From: Zoogloea sp.
GTDB taxonomy: Bacteria > Pseudomonadota > Gammaproteobacteria > Burkholderiales > Rhodocyclaceae
Length of the DNA stretch: 44,285 nucleotides
Direction of reading: 5' to 3'
Assembly: GCF_028689785.1 (NCBI RefSeq)
Contig: NZ_JAQVCN010000039.1
Span: 1 to 44,285, forward strand
Positions 1 to 44,285 of this stretch are shown one piece after another (within the stretch, counting starts at the first letter, position 1; each line of letters opens with the position of its first letter). The notes under the pieces were generated by a model. It was not told where the DNA came from. It did not search any database and saw only the letters and a list, made by a program, of their open reading frames with translations. Made by a program: the position numbers and the translations under genes.

Positions 1-106
1 ATGGCCCGGGCCACTACGCCCAACAACGAGGCCGGATATACGTGAGCAATCGATCCCCCCTTGTTATCCAACATTCGCGCTGGCAAAACGGGAGGAGTCC
101 ATATAC
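1..106 (+). mobile_element. Right (3') end of an IS110/IS1111-group insertion sequence, partial
   Basis: The segment ends with GGGAGGAGTCCAT at 90-102, the exact reverse complement of ATGGACTCCTCCC at 44161-44173 near the start of the IS at the other edge of the window. Four further bases (103-106) lead into a REP arm remnant starting at 107. Sequence inside the two inverted repeats differs, so these are opposite ends of one element type and both copies point the same way. Subterminal inverted repeats are typical of the IS1111 subgroup. A short reading frame ending at TGA 43-45 could be the transposase C-terminus. In IS1111-type elements the region after the transposase is instead often non-coding guide (seekRNA) sequence, so the frame is not called as a gene. 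Confidence 0.75.
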
Positions 107-124
107 GAATGAATTCGACCCCAC
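107..124. repeat. Remnant right arm of a REP-like element (GTCGAAT type) cut by the IS
   Basis: GAATGAATTCGACCCCAC equals the outer part of the right arm seen intact at 16911-16928, 36673-36690 and 38052-38069. The expected GAGGTC to its left is replaced by the IS end. This places the insertion point between GGTC and GAAT of the arm. Confidence 0.8.
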
Positions 125-268
125 GGGAGGCAGCCCTCCCAGGCTGCGCCTTGCCTCATCGTTCCGCACCATTCCGGCGCATGGTGTGTCACGGCAGTGC
201 ATGCGCCGGCCGTGATTTCCGCGGTTTTACAGGGGGTTCTCTGTGGCATGGAACTCGCTTGTAAAAAA

Positions 269-284
269 TTGACCATATGGTCAG
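269..284. promoter_or_regulatory. RutR-type operator
   Basis: The sequence TTGACCATATGGTCAG contains the perfect 14-base palindrome TGACCATATGGTCA at 270-283. It matches the E. coli RutR consensus TTGACCA-NN-TGGTCAA in all but the last base. It lies 20 bases before the start codon of the URC1-like gene, so bound regulator would overlap the promoter/leader. A RutR-like repressor is encoded by the fourth gene of the cluster. Direct control by that protein is inference; RutR is known to release DNA when it binds uracil. Confidence 0.85.
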
Positions 285-302
285 GTTTTTCAGGAGCGAG
301 CC

Positions 303-1543
<1,241 letters not shown>

Positions 1544-1547
<4 letters not shown>

Positions 1548-2803
1548 ATGTTTTGACCGAGCGCCCCGCCCCCGGCTGGCACACCCCGGTGCCTGCCGGG
1601 CACCCGGCAGCCGGCCTGCTCACGGCGCGGGCGGTGCGCAGCCGCTGCAGCATCGTGATGGCCCAGGTGGAGTCCGGGCGCTCGCCGTTTTTCACCTGGC
1701 ACGCCGAGTGCCTGCCCTTGTGTGCCGAGTACGTGGCTCACACCATCCGCCTCAACTACCCGGATCTGAACGTGCCCTACCATGCCCGCTGGCGCCATTT
1801 CGAGGCCGGCGGGGTAGACCGCTGGGGCGCCCTGCTGGCCCGCGCCGGCCTGGCCGGTGACCCCATCGAGGCGGCCCGGGTGGCGGTGGACCTGGTGATC
1901 CCCAGCGTGCTGCTGGATGCCGGCGCCGGCCCCGACTGGCACTACCGGGACGCAGACAGCGGCCAGCGCCTGAGCCGCTCGGAGGGCCTCGGCGTGGCCA
2001 GCCTGGCGCTGTTTGCCGGGGGTGCCCTGTCGGCCGATGCAGCCCGGCCCCTGCGCTGCGACGCCAGCGCCCTGATCAATCTGGCACCGCAGACCCTGGC
2101 CGATGCCTTCCAGGTCGGCCCGTCCAACCCGCTGGTCGGGCTGGACGGTCGCCTGGCCCTGCTGCAGCGCCTCGGCGCGGTGATGGCCGCCACGCCGGCA
2201 GTGTTCGGCACGCCAGGCCGGGCCGGCGGGCTGGTGGACTATCTGCGTGCTCACGCCATGGGCGGGCGGGTGGCGGCGTCCTTCATCCTCGAAACCCTGC
2301 TGCGCGCCCTGGGCCCCGTCTGGCCCGGCCGCCTGACCCTGAAAGGGGTGTCCCTGGGCGACTGTTGGGGCCACCCAGGGCCGGAAGACGGCCTGCTGCC
2401 CTTCCACAAGCTCACCCAGTGGCTCACCTATTCCCTGCTCGAACCCCTGGAGGCCGCCGGCCTGAGCATTACCGGCCTGGACGAGCTGACCGGCCTGCCG
2501 GAATACCGCAACGGCGGCCTGCTGCTGGACTTCAAGCTGATCCAGCCTCGGGACCAACGTTTCTGGACCCACCCGTGGACGGTGGATGCCCCTTCCATCG
2601 TCGAATGGCGGGCGCTCACGGTGATCGGCCTCGACCGCCTCGCCGATGCCGTGCGCGATGAGCTGGGAGTGAGTGCCGAGGCCTTTCCCCTGGCCCGGGT
2701 GCTGGAAGGGGGCACCTGGTCGGCTGGCCGGCGTATCGCCGCCCAGCGCCGCCCCGGGGGTGGGCCTCCGCTCCACATCGTCAGCGACGGTACTGTCTTT
2801 TAG
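1544..2803 (+). CDS. DUF1688 (URC4/Urg3-like) protein of uracil catabolism
   Basis: A 419-residue protein with the DUF1688 signature: PSVLLDAGAGPDWHY near residues 116-130, then a SRSEGLGVAS segment, and a C-terminal region rich in conserved Trp (FWTHPWTVDAPSIVEWRALT). DUF1688 proteins are the URC4 component of the yeast and bacterial URC pathway. Their chemistry is not established; a ribosyl-urea step has been proposed from genetics. The start overlaps the stop of the URC1-like gene by four bases, so the two are translationally coupled. No membrane segment or signal peptide is seen. Confidence 0.88.
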
Positions 2804-2827
2804 AAACCCTACGTGCCGGAGGACACC

Positions 2828-3460
2828 ATGACCGCCCCCCTCACTGTCATCGACCACCCCCTGCTGCAGCACAAACTGTCCATGGCCCGCAGTGCCGACA
2901 CCACCACCGACAACTTCCGCCGTCTGGTGCGGGAGATCGCCGCCATGCTGGCCTACGAGGTGACCCGCGACCTGCCCACCGAGATGATCAAGGTCACCAC
3001 CCCGGTGGCGGATTGCGAGGTGCCGGTGATCAGCGGCAAGAAGCTGTGTCTGGTGTCCATCCTGCGGGCCGGCAACGGCATGCTCGACGGCATGATCGAT
3101 CTGCTGCCCGGCGCCCGGGTGGGGCACATCGGCCTGTACCGCGACCCGGAAACCCTGGAGGCCATCGAGTACTACTTCAAGCTGCCCGAGGATGTGGAAG
3201 ACCGCCTGGTGATCGTTGTTGACCCCATGCTGGCCACCGGCAACTCGGCCGGCGCGGCCCTGTCGCGGCTCAAGGAGGCGGGCGTCTCCAGCCTCAAGTT
3301 CGTGTGCCTGCTGGCGGCGCCCGAGGGCATCGCCGCCCTCCAGGCGGCCCATCCGGATGTGCCCATCACCACCGGTGCGGTGGACAGCCACCTCAACGAG
3401 CACGGCTACATCGTGCCCGGCCTGGGCGATGCGGGAGACCGCATCTTCGGCACCAAATGA
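2828..3460 (+). CDS. upp: Uracil phosphoribosyltransferase
   Basis: A 210-residue protein, the normal Upp length (E. coli 208). It converts uracil and PRPP to UMP. The PRPP-binding loop DPMLATG is at residues 132-138 and the C-terminal uracil-binding region reads [16 protein letters not shown] chose the ATG at 2828 because GGAGG at 2818-2822 is well placed; a GTG at 2813 would add five residues. In URC clusters an Upp homologue (URC6 in yeast) makes the UMP that feeds the pathway. Its presence after the URC1/URC4 genes supports that role as well as ordinary salvage. The stop overlaps the next gene's ATG. Confidence 0.95.
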
Positions 3461-4098
3461 CGGCAGCGGCGCCTGTGCCGCGGGAGGACGGGCGGGGCGG
3501 GCGCATCCGCCAGCAGCAGGAGGGCGCCATCCTCCAGGCCGCCGAGCAGGTGTTCGCCCGGGCCGGCTTCCAGGGCGCCACCATGGCCGAGATCGCCCTG
3601 CGCGCCGGCCTGCCCAAGTCCAACCTGCATTACTACTTCGGCACCAAGGCCGAGGTCTACCGCGCCGTGCTCGGCCACATCCTGCGCCTGTGGCTGGCCG
3701 AGACCGACAGCATCACCCCCGACGCCGACCCCCGCGAGGCCCTGGGCCATTACATTGCGGCCAAGATGCGCCTCAGCGCCGAGCGCCCCGATGCCTCCCG
3801 GGTGTTTGCCAACGAGCTCCTCCACGGCGCCCCCGAGATCGGCGACTATCTGCGCGGCGAGCTGCGCGCCCTGGTGGCCGACAAGGCCCAGGTGATCGAG
3901 GGCTGGATTGCCGAAGGGCGCATGGCCCCGGTGGACCCGGTGCATCTCTTCATCAGCCTGTGGGCGCTGACCCAGACCTACGCCGATTTCGAGACCCAGG
4001 TGTGTGCCGTGCTCGGCCGCACGGCGCTGGGGCCCGATGATTACCGGCGTGCCACGGCCCACGTGCAGGCCCTGGTGCTGCGCGGCTGCGGGCTTTGA
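3457..4098 (+). CDS. rutR: RutR-like TetR-family repressor
   Basis: A 213-residue TetR regulator starting at an ATGA overlap with upp. The N-terminal helix-turn-helix spans about residues 25-70 ([20 protein letters not shown]). The C-terminal domain strongly resembles E. coli Rut[16 protein letters not shown], then [14 protein letters not shown], then [14 protein letters not shown] match RutR position by position. RutR is a uracil-responsive repressor. The consensus RutR site at 269-284 upstream of this operon makes autoregulation likely. What differs from E. coli is the target: URC genes rather than the rut operon. Confidence 0.88.
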
Positions 4099-4125
4099 TC
4101 CAATCACACAGCGAGGAATGACGCC

Positions 4126-5436
4126 GTGTTCGACCTGATCCTGCGCCAGTGCACCCTGCCCGATGGCCGCGCCGGCATCGACATCGGTATCCGCGACGGC
4201 CGCATCGTGGCCGTGGAGGCGGGGCTGGCGGCCACAGCCGGCGAAGTCATCGACGTGGCCGGGCAACTGGTCACTCCGCCCTTCGTGGATGCCCATTTCC
4301 ATATGGACGCCACGCTGTCCTACGGGCTGCCGCGGGTCAATCAGAGCGGTACCCTGCTGGAGGGCATCGCCCTGTGGGGCGAGCTGAAACCCCTGCTCAC
4401 CCAGGAGGCCCTGGTGGAGCGCGCCCTGGCCTATTGCGACTGGGCCGTGGCCAAAGGCCTGCTGGCCATCCGCAGCCACGTGGACGTGTGCGACCCGCGC
4501 CTGCTGGCGGTGGAGGCCCTGCTGCACGTGAAGGAGAAGGTGCGCCCCTATATCGACCTGCAGCTGGTGGCCTTTCCCCAGGACGGTGTGCTGCGGGCGC
4601 CCGGGGCGCTGGACAATCTCAAACGCGCCCTCGCCATGGGTGTGGATGTGGTGGGCGGCATTCCGCACTTCGAGCGCACCATGGCCGACGGTGCCGAGTC
4701 GGTGCGCATCCTGTGCGAGCTGGCGGCCGAACTCGGCCTGCCGGTGGACATGCACTGCGACGAGTCCGACGACCCGCTGTCGCGGCACATCGAGACCCTG
4801 GCCTTCCATACCCGGCGCCTGGGGCTGCAGGGGAGGGTGGCGGGTTCTCACCTCACCTCCATGCATTCCATGGACAACTACTACGTCTCCAAGCTGCTGC
4901 CCCTGATCGCCGAGGCCGGCGTGGCTGCCATCGCCAACCCCCTCATCAACATCACCCTGCAGGGCCGCCACGATACCTACCCCAAGCGCCGTGGCATGAC
5001 CCGGGTGCCCGAGCTGCTGGCGGCCGGCGTGCCGGTGGCCTTCGGCCACGACTGCGTGATGGACCCGTGGTATTCCCTGGGCAGCGGCGACATGCTGGAG
5101 GTGGCCGCCATGGGCCTGCACGTGGCCCAGATGACCGGCCAGGACGGCATGCGTGCCTGCTTCGCGGCCGTCACCGAGACCCCGGCGCGCATCCTCGGGC
5201 TACAGGGCTACGGCATCGCCCCCGGCTGCCGCGCCGATCTGGTGGTGCTCCAGGCCGGCGACCTCATCGAAGCCCTGCGCCTGCGCGCCCCCCGCCTGCT
5301 GGTGCTGCGGGGCGGCCAGATCATTGCCCGTACTCCCCCGGCTGTTGCCACCCTGGATCTCCCCGGCAGGCCTGGAAGCGTCGATTTCCGTCGCCCCTGC
5401 GGAAGAGGCACGATCGACGGTCAGGCGACGCGTTGA
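4126..5436 (+). CDS. codA: Cytosine deaminase
   Basis: A 436-residue amidohydrolase-superfamily protein that would deaminate cytosine to uracil, supplying the cluster's substrate. Visible motifs are HFHMDATLSYG with metal ligands H57 and H59, the VDMHCDESDDP loop, and FGHDCVMDPWYSLGSGDML, which is characteristic of CodA. The start is GTG at 4126 with GAGGA at 4113-4117; the nearby ATG at 4118 is out of frame. Residues after about 405 are a low-similarity tail. It is the last gene of the cluster, 27 bases after the regulator. It is cytosolic, with no signal peptide. Confidence 0.92.
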   Translation: MFDLILRQCTLPDGRAGIDIGIRDGRIVAVEAGLAATAGEVIDVAGQLVTPPFVDAHFHMDATLSYGLPRVNQSGTLLEGIALWGELKPLLTQEALVERALAYCDWAVAKGLLAIRSHVDVCDPRLLAVEALLHVKEKVRPYIDLQLVAFPQDGVLRAPGALDNLKRALAMGVDVVGGIPHFERTMADGAESVRILCELAAELGLPVDMHCDESDDPLSRHIETLAFHTRRLGLQGRVAGSHLTSMHSMDNYYVSKLLPLIAEAGVAAIANPLINITLQGRHDTYPKRRGMTRVPELLAAGVPVAFGHDCVMDPWYSLGSGDMLEVAAMGLHVAQMTGQDGMRACFAAVTETPARILGLQGYGIAPGCRADLVVLQAGDLIEALRLRAPRLLVLRGGQIIARTPPAVATLDLPGRPGSVDFRRPCGRGTIDGQATR

Positions 5437-5450
5437 ACGGAGGGAGGCAG

Positions 5451-5472
5451 GATGAATTCGACCCCGCGGGGT
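5451..5472. repeat. Single REP-like arm (GTCGAAT type)
   Basis: The sequence GATGAATTCGACCCCGCGGG resembles the right arm of the larger repeats but has no partner arm nearby. It sits between the convergent codA and DUF3617 genes. Confidence 0.6.
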
Positions 5473-5514
5473 GAGGCGCCTTCCACCTTGCCGTAGCGGG
5501 GAGTTGTCCCTCGC

Positions 5515-6015
5515 CTACAGGGTCATCATGTCCTTGGTGCACTCACCGATGTAGGTGGAGTTCATGATGATCTGCATCTCGAGATCCTGGCCGCCCTTGT
5601 GCACCATCTGCCGGATCTCGGACTTCATTTTGCGCGGTGCCACGGTGTTGTTGATCTGCATGTCCACCGAATTGCCGTCGGCCATCACGCAGTTCATCTT
5701 CCACGATGCGGCATTTTCCGCGCGCTTGGGGTCGGAGATGCTGCACTTGGCTCCCTTCTTCTCCATCTTGTCCTGATCGATGCCAGGGGTGAGGTAGGGG
5801 TCTTTGGCCAGAAAGGCTTTGGTCAGACAGACTTTGGTCGTGGATTCGGTGAGGGTCTTGGGCGGCGTGCCCGGGTTCTCGCGGGCGGTGATGACGGCCT
5901 TCATCTCCCAGCCGCCGGGCTGCACGGTGTTATTGGCTGCGGCGGCGAGGGGCAGCGCAGCCAGGGTGGCTAGGGTCAGGTGGGCAAGGCGGATGGGGCG
6001 GGTGATCGTGGTCAT
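5515..6015 (-). CDS. DUF3617 periplasmic protein
   Basis: A 166-residue protein with an N-terminal signal peptide (RLAHLTLATLAALPLAAAA, cleavage near residue 29). A mature domain follows, beginning with VQPGGWEMKAVI. The GxWE opening, paired Cys residues and a C-terminal segment ECTKDM are typical of DUF3617, a proteobacterial exported family of unknown function. The ATG at 6015 has GGAAGC upstream. It may form a unit with the thioesterase gene 100 bases upstream. No functional assignment is possible from sequence. Confidence 0.85.
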   Translation of the reverse strand: MTTITRPIRLAHLTLATLAALPLAAAANNTVQPGGWEMKAVITARENPGTPPKTLTESTTKVCLTKAFLAKDPYLTPGIDQDKMEKKGAKCSISDPKRAENAASWKMNCVMADGNSVDMQINNTVAPRKMKSEIRQMVHKGGQDLEMQIIMNSTYIGECTKDMMTL

Positions 6016-6115
6016 GGGGAGCTTCCTGGATAGGCTGTTGGAGTGACGACGGCATGGTGCCACGGATGGCCTTTGCGGACAGCGGATCCTTGCATCGGCA
6101 GGGGGGGCGGCGGAC

Positions 6116-6613
6116 TCAGGCGCCGTCGCTGGCAGGGCCTTCGCGCAGGGCCTCGTAGCGTTGCTCCAGCTCCCGCCGCAGCTCCTTGCGGGCCAGCGCT
6201 GCCTGATGGCGGCGCTTTTCGTCGGGGGTGAAGGGGCGCAGGGGCGGTACGCTGACCGGCTTGCGGTCCTCGTCCACCGCCACCATGGTGAAGAAGCAGC
6301 TGTTGGCGTGGCGGACCACCTGGGTACGGATGTCTTCGGCAATCACCTTGACGCCGATCTCCATGGAGGAGTTGCCGGTGTAATTCACCGAGGCCATGAA
6401 GGTCACCAGCTCGCCCACGTGGATGGGCTGGCGGAACATCACCTGGTCGACGGAGAGGGTGACCACGTAGCAGCCGGCATAGCGCGCGCCACAGGCATAG
6501 GCCACCTGGTCGAGGAGCTTGAGAATGGCGCCGCCATGCACGTTGCCGGAAAAGTTGGCCATGTCGGGGGTCATCAGCACGGTCATGCTGAGCTGATGGG
6601 CGGGGAGAGTCAT
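6116..6613 (-). CDS. Acyl-CoA thioesterase (hotdog fold, YciA/ACOT type)
   Basis: A 165-residue single-hotdog protein predicted to hydrolyse acyl-CoA to free acid and CoA in the cytosol. The active-site helix reads NVHGGAILKLLDQVAYACG (residues 24-42), with the Asn/His, GG and Asp pattern of this family. A second conserved stretch is VDQVMFRQPIHVGELV. The C-terminal 35 residues are charged and helical (Arg/Glu/Lys-rich). Substrate chain length cannot be read from sequence. Confidence 0.9.
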   Translation of the reverse strand: MTLPAHQLSMTVLMTPDMANFSGNVHGGAILKLLDQVAYACGARYAGCYVVTLSVDQVMFRQPIHVGELVTFMASVNYTGNSSMEIGVKVIAEDIRTQVVRHANSCFFTMVAVDEDRKPVSVPPLRPFTPDEKRRHQAALARKELRRELEQRYEALREGPASDGA

Positions 6614-7416
6614 CGGGGGCTCCTGGGCAGGATTCGGGGAGGGGAACCCGATGATTGTGGATGCCGCGATTCAGGTCAATCGCCTTGGCGATTGAGACGC
6701 CCCCGGGGCCGCGCCGTCCTTATCCCAGGGCGGTCAGCGCGATCACCCCATGGAGCCCGAGTGCGATCAAGAGGGCAAGAATCCGGATCAGGGATGCGAT
6801 CACCAGGTTCATGTGCTCGGCGGTCGGGTGCAGTCGGGTGATCCACCGGGTGCCGTGGCGGAGCAGGCGTCCGATGCGGGTCTTGCCGGCAGCCTTCCGC
6901 AGTCGCGGTGCGAGGGGGTGCGGTGCCCAAGGATCGAAGCCTGGACGGGCGTCGGCCGGGCGCGCGGGGCGCCGGACGAAGAGGGCGTGGCGGTGCGGCT
7001 CGACGCAGTGGGCCAGGGCCGCCGCGCTGGGGCGTGAGGGGTGGAGACCGGCTGGGCCCGGGCGAAGGCGGATGGCCGAGAGGCGGGGGCGGCAGAAGGG
7101 CGGGCGGACGGACATGGCGGAGGGCTCGAAGGGTTCCGCAGCGGGGCGCAGGCGCCGCGGAAGCGCTTTATCTTGCCGCCAAGATGCGCCGGGCGGCCTG
7201 CTTATGTGTTTTTCTGCTTTACATATCCATTAAACAGAAAAGCGTCTTTGCCCTTCAACCTGCTATGGGCGCCAGTGCTTGGCGGGCGGCATGCTTGTCC
7301 TGCGGCTCGGCATTTGGCATGGGTTAGAATGCCTGCCCCCCGGTTTTCGGGTCACTTTCCGCGCCGCGAGACAGCGCTGCGTTGGCGCTGCGCGGGAATC
7401 TTCAGTCTGGGCTTGC
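6614..7416. other. Intergenic region of about 800 bases without a clear gene
   Basis: Most of 6614-7190 is very GC-rich and its open frames have low-complexity Arg/Gly/Pro-rich translations typical of chance frames. An AT-rich patch at 7200-7250 probably holds the promoter of the operon starting at 7417. It includes the inverted repeat TTTTCTG (7210-7216) / CAGAAAA (7235-7241). No terminator or RNA gene was recognised. Confidence 0.6.
6720..6812 (-). CDS. Possible small membrane protein (30 aa)
   Basis: The minus-strand frame encodes a short, almost wholly hydrophobic peptide starting MNLVIASLIRILALLIALGL. Such composition stands out from the Arg/Pro-rich chance frames around it and would make one transmembrane helix. 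There is no convincing ribosome-binding site before the ATG at 6812. The frame stays open upstream, so it could also be the end of a longer 131-residue frame starting at 7115. Weak call. Confidence 0.25.
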   Translation of the reverse strand: MNLVIASLIRILALLIALGLHGVIALTALG

Positions 7417-8559
7417 ATGCATAGTGTTACTCGGTCCCATCGCATCAGCGCCATTGATACCCTGCGCGGGCTCGTGATGGCCCTGATGCTGGTGGATCAT
7501 GTTCGTGAGTTCTTCTTCCTGCACAGGCAGGTGGCCGACCCGATGGTGGTCGGCGAGACGTCGCCGGAGCTGTTCTTCACCCGGCTGGCAAGCCATTTCT
7601 GTGCCCCGGTGTTTGTCTTCCTGACCGGGCTCGGGGCCTGGTTTCATGGCAGCCGCGAAGGGGCGACGCGGCAGGGCACGGCGGCCTACCTGGCAAAGCG
7701 CGGCCTGCTGATGATTGCCCTTGAACTGACGCTGGTCAGTTTCGCGTGGAGCTTCACCTTTCCGCCGACGATCCTCTACCTGCAGGTGATCTGGGCCATC
7801 GGGCTCTCCATGCTGGCCCTGGCGGCCCTGTTGTGGCTCCCGGTGCGGGGGCAGGTGGCCCTGGGGCTGCTGATCATCGGCGGGCACAACCTGCTCGACA
7901 GCGTCCATTTTGCGGTGGGCAGCGCGGCCCATGTGCCCTGGGCGATCCTCCACGACCGGAGCATGATCGCCCTGGGCGAGGGTCTGCGTGTCCGCACGTC
8001 CTACCCGGTGCTGCCCTGGATCGGCGTGATCCTCCTTGGCCATGCGGCGGGTTCGCTGTACCGGTCGGAGGTGCTGCCCGAGCAGCGCCAGCGCTACCTG
8101 GCGCTGATGGGTGCAGGGGCCCTGGCCGGGTTCTTCCTGCTGCGCTTTCTCAACGTCTATGGCGACCGTGCCTGGGTGGAGGGGGGGACGGGTCTCGCGA
8201 CGGCGATGTCCTTCCTGAACGTCACGAAGTACCCGCCCTCGCTGCTTTTCCTGCTGCTCACGCTGGGCGTCGGCATGCTGGCCCTGAGCCTGCTCGAACG
8301 CAGCCGGGCGTGGAATGTGCTGGCCTGCTTCGGCCGCGTTCCGCTGTTCTTCTACCTGCTGCACATCTTTGGGCTGCACCTGCTCTACCTGATTTTCATG
8401 GCGGTGCTGGGGCGCACCCAGGGCGATCGCTATGGCTTTGTCGAGGTGTGGCCGATCTGGGTGGTGGCCGGGGCTGCGCTGGTGGTCCTCTACCTGCCGT
8501 GCCGCTGGTTTGCGGGCGTGAAGCAGCGCAGTGGCGCGGGCTGGGCGAGTTATTTCTGA
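7417..8559 (+). CDS. HGSNAT-like (DUF1624/COG3503) integral membrane protein
   Basis: A 380-residue polytopic protein with about ten hydrophobic segments. It opens with RISAIDTLRGLVMALMLVDH, the signature of the DUF1624 / heparan-alpha-glucosaminide acetyltransferase-like family. These proteins are thought to move acyl groups across the membrane; the bacterial substrate is unknown. I chose ATG 7417 over an upstream start at 7279 because the family motif begins right after it and the extra residues have no membrane or family features. It ends one base before the DUF2946 gene, implying an operon with the TonB receptor downstream. Confidence 0.82.
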   Translation: MHSVTRSHRISAIDTLRGLVMALMLVDHVREFFFLHRQVADPMVVGETSPELFFTRLASHFCAPVFVFLTGLGAWFHGSREGATRQGTAAYLAKRGLLMIALELTLVSFAWSFTFPPTILYLQVIWAIGLSMLALAALLWLPVRGQVALGLLIIGGHNLLDSVHFAVGSAAHVPWAILHDRSMIALGEGLRVRTSYPVLPWIGVILLGHAAGSLYRSEVLPEQRQRYLALMGAGALAGFFLLRFLNVYGDRAWVEGGTGLATAMSFLNVTKYPPSLLFLLLTLGVGMLALSLLERSRAWNVLACFGRVPLFFYLLHIFGLHLLYLIFMAVLGRTQGDRYGFVEVWPIWVVAGAALVVLYLPCRWFAGVKQRSGAGWASYF

Positions 8560-8560
8560 G

Positions 8561-8986
8561 ATGAAGCAGCGCCTTTCCGCCCCCCTGAAGGGCCTCGGAA
8601 GGTCGATCTCCGGTGTGCGGAGATTCCCGCTCGCCTGCCTCATCGTGCTGGCCATGCTGGCGGCCACGCTGCTGCCGGTGTCCCACGCCTACCTGCACCT
8701 CCATGGGGGCGGTGATGGTCCGGTGGCCGACTGCGTCCCGGCTGGGGGCTCCCCCTTGCCATGGGGCGCGGACGATCCCTGCCCGACCGCGCCGCGCACC
8801 CACGCCGACCACTGCCCCCTGTGCCTGCACCTGGCCCAGCCCCTGCTGCCAACGGCCGACATCCCCGGTTTCAAGGCGGTGGCGGGGTACGGGGCATTCA
8901 TCTTCCCCCTGGCCTTGCGTGCACCCGCCGGGCGGACCCCCTGGCTGATACCGGCCCCCCGCGCCCCACCCGCGTCTTTCTCCTGA
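8561..8986 (+). CDS. DUF2946-like small exported protein
   Basis: A 141-residue protein with one N-terminal hydrophobic segment (ACLIVLAMLAATLLPVSHA, about residues 25-43). A His-rich stretch HLHLHGGG follows, then a DHCPLCLHLA motif near residue 86. This layout (signal anchor, then Cys-x-x-Cys with histidines) is that of DUF2946 proteins, which often neighbour copper-type TonB receptors. Metal handling in the periplasm is therefore plausible but inferred. The start is one base after the previous stop. Confidence 0.75.
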   Translation: MKQRLSAPLKGLGRSISGVRRFPLACLIVLAMLAATLLPVSHAYLHLHGGGDGPVADCVPAGGSPLPWGADDPCPTAPRTHADHCPLCLHLAQPLLPTADIPGFKAVAGYGAFIFPLALRAPAGRTPWLIPAPRAPPASFS

Positions 8987-9097
8987 TCCGTCCTTCCAGT
9001 ACCCGCCCTTTCCTCATCGCCCTGCCGCCTATCGGCATGCCGGGGGGAGAGGGTGTCGATCATCGGGCAGCCTTTGCCCAGGAGAAAGTTTGCGCTC

Positions 9098-11161
9098 ATG
9101 AAAACGAAACTGCTGTCACTGGCGGTGTCATCCGCCCTGTCGTCCCTGTATTCCCCAGGCCATGCTGCCGCACCCGACAGCGACTCGGCCATCGTGCTCG
9201 GCGAGGTCGCCGTCCGCAGCCAGGCCAGCGGCCCTCTGCCGACCCAGAGCATCCTGAGTTCCGTCGATATCCTCGGCGGCGACAAGGTGCAGGACAAAAA
9301 CGTCATGAACAGTTGGGAGCTGATCGGGCAGATGCCCGGCATCCAGCTCACTGAAACCCGCATGGGCGCCGAGTCGGGCAAGGCGACCTTCCGGGCCTTC
9401 AATGGCGAGGGTTACATCAACGGCATCAAGGTGCTTATCGACGGCATCCCCAGCAACGTCAATAGCGGCAACCAGCGCTTCATCGACATGATCTTCCCCC
9501 TCGACATCGAGTACATCGAAGTCGTGCGGGGGACCAACGACCCGCGTTATGGCCTGCACAACATCGGCGGCAACATCAATCTCGTGACCCGCCAGGGCGG
9601 CAACTACACCGACGGCCGCCTCAGCGTTGGCAGCTTCAATACCCGGGAGCTGCAGGTGGCGCTGGGGCGGGAGTCTGACGGCTGGTCCCAGAGCTACTTT
9701 TTCGCCAAGCAGGATTCCGATGGCCACCGGGACCACTCCGAATCGGAGAAGTACTCGGCGAGCGCCAAGTGGTTCTACACCCCGGCTGGCGCCGACCTCA
9801 CCGCCGGCGTGATCGTGCGGGCCTACAGCCATCAGGCGGAGGAGGCGGGCTTTCTGACCGCCCGCGAGATGGCCGCCAGCCGCAGCCAGTCTCCGGCGAA
9901 GAACGCCCGGGATGGCGACGACCGGGACATGAAGCACATCAGCGCCCACCTCGACTGGCAGATCAACCCCGCCACCGCCCTCAGCACCAAGCTCTACTTC
10001 AACACCTACGCGGATGACCGCAAGGTGACCTTCACCAGCAATCCGGCGGGTTCCGCCCCCCGCCAGCGCCGCATGTGGGATGAGGACCAGACCGGCCTGA
10101 TGAGCACCCTGACCTGGCGTGCCAGCGACGCCCTGGTGATCGATGGTGGCGTCAACGTGGAGCACCAGGATAACCGCTACCGGCGCTATCGCTACGCGTA
10201 CGCCAGCCCCACCGACTTTTCCACGCCGGCCTCCACCTCGAACGATGACAGCTACACCCTGCGCAACCTGGGGGCCTATGTGCAGGCCGTCATCAAACCC
10301 ATCGACTCCCTGAAGATCATCCCCGGCTTTCGCGCCGACAAGTTCTCCGGTCGCACCGAACTCCACTCCACCGGGGTCACGGCACCGCTGCAGGACTACG
10401 GCTGGATCAGCCAGCCCAAGTTCAGTGTGGTGTATGGCATGACGCCCGCGGCCAGCATCTATGCCAACTGGGGCCGAAGCTTCCAGATCCTCACCGGTTC
10501 GCGGGCGCCGGCCTACCTCACCGCAGGCCAGGCCGAGTTCAGGCCGTCCATCAACACCGGCAAGGAGATCGGGGTCAAGCTCAAGCCCCTTGCCGACACG
10601 GAAGTCCGGGTGGCCGTGTGGCAGCAGGACGCCACCGACGAAGTGGCCAACATGCCGAGCACCGGCACCACCGTCGGCCTTGGGCAGACGCGGCGGAAAG
10701 GGGTGGACTTCCAGGTTAGCGGCCGGGTCAGCGAGTCGCTCCGGCTGTGGCTCTCCCACTCCCTGCAGGAGGCCACGGTGCAGCGCGCCTTCACCGCCGG
10801 CGGTGTGTCCCTCGCCGGGAAGGAGGTCTTCTCGACGCCGCGCTACATCTCCAACGTCGGCGCCGAATACCAGGCCACCGAAAAGTGGCGGTTCAGCCTC
10901 CAGGGGCGCGCCCAGGGGAGCTATTACATCGACGACCTGAACGCCAAGGGCAAACACGGCGGCTTCGTGCTCTTCGATACTTCCGTGCGCTACGCCCTGA
11001 CGAAGGCCGCCAGCCTGGATCTGCAGTTGAAGAACCTGACCGACCGCAAGTATGAGTACGTCTGGTACGACAACTTCTTCTGGCCGGCGGGCAGCGAGCA
11101 GCCCATGTATTCGCCGGGGCCGGGGCGGTCGGCCTATCTGTCCCTCAACCTGAAGATGTAA
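9098..11161 (+). CDS. TonB-dependent outer-membrane receptor
   Basis: A 687-residue receptor for active uptake across the outer membrane. It has a signal peptide (cleavage near GHA-AA, residue 23), then a plug domain (about residues 45-160: ELIGQMPGIQL, VLIDGIPSN, EYIEVVRGTNDPRYG, GGNINLVTR). A 22-strand-type barrel fills the rest. ATG 9098 is preferred over GTG 9053 because it directly precedes the signal peptide. The chain ends LSLNLKM, without the terminal aromatic residue usual for barrel assembly. Placement after a DUF2946 gene suggests copper or another metal chelate as ligand; the ligand is not readable from sequence. Confidence 0.92.
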   Translation: MKTKLLSLAVSSALSSLYSPGHAAAPDSDSAIVLGEVAVRSQASGPLPTQSILSSVDILGGDKVQDKNVMNSWELIGQMPGIQLTETRMGAESGKATFRAFNGEGYINGIKVLIDGIPSNVNSGNQRFIDMIFPLDIEYIEVVRGTNDPRYGLHNIGGNINLVTRQGGNYTDGRLSVGSFNTRELQVALGRESDGWSQSYFFAKQDSDGHRDHSESEKYSASAKWFYTPAGADLTAGVIVRAYSHQAEEAGFLTAREMAASRSQSPAKNARDGDDRDMKHISAHLDWQINPATALSTKLYFNTYADDRKVTFTSNPAGSAPRQRRMWDEDQTGLMSTLTWRASDALVIDGGVNVEHQDNRYRRYRYAYASPTDFSTPASTSNDDSYTLRNLGAYVQAVIKPIDSLKIIPGFRADKFSGRTELHSTGVTAPLQDYGWISQPKFSVVYGMTPAASIYANWGRSFQILTGSRAPAYLTAGQAEFRPSINTGKEIGVKLKPLADTEVRVAVWQQDATDEVANMPSTGTTVGLGQTRRKGVDFQVSGRVSESLRLWLSHSLQEATVQRAFTAGGVSLAGKEVFSTPRYISNVGAEYQATEKWRFSLQGRAQGSYYIDDLNAKGKHGGFVLFDTSVRYALTKAASLDLQLKNLTDRKYEYVWYDNFFWPAGSEQPMYSPGPGRSAYLSLNLKM

Positions 11162-11220
11162 ATGCGCCTTCCGGCCCGCTGCTGCCGTCCCGGGACAGCC
11201 GCAGCGGAGATCTGTGGGCG

Positions 11221-11312
11221 CGACGTGTGGTGGGCGACTTCAGTCGCCCACCACACGTCGATCACCGGCATGCCCTTGATCGAAGTCCGCGGATGGCTCA
11301 AGTCGCCCCGAC
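11221..11312. repeat. REP-like element (GGCGACT arm type) with 19-bp perfect stem
   Basis: Bases 11221-11239 and 11242-11260 are perfect reverse complements around a two-base centre, giving a strong hairpin. The core GTCGATCACCGGCATGCC follows, as in the other repeats, with a diverged second arm ending near 11312. It lies between the convergent TonB receptor and TorF porin genes and could stop transcription from the left. Confidence 0.85.
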
Positions 11313-11365
11313 TGGAAGAGCCTGGGGTGCCTGCAGCGAGGCGCTTGATTACGGGCCGCGTCCAC

Positions 11366-11392
11366 AAAAATCGGCCCCCGTTTCCGGGGGCC
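11366..11392 (-). terminator. Rho-independent terminator of the TorF-type porin gene
   Basis: Read on the minus strand, an 8-bp perfect stem (GGCCCCCG / CGGGGGCC, 11373-11380 with 11385-11392) has a four-base loop. It is followed by GATTTTT. It begins 37 bases after the porin stop codon. Confidence 0.85.
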
Positions 11393-11428
11393 GCCGCAGG
11401 TGCCAACCTTGCTGGGAGAAAGCTTGAA

Positions 11429-12280
11429 TCAGAACACCCGATTCACCGAGGCGATCCACGTCCCGGCGTTCATGTCCTTGGTGGTGCCATTGCCGGCCAC
11501 GCTGGGGTAGTTCTTCCAGTAGTCGGCGCCGACGGTGGTGGTGTAGGCCAGGCCGAGGGTCCAGGCGCCGGGCAGGGTCTTGGTCACGCCCACCTTGTAG
11601 TCGCTGTAGTCCAGGCCCTTGGAGTTGGCGATGGTCTGGCGGCCGGCGTGGAGGGTGGCGGTCCAGGTGGGGAGGAATTCGTAGGCGATGTTCGCCTCGA
11701 TGTACCAGGAGCCGGTGGTGTCCTTGCCGGTGACGCCCGCGTTCGGCTTGTTGGGGAAGGCGCCGAAGCCGGCGTTGTTGCTGGTGAAGCCAAAGTAGCC
11801 CACGTCGGTGAGGGCGCGGGAGTACTTGACGTTCAGCCACTGCCAGGTCCCCGACAGATAGAGCTCGGTGGTGTCGTAGGTCTTGCTGGCGTAGCTGCCG
11901 GCGGGGGTGATCTTGTCGTAGTTGGCCTTCGGGAAGATGAACTGCAGCAGGCCCACGTCGTAGCTGAAGTCACCCACCGCGCCCCGGTAGCCGCCGTAGA
12001 GGTCGATCTCCACATTGGCGTTGGCGTAGAGGTTGGCGCTGGTGTTGGACATCCAGGCGCCGGCATAGAAGCCGGAGGCGTGGGCGTAGTCCACGCCGCC
12101 CTGGATGGCCGGGTTGCCCCAGGTCTGGCGGATGCCGCGGAACACGTATTCCGAAACCAGGCCGATGTTGGTGGTGAGCTCCGGCGCGGCGGCCGGGGCT
12201 TCTTCCGCGAAGGCGGGGGCGACGAGGGCGGGCAGGCCGATCAGCAGGCCGGTTCTCACTGTCCGAAGTGCGGTTTTCAT
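11429..12280 (-). CDS. TorF-family putative outer-membrane porin
   Basis: A 283-residue protein with signal peptide (GLLIGLPALVAPAFA, cleavage near residue 25). The mature protein opens with LTTNIGLVSEYVFRGIRQT, the signature of the TorF / TIGR02001 family. A beta-barrel follows with alternating aromatic strands and a C-terminal Phe (VNRVF). Members of this family are found in outer membranes; the solute is unknown. The start at 12280 has AGAGG ten bases upstream. It is divergent from the APC permease and N-demethylase genes, sharing a 174-base promoter region. A role in uptake for that pathway is possible. Confidence 0.85.
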   Translation of the reverse strand: MKTALRTVRTGLLIGLPALVAPAFAEEAPAAAPELTTNIGLVSEYVFRGIRQTWGNPAIQGGVDYAHASGFYAGAWMSNTSANLYANANVEIDLYGGYRGAVGDFSYDVGLLQFIFPKANYDKITPAGSYASKTYDTTELYLSGTWQWLNVKYSRALTDVGYFGFTSNNAGFGAFPNKPNAGVTGKDTTGSWYIEANIAYEFLPTWTATLHAGRQTIANSKGLDYSDYKVGVTKTLPGAWTLGLAYTTTVGADYWKNYPSVAGNGTTKDMNAGTWIASVNRVF

Positions 12281-12454
12281 TGGAGGTGCCTCTGGGTGTT
12301 GGGGTGAGGCCATTTCACGCGCACCCGCGAGCTCCCTCAATTCCCCCTGCGACCTACTCCCAAAGTCGAATTGTTCGCCACGGCCCGGCGGCGGACAGTG
12401 CAGCCATATCGCTATTGGCGGTGTGGTTTTTATTCGACCTTGAGGAGAACGCAG

Positions 12455-14149
12455 ATGAACACGACGACAGTGGATGCCGTGGCAAGCGGCATCGGGAGCG
12501 GCGGCGCCAGCGCGACGCTCCATCGCAAGATCGGCTGGGCGGGCGCCTTCTGGGTGGCCAGCGGGGTTCCGGCCCTGGTCCTTTTTTCCATCGGCTCCAT
12601 CGCCGCCACGGTGGGCAAGCCCTCCTGGGCGGTGTGGATCATTTCCATCGCCTTCGGCTTCCTGCAGTCCTTTTCCTACGCTGAGATCGCTGGCCTCTTT
12701 CCGCACAAATCGGGCGGTGCGTCGGTGTATGGGGCGGTGGCCTGGGTGCGCTACAGCAAGATGCTGGCGCCCCTGTCGGTGTGGTGCAACTGGCTGGCCT
12801 GGTCGCCGGTGCTGGCCATCGGCTCGGGGCTGGCGGCGGGCTACATCCTGTCCATCCTGTTTGCGCCGGATGCAGCCATCAACACCTGGCAGATCACCCT
12901 GCTGGACCTCTCCGGCATCAAGGCAGGGCTGTCCCTGCGCATCAACGCGACCTTCGTGCTGGGGGCGGCGGTGCTGCTGGCGGCCTTTGCCATCCAGCAC
13001 CGGGGCATCCTGCAGGCGGCGCGCATGCAGATGGTGCTGGGGGTTGCCGCGCTGGCGCCGCTGATGCTGATCGGCCTGTGGCCGCTGCTCTCGGGGGATG
13101 TGCCCTCCGCCAACCTGACGCCCCTCTACCCCCTGGCCAAGGACGCCGGCGGTGCGGTGATCGACGGCGCCTGGGACATGGCCGGGCTGACCCTGATCGC
13201 CGGCGGCCTGTTCATGGCGGCCTGGTCCACCTACGGCTTCGAAACGGCGGTGTGCTACACCCGCGAGTTCCGCAACCCGCGCACCGACACCTTCAAGGCC
13301 ATCCTGTATTCGGGCCTGCTGTGCATCTTCGTGTTCACGGTGGTGCCCCTCGCCTTCCAGGGCAGCTTGGGCCTTGGCCAGCTGGTCACGCCCGCGGTGC
13401 TGGATGCCGCCGGCAATGTGGTCACTCCGGCGGTTTATGACGGCATCCTGTCGCCGGACATCTACAGCGGCATGGGTGTGGCCCAGGCCATGGCCCACAT
13501 GCTGGGTGGTGGCCCGCTGATTGAGCATGTGCTGATGGCCATGCTGGTGCTGGCCCTGGTGCTGTCCATCATGACCTCCATGGCGGGTTCCTCGCGCACC
13601 CTGTACCAGGCCTCGGTGGATGGCTGGCTGCCCAAGTATCTGTCCCATGTGAATGCCAACGGTGCGCCGATCCCGGCCATGTGGACCGACCTGGGCTTCA
13701 ACCTGATCCTGCTGCTGATGTCCGACTACGTCTTCGTGCTGGCCATTTCCAACGTCTGCTACATCCTCTTCAACTTCCTCAACCTCAACGCCGCCTGGAT
13801 CCACCGGATCGACCGCCCGAGCTGGCCGCGCCCCTTCAAGGCGCCCACCTGGCTGATCGCCATCGGCACCGTGCTGGCCTTCGTCAATCTGGCGCTGATG
13901 GGCATGGGCGCCGACATCTGGGGCGCGGGCACCCTGGCCACCGGCCTGCTGGCGGCGGCGATGATCCTGCCGGTGTTCTTCTACCGTCACTACATCGTCG
14001 ACAAGGGTGAATTCCCCGCCGCGATGCAGGAAGACATGCACCTGGGCAGCGAAGCGGGCGTTGGCACCCGCGCCGGCATCCTGCCTTACCTGACCCTGGC
14101 CGGCGGTGCGGCGCTGATCGCCATCGCCCACGCCATGGCCGTGCTCTGA
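12455..14149 (+). CDS. APC-superfamily amine/amino acid permease
   Basis: A 564-residue inner-membrane transporter with about 12-13 hydrophobic helices. The N-terminal region has the APC-type GWAGAFWVASGVPALVLFSIG helix, and an AAWSTYGFETAVCYTREFRNP segment resembles the amino acid/ethanolamine permease consensus. The start at 12455 has GAGGAG at 12442-12447. It is followed after 11 bases by the DmmA-like gene with its own GGAGG. Co-transcription suggests it imports the N-methylated substrate. The substrate cannot be named from sequence. Confidence 0.85.
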   Translation: MNTTTVDAVASGIGSGGASATLHRKIGWAGAFWVASGVPALVLFSIGSIAATVGKPSWAVWIISIAFGFLQSFSYAEIAGLFPHKSGGASVYGAVAWVRYSKMLAPLSVWCNWLAWSPVLAIGSGLAAGYILSILFAPDAAINTWQITLLDLSGIKAGLSLRINATFVLGAAVLLAAFAIQHRGILQAARMQMVLGVAALAPLMLIGLWPLLSGDVPSANLTPLYPLAKDAGGAVIDGAWDMAGLTLIAGGLFMAAWSTYGFETAVCYTREFRNPRTDTFKAILYSGLLCIFVFTVVPLAFQGSLGLGQLVTPAVLDAAGNVVTPAVYDGILSPDIYSGMGVAQAMAHMLGGGPLIEHVLMAMLVLALVLSIMTSMAGSSRTLYQASVDGWLPKYLSHVNANGAPIPAMWTDLGFNLILLLMSDYVFVLAISNVCYILFNFLNLNAAWIHRIDRPSWPRPFKAPTWLIAIGTVLAFVNLALMGMGADIWGAGTLATGLLAAAMILPVFFYRHYIVDKGEFPAAMQEDMHLGSEAGVGTRAGILPYLTLAGGAALIAIAHAMAVL

Positions 14150-14160
14150 GGAGGCTCGCG

Positions 14161-14742
14161 ATGCTGCACTCCGACATCAAGAGCCGCCCGGTCTACCGGG
14201 CCCTGGAGCCCGACCTCTCCGCCGCCGGCCACCTGCTGGTGATCGAGACGGCCACCCTGCAGCCCGGCGGGCTGGCCAGCCTGGCCGATGCCTTCGCCCC
14301 GGTGGCGGCAAAGCTGCACACCTGGCTGGTGGGCGAGGCGCAGGCCGTGCCCGGCCTCGGCAAGCCCTGGCACCTGCCCGCGGTGGCCGACGTGGTGGAC
14401 GCCCTGGCCTGTGCCACCCGGGGCTACGGCATCGGCGACCGGCTGTATGTGCAGGGCACCGAGCCCTTTCTGTGGTCGGTGGCCACCGCCGCGGCCATCG
14501 TCGGCTTCGGCCCCGACCAGATCCGGCTGTGTCATGCGGGCAGCCTGCAGCGCCGGGTGTGGTGCACCCACTGCCACGGCTTCACCGAGCCGGTCACCAC
14601 CAACGTGGTGCCCTGTGCCGGCTGTGGCCGCCACCTGCTGGTGCGCGACCACTTCTCCCGCCGCCTGGGCGCCTTCATGGGTGTGATGGTGGATACCGAA
14701 GCGCCTGGCGAGGTTCCGGCCATCGAGGAGGTCTTCGCATGA
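14161..14742 (+). CDS. DmmA-like subunit of dimethylamine monooxygenase / oxidative N-demethylase
   Basis: A 193-residue protein matching the DmmA-like family, which accompanies the heme-dependent oxidative N-demethylase (HODM). The C-terminal third carries a zinc-ribbon pattern: CTHC at about residues 138-141 and CAGC about 15 residues later, followed by RHLLVRDHFSRRLGAFMGV. It corresponds to the small third subunit of the HODM complex, whose role is structural or unknown. Its stop overlaps the reductase start (ATGA), so the two are coupled. Confidence 0.78.
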   Translation: MLHSDIKSRPVYRALEPDLSAAGHLLVIETATLQPGGLASLADAFAPVAAKLHTWLVGEAQAVPGLGKPWHLPAVADVVDALACATRGYGIGDRLYVQGTEPFLWSVATAAAIVGFGPDQIRLCHAGSLQRRVWCTHCHGFTEPVTTNVVPCAGCGRHLLVRDHFSRRLGAFMGVMVDTEAPGEVPAIEEVFA

Positions 14743-15689
14743 TCGGCGACACCCTCCTGTTGCAGGTGGCGGCGGTGACCGACATCGCCCCCGGCCTGCG
14801 TCACCTGCGCCTGGTGGCGGCCGACGGCGGCAAGCTGCCCCCGGCGGCGGCCGGTGCCCACGTCCAGTTTGTGCTGGAAGGCGCGGCGCGCACCTGGCGC
14901 AACGCCTACTCCCTGGTCAGCCGGCCCGGAGCCCGGGATGCCTGGGAGATCATCGTGCGCCGGGTGCCCACTTCCCGCGGTGGTTCGGCCTTCATCCACG
15001 AACAGATCAAGGTTGGCGACCGCCTGGTGGCCGGCTGGCCGGGCAACCTCTTTGCGCCGGTGCGCATCGCCCGCCACCACCTGATGATTGCCGGCGGCAT
15101 CGGCATAACGCCCTTCCTGTCCTACCTGGCCGAGTTCGGCTTCACCGGCGCCGGCCATGCCCTGCACGTGTGTTGCCGGGAAGGCGAGAAGGATGTCTTC
15201 GGCCCCTGGCTGGGCAACAGCCCGGCCGTTGCCTTCCACTGGGACGCCGACGGGCACCGCCTGGACATCCCGGCCCTGCTGGCCAGCCAGCCGGCGGGCA
15301 CCCACCTCTACGTGTGTGGCCCGGCGGCCATGAACGACGAAGTGATGGCAGCCGCCGCCGCGGCCGGCTGGCCCGCCAGCCATGTGCATTGCGAGCACTT
15401 CGGCTCGGCCCTGTCTGGTGGCGACCCCTTCCGTGCCTTCCTGGCCCGCTCGGGCATCGAAGTGGACGTGGCCGAGGACGAAAGCCTGCTCGACGCCATC
15501 GAGCGTGCCGGCGTGGCCGCCCCCTGCCTGTGCCGGGGCGGTGCCTGCGGCGTATGCGTCACCCCTCTGCTGGAAGGGGAGGCCGAGCACCGCGACCACT
15601 TTCTGTCCGCCGAAGAACGTGCCGCCGGCCGCCTGATCATGCCCTGCGTCTCGCGGGCCAGGGCAGGGCGGTTGGTCCTGGATTTGTGA
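14739..15689 (+). CDS. FMN/2Fe-2S reductase subunit of the N-demethylase (DmmB-like)
   Basis: A 316-residue protein of the phthalate-dioxygenase-reductase type. The flavin-binding motif RNAYSLVS is near residues 54-61 and the nicotinamide-binding GGIGITPFLSYLAEFG near 118-133. A C-terminal plant-type ferredoxin domain has CLCRGGACGVC and a final MPCVSRA cysteine. It passes electrons from NAD(P)H to the heme subunit. The start overlaps the DmmA-like stop by four bases. Alone it could be read as a vanillate O-demethylase reductase. The DUF3445 and DmmA-like neighbours decide for an N-demethylase. Confidence 0.88.
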   Translation: MIGDTLLLQVAAVTDIAPGLRHLRLVAADGGKLPPAAAGAHVQFVLEGAARTWRNAYSLVSRPGARDAWEIIVRRVPTSRGGSAFIHEQIKVGDRLVAGWPGNLFAPVRIARHHLMIAGGIGITPFLSYLAEFGFTGAGHALHVCCREGEKDVFGPWLGNSPAVAFHWDADGHRLDIPALLASQPAGTHLYVCGPAAMNDEVMAAAAAAGWPASHVHCEHFGSALSGGDPFRAFLARSGIEVDVAEDESLLDAIERAGVAAPCLCRGGACGVCVTPLLEGEAEHRDHFLSAEERAAGRLIMPCVSRARAGRLVLDL

Positions 15690-15694
15690 AACCG

Positions 15695-15755
15695 CTGTAG
15701 GGGCGACTTCCGTCGCCCAACCCACCCCCGCGGGCGACTGAAGTCGCCCCTACAG
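15695..15755. repeat. REP-like element (GGCGACT arm type) inside the N-demethylase operon
   Basis: CTGTAGGGGCGACTTC (15695-15710) and GAAGTCGCCCCTACAG (15740-15755) are perfect 16-base inverted repeats. The interior also pairs in part. The element fills the gap between the reductase stop and the DUF3445 start. Its last bases join the AGGAG (15753-15757) used as ribosome-binding site by the next gene. Confidence 0.88.
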
Positions 15756-15764
15756 GAGACCGAC

Positions 15765-16835
15765 ATGAGCATCGCTTTCAAGCCCGAAGAAACCTTCCGC
15801 GGCGACTACAGCTACCGCAACAGCGACGCCGCCATCCTGCGCTTTCCCTTCCCCTTCCCGGAAGACAAGTACATGTACAGCGTCAACATCGAGCCCCATG
15901 TGCGCAGCGGCCCGAGCGACGTCTTCCTGCGCCCCTTCGACGTGGATGAGCACTACATCGCCGAATGCCGCGACCGGGCCATCACCCTGGAGCGCGACCC
16001 CGGCCGCTGCCAGGTGCTGCCCCACATGATGCTGGCCCAGTGGGACACCCTGGAGCTGCTGATGGAGAATCTGTCGGCCGACTACCCGGAGCATTTCTCT
16101 CTGGTCAAGGAGGGCGATGACTTCGGCAGCCGCTGGACCTGGACCAACCGGCCCCTGGGCATCGAGCAGAGCTTCATCTTCGGCGACGCCGCCACGCTGC
16201 CCTGCGAGCCCTTCGAATACATCACCCGCCAGGCCCAGGGTGACTTCGCCATCTGCGACCAGCGCGACGACAACCTCTACATGGATGCCGGCATGGTCAC
16301 CTCCCAGGCCGACTGGTCCCTGGAGTTCGACGTGGGCATGAGCTTCATGGAGTGGCACGGCCCGGTGCCCCTGGCCCACCAGACCGGCGTCTTCGAGCGC
16401 GCCCTCAAATACCTGCTGATGCTGCGCCTGGGCCAGCCGGTGCGCCGCCTCAACTGGACCATGACCATCAACCCGCGCCTCGACACCTCGCCCGAGAGCT
16501 TCCCCGAATGGGGCACTGACCGGGCCAGCGTGACCCCCGACAACGCCGGCCGCAAAGTGCACCTGCGGGTGGAGCTGCAAACCCTGTGGCGCCTGCCCCG
16601 CAGCAACGCAATCCTGTTCCCGATCCGCTGCTATCTCGCCTCCCTCGACGACCTGGCCCGGGTGCCCAAGTGGGGCGCCCGCCTGCACCGGGTGCTGTCC
16701 ACCCTGCCGCCCCAGCTCGTCGAATACAAGGGCCTCACCCGCTACCTGCCCGCCGCCCTGGAATGGCTGGCCCGCCACGACGACGGCCGCGAACTGCCGG
16801 TGGGCACCGAGGCCGGGGTCAGCACGCTGGGCTGA
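15765..16835 (+). CDS. DUF3445 heme-dependent oxidative N-demethylase, heme subunit (DmmC-like)
   Basis: A 356-residue DUF3445 protein. In the characterised HODM/dimethylamine monooxygenase this subunit is a heme-b PAS-fold enzyme that oxidises a secondary amine to an iminium ion, then amine plus formaldehyde. Family features seen include FPFPFPEDKYMYSVNIEP at the N-terminus and VHLRVELQTLWRLPRSNAI near residues 265-283, matching the (R)xExQTLxRLP signature. The start ATG has AGGAG eight bases upstream. The preceding gene encodes its electron donor. Substrate is probably dimethylamine or another N-methyl compound; the paralogous families differ in substrate and the sequence does not decide. 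Confidence 0.85.
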   Translation: MSIAFKPEETFRGDYSYRNSDAAILRFPFPFPEDKYMYSVNIEPHVRSGPSDVFLRPFDVDEHYIAECRDRAITLERDPGRCQVLPHMMLAQWDTLELLMENLSADYPEHFSLVKEGDDFGSRWTWTNRPLGIEQSFIFGDAATLPCEPFEYITRQAQGDFAICDQRDDNLYMDAGMVTSQADWSLEFDVGMSFMEWHGPVPLAHQTGVFERALKYLLMLRLGQPVRRLNWTMTINPRLDTSPESFPEWGTDRASVTPDNAGRKVHLRVELQTLWRLPRSNAILFPIRCYLASLDDLARVPKWGARLHRVLSTLPPQLVEYKGLTRYLPAALEWLARHDDGRELPVGTEAGVSTLG

Positions 16836-16842
16836 GTCTCCT

Positions 16843-16928
16843 GTGGGGTCGAATTCACTCGACCGCGGACTTCGATCACCGGCCTGCCAGTCATCTGGCG
16901 AGGGGAGGTCGAATGAATTCGACCCCAC
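16843..16928. repeat. REP-like element (GTCGAAT arm type), intact
   Basis: GTGGGGTCGAATTC at 16843-16856 pairs with GAATTCGACCCCAC at 16915-16928. Each arm is itself nearly palindromic around TCGAAT. The core GCGGACTTCGATCACCGGC is shared with other copies. It separates the DUF3445 gene from the ACAD-like gene and may end the upstream transcript. Confidence 0.88.
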
Positions 16929-17008
16929 GGGGTACGGCCCGAACCCGCTTCACCCGATCTGAATTTAACGAACCTGTCTTCTCAAACACTCACGTAAAGG
17001 ACATCACC

Positions 17009-18391
17009 ATGAACGCCATCACCCAAATGACCCCCGTCGGTATCGGCTCCGAATGGAGCCCCCAGTGGCTGCTCAGCGCCGAGCAGAAGGCCCTGCAGGC
17101 CGACCTGATCGCCCTGTGCGAAACCACCCTGCGCCCCAACGCCATCGAGAGCGACAAGGGCTATGTGTACCCCCGCAAGAACTTCGAAGCCCTGGCCGCC
17201 ATGGGCCTGATGAGCCTGACCGTGCCGAAGGATCTGGGCGGCCGCGGTGAGAGCCACCTGTGCGCCGCCATGGTGGTGGAGACCATCGCCCGCTACGGCT
17301 GCCCCTCCACCGCCATGTGCTACACCATGCACCTGGGCGCCTGTGCCGCGGCCCTCTTGCGCCACCACGACAACGAGCGCCTCAAGGACATCCTGCGCCG
17401 CGTGGACAAGGACGTGCTGATCGGCACCCTGTCCTACTCCGACCCGGAGACCGGCTCCCACTTCTGGTACCCCATGTCGTCCCGCGCCGAGCGCACCGAC
17501 GGCGGCTGGAAGGTCTTCAAGAAGGCTTCCTGGACCACCTCCGGCGGCTTTGCCGACTGGTACATCATCCAGACCACCTCGCCGGACTTCGGCGGCGACT
17601 ACTCCGACCTGTCCTGCTTCCTGGTCACCAAGGACCAGATCAAGGCCGACCCCGCCAACTGGGACGGCCTCGGCATGCGCGGCAACCAGTCAGGCCCGAT
17701 TTCGGTGGATGGCGTGGAGATCGCCCCGGACGCCCTGGTCGGCCCGGTGGGCGACGGCGCCAAGTCCAACGACGAGGTGGTGGACCCCTTCTTCCTGGTG
17801 TGCTCCTCGGCCTGCTGGAACGGCATCTGCCTGGCCGCCATGGACATCACCAAGAACCACACCACCCGCAAGGTGCACAACGACGTGGGCATGCGCGTGG
17901 CCGACTACCCCACCATCCAGGACTACGTGGGCGAGTGCCTGATCGACACCAACGCCAGCCGCAGCTACGTGTATCTGGCCGCCAAGGCCCTCGACGACCT
18001 GACCAACAACTGCGACTGGTCTGCCCATCGGGAGATCGCCCACCTGCCGCGTACCGGCATCCTCAACTGGCTGTGGCAGGTCAAGTTCTTCTCCTCCAAG
18101 AACGTCACCCACGTGGTGGACAAGATGCTCCACGCCTGCGGCGGCACCGGCTACAAGCCCGCCCTGGGCATCGAGCGCCTGCTCCGCGACGGCAAGGCCG
18201 GCTGGGTGATGGGCCCCACCAACGAAGTGCTGCGCCAGTTCGTCGGCAAGGCCGCGCTGCTCGGCTTCGAAGTGCTCGACTACTGGAACCAGGCGGTCAA
18301 TCAGCGCGTCCTCAACAATGAGCTGAAGAAGATGAGCAAGGAAGAGAAGGCCGCCTTCGCCACCAAGCTCCTCGCCGAAGCCCAGGCCTGA
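17009..18391 (+). CDS. Acyl-CoA-dehydrogenase-fold flavoprotein without the canonical catalytic Glu; possible two-component monooxygenase
   Basis: A 460-residue ACAD-fold protein. FAD-contact regions are visible (GTLSYSDPETGSHFW and ASWTTSGGFADWYIIQT), as is the C-terminal CGGTGYKPALGIERLLRDG motif. In the segment equivalent to YEGTxxxxR of medium-chain acyl-CoA dehydrogenase, this protein reads MGPTNEVLR. Gly402 therefore stands where the catalytic Glu would be. The next gene encodes a flavin reductase. Together this points to a group D flavin-dependent monooxygenase rather than a dehydrogenase, but some ACADs place the base elsewhere. AAAGGA precedes the ATG. The substrate is unknown; the neighbours suggest an N-methyl compound. 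Confidence 0.8.
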   Translation: MNAITQMTPVGIGSEWSPQWLLSAEQKALQADLIALCETTLRPNAIESDKGYVYPRKNFEALAAMGLMSLTVPKDLGGRGESHLCAAMVVETIARYGCPSTAMCYTMHLGACAAALLRHHDNERLKDILRRVDKDVLIGTLSYSDPETGSHFWYPMSSRAERTDGGWKVFKKASWTTSGGFADWYIIQTTSPDFGGDYSDLSCFLVTKDQIKADPANWDGLGMRGNQSGPISVDGVEIAPDALVGPVGDGAKSNDEVVDPFFLVCSSACWNGICLAAMDITKNHTTRKVHNDVGMRVADYPTIQDYVGECLIDTNASRSYVYLAAKALDDLTNNCDWSAHREIAHLPRTGILNWLWQVKFFSSKNVTHVVDKMLHACGGTGYKPALGIERLLRDGKAGWVMGPTNEVLRQFVGKAALLGFEVLDYWNQAVNQRVLNNELKKMSKEEKAAFATKLLAEAQA

Positions 18392-18406
18392 GCACGGGAG
18401 CCCGCC

Positions 18407-18955
18407 ATGCAAGCCGCCCTCCGCCAGCCTGCCCCGGTGTCTGCCGCGGCGCCCGCCCACCGGGCGCCGTTTGAAGGACGCCTGTTCCGCCGGGCCCTCG
18501 GCCTGTTTCCCACCGGCGTCACCATCGTCACCACCTGGGACGAACTGGGGCGGCCGGTGGGGGCCACCGTGAGCTCCTTCAACTCCGTGTCCATCGACCC
18601 GCCGCTGGTGCTCTTCAGCCTGGCGCGCAGCAGCGCCTGCTGTGACACCTTCGCCGCCGGCGGGCCGCTGGCCATTCATGTGCTCGACGCCGGTCAGTCC
18701 GAGCTCTCCAACCGCTTCGCCTGGGGCGGTGGAGACAAGTGGGCCGACCTGGATTACGCCACCGGCGAGCACGGGGCGCCGGTGTTCGACAGCGCCCTGG
18801 CTACTTTCGAATGCATGCCCTTCGCCCAGTACCCGGGCGGTGATCACATCATCTTCGTGGCCGAGGTGCGCCAGATGCGCTTTCAGGACGGCGAGCCGCT
18901 GGTATTCTGCGCCGGCGGCTACCGTCAGCTTATGGAAAAGGAGACCCGCGCGTGA
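18407..18955 (+). CDS. Flavin reductase-like (HpaC/DIM6 type) protein
   Basis: A 182-residue FMN-binding split-barrel protein of the short-chain flavin reductase family. Motifs are FPTGVTIVTT, GATVSSFNSVSIDPPLVLFSL and IIFVAEVRQMRF. These enzymes use NAD(P)H to make free reduced flavin for a partner oxygenase. It starts 15 bases after the ACAD-like gene and its stop overlaps the start of the DUF1989-GcvT gene (GTGA). It is thus in the middle of a coupled three-gene unit, which supports pairing with the ACAD-like protein. Confidence 0.85.
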   Translation: MQAALRQPAPVSAAAPAHRAPFEGRLFRRALGLFPTGVTIVTTWDELGRPVGATVSSFNSVSIDPPLVLFSLARSSACCDTFAAGGPLAIHVLDAGQSELSNRFAWGGGDKWADLDYATGEHGAPVFDSALATFECMPFAQYPGGDHIIFVAEVRQMRFQDGEPLVFCAGGYRQLMEKETRA

Positions 18956-20874
18956 ACGCCATCCTGCCCGGCCCCCTCGCTGCTGCACCCGATGCCGTCG
19001 AGCCGGAGGGCGACCCCTTCCTGCTCGCCGCCGAGGCGCCGCAAACCTGCGCCCAGGTCTTCCCCGAGCCGCTGGCGGTGATCCGCGTGGCAGCCGCCAC
19101 GGCCCGGGCCTTCGTGGTGAAGGCCGGGCAGTTCATCCAGGTCATCGACGTGGAGGGGCGGCAGTGTTCCGACCTGCTGGCCTTCGACGCCGCGGCCCTG
19201 GAGGTTGGCGACGAATGGGGCCTCGACCCCACCGTGACCCGCAGCCTCGCCGGCGCCGCCTACCCCCGGCCAGGCCTGCACGCCAAGTACTTCGACGCCC
19301 GCATGCAGCCCCTGCTCGAAACCGTGCAGGACACCGTCGGCCGCCACGACGCCTTCGCCCTGGCCTGCACCAGCAAGTATTACGACGATCTGGGCTTTCC
19401 CGGCCACGCCAACTGCAGCGACAACTTCAACGCGGCGCTGGAGGGCTTCGGCATCCGCCCGCGGGTGGGCTGGCCGGCCATCAACTTCTTCTACAACACC
19501 TTCATCCAGCCCTGCGGCAGCCTGGGTTTTGCCGAACCCTGGTCGAAGCCCGGCGACTACGTGCTGCTGCGCGCCTTGAAGGATCTGGTGGTGGCGGTGT
19601 CGTCCTGCGCCGACGACATCGACCCCGCCAACGCCTGGCAGCCCACCGACATCGAGGCGCGCATCTATGCCGCCGACCACTCCTTCCCCCGCGCGATGGC
19701 CCACCGCATGACGCCCGACTCCCCCGCCCGCCTGACCCGCCCGACGGCCTTCGCCCCGGTCACCGAAACCCTCACCCGGGACTTCATCGACTACAAGGGC
19801 TTCTGGTTGCCCCGGAGCTTTGTCGGCCACGGCACCCTGGCCGAATACTGGGCTTGCCGCGAGAAAGTGGCGGTCATGGACCTGTCGGCCCTGCGCAAGT
19901 TCGACGTATCCGGCCCCGACGCCGAGGCCCTGTTGCAGAAGGTGCAGACCCGCGACCTGCGCAAGCTTGCCGTCGGCCAGATCGTCTACACCGCCGTGTG
20001 CCACGCCCACGGCGGCATGATGGACGATGGCACGGTGTTCCGCATGAGCCGCGACGTCTTCCGCTTCGTCTGCGGCGAAGACACCACCGGCCTGTGGCTG
20101 AAGGAGCAGGCCGCCGCCGCCGGCTACGACGTGCACATCCGCGATACCACCGACGCCCTGCACAACCTGGCCGTGCAAGGCCCGAAGAGCCGCGAACTGC
20201 TCGGCCGCATGCTATGGACCGCCCCCGTTCAGCCCGGCATCGCCGAGCTCGGCTGGTTCCGCTTCACCGCCGCCCGCCTGGGCGGCCCCACCGGCATCCC
20301 GGTGGTGGTGTCGCGCACCGGTTACACCGGCGAGCTGGGCTTCGAGCTGTGGTGCCACCCCCGCGACGGCGCCGCGGTGTGGACCGCGGTGATGGAAACT
20401 GGCGCCCCCCTGGGCATCGTCCCCCTGGGTTTCGACGCCCTCGACATGCTGCGCATCGAAGCCGGCCTGGCCTTTGCCGGCCACGAGTTCTGCGACCAGA
20501 CCGACCCCTTCGAAGCCGGCATCGGCTTCACCGTGGCCCTCTCCAAACCCGAAGACTTCATCGGCAAGGCCGCCCTGGAAGAGCGCAAGGCCCACCCCCG
20601 CCGCAAGCTGGTCGGCCTCGCCATCGCCGGCAACGAAGCCGCCAGCCACGGCGACGGCATCTACCTGGGCCGCGCCAAGGTCGGGGAAATCACCAGCAGC
20701 GTCCGCTCCCCGGTGCTCAACACCCAGATCGCCCTGGCCCGGGTGGACGTGGCCTACTCGGCCCCGGAGACCGCGCTGCAGGTGGGGCAACTGGACGGGC
20801 ACCGCAAGCGGCTGGATGCCACGGTGTGTGCCTTCCCTCACTACGACCCGACCAAGGCGCGGGTGCGGGCCTGA
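18952..20874 (+). CDS. DUF1989-GcvT fusion protein (aminomethyltransferase-like)
   Basis: A 640-residue two-domain protein with a GTG start overlapping the flavin reductase stop. Residues about 25-245 are DUF1989 (VIDVEGRQCSDLLAF, GHANCSDNFNAALEGFGI, then INFFYNTFIQPCG). This domain is known from the urea-carboxylase-associated / carboxyguanidine deiminase proteins. Residues about 270-630 are a GcvT aminomethyltransferase domain with GGMMDDGTVFR (conserved folate-pocket Asp), RTGYTGELGFELW and a C-terminal barrel. GcvT-type subunits bind THF and capture formaldehyde or an iminium carbon. It may be the THF-binding subunit for the upstream oxidases. What the DUF1989 half does here is not known. 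Confidence 0.85.
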   Translation: MNAILPGPLAAAPDAVEPEGDPFLLAAEAPQTCAQVFPEPLAVIRVAAATARAFVVKAGQFIQVIDVEGRQCSDLLAFDAAALEVGDEWGLDPTVTRSLAGAAYPRPGLHAKYFDARMQPLLETVQDTVGRHDAFALACTSKYYDDLGFPGHANCSDNFNAALEGFGIRPRVGWPAINFFYNTFIQPCGSLGFAEPWSKPGDYVLLRALKDLVVAVSSCADDIDPANAWQPTDIEARIYAADHSFPRAMAHRMTPDSPARLTRPTAFAPVTETLTRDFIDYKGFWLPRSFVGHGTLAEYWACREKVAVMDLSALRKFDVSGPDAEALLQKVQTRDLRKLAVGQIVYTAVCHAHGGMMDDGTVFRMSRDVFRFVCGEDTTGLWLKEQAAAAGYDVHIRDTTDALHNLAVQGPKSRELLGRMLWTAPVQPGIAELGWFRFTAARLGGPTGIPVVVSRTGYTGELGFELWCHPRDGAAVWTAVMETGAPLGIVPLGFDALDMLRIEAGLAFAGHEFCDQTDPFEAGIGFTVALSKPEDFIGKAALEERKAHPRRKLVGLAIAGNEAASHGDGIYLGRAKVGEITSSVRSPVLNTQIALARVDVAYSAPETALQVGQLDGHRKRLDATVCAFPHYDPTKARVRA

Positions 20875-20949
20875 CGAGCTCCCCTGGTGGGAGGGAGGCT
20901 CCGTACGGGGAAGGACGCCATGCCCAGGCCCCGCGCTGCCTGTCTCCCT

Positions 20950-21035
20950 GTGGGGTCGAGTTCATTCGACCGCGGACTTGTGATCACCGGCATGTCGATG
21001 GTGTGGCGTGTCGAGGTCGAATGAATCGAATCTCC
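20950..21035. repeat. REP-like element (GTCGAAT arm type), decayed right arm
   Basis: GTGGGGTCGAGTTCATTCGACCGC begins at 20950 with the shared core GGACTTGTGATCACCGGCATG. The right arm reads GAGGTCGAATGAATCGAATC, diverged from the usual GAATTCGACCCCAC. Confidence 0.75.
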
Positions 21036-21074
21036 TCCGTTTGACGCGTCGTCTGACGGTCAATACCGCCTCTC

Positions 21075-21155
21075 CTGTAGGGGCGACTTCAGTCGCCCAT
21101 CGCGCGTCGATCACAGGCATGCATCGGGTGATCCGGCCAGGGTGACTTCACCCTC
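21075..21155. repeat. REP-like element (GGCGACT arm type)
   Basis: CTGTAGGGGCGACTTCAGTCGCCC at 21075-21098 is a self-complementary arm. The core GTCGATCACAGGCATGC follows, then a diverged second arm GGGTGACTTCACCC. With the element at 20950 it fills the gap 20875-21217, where I see no gene. Confidence 0.75.
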
Positions 21156-21217
21156 ATCAAGGACGGCCCCCGCGTTGCCGGTTATAACTACACCGCCTGC
21201 CACTCGGGATTCCTCGC

Positions 21218-21658
21218 ATGAACACCCCCACCCAAACCCTGCGCGTCGTGTTTGCCGCCAGTGCGCTCACCAGTTCCGTCATCCTGGCGCTCTTCGTGCG
21301 GGGTCGGGCGGAGTGGACGACGGCGTTCTGGCTGCAGATCGCCGCGGCGTCTCTGGCCCTGTGTGCGTTCATCTGTTTTGTTGCCTTCCGCAAGGGGGGC
21401 TTGCGCCTGGTCGGGGTGCCGCTGTGGCCCTTTGTGCGCGTGTTCCTGCGCCAGTTGGCGATCGTCTATGCGGTGCTGGGCGTCGCCATCACGGCCATTG
21501 CGTTGGCGATCATCTATGCCATCACCCGCTCGGGGCCGAACGCGCTGGCCCTGGCTGTGCTGGCGGGGCTGTGGCTGTCCCTGTGGCTAGCGCCCGGCAT
21601 GGCTTCACTCACCACCTGGCACAGGTTGCGCAGCGTGGATGCCACCCGCCGTCCCTAG
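21218..21658 (+). CDS. Hypothetical four-helix inner-membrane protein
   Basis: A 146-residue protein with four predicted transmembrane segments, roughly residues 8-27, 35-58, 75-102 and 108-130. No recognised domain. The ribosome-binding site is weak (GGGA about nine bases before the ATG). Composition and codon use look like real coding sequence. It stands alone after two repeat elements and runs towards the convergent split-barrel gene at 21699. No function can be assigned. Confidence 0.7.
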   Translation: MNTPTQTLRVVFAASALTSSVILALFVRGRAEWTTAFWLQIAAASLALCAFICFVAFRKGGLRLVGVPLWPFVRVFLRQLAIVYAVLGVAITAIALAIIYAITRSGPNALALAVLAGLWLSLWLAPGMASLTTWHRLRSVDATRRP

Positions 21659-21698
21659 CCCCAGGGCCAGCGCCTGAAAGCTCGGGTGGGCGCTGTGC

Positions 21699-22343
21699 TC
21701 AGGCCCCGATGAAGCCCGGCTTCTGCGGCGCCTCCTGCCCTTCGCATCCCGCCTCTGGCTGCAGCGGCCCGGCGTTCAGTGTCAGGGGCATCACGCCGGC
21801 CCAAACGGGGATGTCCATGTCTTCGGCCGAGTCCTCCACGCCCCAGTTGCGGATCTTGGCCACAGCTTCGTCCAGGGAGATGCGCAGCAGGCGGGTGCCG
21901 GCGATCTCGGCGGGGGAGGGGAGGCGCACGCGGGCGGCGCGACCGGGGCTGACGTGGTCGACGAAGCTGCGGAAGGCGGCGGCCTTGGCGTCGGTGTCCG
22001 TCACCTCGGTAAAGCGCCCGTAGATCACCACCGAGCGGTAGTTCATGGAGTGGTGGAAGGCCGAACGGGCCAGCACCAGGCCGTCCAGGTGGGTGATGGA
22101 CACGGCGCAGTCGTCGGTGAGCAGGGTCTGGGTGAGGCGCGAGTTGTTGGCGCCATGGATGTAGAGGTGCTCGCCGCCGCGCCAGCAGGCGGTGGGCAGG
22201 CAGTGCACGCTGCCGCCCTGGTTGAAGGCGATCTGGCACACCAGGGCCTGGTCGATGATGGCGTGCACGGTGCCGGCGTCGTAGTGGGCGCGCTGGGGTT
22301 TGCGGTGGACCTGGGTGCGGGGGCTGGGGGCGGATGAGTTCAT
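21699..22343 (-). CDS. Pyridoxamine 5'-phosphate oxidase-like flavin split-barrel protein
   Basis: A 214-residue protein of the pyridoxamine-phosphate-oxidase-like FMN-binding family. It has HYDAGTVHAIIDQALVCQIAF, CWRGGEHLYIHGANNSRL, NYRSVVIYGRF and a C-terminal WAGVMPLTL segment. Members bind FMN, F420 or heme, and exact activity varies. The ATG at 22343 has AGGAG upstream. It is divergent from a MocR-type regulator with an 84-base gap containing an inverted repeat. Such pairing of a MocR regulator with a split-barrel protein is common and suggests the regulator controls this gene. Confidence 0.85.
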   Translation of the reverse strand: MNSSAPSPRTQVHRKPQRAHYDAGTVHAIIDQALVCQIAFNQGGSVHCLPTACWRGGEHLYIHGANNSRLTQTLLTDDCAVSITHLDGLVLARSAFHHSMNYRSVVIYGRFTEVTDTDAKAAAFRSFVDHVSPGRAARVRLPSPAEIAGTRLLRISLDEAVAKIRNWGVEDSAEDMDIPVWAGVMPLTLNAGPLQPEAGCEGQEAPQKPGFIGA

Positions 22344-22360
22344 GGGGGCTCCTGAATAAG

Positions 22361-22390
22361 TGGTGCCAGCATAGCGGGGGCGTGGCACCA
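22361..22390. promoter_or_regulatory. Candidate operator of the MocR-type regulator
   Basis: TGGTGCCA (22361-22368) and TGGCACCA (22383-22390) are exact inverted repeats whose centres are 22 bases apart, about two helical turns. They lie in the divergent promoter region between the regulator and the split-barrel gene. MocR proteins are dimers that bind paired sites, so the geometry fits. Binding is inferred. Confidence 0.6.
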
Positions 22391-22427
22391 TCCATGGGGC
22401 CAGCAGACCCTTTGCTCATGGAGCCAG

Positions 22428-23900
22428 ATGCCCCTCTCCCTCGTTCTCTCCGCCCTTGATGATCCGGCTGCCACCAGCGAGGCGCGTCAGCTGCGCCTGT
22501 ACCGGCTGCTCAAGGCGGCCATCCTTGACGGGCGCCTGGCGTCGGCAACGCGCCTGCCGGGCAGCCGCCAGCTGGCGGCCGATCTGCACATGGCGCGCAA
22601 CTGCGTGCTGTTCGCCTACCAGCTCCTGCTGGCCGAGGGCTTTGTCGAGGCAGATCGGGGTGGTACCCGGGTGGCGGCCCTGCCCCTGGCAGCGGCGGGG
22701 GCCCTGCACCCGCCGGCCGGCGCCCACATGCTGTCGCGCCGGGCGCGCCAACTGCCGGACATCAAGCGCAGCGAAGCCCTGCTGCCCTTTGCCCCCGGGG
22801 CGCCGGATCTGAACGCCTTTCCCTGGGCCGTCTGGGCACGCTTGCTGCACCAGGCTTGGGCCGAGGTGACGGCCCGTCAGCTGGCCTATGCCGAGCCGGG
22901 GGGCGAGCCGGAGCTGCGCCGGGCGGTGGCGGCCTTTCTGTCGGCCCGCCGCGGGGTGGCGTGCACGCCGGAGCAGGTCTTCATCGTGGCCGGCGGGCAG
23001 GTGGCCCTGGATGCCTGCGCCCGGCTGCTGGCCGACAGCGGTGATACGGTGTGGCTGGAGAACCCCTGCTACCCGGGGGCCCGCAATGTCATGCTGGCGG
23101 CCGGGCTGATGCCGGTGGCCGTGGCCGTGGACCAGGACGGCATGGCCCCGGCACCGGCGCTGTGGCAGTCGGCCCCGCCCCGCCTGGTGTATGTCACGCC
23201 CTCCCACCAGTACCCCCTGGGCAGCGTGCTGAGCCTGGAGCGGCGTCTGGCCCTGCTGGCCGGGGTGGAGGCCAGCGGCGGCTGGCTGATCGAGGACGAC
23301 TACGACAGCGACTTCAACCACGCCCAGCCCGGTGCCCGTCCGCTGCCTGCCATCCAGGGCCTGCGCCCGGAGGCCCCGGTGGTCTATGTCGGCACTTTCA
23401 GCAAGCTGCTCTATCCAGGGCTGCGCATCGCCTACATGGTGGTGCCGCGCTGGGCCGCCGCCGGGCTGGGTGAGGGCATCCGCAAACTCTACCGGGGCGG
23501 CCAGGCCGTCGAGCAACGGGCCCTCGCGCGGCTGCTGGAGAGCGGGCAGCTGACCCGTCACCTGCGGCGCATGGCCCCGGTGTACCGCGAGCGTCAGGCG
23601 GTGCTGCGCGCGGCTTTGCACGCCCGCTTCGGGGAGGCCTGCCCGATCCTCGGTGGGCAGGCCGGCCTGCACCTGGTGCTGGGTCTGCCGTCGTCCGTGC
23701 CCGACGCGGCCCTGGCCGAAGGGGCCCTGGAGCAGGGCATCGCCCCACGCCCACTGAGCGCGTACTACACCGGCACCGTACCGGGCAACGGCCTGGTGCT
23801 CGGCTACGGCCTGACCGTAGCGGCGCACATCCCGGAGCTGGTAACGCGCCTGGCGGGGGTGGCCGAAAGGGTGCGCAACGCAGGGGGTGTCCCGTCCTGA
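22428..23900 (+). CDS. MocR/PdxR-type GntR regulator with aminotransferase domain
   Basis: A 490-residue transcription factor. The N-terminal GntR winged helix spans about residues 18-85 (LYRLLKAAILDGRLASATRLPGSRQLA). It is joined to a fold-type I PLP aminotransferase-like domain with ENPCYPGARNVMLAAGL, LIEDDYDSDFNH and YVGTFSKLLYPGLRIAYMV. The Lys of SKLLYPG is the PLP-binding residue. These regulators sense PLP or amine ligands. The start at 22428 has GGAG eight bases upstream. It is probably regulator of the divergent split-barrel gene. Confidence 0.92.
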   Translation: MPLSLVLSALDDPAATSEARQLRLYRLLKAAILDGRLASATRLPGSRQLAADLHMARNCVLFAYQLLLAEGFVEADRGGTRVAALPLAAAGALHPPAGAHMLSRRARQLPDIKRSEALLPFAPGAPDLNAFPWAVWARLLHQAWAEVTARQLAYAEPGGEPELRRAVAAFLSARRGVACTPEQVFIVAGGQVALDACARLLADSGDTVWLENPCYPGARNVMLAAGLMPVAVAVDQDGMAPAPALWQSAPPRLVYVTPSHQYPLGSVLSLERRLALLAGVEASGGWLIEDDYDSDFNHAQPGARPLPAIQGLRPEAPVVYVGTFSKLLYPGLRIAYMVVPRWAAAGLGEGIRKLYRGGQAVEQRALARLLESGQLTRHLRRMAPVYRERQAVLRAALHARFGEACPILGGQAGLHLVLGLPSSVPDAALAEGALEQGIAPRPLSAYYTGTVPGNGLVLGYGLTVAAHIPELVTRLAGVAERVRNAGGVPS

Positions 23901-23968
23901 GACACGTATTCGGCGCGGGCCTGCCGTGCCAGAATCCGTTTCCTATCCAGACAACAAGAGAGCTCCAC

Positions 23969-24985
23969 ATGAGACGCTACGAAGTTTTCCCCGACAAGGT
24001 CGATGCTCCCCTGCAACTGGCCAGTTTCGAGCCGGCACCCCTCGGTGATACCGAGGTGGCGGTGGCCATCAAGGCGGTGTCCCTCAACTTCCGCGACATT
24101 CTGGTGACCCGCAACACCTACTTCGCGCCCATCCCTGGCGGCCTCGTGCCCTGCTCCGACGGTGCCGGCGAAGTCGTGGCGGTGGGCAGCAAGGTGCAGG
24201 GCCTGGCCGTGGGTGACCGGGTGGCGACGCTCTTCTTCCCCCACTGGCGCAGCGGCAAGCCCGACGCCCGGGCGCTGTCCGATGCCCGCGGGGCCGAGTC
24301 GGCCGGGGCCTTCACCGAGCGCTTCGTGTCGGACGAGAGTGGCCTGATCAAGCTGCCCGACGGCCTGAGCTACGCCGAGGCGGCCACGCTGCCCTGCGCT
24401 GCGGTCACCGCGTGGAATTCCCTGTTCGAAGCCGGCGGCCTCAAGCCCGGCCAGACCGTGCTGCTGCTGGGTACCGGCGGCGTCTCCATCTTCGCCCTGC
24501 AGTTTGCCAAGGCGGCCGGGGCAAAGGTCATCATCACTTCCAGCGACGACGCCAAACTGGAACGGGCCAAGGCCCTGGGGGCCGACCATGGCATCAACTA
24601 CCGGCATCATCAGGAATGGCAGGAGGAAGTGCTGCGCCTGACCGGCGGGCAGGGTGTGGACGTGGTGCTGGAAGTGGGCGGCCCGGGCACCCTGGAGCGT
24701 TCACTGATGAGCGTCGCCACCGGCGGCCGGATTGCCTACATCGGCGTGCTCACCGGCCTGGCCGGGGCTGCCAACCCGGTCATGCTGATCCCCAAGGCGT
24801 CGAGCATCCAGGGCATCTTCGTGGGCAGCCGGGCGATGTTTGCGGACATGCTGGCGGCCATCCAGACCCACGCCATTCGCCCGGTGATCGACCGGGAGTT
24901 TGCCTTCGCCGACGCCCCGGCCGCTCTTGAGTACATGAAGAGCGGCAGCCACTTCGGCAAGATCGTGGTGCGCGTGGGCGACTGA
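23969..24985 (+). CDS. Zinc-less NAD(P)-dependent MDR alcohol dehydrogenase / quinone oxidoreductase family protein
   Basis: A 338-residue medium-chain reductase. The N-terminal catalytic domain has SLNFRDILVTRNTYF and VPCSDGAGEVVAVGSKV. The Rossmann domain has LLLGTGGVSIFALQFAKAAG near residues 165-184. The structural- and catalytic-zinc cysteine patterns of classical alcohol dehydrogenases are absent. That suggests an enoyl/quinone reductase-like activity. Substrate is unknown. A ribosome-binding site AGAGAG lies before ATG 23969. It appears to be a single-gene unit ending before a hairpin repeat at 25009. Confidence 0.85.
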   Translation: MRRYEVFPDKVDAPLQLASFEPAPLGDTEVAVAIKAVSLNFRDILVTRNTYFAPIPGGLVPCSDGAGEVVAVGSKVQGLAVGDRVATLFFPHWRSGKPDARALSDARGAESAGAFTERFVSDESGLIKLPDGLSYAEAATLPCAAVTAWNSLFEAGGLKPGQTVLLLGTGGVSIFALQFAKAAGAKVIITSSDDAKLERAKALGADHGINYRHHQEWQEEVLRLTGGQGVDVVLEVGGPGTLERSLMSVATGGRIAYIGVLTGLAGAANPVMLIPKASSIQGIFVGSRAMFADMLAAIQTHAIRPVIDREFAFADAPAALEYMKSGSHFGKIVVRVGD

Positions 24986-25008
24986 GCGGCGATACGGCCT
25001 CTCCGGCA

Positions 25009-25028
25009 GGGGCGACGTCCGTCGCCCC
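25009..25028. repeat. Short REP-like hairpin between convergent genes
   Basis: GGGGCGACG (25009-25017) and CGTCGCCCC (25020-25028) form a perfect 9-bp stem of the GGCGACT arm type without the second arm. It sits in the 66-base gap between the convergent MDR and anti-sigma genes and could act as a bidirectional transcription stop, although it has no T-run. Confidence 0.7.
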
Positions 25029-25051
25029 CCACAAATCTGGGCCTGTGGGGC

Positions 25052-25780
25052 CTACATCACCTTTACCGCCCGGCCGATGTAGCGGATGGGCCCGGTGGGC
25101 TTGCCGGTGGGGGAGCCGGTGCGGGGTTCGAGGGTCAGCTCGAAGAGCTGGTTGGGCTGCAGGGCAGGCAGCTTGCCGGCGGGTACTTCGAGGCGCTGAC
25201 CGGGGGTGACCAGGCCCAGGGACACCGGCCCGCTCCAGCCGTCGGCCTTGGTCCAGAACTGCAGGGCCTTGTCGGCGGGGACTTCGACGCTGCCCAGGGG
25301 GATCAACTCGATGCGGCTGGCGCTGCCGGCCTGCACCACCCAGCCCGGCGCTTTGTCGTCGGGGGCCACCAGCACCACCATGAAGCGGGTCGTCGGGGGC
25401 GGCGCCATCTCGCGCATCACCAGCATGCCGGCCAGCACGGCGGCGGTGGCAAAGCCGCCTGCGGCCAGGCCGCGCCATAGGGACAGGCTGTGCCAGTTGC
25501 GCCACCAGGGCGCAGCGGCTGGCGCTGGCCGTGGGGCCAGGGCGTTCAGGCTGCGTTCGATGCGCCGCCACAAGTGGGCCGAGGGCGTGGCCGGTTCGGC
25601 CAGATCGCTCAGGGGCAGCAGGCGGTCTTCCCAGGCCAGCACGGCGGCCTGCAGGGCCGGTTCATCGGCGAGACGCGCCTGCACGGCCCGGCGCCGGGCG
25701 GCGTCGAGGGTGCCCAGCACGTATTCACCGGCCAGCTCGTGGTCGTCGGCGGAAAGGCCGGCGCTGTTCCGGGTGCTCAT
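25052..25780 (-). CDS. RskA-type anti-sigma factor
   Basis: A 242-residue protein. The N-terminal cytoplasmic part (about 1-90) includes HELAGEYVLGTLDAARRRAV, typical of RskA-like anti-sigma domains. One transmembrane helix follows near residues 107-128 (LAAGGFATAAVLAGMLVM), then a periplasmic RskA domain (FMVVLVAPDDKAPGWVV, ending VPAGKLPALQPNQLFELTLEP). No zinc-binding HxxxCxxC motif is seen. The ATG at 25780 overlaps the sigma factor stop (ATGA), the usual arrangement for a sigma/anti-sigma pair; a GTG at 25789 is an alternative start. Confidence 0.88.
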   Translation of the reverse strand: MSTRNSAGLSADDHELAGEYVLGTLDAARRRAVQARLADEPALQAAVLAWEDRLLPLSDLAEPATPSAHLWRRIERSLNALAPRPAPAAAPWWRNWHSLSLWRGLAAGGFATAAVLAGMLVMREMAPPPTTRFMVVLVAPDDKAPGWVVQAGSASRIELIPLGSVEVPADKALQFWTKADGWSGPVSLGLVTPGQRLEVPAGKLPALQPNQLFELTLEPRTGSPTGKPTGPIRYIGRAVKVM

Positions 25781-26343
25781 GTCATGCACTCCCGCAGGGC
25801 GGCCAGGCTGCGCTTGATCCAGGCTTTGACCGTGCCCAGGGGCGCGTCCAGGCGTCGGGCGATCTCGCCATGGGAAAAGCCGTCCACGTAAGCGTGGAGC
25901 ACGCAGTTGCGGCGCACCGGTTCCAGTTGTTCCAGGCAGTGGGCAATGCGCCCGGCGCTGGCCTGCCAGGCAAAGGCGTCGGCCATGTCATGCCAGGCCT
26001 CCAGGGAGGCGCGGGCATCCAGGGTGGTGGCGGTGTCCTCATCCACCACCACTTCGCGCTGCCCGTCGCGCACGGCGTTGAGGGCCAGGTTGCGGGCCAC
26101 GCTGTAGATCCATCCGCGGGCCGAGCCCCGTGCCGGGTCGAAAGTGGAGGCCCGCGTCCAGATATTCACGCAGGCGTCGTGCACGATGTCCTCGGCCAGA
26201 GCCCGGTCGCGCACGATACGTTGCACCACCCCGAGCAGGCGCGGGCCTTCCTGCTCGTAAAGGGCGTGCAGGGCGCTGTGCCGACCTCCGGCGCAGGCGG
26301 CCAGGGTGGCTTCGTAGTCGAAATCGGCAGAAGGGGAGGGCAC
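25777..26343 (-). CDS. ECF RNA polymerase sigma factor
   Basis: A protein of about 188 residues. Region 2 includes LLGVVQRIVRDRALAEDIVH and VNIWTRASTFDPARGSARGW. Region 4 includes YVDGFSHGEIARRLDAPLGT, then VKAWIKRSL. It pairs with the RskA-type anti-sigma factor, whose start it overlaps. The start is uncertain. GTG at 26343 gives the normal family length but has no good ribosome-binding site, and no ATG lies nearby in frame. The DUF3455 lipoprotein gene just upstream on the same strand is a likely target or partner. Confidence 0.85.
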   Translation of the reverse strand: MPSPSADFDYEATLAACAGGRHSALHALYEQEGPRLLGVVQRIVRDRALAEDIVHDACVNIWTRASTFDPARGSARGWIYSVARNLALNAVRDGQREVVVDEDTATTLDARASLEAWHDMADAFAWQASAGRIAHCLEQLEPVRRNCVLHAYVDGFSHGEIARRLDAPLGTVKAWIKRSLAALRECMT

Positions 26344-26411
26344 GGATGGGCGGGGATATGGGCCTGGGCCGATCTTACCCGACAGCTCGCAGCATGCGTG
26401 CCCTCTGTCGC

Positions 26412-26951
26412 TCAGCGCGCTTTCCAGAAAATGTAGTCGGCCTGGTAGGTCACCGTCTCGCGCTTGCCGCGGGTGGCGGTGCTGCATTCCGTGGTCGGGG
26501 CTACACCGCCCTTCAGGGCAACGCGCTGGATGTGGGTGACGCCGTTGAGGGCGCCCTGGCCTATGGCCGGGTTGGTTTTCACCAACTGATAGGGCAGGTT
26601 GCCCGCCCCCGCGGGGGCCACGGCCAGCTGGGTGCCGGTGAGGCGCGAGCCGTCGCTGGCTTCCCAGGTGGCGGGAGGGCCGTAGTAGCTGCCCACCACC
26701 TGGCCGGCGCGGTCCTTGAGCACCGCCTTGGGGCCGACGAAGGCCCATTCGGTCTGGCCACCGGCGCCGGCCTTGTCGCGGCATTCATAGGTGATGTCGC
26801 CGCTGCCGACGGTCTCCCAGGCCACGACATGGCCGGCTGGTACGCGGATGCCTTCGGGCAGGGTGTCCTGGCTGTAGCTGCTGCCCATGGGCGTGGTGGT
26901 GCAGGCGCCGAGGGCGAGGGCGGAAACGAGGGTGGCGAGGGTGGTTTTCAT
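26412..26951 (-). CDS. DUF3455 lipoprotein
   Basis: A 179-residue exported protein. The signal peptide ends in the lipobox LGAC with Cys17 as the acylated residue. The mature part shows the DUF3455 pattern: LPEGIRVPAGHVVAWETVG, GSGDITYECR, then WAFVGPKAVLKDRAGQVVGS and a C-terminal TYQADYIFWKA. The function of the family is unknown. It frequently lies beside ECF sigma/anti-sigma genes, as here, which suggests an envelope stress role. Its start at 26951 faces a 186-base promoter region containing no other gene. Confidence 0.82.
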   Translation of the reverse strand: MKTTLATLVSALALGACTTTPMGSSYSQDTLPEGIRVPAGHVVAWETVGSGDITYECRDKAGAGGQTEWAFVGPKAVLKDRAGQVVGSYYGPPATWEASDGSRLTGTQLAVAPAGAGNLPYQLVKTNPAIGQGALNGVTHIQRVALKGGVAPTTECSTATRGKRETVTYQADYIFWKAR

Positions 26952-27137
26952 GGTCTGTGCTCCGTGGATTGGGGGTTTTTAGTGGGCAGCGCATAGGACG
27001 CTGCTATCTCTACTACCCACGGCGCAGCGATCTGGATGCAGGTGTTTGAAAATATTTCCTGAGCGCCGCTGCCCGGACTGCGCAGGACGTTGGGGCGCCG
27101 CCCGCAACACCCGCGCGTTATGGCAAGGAGAAGGACG

Positions 27138-28952
27138 CTATCCGGGTGAAGACGGGGCCTTGAGTGCCTCGGCCAGCATGGCTGCCGCGTCGGCGCAGGT
27201 GGATGGTGGCGGTGCGATGCCGATGCGGGCGTGCACGTTGATGGTCTGCCCGTCGATGCGCAGGGGGCGTTCGATCAGGCTGGCGAGGGCCGTGCTCAGG
27301 TGGAGCAGGCCCGTCTGGGATGCGTGGGGCGCGTCGCAGGGGCCGGCCCAGGCCAGGGTTTCGGGGCGGAAGTCGGCAATCAGCACGGCAAAGCCATCCC
27401 CGTGGCGGGCCGCGCCGTTGCAGTCGCTGTGGATCACGCGCAGGCGTTTGCCACTCTCCACCAGTACCCTCTCGGCCATGGCCGGGCCATGCTCGGCCTG
27501 GATGCTGTCGAGGGCGTCCACGGCCAGATGGAAGAGGGCGAAGGGATAGTCGGCGATGGGAGCGTGCTGGAAAAGGTGTTGCAGCCGGTCGAGGAACAGG
27601 CTGAAGCCCAGCAGGCCGGCCGCGTTGTCGAAGAACAGGCGCCGCCGGGCCTCCTCCTGGGCGCCGCGGCTGCTGCTCACGTCGGTGATGAAGCCCTCCA
27701 GACCGAGGAACTCGCCCCGGCTCGAATGAATGCCGCGGCCCTGCTCCCACACCCAGCGGACCTGGCCGTCCCGGTCGATGATGCGGTAGCTGAGCTCGTA
27801 GCGCTCACGCCGGGTCAGGCGCATCTGCACGTAGTTCCACACGAAGTCCCGGTCTTCCGGATGGATCAGGTCGGCGAAGCGGGCCGACTGGTTGTCCACC
27901 AGCTCCAGCGGGGTGTAGCCGGTGAGCTCGAAGCAGCCCTCGCTGACGAATTCCATGGTCCAGTGTTTGTCGTTCTGGCCCCGGTAGATCATGCCCGGCA
28001 GGTTGTCGAGCATGGTGTGCAGGCTGCGCCGCTGGGCGCGCAGGGCCTCCTCGCGGCGACGGCGCTGGTCGATGTCCAGCAGCATGCCGACGATGCCGGC
28101 CTCGCCGCCTGCGGGCAGGTCGAGGGACCAGGCGCGCAGTTCCACCCAGCGGGGGCCGAGGGCGCGGCCGGCCAGGGTGCGCACTTCAAGGGTCAGGGCG
28201 TCGCGCTCGCCGGCCTGCAGCTGGCGCAGGCCTTTGGTCAGGGCGGCCCGGTCTTCCAGGTGGAAAAGGGGCAGGAAGGGCAGGAACAGGCTGTCCGCCA
28301 CCGGGCGGCCGCTGGCCTTCTCCCACTGGGGGTTGAGCCAGGTGACCAGCAGCTGGCTGTCGAGGGCGAACAGGATCTCGCCGGCGAAATGGGCCAGGCG
28401 GTTGCCCCACTGGCGGTCAGGGCTGGCGTCTGGCCGCTCGGCGGGGGCGCCGAACTGGAGCAGGGCGACGGGGGAGCGGTCGCCACGGAACAGGCTCAGG
28501 CGGGCCAGCCAGGGCACCCCGTCGGCCCGCAGCAGGGTGATCACGCCCGCGTCGCCGGAGGCGGTTTCGGCGGCCAGCAGGGCGGTGAGGCGGCTGTGAT
28601 GCTTGGGATGCACGATGTTGTCCAGGGGCATGCCGATCAGCTCGTCACCGCGCCCCTCCAGCCCGAGGGTACGCAGCAGGGCCTGGTTGGCATTGGCGAT
28701 GCGCCCCCCCTCGGCGAGCAGGGCCGGCTGGCCGCTGTGCAGGGCGAAGTGGGTGAGAGGCTGGCCGGTTACGTCGGTGTGGCCATGGGGTAGGGGGGCG
28801 ATGCGGCCTTCGCGGCCGAAGCGCAGGGTGGCCCAGGCCAGGGCTGGCAGCAGGGGCAGGGCCCACACCGCTGGCGAGGGCTGGCCTGCGTCGCCGAGAG
28901 CAATGGCGAGGAGGGCGGATGCCAGCAGGGTGGCAAACAGGTAGAGGGTCAT
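27138..28952 (-). CDS. PAS-domain sensor protein with degenerate GGDEF domain
   Basis: A 604-residue protein. Two N-terminal hydrophobic segments (residues 1-19 and 27-44) are followed by three PAS-like regions, about 75-165, 185-300 and 310-430. The third is the clearest, with MEFVSEGCFELTGYTPLELV and YELSYRIIDRDGQVRWVWEQ. A C-terminal GGDEF-like domain spans about 440-600. Its signature reads RHGDGFAVL at 516-524 instead of GGDEF, so cyclic-di-GMP synthesis is unlikely. It probably signals by binding or protein contact, or is losing function. It is transcribed alone on the minus strand, divergent from the channel gene at 29170. Confidence 0.8.
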   Translation of the reverse strand: MTLYLFATLLASALLAIALGDAGQPSPAVWALPLLPALAWATLRFGREGRIAPLPHGHTDVTGQPLTHFALHSGQPALLAEGGRIANANQALLRTLGLEGRGDELIGMPLDNIVHPKHHSRLTALLAAETASGDAGVITLLRADGVPWLARLSLFRGDRSPVALLQFGAPAERPDASPDRQWGNRLAHFAGEILFALDSQLLVTWLNPQWEKASGRPVADSLFLPFLPLFHLEDRAALTKGLRQLQAGERDALTLEVRTLAGRALGPRWVELRAWSLDLPAGGEAGIVGMLLDIDQRRRREEALRAQRRSLHTMLDNLPGMIYRGQNDKHWTMEFVSEGCFELTGYTPLELVDNQSARFADLIHPEDRDFVWNYVQMRLTRRERYELSYRIIDRDGQVRWVWEQGRGIHSSRGEFLGLEGFITDVSSSRGAQEEARRRLFFDNAAGLLGFSLFLDRLQHLFQHAPIADYPFALFHLAVDALDSIQAEHGPAMAERVLVESGKRLRVIHSDCNGAARHGDGFAVLIADFRPETLAWAGPCDAPHASQTGLLHLSTALASLIERPLRIDGQTINVHARIGIAPPPSTCADAAAMLAEALKAPSSPG

Positions 28953-29169
28953 CGGAGGGGGCGGAAGGTCTCGGCAATAGCCTGGAAAGCAGGATTCACT
29001 CCACCGCCCCGGCTGCCCCGGATTGCGGGGCGAGGGGGGATTCCGCAGTGGGGGCGGGCAGCGGCGCACAGCGCTGGTGCGCGGGTGGCACCGGCAGGGC
29101 GCGGGCGGGCTTTCACGCCGCGCGAATCGGGCCCAGAATGGCGCCCGATTCCTTTGTCGGAGCGCAGCG

Positions 29170-29601
29170 ATGCTGCTCGTGATTGTTGTCTGCCTTGGCC
29201 TGCTGGTCGCCACCACCCTGATCCACTACGAAGTGCTGCGGGGCTTGAGCATCGTGCTGCCCCTGGTCCGCATCCAGCCTCGGGCCAAGCTCATTCTGGT
29301 CATCATCACCGCCTTCCTGGCGCATGTGGTGGAGATCCTCCTGTACGCGGTGGCGCTGTATACCCTCATCCATCAGCTGGGCCTGGGTTCTCTCCAGGAG
29401 GCGGAGAGCTTCTCCATGGCCACCAGCCTGTATTTTTCGGCTGAGACCTATACCTCCCTTGGCTATGGCGACGTGGTGCCCACCGGGGCCGTCCGCCTGC
29501 TGGCCGGTGCCGAGGCCCTCAACGGGCTGCTCCTCATCGGCTGGTCGGCGTCCTACGCTTACATCGCCATGGAGCGTTTCTGGAAGGGTGAGGAGGCGTA
29601 A
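29170..29601 (+). CDS. Small potassium-channel-like protein (Ion_trans_2)
   Basis: A 143-residue membrane protein with three hydrophobic helices (about 2-18, 40-67 and 111-131). A pore loop carries the K+ selectivity-filter motif TSLGYGD at residues 95-101. Bacterial K+ channels need four such subunits; no regulatory domain is attached here. It ends 12 bases before the response regulator gene, whose AAGGAG lies directly after this stop, so the gene probably heads the electron-transfer operon. Ion selectivity is inferred from the filter only. Confidence 0.78.
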   Translation: MLLVIVVCLGLLVATTLIHYEVLRGLSIVLPLVRIQPRAKLILVIITAFLAHVVEILLYAVALYTLIHQLGLGSLQEAESFSMATSLYFSAETYTSLGYGDVVPTGAVRLLAGAEALNGLLLIGWSASYAYIAMERFWKGEEA

Positions 29602-29613
29602 GGAGAAACGTCA

Positions 29614-30303
29614 ATGAGATTGCTGCTGGTCGAGGACGACGATGTGCTGTCCGCGGGGCTGCTGGAGGCACTCGGCCGCGAAGGCTTCCGTGTCGATGCT
29701 CTGGGCGCGGCCGAGCCGGCACTCGCGGTGCTGGGGCACACCGCCTACGATCTGGCGATCATCGACATCGGGCTGCCGGGCATGAGCGGGTTGGACCTGA
29801 TCCGGCAGCTCCGGCAGCGGGGTGCTCTCACGCCGGTCCTCATCCTGACGGCCCGGGACGCCCTCGACGACCGGGTCGTCGGGCTGGACATCGGGGGGGA
29901 CGACTACCTGACCAAGCCCTTCCTGCTGCAGGAGTTGATGGCGCGCATCCGGGCCCTGATCCGGCGCAGCCGGGCGGCAGCCAGTCTGGCCCTGTCCGTG
30001 GGGGCCCTCGAACTGGATGCCCAGCGTCACGAGGCCCGTCTGAACGGAAGGCCCCTGGAGCTCACCGGGCGCGAATGGAGCATCCTGGAGCAGCTGGTGC
30101 TGGGCATGCCCCGGGTGGTCGCCAAGGCCAAGCTGGCCGACAGCCTCAGCCAGTGGGACAAGGAGATCACCCCGAATGCGGTCGAGATCTATGTCTCCCG
30201 CCTGCGCGGCAAGCTGCTGGGTAGTGGCCTGAGCATCCGCACCGTGCGGGGGATTGGCTATCGCATTGAGCTGGAGGTCGATGATGCTGCGCCGGCGGCG
30301 TGA
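29614..30303 (+). CDS. OmpR-family response regulator (TctD/QseB type)
   Basis: A 229-residue regulator. The receiver domain has acidic residues E7/D8/D9, phospho-acceptor D51 (LAIIDIGLPGMSG) and the YLTKPF lysine near residue 101. The C-terminal winged helix runs from about 125 to 225 (LTGREWSILEQLVLGMPRVV, VEIYVSRLRGKL, then RTVRGIGYRIE). AAGGAGA precedes the ATG. Its last 23 bases overlap the kinase gene. Likely targets are the cytochrome genes downstream; a perfect 8-bp palindrome at 31680-31701 is a candidate site. Confidence 0.92.
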   Translation: MRLLLVEDDDVLSAGLLEALGREGFRVDALGAAEPALAVLGHTAYDLAIIDIGLPGMSGLDLIRQLRQRGALTPVLILTARDALDDRVVGLDIGGDDYLTKPFLLQELMARIRALIRRSRAAASLALSVGALELDAQRHEARLNGRPLELTGREWSILEQLVLGMPRVVAKAKLADSLSQWDKEITPNAVEIYVSRLRGKLLGSGLSIRTVRGIGYRIELEVDDAAPAA

Positions 30304-31672
30304 GGTTCGCCCCCTGCGGGCCAGGCTGCTGGCCTTCATCTCCTGGCCCTTGCTGATCTTGTTGGCCCTGAGCGTGTTTGCCGAGTACCGCTCCGCCATC
30401 CATATCGCCAGTCAGGCCTATGACAACGCCTTGAGCAGTACGGCCATTGCCCTGGCTACCCGGCTTGAGCGGGACGATGACGACGTGGACATGGAGGTGG
30501 ACCTGCCTCCGGCGGCGGATGAGATCCTGCGCGCCGACCCCTATGATCAGGTTCGCTATCTGGTGGTCTCCACCCAGGGCAAGGTCATCGCCGGTGACAC
30601 GCCCTTGCTCGCCCTGCCGCGCCCGGTGCCGAGCAATCGGGTCCAGCTGGAGGATGCGGTGCTCGAAGGCCAGCCGGTGCGCACCGCCGCCTACCATTAC
30701 GTGGGCAAGGGCATGGATGCCTACGTCCTGGTCACCGAAACCCTCAACAAGCGCCGCACCGCGGCGGGGCAGATACTCTTCGCGACGATCGGCCCCAATG
30801 TGCTGATCATCGCCGCGGCCCTGCTGCTGGTCTATTTCGGGGTTCGCGTGGCGCTGCGCCCCCTTGATGATCTGAGCGATCAGATCGCCGGCCGCAGTGG
30901 CCTCGATTTCCGCCCGCTGGTGGAATCCGAAGCACCTGGCGAGACCCGGGCGCTGGTGCGCTCCATCAACCGGCTGATGTCCGACCTTGATGAGGCCGGG
31001 CATGCGCAGCAAGCCTTCCTGTCCAACGCGGCACACCAGCTGCGCACCCCTCTTGCGGGCCTGCAGACCCAGCTTGAGCTTACGCTGGGCGAGCTCCCGC
31101 CCGACGCCCGGAGTCGGGTCAGCCGCCTCCAGGAGCCCCTCGGCCGGCTCGCCCACCTGACTCAGCAGATGCTGGCCCTGGCCCGCTCGTCGTCGGATGC
31201 CGTCCTGGCCGGAGAGCGCCGTCCGGTTCAGCTGCATGGGCTGGCAGCTGCGGTGGTGGACGATTTTCTGGACGCGGCGGTGGCCAAGGACATCGACCTG
31301 GGCCTCGAACCGGGGGAGGCGACCGTGCAGGGCTCGGCCTGGATGCTGCGGGAAATGCTGGCCAACCTGGTGGAGAACGCCATCCGCTACCTTCCCCGGG
31401 GCGGGCGCATCACGCTGCGCTGTGGCCCGAGTCCCGCAGGGGGCGCCTGCATCGAGGTGGAGGATGACGGCCCCGGTATTCCGGAAGCGGCGCGGGCCAG
31501 CATCTTCGAGCGCTTCCGGCGCGGTGGCGACACCACGACGCCCGGGTCGGGGCTGGGGTTGGCCATCGTTCGCGAGGTGGCCGACCGGCATGGCGCCACC
31601 CTGACCCTGTCGGAGGGGGCCTCCGGCCATGGCGCCCTGTTCCACCTGGAGTTTCCGGCCAGTCAGGATTGA
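30281..31672 (+). CDS. TctE-type sensor histidine kinase
   Basis: A 463-residue kinase. Transmembrane helices are at about 16-34 and 165-190, flanking a periplasmic sensor domain of the 2CSK_N kind (SSTAIALATRLERDDDDVDM, DPYDQVRYLVVSTQGKVIAG). A HAMP-like linker (ALRPLDDLSDQIAGR) follows, then the H-box SNAAHQLRTPLAGLQTQ with H252 and an ATPase domain with VENAIRYLPRGG, EDDGPGIP and GSGLGLAIV. The start at ATG 30281 has GGAG nine bases upstream and overlaps the response regulator gene. The acidic patch DDDD at 65-68 in the sensor domain could bind a metal ion. Confidence 0.92.
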   Translation: MMLRRRREVRPLRARLLAFISWPLLILLALSVFAEYRSAIHIASQAYDNALSSTAIALATRLERDDDDVDMEVDLPPAADEILRADPYDQVRYLVVSTQGKVIAGDTPLLALPRPVPSNRVQLEDAVLEGQPVRTAAYHYVGKGMDAYVLVTETLNKRRTAAGQILFATIGPNVLIIAAALLLVYFGVRVALRPLDDLSDQIAGRSGLDFRPLVESEAPGETRALVRSINRLMSDLDEAGHAQQAFLSNAAHQLRTPLAGLQTQLELTLGELPPDARSRVSRLQEPLGRLAHLTQQMLALARSSSDAVLAGERRPVQLHGLAAAVVDDFLDAAVAKDIDLGLEPGEATVQGSAWMLREMLANLVENAIRYLPRGGRITLRCGPSPAGGACIEVEDDGPGIPEAARASIFERFRRGGDTTTPGSGLGLAIVREVADRHGATLTLSEGASGHGALFHLEFPASQD

Positions 31673-31679
31673 TGGCCTG

Positions 31680-31701
31680 CCCTGACGGGTGATCGTCAGG
31701 G
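31680..31701. promoter_or_regulatory. Perfect 8-bp palindrome between kinase and cytochrome b561 genes
   Basis: CCCTGACG (31680-31687) and CGTCAGGG (31694-31701) flank a six-base spacer. No T-run follows, so a standard terminator is unlikely. Position about 60 bases before the cytochrome b561 start suits an operator for the upstream response regulator or an RNA hairpin moderating read-through. Confidence 0.55.
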
Positions 31702-31760
31702 AATTGAAGGGCAGCACACGCTACCGTCGGGGCCATCGTCCGTCTCGACCCGGTACTGCC

Positions 31761-32333
31761 ATGACCTCTTCCGCTTCGCCCCTCCCCGAACCAGCCAGCC
31801 GCCGCCCGGCCCTCCTGGTCGTATTTCACTGGATCACTGTGCTCGCGCTGGTGGTGGCGGTAACGCTGGTCTTCGGGCGCGAGGCGGTGGACGAGAAGGC
31901 CCTGCGGACTCTCCTCCTCAATCTCCACAAGAGCTTCGGGCTGCTCCTGCTCGGCCTTGGCCTGGCACGCCTCGTCCTGCGTGTGTTTCTTCATCCGCTG
32001 CCCGCCGTTGCCGAGCTCCCGGCTCTCGCGCGCCTGGGCGCCGCGGCAACCCACGGGCTCCTCTACCTTCTGCTCATCGCCGTTCCCGTATGCGGATGGC
32101 TGCTTGCCAGCAGCCACGGCAAGCCGGCAGGCTTCTTCGGCCTGTTCACCCTCCCGAATCTGGTGGATATGGATGAAGACCTGGGCGATCTCGCCTCGGA
32201 GCTCCACGAAACCGGTGCCTACCTGCTGCTTGGCCTGATCGGGCTGCACGCTGCTGCTGCCCTCCACCACCACTTCATCCTCAAGGACGGGGTCCTGCGC
32301 AGCATGCTGCCCGCGCTGCGCCGGCGTCCCTGA
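31761..32333 (+). CDS. Cytochrome b561
   Basis: A 190-residue inner-membrane di-heme cytochrome b561 with four transmembrane helices. Candidate heme ligands are H23 (VFHWITV), H56 (LHKSFG), H149 (ELHETGAY) and H163 (GLHAAAAL), in the positions usual for the family. It would exchange electrons between the quinone pool or cytoplasmic donors and periplasmic carriers. The following two genes encode a porin-cytochrome and a soluble cytochrome c, so it is the likely inner-membrane end of that chain. No strong ribosome-binding site precedes ATG 31761. Confidence 0.88.
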   Translation: MTSSASPLPEPASRRPALLVVFHWITVLALVVAVTLVFGREAVDEKALRTLLLNLHKSFGLLLLGLGLARLVLRVFLHPLPAVAELPALARLGAAATHGLLYLLLIAVPVCGWLLASSHGKPAGFFGLFTLPNLVDMDEDLGDLASELHETGAYLLLGLIGLHAAAALHHHFILKDGVLRSMLPALRRRP

Positions 32334-32376
32334 CGTTTTTCACCTTTCCGCCACGACCTTCTTTCAGGAGACCTCC

Positions 32377-33768
32377 ATGCGCTCTTTCGAACCGCCACGC
32401 CGGGGTGCGGCCTGCGCCCTTTCCCTTGGCGCCTCCCTGCGTCAGTTGCGCACCCTGGCCCTGGGCCTTGTCGGCCTGCTGGCTGGCCTGCCCAGCGCCC
32501 ACGCCGTCCCCAGCTTTGCCCGGCAGACGGGCCAGGAATGTGCGGCCTGCCACGTGGGCGCCTACGGCCCGCAGCTCACCCCCTACGGCGTGAAGTTCAA
32601 GATCGGTGGTTACACCGACTCCGACGGCAAGGGGGGCAAGGTGCCCATCTCGGCCATGATCGTCGCCTCCTTCAACCAGACCGCCAAGAACCTGCCCGAA
32701 AAACCCGAGCACGGCAGCGTCAATCGCAACCTGGCCATGGACGAGGCCTCCCTGTTCCTGGCTGGCAAGCTCAGCGACAAGATCGGCGCCTTCATCCAGG
32801 CCACCTACGACGGCGTCGGCCGGACCACCGCCCTGGACCAGGCTGACATCCGTGCCGTGCACACCACCGAGATCGCCGGCAAGGAGACCACCTTCGGTCT
32901 GTCCTTCCACAACAACCCGGGGGTTCAGGACCCCTTCAACTCGATGACCGTGTGGGGCTTCCCGTATACCTCCTCGGCCTTCGGCTTCGGCATGGGCGAC
33001 GCGGCGACGATCATCAACGGCGCCCTGGAACAAAGGGTGACCGGGCTCTCCGCTTACACCTTCTGGAACGACCTGGTCTATGCCGAAGTCGGCACCTATC
33101 GCTCTCTGCCGGTGACCATGCAGAGTCGCCTCGGTCTGGGCAAGGCCGATGACATCGGCCGCCTGGGCAGCGGCACCGCCTACTGGCGCCTGGCCCTGTT
33201 CCAGGACTTCAAGAAGCAGGCCTTCAACGTGGGCGTGTTCGGCCTCAACACCAGCCTGCAGCCCGACCGCAGCGTGCCCGGCAGCAACCGCTACAACGAT
33301 CTGGGGTTCGATGCGTCCTACCAGTTCCTCGGCACACGGGAGCATGTGTTTACCGCCAACGGCAGCTACATCCGCGAGCGCCAGACCCGCAACCAGATGT
33401 TCGCCAACGGCGAAGCCGACAACCAGAAGGGCCGCCTCAACGAAATGCGTGTGGGCGCGTCCTACCACTTCCTGCAGACCTGGGGCGCCACCGTGGGCCG
33501 CTTCACCACCCGTGGCAGTCGTGATGCCAGTCTGTACAGCGAGGGCTACGCCAACGGCTCACCCAACACCTCTGGCTACATCTTCCAGGCCGACTGGACG
33601 CCCTGGGGCAAGGAAAGCTCCTGGGGCGCCCCGTGGGCGAACCTGAGGCTGGGAGCCCAATACACGATGTACACCAAGTACAACGGTGCCAAGAGCAACT
33701 ATGACGGCGAAGGACGGGACGCGAAGGACAACAACACCTTGTTCATCTTTGCCTGGACTTCGTTCTGA
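32377..33768 (+). CDS. Monoheme porin-cytochrome fusion, Cyc2-like architecture
   Basis: A 463-residue protein with a signal peptide (cleavage after AHA, residue 43). A single c-type heme site follows in PSFARQTGQECAACHVGAYG (CAACH at 55-59) and the segment YGVKFKIGGYTD. About 380 residues of beta-barrel-like sequence come next, with alternating aromatic strands and a C-terminal Phe (FAWTSF). One heme at the N-terminus of an outer-membrane barrel is the layout of Cyc2, the neutrophilic Fe(II) oxidase. The FARQTG-x2-CxxCH stretch also resembles the Cyc2 heme motif. An electron conduit is plausible; Fe(II) as donor is not shown. AGGAG precedes the ATG. Confidence 0.82.
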   Translation: MRSFEPPRRGAACALSLGASLRQLRTLALGLVGLLAGLPSAHAVPSFARQTGQECAACHVGAYGPQLTPYGVKFKIGGYTDSDGKGGKVPISAMIVASFNQTAKNLPEKPEHGSVNRNLAMDEASLFLAGKLSDKIGAFIQATYDGVGRTTALDQADIRAVHTTEIAGKETTFGLSFHNNPGVQDPFNSMTVWGFPYTSSAFGFGMGDAATIINGALEQRVTGLSAYTFWNDLVYAEVGTYRSLPVTMQSRLGLGKADDIGRLGSGTAYWRLALFQDFKKQAFNVGVFGLNTSLQPDRSVPGSNRYNDLGFDASYQFLGTREHVFTANGSYIRERQTRNQMFANGEADNQKGRLNEMRVGASYHFLQTWGATVGRFTTRGSRDASLYSEGYANGSPNTSGYIFQADWTPWGKESSWGAPWANLRLGAQYTMYTKYNGAKSNYDGEGRDAKDNNTLFIFAWTSF

Positions 33769-33778
33769 GGAGGGTGAA

Positions 33779-34159
33779 ATGAAACTCCGTTCCCTACCTT
33801 TCGGCCTGCTGCTGCTTTACATGCTGTCCGGCGGCGGTCATCGCGCCCAGGCCGCGGACCTGGAGCGTGGCAGAGACGTCTTTGCCACCGAGTGCGCTGA
33901 ATGCCACAGCGTACGGGAGGGCAAGAACAAGAAGGGGCCGACCCTGTTCGCCATCGTCGGCCGCAAGGCCGGGGCAGTCGCCGACGCCACCTACTCCGAT
34001 CCACTGAAAGCCAGCGGCATTACCTGGACGCCGGAGCGTATCGATGCCTACGTGAGCAACCCCCGCAAGGCCGTGCCGGGGGGCAAGATGAAGTATGACG
34101 GGCTGGCCAGCGGCACCGAGCGGGCCGACCTGCTGGCCTACCTCGCCACCCTGAAGTAG
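33779..34159 (+). CDS. Class I cytochrome c, periplasmic
   Basis: A 126-residue protein with signal peptide (cleavage near AQA, residue 25). The heme site CAECH is at 39-43. GPTLFAIVGRKAG is in the middle of the fold, and the axial Met is M104 in PGGKMKYDG. The layout is that of a mitochondrial-type / cytochrome c2 carrier. The gene begins 10 bases after the porin-cytochrome stop with GAGGAGGG upstream, so the two are co-expressed. It is the natural periplasmic shuttle between the outer-membrane heme protein and inner-membrane cytochrome b561 or an oxidase. Confidence 0.92.
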   Translation: MKLRSLPFGLLLLYMLSGGGHRAQAADLERGRDVFATECAECHSVREGKNKKGPTLFAIVGRKAGAVADATYSDPLKASGITWTPERIDAYVSNPRKAVPGGKMKYDGLASGTERADLLAYLATLK

Positions 34160-34334
34160 GCGATACCTGGCTTTCTCCCGCAGGGGGAGGCCGGTCAGCC
34201 CCTTCACGGCGGGGGCGATGGGCGCGTGGGAGGCGGGGGCTGACGCCATTGGCATGAGTTTCATGTGGGGCGCGAAAGTTGCTTTTTGGTGATGTGCGCC
34301 GAAGGGCGGCGCAACCCTCACAGGCTTCCCGACC

Positions 34335-35858
34335 GTGCTCCATCGTTATCCCCTGCTGTCCCGTTTGAGCTTGATGCTGGCCTGCCTGGCCAGCCTGGCG
34401 GTGGGCCTGTTCTTCAGCGCCGGCCTGGCCGTGCGCCTGGAACTGGCGGCCCGGGCCGCCCCGGGCGGCGAGCTTGCGTCACGCCTGGCTGGGGTGGTGT
34501 TGATGCAGGCGGTGCTGGCCCTGCTGTTTCTGGTGGGCTGCGCCCTGATCGTGCGCGGCGCCTGGAAGGTGCTGGCCCTGCGCACCGATCTCGCCCTGGC
34601 GAGGGTGGCCGCGCACACCGCTGGTGCGGTGGCGGCACCGGCCGGGGGCGCAGACGAGATCGACCGCCTGGTGCGTGCCCTGGACGGGGTGGCCGACCAG
34701 CTGGGCGGGCGCCTGGCCGACGGCGAGCGCCTGTCCCGCCACGCCCGCGAGCAGGAGCGCTTTGCCGCCCGCTCCCTGGAATTCATCTACCGGGCCTGTG
34801 CCTGTCTGGCCGAGAACAGCGCCAGTACGCCCTGGCTGACCGCTCTGCTGGAGGACATGGCGGACTGCCTGCAGGCCCGCTGCTGTTCCCTGGCGCTTCT
34901 CGACCTGGTGGCCGAAGGGCTGGGCGTGCCGGCCCAGCTGGGCGCACCGCGGCTGGCCCGTCTGCTCGACGAGTTTGACGCGGAGGTGCTGGCCCGGGGC
35001 GGCGGCCTGCGCCGCTCGGTGTCCGGCCCGGCGGGGGAGATCGTCGAGCTGGCCGTGCCGGTGCGCGACGCCGACAACATCTACGGGGTGCTGATCGTCG
35101 AGGCACCGGGCGAATTCCTTTTCGAGAGCCGTCACAGCCGCCTGGTGGATGCCCTGGCCGCGCTGTTCGCCCTGTCCCTCGGCAACCTGCAGCGCAACCA
35201 GCGCCGCCGCCGGCTGGCCCTGATGGACGAACGCAATGCCATTGCCGGCGAGCTCCATGATTCCCTGGCCCAGGCCCTCTCCTACATGAAATTGCAGATC
35301 GCCCGCCTGCAGCTGGAGATCGGCCGCAGCTGCGCCGCCTGCGCCCCCGGCGGGCGGGTGCTGGAGGTGTCGGCGGAGATCAAGACCGGGCTGGACAGTG
35401 CCTACCGCCACCTGCGCGAGCTGCTCTCCGCCTTCCGCACCAGCATGCCGCCAGGGGGCTTGCAGCAGGCCCTGCGCGAGGTGGTGGAGGAGCTGTCGGC
35501 CCGGGCCGGCACCGAGATCGGGCTGGACTACCGGCTTGGTGACGCGTCCCTGTCGGTGAATGAGGAGTTCCACCTGCTGCAGATCGTCCGTGAGGCTCTG
35601 ACCAACGTGATTCGCCACGCCCGTGCCGACCATGCCCTGATCCGCCTCGACTGCATCGAAGGGGGAGAGGTGCGGGTGCGGGTGGAGGACGACGGCCGCG
35701 GTATCCAGCCCGACAGCGGCGGCGAAGGCCACCACGGTGTCTCCATCATGCGCGAACGGGCTCGCCAGCTGGGGGGCAGCCTGAGCCTGCAGGCCGGCAG
35801 CGACGACCTGGGCACCTGCGTCGAGATGCGCTTTCGCCCCCGCGCGGCGGGCACCTGA
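34335..35858 (+). CDS. NarX-type sensor histidine kinase
   Basis: A 507-residue kinase of the HisKA_3 family. Two transmembrane helices (about 14-34 and 52-74) bracket a very short periplasmic loop. A HAMP-like linker and a GAF-like region (about 150-285) follow. The phospho-acceptor H308 lies in AIAGELHDSLAQALSYMKLQ, and the ATPase domain has TNVIRHARADHALI and EDDGRGIQ. Cysteines cluster at 154/156, 178, 183/184 and CAACAPGG after the H-box, which could sense redox state. The start is GTG 34335 without a clear ribosome-binding site; an ATG at 34374 is possible. It is paired with the response regulator 22 bases downstream. Confidence 0.88.
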   Translation: MLHRYPLLSRLSLMLACLASLAVGLFFSAGLAVRLELAARAAPGGELASRLAGVVLMQAVLALLFLVGCALIVRGAWKVLALRTDLALARVAAHTAGAVAAPAGGADEIDRLVRALDGVADQLGGRLADGERLSRHAREQERFAARSLEFIYRACACLAENSASTPWLTALLEDMADCLQARCCSLALLDLVAEGLGVPAQLGAPRLARLLDEFDAEVLARGGGLRRSVSGPAGEIVELAVPVRDADNIYGVLIVEAPGEFLFESRHSRLVDALAALFALSLGNLQRNQRRRRLALMDERNAIAGELHDSLAQALSYMKLQIARLQLEIGRSCAACAPGGRVLEVSAEIKTGLDSAYRHLRELLSAFRTSMPPGGLQQALREVVEELSARAGTEIGLDYRLGDASLSVNEEFHLLQIVREALTNVIRHARADHALIRLDCIEGGEVRVRVEDDGRGIQPDSGGEGHHGVSIMRERARQLGGSLSLQAGSDDLGTCVEMRFRPRAAGT

Positions 35859-35880
35859 ACCCGATGACTCAAACAAGGAA

Positions 35881-36588
35881 ATGAGCGCCATGGATGATGC
35901 AATGACGGGCACCCCGCCGGGCGCCGAGGGGGCCTCGATACGCCTCGTGGTGGTGGATGACCACGCCCTGTTCCGCAAGGGCATCGGCCAGCTCCTGTCC
36001 ATGTATGGCGACATCCAGGTGGTGGCCGAGGCCGCCTCCGGTGCCGAGGGCATCGAGGCGGTGCTCACCCACCGCCCCGACGTTGCCCTGGTGGACCTGC
36101 ACATGAAGGGCCTCGACGGCATATCGGTGGTGCGCGCCCTGCAGTCGGCGGGCTCGGCCACCCGGCTGGTGATGCTCACCGTGTCGGACTCCAGCTTCGA
36201 CGTGATGGAGGCCCTCAAGGCCGGGGCCAGCGGCTACCTGCTGAAGGACATGGAGCCGGACGAGTTCTGCCTCAAGCTGCGCCAGGTGGCGGCGGGGGGG
36301 ACGGTGCTGTCGGCCGAAGTCGGCGGCCTCCTCGCCAAGCCCCTGCCCCCCAGCCGCGAGAGCATAGACGCCGGCTGGGCCTCCCTGACGGTGCGGGAGC
36401 AGGAGACCCTGGAGCTGGTGTCCAAGGGCGCCTCCAACAAGATCGTGGCCCGCTCCCTGGGCATCGCCGAAAGCACGGTGAAGGTGCATGTGAAGCACGT
36501 GCTGCAGAAGCTCAACCTGCGCAACCGCTTCGAAGCCGCCGTATGGCTGCGCGAGCTGCGCGAAGGAGAACGCAGCGCGTCCATGTAG
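35881..36588 (+). CDS. NarL/FixJ-family response regulator
   Basis: A 235-residue regulator. The receiver domain has D26/D27 and phospho-acceptor D72 (VALVDLHMKGLDG). The C-terminal LuxR-type helix-turn-helix is at about 167-225 (LTVREQETLELVSKGASNKI, then AESTVKVHVKHVLQKLNLRN). AAGGAA lies just before the ATG. It is the partner of the NarX-type kinase. The next genes on the same strand are the GcvT-like, purU and folD genes. A repeat of AGTAGTA at 36742-36759 upstream of them resembles NarL-type heptamer sites, so control of C1 metabolism is a reasonable guess. Confidence 0.9.
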   Translation: MSAMDDAMTGTPPGAEGASIRLVVVDDHALFRKGIGQLLSMYGDIQVVAEAASGAEGIEAVLTHRPDVALVDLHMKGLDGISVVRALQSAGSATRLVMLTVSDSSFDVMEALKAGASGYLLKDMEPDEFCLKLRQVAAGGTVLSAEVGGLLAKPLPPSRESIDAGWASLTVREQETLELVSKGASNKIVARSLGIAESTVKVHVKHVLQKLNLRNRFEAAVWLRELREGERSASM

Positions 36589-36604
36589 GGGAGTCAAAGC
36601 ACCC

Positions 36605-36690
36605 GTGGGGTCGAATTCATTCGACCTCAGCCCGCCAGATCATCGACATGCCTGTGACCAAAGTCCGCGGTCGAATGAATTCGACCCCAC
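36605..36690. repeat. REP-like element (GTCGAAT arm type), core inverted
   Basis: GTGGGGTCGAATTCATTCGACC (36605-36626) pairs with the mirror-image arm ending at 36690. The core reads ATCGACATGCCTGTGACCAAAGT, the reverse-complement orientation relative to the copy at 16843. Confidence 0.88.
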
Positions 36691-36741
36691 GGGGGCGTCG
36701 CGGGCTTCCGGCTGCCCGCGCTGCCGCGCCCCTCTCCCTGA

Positions 36742-36759
36742 AGTAGTACCAGAGTAGTA
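36742..36759. promoter_or_regulatory. Tandem AGTAGTA repeat upstream of the GcvT/C1 genes
   Basis: AGTAGTA occurs at 36742-36748 and again at 36753-36759, an 11-base period that puts both on one face of the helix. The reverse complement TACTACT differs at one base from the NarL heptamer TACYYMT. A NarL-family regulator is encoded immediately upstream. Candidate binding site only. Confidence 0.4.
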
Positions 36760-36826
36760 TTTCCCGCCGCCGGCCCGGCTGGCCTAATGAACTCAATTCC
36801 CAAACCCTTTCAGCAAGGAGTTTCAA

Positions 36827-37957
36827 ATGAGTTCATGGAGACTTTCGGTCCTCGCCGACCGCCATCGCGCCCTGGGTTCCGGCCTCGAAGACTGGAACGG
36901 CATGGGTACCGCGTGGACCTATTCCACCAGCCTGGCCGACGAGCACGCGGCCATCCGCACCACGGCGGGGCTGATGGATGTGTCGGGGCTGAAGAAGATG
37001 CACATCATCGGCCCCCACGCCGAGGCGCTGATCAACTTCGCCACCACCCGCAACGTCAGCAAGCTCTATCCGGGCAAGTCGGTGTACGCCTGCATGCTCA
37101 ACGAGGCCGGCAAGTTCATCGACGACTGCGTGATCTACCGCAACGGGCCCAACAGTTTCATGGTGGTGCATGGCTCGGGCGCTGGGCACGAGATCCTGAC
37201 CCGCGGCGCCGTGGGCCGCAATGTGGTGGTGCTGTTCGACGACGACCTGCACGATCTGTCCCTGCAGGGGCCGGCGGCGGTGGATTTTCTGGCCAGACAT
37301 GTGCCGGGCATCCGCGATCTGCCCTATTTCCACCACCTGCAGACCACCCTGTTCGGGCGTCCGGTCATGCTGTCCCGCACCGGCTACACCGGCGAGCGGG
37401 GCTACGAGATCTTCTGCAAGGCGGCCGATGCGCCGCTGATCTGGGACACCATCGTGGCCGAAGGCAAGGCGATGGGCATCATGCCCTGCTCCTTCACCGC
37501 CCTGGACTGGCTGCGGGTGGAGAGCTACCTGCTGTTCTACCCCTACGACAACTCCGACATGTACCCCATGGACGGCGAGCCCATCGGCGACAGCCTGTGG
37601 GAGCTGGGCCTGGACTTCACCGTGTCGCCCGGCAAGAAGGAGTTCCGCGGCGCCGCCGAGCACTACCGCCTGCAGGGCAAGGAGCGCTTCAAGATCTACG
37701 GCGTGGAGCTGGCCAGCAAGGAAGCGGCTCTGGGCGGCGATCCCCTCTACGACGGTGAAACCAAGGTGGGCTTTGTCACCTGTGGCATGTACTCGCGCCT
37801 CACCGAGCGCTCCATGGCCATCGCCCGCCTAGATCCTGCCTACGCGGTGGCCGGCCGCAAGCTGGAGCTGCGCGGCGCCAGCCTCACCTGCGGCGCCACC
37901 ACCCACACCCTGCCGTTTGACGACCCGCAGAAACTCAAGCGCACCGCCAAGGGCTGA
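36827..37957 (+). CDS. GcvT-family aminomethyltransferase (DmmD-like THF-binding protein)
   Basis: A 376-residue GcvT-domain protein. It shows RTTAGLMDVSGLKKMHIIGP at the N-terminus, the folate-pocket KFIDDCVIYR with D99/D100, SRTGYTGERGYEIF, and a C-terminal barrel ending in GFVTCGMYSRL. Such proteins bind tetrahydrofolate and take up a C1 unit from an amine. In HODM/dimethylamine monooxygenase a subunit of this kind captures the released formaldehyde. It is a second candidate, besides the DUF1989-GcvT fusion, for that role. AAGGAG lies eight bases before the ATG. The next genes, purU and folD, process the same C1 pool. Confidence 0.85.
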   Translation: MSSWRLSVLADRHRALGSGLEDWNGMGTAWTYSTSLADEHAAIRTTAGLMDVSGLKKMHIIGPHAEALINFATTRNVSKLYPGKSVYACMLNEAGKFIDDCVIYRNGPNSFMVVHGSGAGHEILTRGAVGRNVVVLFDDDLHDLSLQGPAAVDFLARHVPGIRDLPYFHHLQTTLFGRPVMLSRTGYTGERGYEIFCKAADAPLIWDTIVAEGKAMGIMPCSFTALDWLRVESYLLFYPYDNSDMYPMDGEPIGDSLWELGLDFTVSPGKKEFRGAAEHYRLQGKERFKIYGVELASKEAALGGDPLYDGETKVGFVTCGMYSRLTERSMAIARLDPAYAVAGRKLELRGASLTCGATTHTLPFDDPQKLKRTAKG

Positions 37958-37984
37958 GCTCCCGCCCCCGGGGCTGCATCTCCT

Positions 37985-38069
37985 GTGGGGTCGAATTCAT
38001 TCGACCACGGACTTCGATCACCGATCTGCCGGCCCGTCAGGCGCGGAGGTCGAATGAATTCGACCCCAC
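37985..38069. repeat. REP-like element (GTCGAAT arm type), intact
   Basis: GTGGGGTCGAATTCATTCGACC (37985-38006) and GGTCGAATGAATTCGACCCC (38048-38067) are the two arms. The core is ACGGACTTCGATCACCGATC. The element lies between the GcvT-like gene and purU. Confidence 0.88.
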
Positions 38070-38123
38070 AAAAGCACCAGCCCATGCCGCGCCCAGCCCC
38101 CCCGACAATAAAAGGAAAACAGC

Positions 38124-38987
<864 letters not shown>

Positions 38988-39036
38988 GCCCATGAATAAC
39001 TCTACTGCGCGTCCCGATCTCGCGACTCCGGTGCTC

Positions 39037-39054
39037 GCTGTACGCCAGTACAGC
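39037..39054. repeat. Short palindrome in the purU-folD gap
   Basis: GCTGTAC (39037-39043) and GTACAGC (39048-39054) flank a four-base loop. They are set in a stretch (39010-39115) with repeated TCGCGAC-like words. Its composition suggests another dispersed intergenic repeat, but there is only one copy in this window. The 282-base gap 38988-39269 otherwise holds the hybrid REP element and no gene. Confidence 0.4.
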
Positions 39055-39138
39055 TTCGCGCCTCATCGCGACCTCGGGCCTGCTCGCGACGATTTCTTCA
39101 CGAGCTTGAGAGCGGAAGGCCACATTCACCCGGGCCCC

Positions 39139-39224
39139 CGTAGGGGCGACTGCAGTCGCCCGCGGACGCCGATCACCGGCTGGCCTGTCATCCACGCACG
39201 GAGGTCGAATGAAATCGACCCCAC
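39139..39224. repeat. Hybrid REP-like element with one arm of each type
   Basis: The left arm GTAGGGGCGACTGCAGTCGCCC is of the GGCGACT type and the right arm GGTCGAATGAAATCGACCCCAC is of the GTCGAAT type. The core CGGACGCCGATCACCGGC is the one shared by both classes. This copy shows the two classes are variants of one element family. Confidence 0.85.
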
Positions 39225-39269
39225 AAAGGCGGCAGCCTGTCCCGCTCCTTCAAGCAAGAGACTGAACCC

Positions 39270-40175
39270 ATGACAGCCCAGATCATTGACGGCAAGGCCC
39301 TCTCGAAACAACTCCGCGAAGGCTTCAAGGCCCGCGTCGGCGCCCTTGTGGCCCAGGGCGTCACCCCCGGCCTGGCGGTGATCCTGGTGGGCGACAACCC
39401 GGCCAGCCGGGTTTATGTGGGCAACAAGGTGAAGGCCTGCGAGGAGTGCGGCGTGCGCTCCTTTCACATCGCCCTGCCGGGCGACACCTTAGAGTCGGAA
39501 GTCCTCGCCACCATCGCCCGCCTCAACGCCGACCCGGCCGTGCACGGCATCCTGATCCAGCTGCCTCTGCCGCCCCACATCGACGGGCGCAAGGTGCTGG
39601 AGGCCATCAGCGTGCACAAGGACGTGGACGGTTTTCACCTCTACAACGTCGGCGGGCTGGTGGTGGGCAACACCATCTTCCCGCCCTGTACCCCCTACGG
39701 CGTGCAGCTGCTGCTCGACACCACCGGCACCGACGTGGCTGGCAAGAACGTGGTGGTGGTGGGCGCCAGCAACATCGTCGGCAAGCCCATGGCCTTGATG
39801 CTGCTGCAGCGCGAAGCGACAGTGACGATCTGCCACGCCAAGACCCGCGACCTGGCCCAGCACACCATCCTGGCCGACATCCTCATCGTGGCCGCCGGCA
39901 AGCCGGGGCTGATCGTGCCGCAGATGGTCAAGCAGGGCGCCATCGTCATCGACGTGGGCATCAACCGTTTGCCCGACGGGCGCATCGTCGGCGATGTGGA
40001 TTTCGAGGGGGTGAAGGAGAAGGCCAGCTGGATCACCCCGGTGCCCGGCGGTGTCGGCCCCATGACGGTGACCATGCTGATCGAGAACACCCTGCGCTCG
40101 GCGGAGCGCGCGCTGCGCATGCGCCAGACCGACGACTATCAGGATTGGGAAGCCCCGGTGCTCAAAGGGGCTTGA
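39270..40175 (+). CDS. folD: Bifunctional methylene-THF dehydrogenase / methenyl-THF cyclohydrolase
   Basis: A 301-residue FolD that interconverts 5,10-methylene-THF and 10-formyl-THF using NADP+. Conserved segments are ASRVYVGNKVKACEECG with the catalytic Lys, PLPPHIDGRKVLEAISVHKD, VGASNIVGKPMALMLL for the cofactor and TPVPGGVGPMTVTML near the end. It is downstream of a GcvT-like and a purU gene and would link methylene-THF from demethylation to formate release. Its 3' end overlaps the convergent ABC1 kinase gene by 14 bases. The ribosome-binding site is weak (AAGAGA). Confidence 0.96.
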   Translation: MTAQIIDGKALSKQLREGFKARVGALVAQGVTPGLAVILVGDNPASRVYVGNKVKACEECGVRSFHIALPGDTLESEVLATIARLNADPAVHGILIQLPLPPHIDGRKVLEAISVHKDVDGFHLYNVGGLVVGNTIFPPCTPYGVQLLLDTTGTDVAGKNVVVVGASNIVGKPMALMLLQREATVTICHAKTRDLAQHTILADILIVAAGKPGLIVPQMVKQGAIVIDVGINRLPDGRIVGDVDFEGVKEKASWITPVPGGVGPMTVTMLIENTLRSAERALRMRQTDDYQDWEAPVLKGA

Positions 40176-41520
40176 GGGGGGGAGTGGCCTCGACGGCGTG
40201 GTGCAGGAACAGGGCGCGGATATCCACCCGGGCCTTGAGCCGCGCCGCCAGCAGGTAGAGGCCGCCGATCTTGCGGTGCAAAAACAGGGCATCGGCCGGC
40301 GGGGTGTGCCAGAACTCCCGGTCCATGCCCAGCCTGAGGCCCACGTCGCGGATGCGCAGGGCCAGGTCTGAGCTGCCGAAGTCGTAGGGGCCACTGTGGC
40401 GCAGGGGCTCGCAGGCCTGGGTGAAGATGTCCAGCACCAGGCGGCGATGGTGGTCCCGGATGTCTGCCTGAAAATAGCCGATCTCGCTGGCGGCGGCGTT
40501 CATGCCGGCGGTGTCGCCCAGGGCGCCGCCGCTCAGCAGGCGCCGGTAGGCATCCACCATGGCGGGGGAGTAGGCCCGGGTGGCGCCGAAGTCCAGCAGT
40601 ACCAGGCGGCGGGAGGCGGTGTCGTAACGGTAGTTGGCGAAATTGGGGTCGGTCTGGACCAGATGAAACTCCAGGATCTCCCGGAAAAGCAGGGAGAACA
40701 GCAGGCCCATCACCCGGTCGCGCTCCGCCTGGGGTGCGGACTCCAGCGACTCCACGGGAACGCCGTCCACGAAGCCCATGACCAGAATGTCGGGGGTGGT
40801 GAGCCCCTTGTGCACCCAGGGCAGGGTGTAGTCCGGGCTGTCGGCCAGCAGGGCGCCGAAGCGCTGGAGCTGTTCCCCCTCCCGCAGGTAGTCGGCTTCT
40901 TCTTGGAGCTGACGCTTGGCCTCGCCGAGTAGGGGCGCCACATCCAGGGTGGATGGCAGCAGCCCCGACAGGCGCAGCAGGGTGGCAACGTTGTCCACAT
41001 CGCTGGAAATGCTCTGGCGCAGGCCCGGGTATTGCACCTTGATGGCCAGGGGCTGCCCGCCCAGGGTTTCGGCGGCATGCACCTGGCCGATGGAGGCGGC
41101 GGCCATGGGCGTGAAGGAAAAGCGCCTGAACTGTTTCTCCCAGCCAGGCCCCCAGCCGGCCTCCAGCACCGTGACCAGCTGGCTCATGGGCATGGGGCGG
41201 GCGTCGGCGCGCAGGCGGGCGAGGATGTCGGCGAACTCGGGGGGCAGCAGGTCGCCAGCGTCCATGGACAGCAGCTGCCCCACCTTCATGGCCGCGCCGC
41301 GCAGCTGGGCGAGCTGGTCGGTGACCCGGCGGGCGTTGGCCGGCGTCAGCAGCAGCTCACCGACACTGGGCCGGCGGCCCTGGGCGAGCTGGCGCAGGCC
41401 CTCGGCGAGCATGCCGCCCGCCACCCCCGAGGCGAGGCCGCCCAGCCGCGCGAGGCGCGACAGGCGGCTGCCGGGAACGGCGAAGGGGGCAGGGGGCTTG
41501 GGCGTGTGCTTGTCGGACAC
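40162..41520 (-). CDS. ABC1/ADCK-family (UbiB-like) atypical kinase
   Basis: A 452-residue protein of the ABC1/COQ8 family. The KxGQ motif (K79-VGQ in AAMKVGQLLSM), the AAASIGQVHAA loop that replaces the P-loop, the LAIKVQYPG lysine, the VQTDPNFANYRYD segment and the LLDFGAT metal site are present. Proteins of this family support ubiquinone synthesis. The motifs are closer to ADCK3/COQ8 than to E. coli UbiB, and no C-terminal membrane helices are seen. The start is GTG 41520, four bases after the DUF853 gene's stop. Its end overlaps folD on the other strand. Confidence 0.85.
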   Translation of the reverse strand: MSDKHTPKPPAPFAVPGSRLSRLARLGGLASGVAGGMLAEGLRQLAQGRRPSVGELLLTPANARRVTDQLAQLRGAAMKVGQLLSMDAGDLLPPEFADILARLRADARPMPMSQLVTVLEAGWGPGWEKQFRRFSFTPMAAASIGQVHAAETLGGQPLAIKVQYPGLRQSISSDVDNVATLLRLSGLLPSTLDVAPLLGEAKRQLQEEADYLREGEQLQRFGALLADSPDYTLPWVHKGLTTPDILVMGFVDGVPVESLESAPQAERDRVMGLLFSLLFREILEFHLVQTDPNFANYRYDTASRRLVLLDFGATRAYSPAMVDAYRRLLSGGALGDTAGMNAAASEIGYFQADIRDHHRRLVLDIFTQACEPLRHSGPYDFGSSDLALRIRDVGLRLGMDREFWHTPPADALFLHRKIGGLYLLAARLKARVDIRALFLHHAVEATPPLKPL

Positions 41521-41524
41521 GGGC

Positions 41525-43054
41525 TCAGCGACGCCGGCTGCCGCCGCCGAGAATGGAGCCGAGCACGCCGCGCACGATCTCCCGCCCGATGGTGGAGCCG
41601 ACGGTGCGGGCCACGCTCTTGGCTGCGGTTTCGGCCAGGCCGGGGTGACGCCCGCCGCGGGGGCCCGTGCTGCCAAAAAGAATGTCGCTGAGGCCGCCGA
41701 AGAGGCCGCCGCCGCTCTCTTCTGCCGGGGCCGCCTGACCATTGCGAGGAGCCGGGCTGCCGGCTGCCGGGGCTGTGCCGGCACGGCCCTGGAGTTTCTC
41801 GAAGGCGGACTCACGGTCCACCACTTCCTCGTAGTGCCCGTAGATCACCGAGCTTTCGATGGCGGCCTTGCGTTCACTGGGGGTGAGGGGGCCGAGGCGT
41901 GAGGCCGGGGCAATGATGGAGGCGCGCTCGACGATGTGGGGGCGGCCCTTTTCATCGAGGAAGGAGATCAGGGCCTCGCCCACGCCCAGCTCTGTGATGA
42001 CCGTGGCGGCGTCGAACTCGGGGTTGGCACGCATGGTTTCGGCGGCGGTCTTGACGGCCTTCTGGTCCCGTGGGGTGAAGGCGCGCAGGGCGTGCTGGAC
42101 GCGGTTGCCGAGCTGGCCGAGGACGGTATCGGGCACATCCAGCGGGTTCTGGGTGACGAAGTACACGCCGACGCCCTTGGAGCGGATCAGGCGTACCACC
42201 TGCTCGATCTTCTCGAGCAGGGCCTTGGGGGCCTCGTTGAAGAGCAGGTGGGCCTCGTCGAAGAAGAACACCAGCTTGGGCTTGTCCACGTCGCCCACTT
42301 CGGGCAGTTGCTCGAAGAGCTCGGCGAGCATCCACAGCAGGAAGGTGGAGTACAGCTTGGGGGCGTTGTAGAGCTTGTCGGCGGCCAGGATGTTGATCAC
42401 GCCGCGGCCGTCGGCGTCGGTCTGCATCAGGTCGGCGATGTCGAGCATGGGCTCGCCGAAGAACTTGTCGCCGCCCTGGGCCTCGATGCCCAGCAGGCCG
42501 CGCTGGATGGCGCCGATGGAGGCGGCGGAGATGTTGCCGTACTGGGTGGTGAATTCCTTGGCGTTGTCACCCACGTACTGGATGGTGGCGCGCAGGTCCT
42601 TCAGGTCGATGATCAGAAGGCCCTGGTCGTCGGCGATCTTGAACACCAGCTGGAGCACGCCGGCCTGGGTGTCGTTGAGGTTGAGCAGCCGGGCCAGCAG
42701 CATCGGGCCCATGTCGGAGATGGTGGCCCGCACCGGGTGGCCGGCTTCGCCGAAGACGTCCCAGAACACGGCGGTGTTGGCCCGGGGCGTGAACTCGGTG
42801 ATGCCCAGGGCGGCCAGGCGCTCCTTGAGCTTGGGCGATTCGACGCCCGCCGCGCCAACGCCGGACAGATCGCCCTTTACATCGGCCATGAACACCGGAA
42901 CGCCGATGCTGGCGAAGGCCTCGGCCATCTTCTGCAGGGTGACGGTCTTGCCGGTGCCGGTTGCGCCGGTGATGAGGCCGTGGCGGTTGGCCAGCTGGGG
43001 CAGCAGATGGATTTCCTTGTCCTTGGACTTGGCGATGAGCAGCGGCGCGGTCAT
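41525..43054 (-). CDS. DUF853 (HerA-like) P-loop ATPase
   Basis: A 509-residue ATPase of the HerA/FtsK-like superfamily. Walker A GATGTGKT is at residues 30-37 and Walker [13 protein letters not shown] at about 264-275. [12 protein letters not shown] near residue 60 and [15 protein letters not shown] further on are typical of DUF853. The C-terminal 90 residues are a low-complexity Gly/Ala/Pro linker ending in an Arg-rich tail (GGGSRRR). Function is unknown; these are common housekeeping-type genes in proteobacteria without a nuclease partner. AGGAGAG precedes the ATG. The gene is divergent from yebC and followed closely by the ABC1 kinase gene. Confidence 0.88.
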
Positions 43055-43237
43055 GAATCTCTCCTGGCAGACGGGGGCGAAAAAGCGGTGGACGGGATTA
43101 TCGGGCAAGGATCTGCCCTGGGCATCAAAACCGGTGGAATCCCGATGAAATTGACGCGGATCAGTCCCGAAGCTGCGCGAAAAACAGGTGGCGGGGTAAA
43201 ATCGCGCCTTTACGTCGCGAAGCAAGGACACAGAATC

Positions 43238-43966
43238 ATGGCGGGTCATTCCAAGTGGGCCAATATCCAGCACCGCAAGGGCCGGCAGGACGAGAAGCGC
43301 GGCCGGGTCTTCTCCCGGCTGGCCAAGGAAATCACCGTGGCAGCCCGCATGGGCGGAGGCGATGCCGCCTTCAACCCGCGCCTGCGCCTGGCGGTGGACA
43401 AGGCCAAGGCCGTCAACATGCCCGCCGACAACATCGATCGTGCCGTCAAGAAGGGCACCGGCGAGCTGGAAGGCGTGACCTATGAAGAATCGCGCTACGA
43501 GGGCTACGGCATTGCCGGCGCCGCGGTGATGGTGGACTGCCTGACCGACAACAAGACCCGCACCGTGGCCGATGTGCGCCATGCCTTCAACAAGTACGGC
43601 GGCAACATGGGCACCGACGGCTGTGTGGCCTTCCAGTTCAAGCACTGCGGCCAGCTGCTGTTTGCGCCGGGCACTTCGGAGGACGCGCTGATGGAGGCCG
43701 CCCTCGAAGCCGGCGCCGATGATGTGGCCACCAATGACGACGGTTCCATCGAGGTGCTGACCGATCCCTACCAGTTCGGCGAGGTGCGCGAAGCTCTCGA
43801 AAAGGCTGGCTTCACTGCAGAGTTCGGCGAAGTCACCATGAAGCCCCTCAACGAGACCGAACTGGTCGGCGATGATGCCTTGCGCATGCAGAAGCTGCTC
43901 GACGCGCTGGAGTCTCTGGACGACGTGCAGGCGGTGTATACCTCGGCCGCCATGGACGAGGAGTAA
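43238..43966 (+). CDS. yebC: YebC/PmpR-family transcription/translation factor
   Basis: A 242-residue protein with the full YebC signature: [20 protein letters not shown] at the N-terminus, [37 protein letters not shown] and a C-terminal [19 protein letters not shown]. Family members act as regulators or, as shown for some, ease ribosome stalling at proline-rich sites. AAGGA lies ten bases before the ATG. In many bacteria yebC precedes ruvC; here it is followed by a repeat and an IS, so that link, if any, is broken or lies outside the window. Confidence 0.96.
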
Positions 43967-44086
43967 GTTCCTTCCCCGGCCAGCCCCGTGACGCGGGGTA
44001 TGGCACCTGTGGAGGCGAGTTCATCCACGCTTGATGCCTGGCGTCACAGGTGGGCAGGTGATCAACGGCCCGTACGCAGCTCTCCC

Positions 44087-44154
44087 GTGGGGTCGAATTC
44101 ATTCGACCTCGGACTTGGATTAACGGCATGCCGATGATTCAGACGACTGAGGTC
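44087..44154. repeat. REP-like element (GTCGAAT arm type) interrupted by an IS
   Basis: The left arm GTGGGGTCGAATTCATTCGACC and core CTCGGACTTGGATTAACGGCAT are present. The right arm stops at GAGGTC (44149-44154), where IS sequence begins. The missing outer half of the arm matches the remnant seen at 107-124 after the other IS copy. Confidence 0.88.
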
Positions 44155-44285
44155 AATAAGATGGACTCCTCCCTCCTTCAACGGCTTCGATGAGCCAGAC
44201 TGGGAAGTGTCACCCCCCGGTCAATCAGAAAGAAGGAGTCCGTCATGAAGATTACGCGCATTGGCCTTGATCTGGCGAAGAGCGT
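44155..44285 (+). mobile_element. Left (5') end of an IS110/IS1111-group insertion sequence, partial
   Basis: It begins directly after the truncated REP arm. The subterminal inverted repeat ATGGACTCCTCCC lies at 44161-44173, six bases inside the junction, and matches the reverse complement of 90-102. The leader to the transposase start is 90 bases. The element runs off the window. Confidence 0.85.
44245..44285 (+). CDS. IS110-family transposase, N-terminal fragment
   Basis: The first 13 residues are MKITRIGLDLAKS, the opening typical of IS110-family DEDD transposases. The Asp of GLDLAK is the first catalytic acidic residue of the RuvC-like domain. AAGAAGGAG at 44229-44237 is a strong ribosome-binding site. 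The gene is cut by the window edge, not by mutation. IS110 enzymes use an RNA-guided recombination mechanism without the usual target duplication. Confidence 0.9.
   Translation, partial: MKITRIGLDLAKS

Follow-up and report, generated by a model that had tools for sequence, protein, structure and literature searches.

A candidate ACAD-fold, two-component trimethylamine N-oxygenase beside a short-form TMAO demethylase homologue in Zoogloea

The gene cluster described here raises the question of what a trio of genes, encoding an ACAD-like flavoprotein, a flavin reductase and a DUF1989-GcvT fusion, is doing downstream of the genes for dimethylamine monooxygenase (HODM). The cluster lies on contig NZ_JAQVCN010000039.1 of Zoogloea sp., of which we analyzed a stretch of 44,285 nucleotides (the window). 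As originally predicted, seven genes follow one another on the forward strand, and ORF and Pfam/NCBIfam calls reveal intact reading frames for all of them: an APC-family permease (12455-14149; AA_permease_2), the DmmA-like small subunit (14161-14742; PF22289 and PF22290), 2Fe-2S reductase subunit (14739-15689; Fer2 and NAD-binding domains) and haem alpha subunit (15765-16835; DUF3445/HODM_asu-like, PF11927 at 229.9 bits) of HODM, the ACAD-like flavoprotein (17009-18391), the flavin reductase (18407-18955; FerA/HsaB-like, PF01613 at 132.1 bits) and the fusion (18952-20874); we propose the ACAD-like protein and the flavin reductase as the oxygenase and reductase components, respectively, of a two-component trimethylamine (TMA) N-oxygenase. 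The permease had been placed within 14161-20874 and lies ahead of that interval. The genes for the DmmA-like and reductase subunits overlap by 4 bp, as do those for the flavin reductase and the fusion, and 15 bp separate the ACAD-like gene from the flavin reductase gene; the trio does follow the HODM genes on the same strand, but 173 bp lie between the DUF3445 gene and the trio, a stretch partly occupied by a REP-like repeat (16837-16931). A promoter scan at the locus found none. The arrangement is seen again in the loci of relatives and is therefore not due to chance.

The fusion is a short-form homologue of Tdm (PDB 9q59 and 9q5a) and a putative trimethylamine N-oxide (TMAO) demethylase. Its domains are PF09347 (147.3 bits) followed by PF01571 (220.7 bits) and PF08669 (60.1 bits), and it scores 819.5 bits against the TMAO demethylase of PDB 9q59; against the Tdm model NF053776 it reaches 1061.3 bits, below the equivalog cut-off of 1100 and over model positions 155-763 only, a shortfall that goes with the absence of the N-terminal DUF1989-like domain (640 residues versus 763 model positions). 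Short Tdms adjoining Tmm, the FMO-type TMA monooxygenase, score lower still (822 and 783 bits). The metal-site residues listed for Methylocella silvestris Tdm in the accessible excerpt of PMC12560246 (D198, C263, H276, C279, C343 and D346) correspond in the window protein to D74, C139, H152, C155, C219 and D222, with an offset of 124 set by hand from the alignment; the first five are identical in all 89 sequences compared, and D346 in 88 of them. Together with the permease, which passes the TMAO permease model NF053774 (847.8 bits; cut-off 690), these matches lend no support to the larger N-methyl or guanidino-type substrate originally predicted. DUF1989 by itself would suggest breakdown of guanidine or methylguanidine, but this was rejected since the fusion aligns with TMAO demethylase over nearly its full length; urea-amidolyase-associated DUF1989 models score far lower on it (88.9 and 56.3 bits).

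The N-terminal domain, termed ubiquitous in the same excerpt of PMC12560246 once sequences with at most 90% query cover were dropped, is not shared by every Tdm. Judged by frame length it is also missing from L119 and L120, two Tdms linked to Tmm, so its loss is no mark of the ACAD type; as a hallmark of ACAD-linked Tdms the loss is refuted by the 26 of 60 such rows that retain the domain (more than 20 bits to an N-domain HMM trained on Tmm-linked rows, which match it by construction; the window counts twice among the 60 rows, which also contain a fragment, L032). A small protein encoded after the cyanobacterial Tdm, considered as the missing domain, was rejected as well (profile comparison E 0.43) and resembles the GcvT part. 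In nature the domain thus appears, on sequence grounds, to be dispensable.

We give odds of about three in four to the reading that the locus encodes a TMA degradation pathway in which a two-component flavin monooxygenase with the ACAD fold has taken over from Tmm. The route would run from TMA through TMAO and dimethylamine to methylamine. The flavin reductase would make reduced flavin from NAD(P)H, and the ACAD-like protein would bind it, form a flavin hydroperoxide with O2 and oxygenate the nitrogen of TMA to give TMAO; by homology, the short Tdm would split TMAO into dimethylamine and formaldehyde at the Zn/Fe site of its DUF1989 domain, and its GcvT domain may hand the formaldehyde to tetrahydrofolate. 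HODM (DmmABC), whose DUF3445 haem subunit, reductase and DmmA-like subunit (NF041259, 101.7 bits; cut-off 60) are encoded together at 14161-16835, would by homology carry out the third step, oxidizing dimethylamine to methylamine. The C1 units would similarly be processed by three proteins encoded downstream on the same strand: a DmmD-like GcvT protein (36827-37957; GCV_T), 65% identical to an aminomethyltransferase family protein beside the dmm genes of Paracoccus aminovorans, a formyltetrahydrofolate deformylase-like protein (38124-38987; Formyl_trans_N), named PurU by analogy with an annotated neighbor of tdm elsewhere, and the methylene-THF dehydrogenase/cyclohydrolase FolD (39270-40175; THF_DHG_CYH and THF_DHG_CYH_C). 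Because of the separate DmmD, the fusion was rejected as the folate subunit of HODM, and it is here, rather than between 14161 and 20874 as had been supposed, that the tetrahydrofolate-binding GcvT-like protein is found. Methylamine would probably be taken by a GmaS-like ligase together with the products of N-methylglutamate-synthase-like genes, all encoded elsewhere in the genome.

The Tmm-Tdm-DmmDABC pathway of Ruegeria pomeroyi, Methylocella silvestris and Paracoccus has in common with this locus the proposed substrates, the permease type, the Tdm core, DmmABC and DmmD, as well as the GmaS-like and N-methylglutamate-synthase-like genes; the differences are that Zoogloea has an ACAD-like protein and a flavin reductase instead of a Tmm match, that its Tdm lacks the N-terminal domain, and that its DmmD lies about 16 kb from the main cluster. 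The pathway as a whole is already known, and novelty would be confined to the first enzyme. From the original prediction the architecture survives, with a trio that would oxidize an N-methyl compound, a folate-type domain and a secondary amine passed to HODM; the suggestion of an undescribed pathway does not.

A close association of the ACAD-like gene with tdm is evident from loci retrieved by ACAD sequence alone, namely the best 80 of 104 relatives, a set rich in Zoogloea. In 55 of these loci the sequence extends 3 kb or more to either side of the ACAD gene. Of this subset, 43 place tdm no more than 3 kb away from it (40 on the same strand) and 48 no more than 10 kb away; DUF3445 genes are present in 27 of the 55, so the refuting condition set in the original prediction, that the trio is never accompanied by them elsewhere, does not hold. 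Genome-wide, Tdm is present in 48 of 50 ACAD genomes, which we chose among the 80 by thinning Zoogloea and short contigs, compared with 27 of 398 genomes drawn from the phylum of the window (its own genome included), and the ACAD is therefore tied to Tdm. Counted against this are the two of the 50 in which Tdm is missing at the cut-off: that of L052, which still shows a partial match to Tdm close to the ACAD gene, and a 1.6-Mb MAG labelled Euryarchaeota. In the Zoogloea genome itself a Tmm query (validated at 829.6 bits to NF058570; cut-off 675) found no match at E 0.001, and there are two weak FMO-family hits. The genomes of L022 (Xanthobacter autotrophicus) and L013 (an Azoarcus strain) likewise gave no Tmm match. 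The 26 other Tdm genomes of the 398 have Tmm in 25 cases and the ACAD in none; in a draw of 292 genomes from the phylum of G039, the genome of cyanobacterial locus L060, both other Tdm genomes have Tmm and lack the ACAD, so that of 28 Tdm genomes sampled irrespective of the ACAD, 27 have Tmm and none has the ACAD. Weighing against replacement are the Tmm genes found in 6 of the 50 ACAD genomes (from the best 80 of 104 relatives) and G117, a Tdm genome of the 398 with neither enzyme. On plasmids no ACAD match was found at 1e-80; of five plasmid clusters with annotation, three have tmm immediately ahead of tdm and two have both genes on the same stretch. The ACAD-like protein and flavin reductase seem to occupy this usual place of Tmm beside Tdm, and a Tdm adjoining the ACAD in Xanthobacter, which scores 1212 bits on partial sequence and so above the 1100 cut-off, also supports replacement.

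Partner switching is evident in the Tdm tree. On 70 rows the ACAD label has to change 10 times (8 times if the two rows labelled 'both' are set aside), with at least 7 changes forced by supported branches; a single change is found in 0% of bootstrap trees, and grouping the ACAD-linked Tdms in a single clade is rejected (p-AU 3.5e-100). The Tdm partner, ACAD or Tmm, thus switches repeatedly on the tree, where the label Tmm denotes genome-wide presence for rows L089-L113 and three Labrys genomes labelled ACAD carry Tmm elsewhere as well. A first tree omitted L088 (a copy of the window), L032 and cores shorter than 400 residues; the 70-row tree additionally omits L114 and 20 further rows, mostly near-copies. 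We consider it probable that the ACAD-fold, two-component enzymes form a second, non-homologous class of TMA monooxygenase, present in several phyla (Zoogloea, Xanthobacter, cyanobacteria, Gemmatimonadota and Latescibacterota) and repeatedly swapped with Tmm beside the same Tdm. Tmm (class B, NF058570) would share with it the proposed reaction and the place beside Tdm; it belongs to an unrelated family and, according to the available part of PMC13352529, takes NADPH itself. No description of an ACAD-type TMA-oxidizing enzyme was found in the open-access literature searched, and in the portions of PMC5520151 and PMC13390433 at hand Tmm figures as the enzyme with which aerobic TMA oxidation begins and serves as a gene marker for the process. 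If the reading is correct, TMA degraders among Zoogloea, Xanthobacter, cyanobacteria and further groups escape surveys based on Tmm, TMA oxidation evolved at least twice, from unrelated flavoproteins, and a function would follow for a conserved ACAD family without a match to any of the equivalog models run.

Co-occurrence alone cannot fix the substrate of the ACAD pair, and a TMAO permease would allow import of TMAO, in which case Tdm alone needs no TMA oxygenase; both points count against the TMA reading. TMA is likely, with a precedent in ACAD-fold two-component enzymes that convert DMS to DMSO, DMS being oxidized by Tmm as well (PMC13352529, in the text available). The pair could be an N-oxygenase for another small tertiary amine, such as dimethylethanolamine, N,N-dimethylglycine or N-methylated cyclic amines, or for DMS, with Tdm acting either on the N-oxide so formed or solely on imported TMAO. 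The two-component DMS-pathway enzymes are described in that same partial source as promiscuous toward related substrates, and 29 of the 50 ACAD genomes (from the best 80 of 104 relatives) have no HODM genes at the cut-off, so the trio is not confined to a single downstream route. We nevertheless regard this alternative as unlikely, since ACAD- and Tmm-linked Tdms intermix on the tree with unchanged metal ligands, giving no sign of a changed Tdm substrate, and the permease of the cluster passes the TMAO model.

The ACAD-like protein belongs to an uncharacterized family with no member of known activity, which counts against N-oxygenation, and it matches no equivalog model among those run. Its scores (197 bits to FadE16, below the cut-off of 600; 99 bits to the acyl-CoA dehydrogenase of PDB 3pfd; 54 to DszC; 45 to HsaA) lean toward dehydrogenases over named group D monooxygenases, again counted against it. 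The predicted structure has the ACAD fold (pLDDT 80.6, pTM 0.83); isovaleryl-CoA dehydrogenase is its best structural match, the 'flavin-containing monooxygenase' 5z8t ranks third and DszC 24th, and a literature search found no publication naming PDB 5z8t or 5gj7. The two alignment positions that we take to be the ACAD catalytic glutamate sites are occupied by other residues in all 81 aligned members, the MCAD-type position by Gly (in MGP) and the IVD-type position by Phe (in DPF); HFWYP and GFADWY are, like MGP, conserved motifs. The missing glutamates, and the 32 of the 55 loci (from the best 80 of 104 relatives) in which a co-directional flavin reductase gene lies no more than 3 kb from the ACAD gene, point to an N-oxygenase; the window reductase scores 141.2 bits to FerA and 118.2 bits to HsaB, both under cut-off, and the cyanobacterial loci, where the surroundings of the ACAD gene yielded no flavin reductase, count against a two-component system. 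Group D enzymes (DszC, HsaA and, by description only, Dms1-3 of Acinetobacter baylyi) share the fold and the paired flavin reductase, and the Dms enzymes convert the small hydrophobic DMS to its oxide (PMC13352529, available part); similarity to the window protein is low, as the above scores indicate.

Amine oxidation does not require a glutamate base, in keeping with another possibility: an amine dehydrogenase or oxidase acting on TMA (or dimethylamine) by direct demethylation, bypassing the N-oxide, with Tdm separately handling imported TMAO. The fold, the closer kinship to dehydrogenases and several ACAD loci without a neighboring flavin reductase would fit such an enzyme; this is quite improbable, however, because a route that bypasses TMAO would not need the Tdm found in nearly all of the ACAD genomes, and because 32 of the 55 loci have, next to the ACAD gene, a flavin reductase of the kind that serves two-component enzymes. 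Finally, that the ACAD is a Tdm accessory, for example in formaldehyde or redox handling, with no part in making the Tdm substrate, would agree with its being tied to Tdm and not to HODM genes, but it is hardly credible given that an accessory would not replace, or be replaced by, Tmm and that Tdm by itself converts TMAO fully (accessible excerpt of PMC12560246).

Seven co-directional genes stand together in the window: an APC permease (12455-14149), a DmmA-like gene (14161-14742), a reductase (14739-15689), the alpha subunit (DUF3445) of the HODM dimethylamine monooxygenase (15765-16835), an acyl-CoA dehydrogenase-like (ACAD) gene with Pfam acyl-CoA dehydrogenase domains (17009-18391), a flavin reductase (18407-18955) and a DUF1989-GcvT fusion (18952-20874); two of the gene pairs overlap by 4 bp. 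The co-directional row of the original prediction is real, with six genes inside the interval that it delimited and the permease just upstream; this permease scores 847.8 bits against the NCBI trimethylamine N-oxide permease model, above the cut-off of 690. In the Ruegeria route, as described in two reports, trimethylamine (TMA) is oxidised by the monooxygenase Tmm to its N-oxide (TMAO), the demethylase Tdm splits TMAO, and DmmABC then acts oxidatively on dimethylamine, the GcvT protein of the route being DmmD, with a homologue in Methylocella (PMC5520151, PMC13390433). Five annotated plasmid stretches of ~20 kb each (Paracoccus aminophilus, P. aminovorans, Aquabacterium, Rhizobium and Thioclava) carry Tdm with Tmm, DmmA, the reductase, DUF3445 and an aminomethyltransferase; Tmm lies directly 5' of Tdm in three of the five, is the first gene of the Tdm-holding cluster in P. 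aminophilus, and sits ~3 kb past Tdm on the opposite strand in Rhizobium. Measured against these stretches, the window genes are the Tmm-Tdm set minus Tmm. The route that had been proposed as possibly undescribed is the known TMA pathway; what is new in it is one element, the ACAD protein, a probable second kind of TMA monooxygenase, with a probability of roughly three in four for that function.

The fusion is recognizable as a Tdm homologue: with the TMAO demethylase model (cut-off 1100) it reaches 1061.3 bits, covering positions 155-763 of 763, and its residues 37-639 align with the solved TMAO demethylase 9q59 at 819.5 bits. Among the metal-site residues defined in PMC12560246, five are kept in 89 of 89 sequences and D346 in 88 of 89. 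A partial Xanthobacter Tdm beside ACAD reaches 1212 bits, more than the cut-off and more than all but one of the five full-length Tdms from the plasmids. The window protein lacks the N-terminal Tdm domain, having 72 codons of reading frame upstream of its DUF1989 core and no match to the domain HMM, and HMM searches did not find it in the Zoogloea-Azoarcus-Caballeronia, cyanobacterial or Armatimonadetes Tdm rows; 26 of the 60 ACAD-linked rows have it. PMC12560246 terms this domain ubiquitous, but its data set excluded sequences whose query cover was 90% or less. Two Tmm-linked Tdms, L119 (632 codons, stop to stop) and L120 (611), are also too short for it.

A small GcvT-like protein (L053:7116-7643, L060:14198-14713, L119:7355-7993, L120:9792-10322 and relatives) is encoded directly 3' of the short Tdm, i.e. 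the form without the N-terminal domain, in 14 of the 15 Tdm-bearing ACAD loci from cyanobacteria and Armatimonadetes (the sequence of the fifteenth, L057, stops at that point) and also 3' of Tdm in the Tmm-linked L119 and L120; since it is common to both kinds of short-Tdm locus, these clusters match each other apart from the first enzyme. The protein is conserved, has ~170 residues and no Pfam match in the members scanned, begins no more than 25 bp from where the short Tdm stops in most of the 14 loci, and matches the GcvT part of Tdm weakly (≤22.8 bits) but not the missing N-terminal domain; perhaps it is a partner subunit of the short Tdm.

The Tmm query (Aquabacterium P0009; 829.6 bits to the NCBI trimethylamine monooxygenase model, cut-off 675) had zero matches at E 0.001 in the window's genome, which is 98.84% complete, and a search there for the FMO family gave two weak ones. 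The same query matches clearly in other genomes, and the miss is therefore not a failure of the query. A search by the ACAD sequence alone (best 80 of 104 relatives, 65-98% identity) returned loci in Zoogloea (up to 98% identity), Azoarcus, Caballeronia, Xanthobacter, Labrys, Dongia and other Proteobacteria, and in records labelled Acidobacteria, Latescibacterota, Gemmatimonadota, Armatimonadetes and cyanobacteria. By this kinship the host of the window is a Zoogloea. Of the 80 loci, 55 extend 3 kb or more to each side of ACAD; among these, Tdm is within 3 kb of ACAD in 43 (same strand in 40) and within 10 kb in 48, and a same-strand flavin reductase is within 3 kb in 32; DUF3445 is near ACAD in 27, a permease relative in 22, and Tmm in two (L029 and L040). 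Genome-wide, among 50 ACAD genomes that we chose out of the 80 loci, Tdm is present in 48, Tmm in six and DUF3445 in 21; ACAD and Tdm therefore form the stable unit, to which the HODM genes are an optional addition. One 1.6-Mb MAG labelled Euryarchaeota carries ACAD and flavin reductase (L056:10001-11350) with no Tdm or Tmm at the cut-offs.

Genomes with Tdm were also drawn regardless of ACAD. A draw of 398 genomes from the same phylum gave 27 with Tdm, the window's own genome counted; the other 26 have Tmm in 25 cases and ACAD (E 1e-60) in none. The exception, with neither, carries a divergent Tdm (L114, 48% identical), which may have another partner or another substrate. In 292 genomes from the phylum of the Synechococcales record that holds L060, three have Tdm: that record, with ACAD and without Tmm, and two with Tmm (~1 kb and 0.2 kb from Tdm) and without ACAD. 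Pooled, and with the window's genome and the L060 genome excluded, Tmm is present in 27 of 28 Tdm genomes and ACAD in 0 of 28.

Mapped on a carefully built tree of 70 Tdm cores, the ACAD label needs 10 changes (8 without two rows that have both partners), and supported branches force at least seven of these changes; none of the bootstrap trees gets by with one change. Forcing the 44 ACAD-linked rows into one group apart from the 24 Tmm-linked ones lowers the log-likelihood by 525, and the resulting tree is rejected (p-AU 3.5e-100). Tmm-linked L119 and L120 fall inside a supported cyanobacterial group whose internal branching order is unresolved, L111 falls among Rhodospirillales-type ACAD rows (support 98/92), and L089 and L090 stand beside Xanthobacter at 90/89, which falls short of firm support; a quicker tree built earlier from 89 Tdm rows had eight label changes, four of them forced. 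From this repeated replacement beside Tdm we infer that the ACAD and Tmm families most probably yield the same product, TMAO, which is the strongest argument short of an assay.

Aligned with solved dehydrogenases, ACAD has MGP at the MCAD-type position (YEG) and DPF at the IVD-type position (DYE), which we take to be the catalytic-base sites of acyl-CoA dehydrogenases; 81 of 81 members share this Gly and this Phe, and the stretches SDPETG-HFWYP and WTTS-GFADWY are also strongly conserved. The closest structural match of the AlphaFold model (39 sequences, pLDDT 80.6, pTM 0.83) is isovaleryl-CoA dehydrogenase (TM 0.89 by target), with 5z8t, deposited as 'flavin-containing monooxygenase', third and DszC 24th. 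Given this dehydrogenase-like model and the missing bases, the protein is, as modelled, an ACAD fold without the ACAD bases. The sequence scores, which favour dehydrogenases (FadE16 197 bits vs DszC 54 and HsaA 45), count against its being a plain member of the established group D families. The flavin reductase paired with it is closest to FerA and the reductase components of two-component oxygenases. Two-component enzymes with the ACAD fold and activity on DMS, which they oxidise, were described in 2026 (PMC13352529), and among titles, abstract openings and selected passages of the open-access literature we found no paper tying an ACAD-like enzyme to TMA or Tdm.

Farther along in the window, the stretch 36827-40175 holds DmmD, 65% identical to its Paracoccus counterpart, together with a PurU-like gene and FolD. 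Another contig carries a glutamine-synthetase-family gene that is truncated where the contig stops and is 48% identical, over 229 residues, to the glnT/GmaS query from P. aminovorans; after it come a class II amidotransferase and a GXGXG-like frame, which scores 29.5 bits, short of its cut-off of 32.5, and is itself truncated at the edge of the locus. P. aminovorans has the same gene kinds, in different order, beside Tmm-Tdm, and because of this adjacency the methylamine step is probably present here too. Immediately upstream of dmmD, a histidine kinase and a LuxR-type response regulator (34335-36588) form a candidate pathway regulator; relatives occur in ACAD loci of Azoarcus, Parazoarcus, Caballeronia and one Zoogloea, and near the Aquabacterium Tmm-type cluster.

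Proteins of 64 ACAD loci (L003-L015, L026, L068 and L082 left out) were clustered, each neighbour cluster being annotated from one or two members. An ammonium transporter (16 of 64 loci), a glutamate-synthase-like FMN protein (10) and a single cluster of GmaS-like ligases (8) fit amine use, as would, in cyanobacteria, a copper amine oxidase just 3' of ACAD (12 loci) and a PhyH-type oxygenase, mostly just 5' (12 loci). DUF3445 had no match at cut-off in the 11 cyanobacterial genomes among the 50, so the dimethylamine step must run otherwise there; our guess is the PhyH protein. The PhyH-type oxygenase and copper amine oxidase at L053:15-989, L052:11501-13432 and relatives, with no HODM gene at cut-off, are perhaps alternative enzymes acting on dimethylamine and methylamine. 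Eight loci have, next to the glutamate-synthase-like gene, a small conserved protein that matches no Pfam or NCBIfam model (L030:9511-9942 and relatives); in four of them it lies at most 100 bp upstream of ACAD.

Elsewhere in the window, a Gcw_chp outer-membrane protein (11429-12280, minus strand) has 46% identity to a 'TorF family putative porin' adjoining tmm-tdm in Aquabacterium and relatives in 13 Zoogloea-type ACAD loci; it is possibly a porin for TMA or TMAO. Consecutive GTP cyclohydrolase-like, DUF1688, uracil phosphoribosyltransferase and amidohydrolase genes (303-5436) resemble a uracil-catabolism (URC) cluster. REP-like palindromic repeats (GGGTCGAATTCATTCGACC and the variant GGGGCGACTTCAGTCGCCC) occupy several intergenic gaps (16837-16931, 20944-21026, 36602-36702, 37979-38081, 39134-39185 and 44081-44154), one pair filling part of the gap upstream of the ACAD gene.
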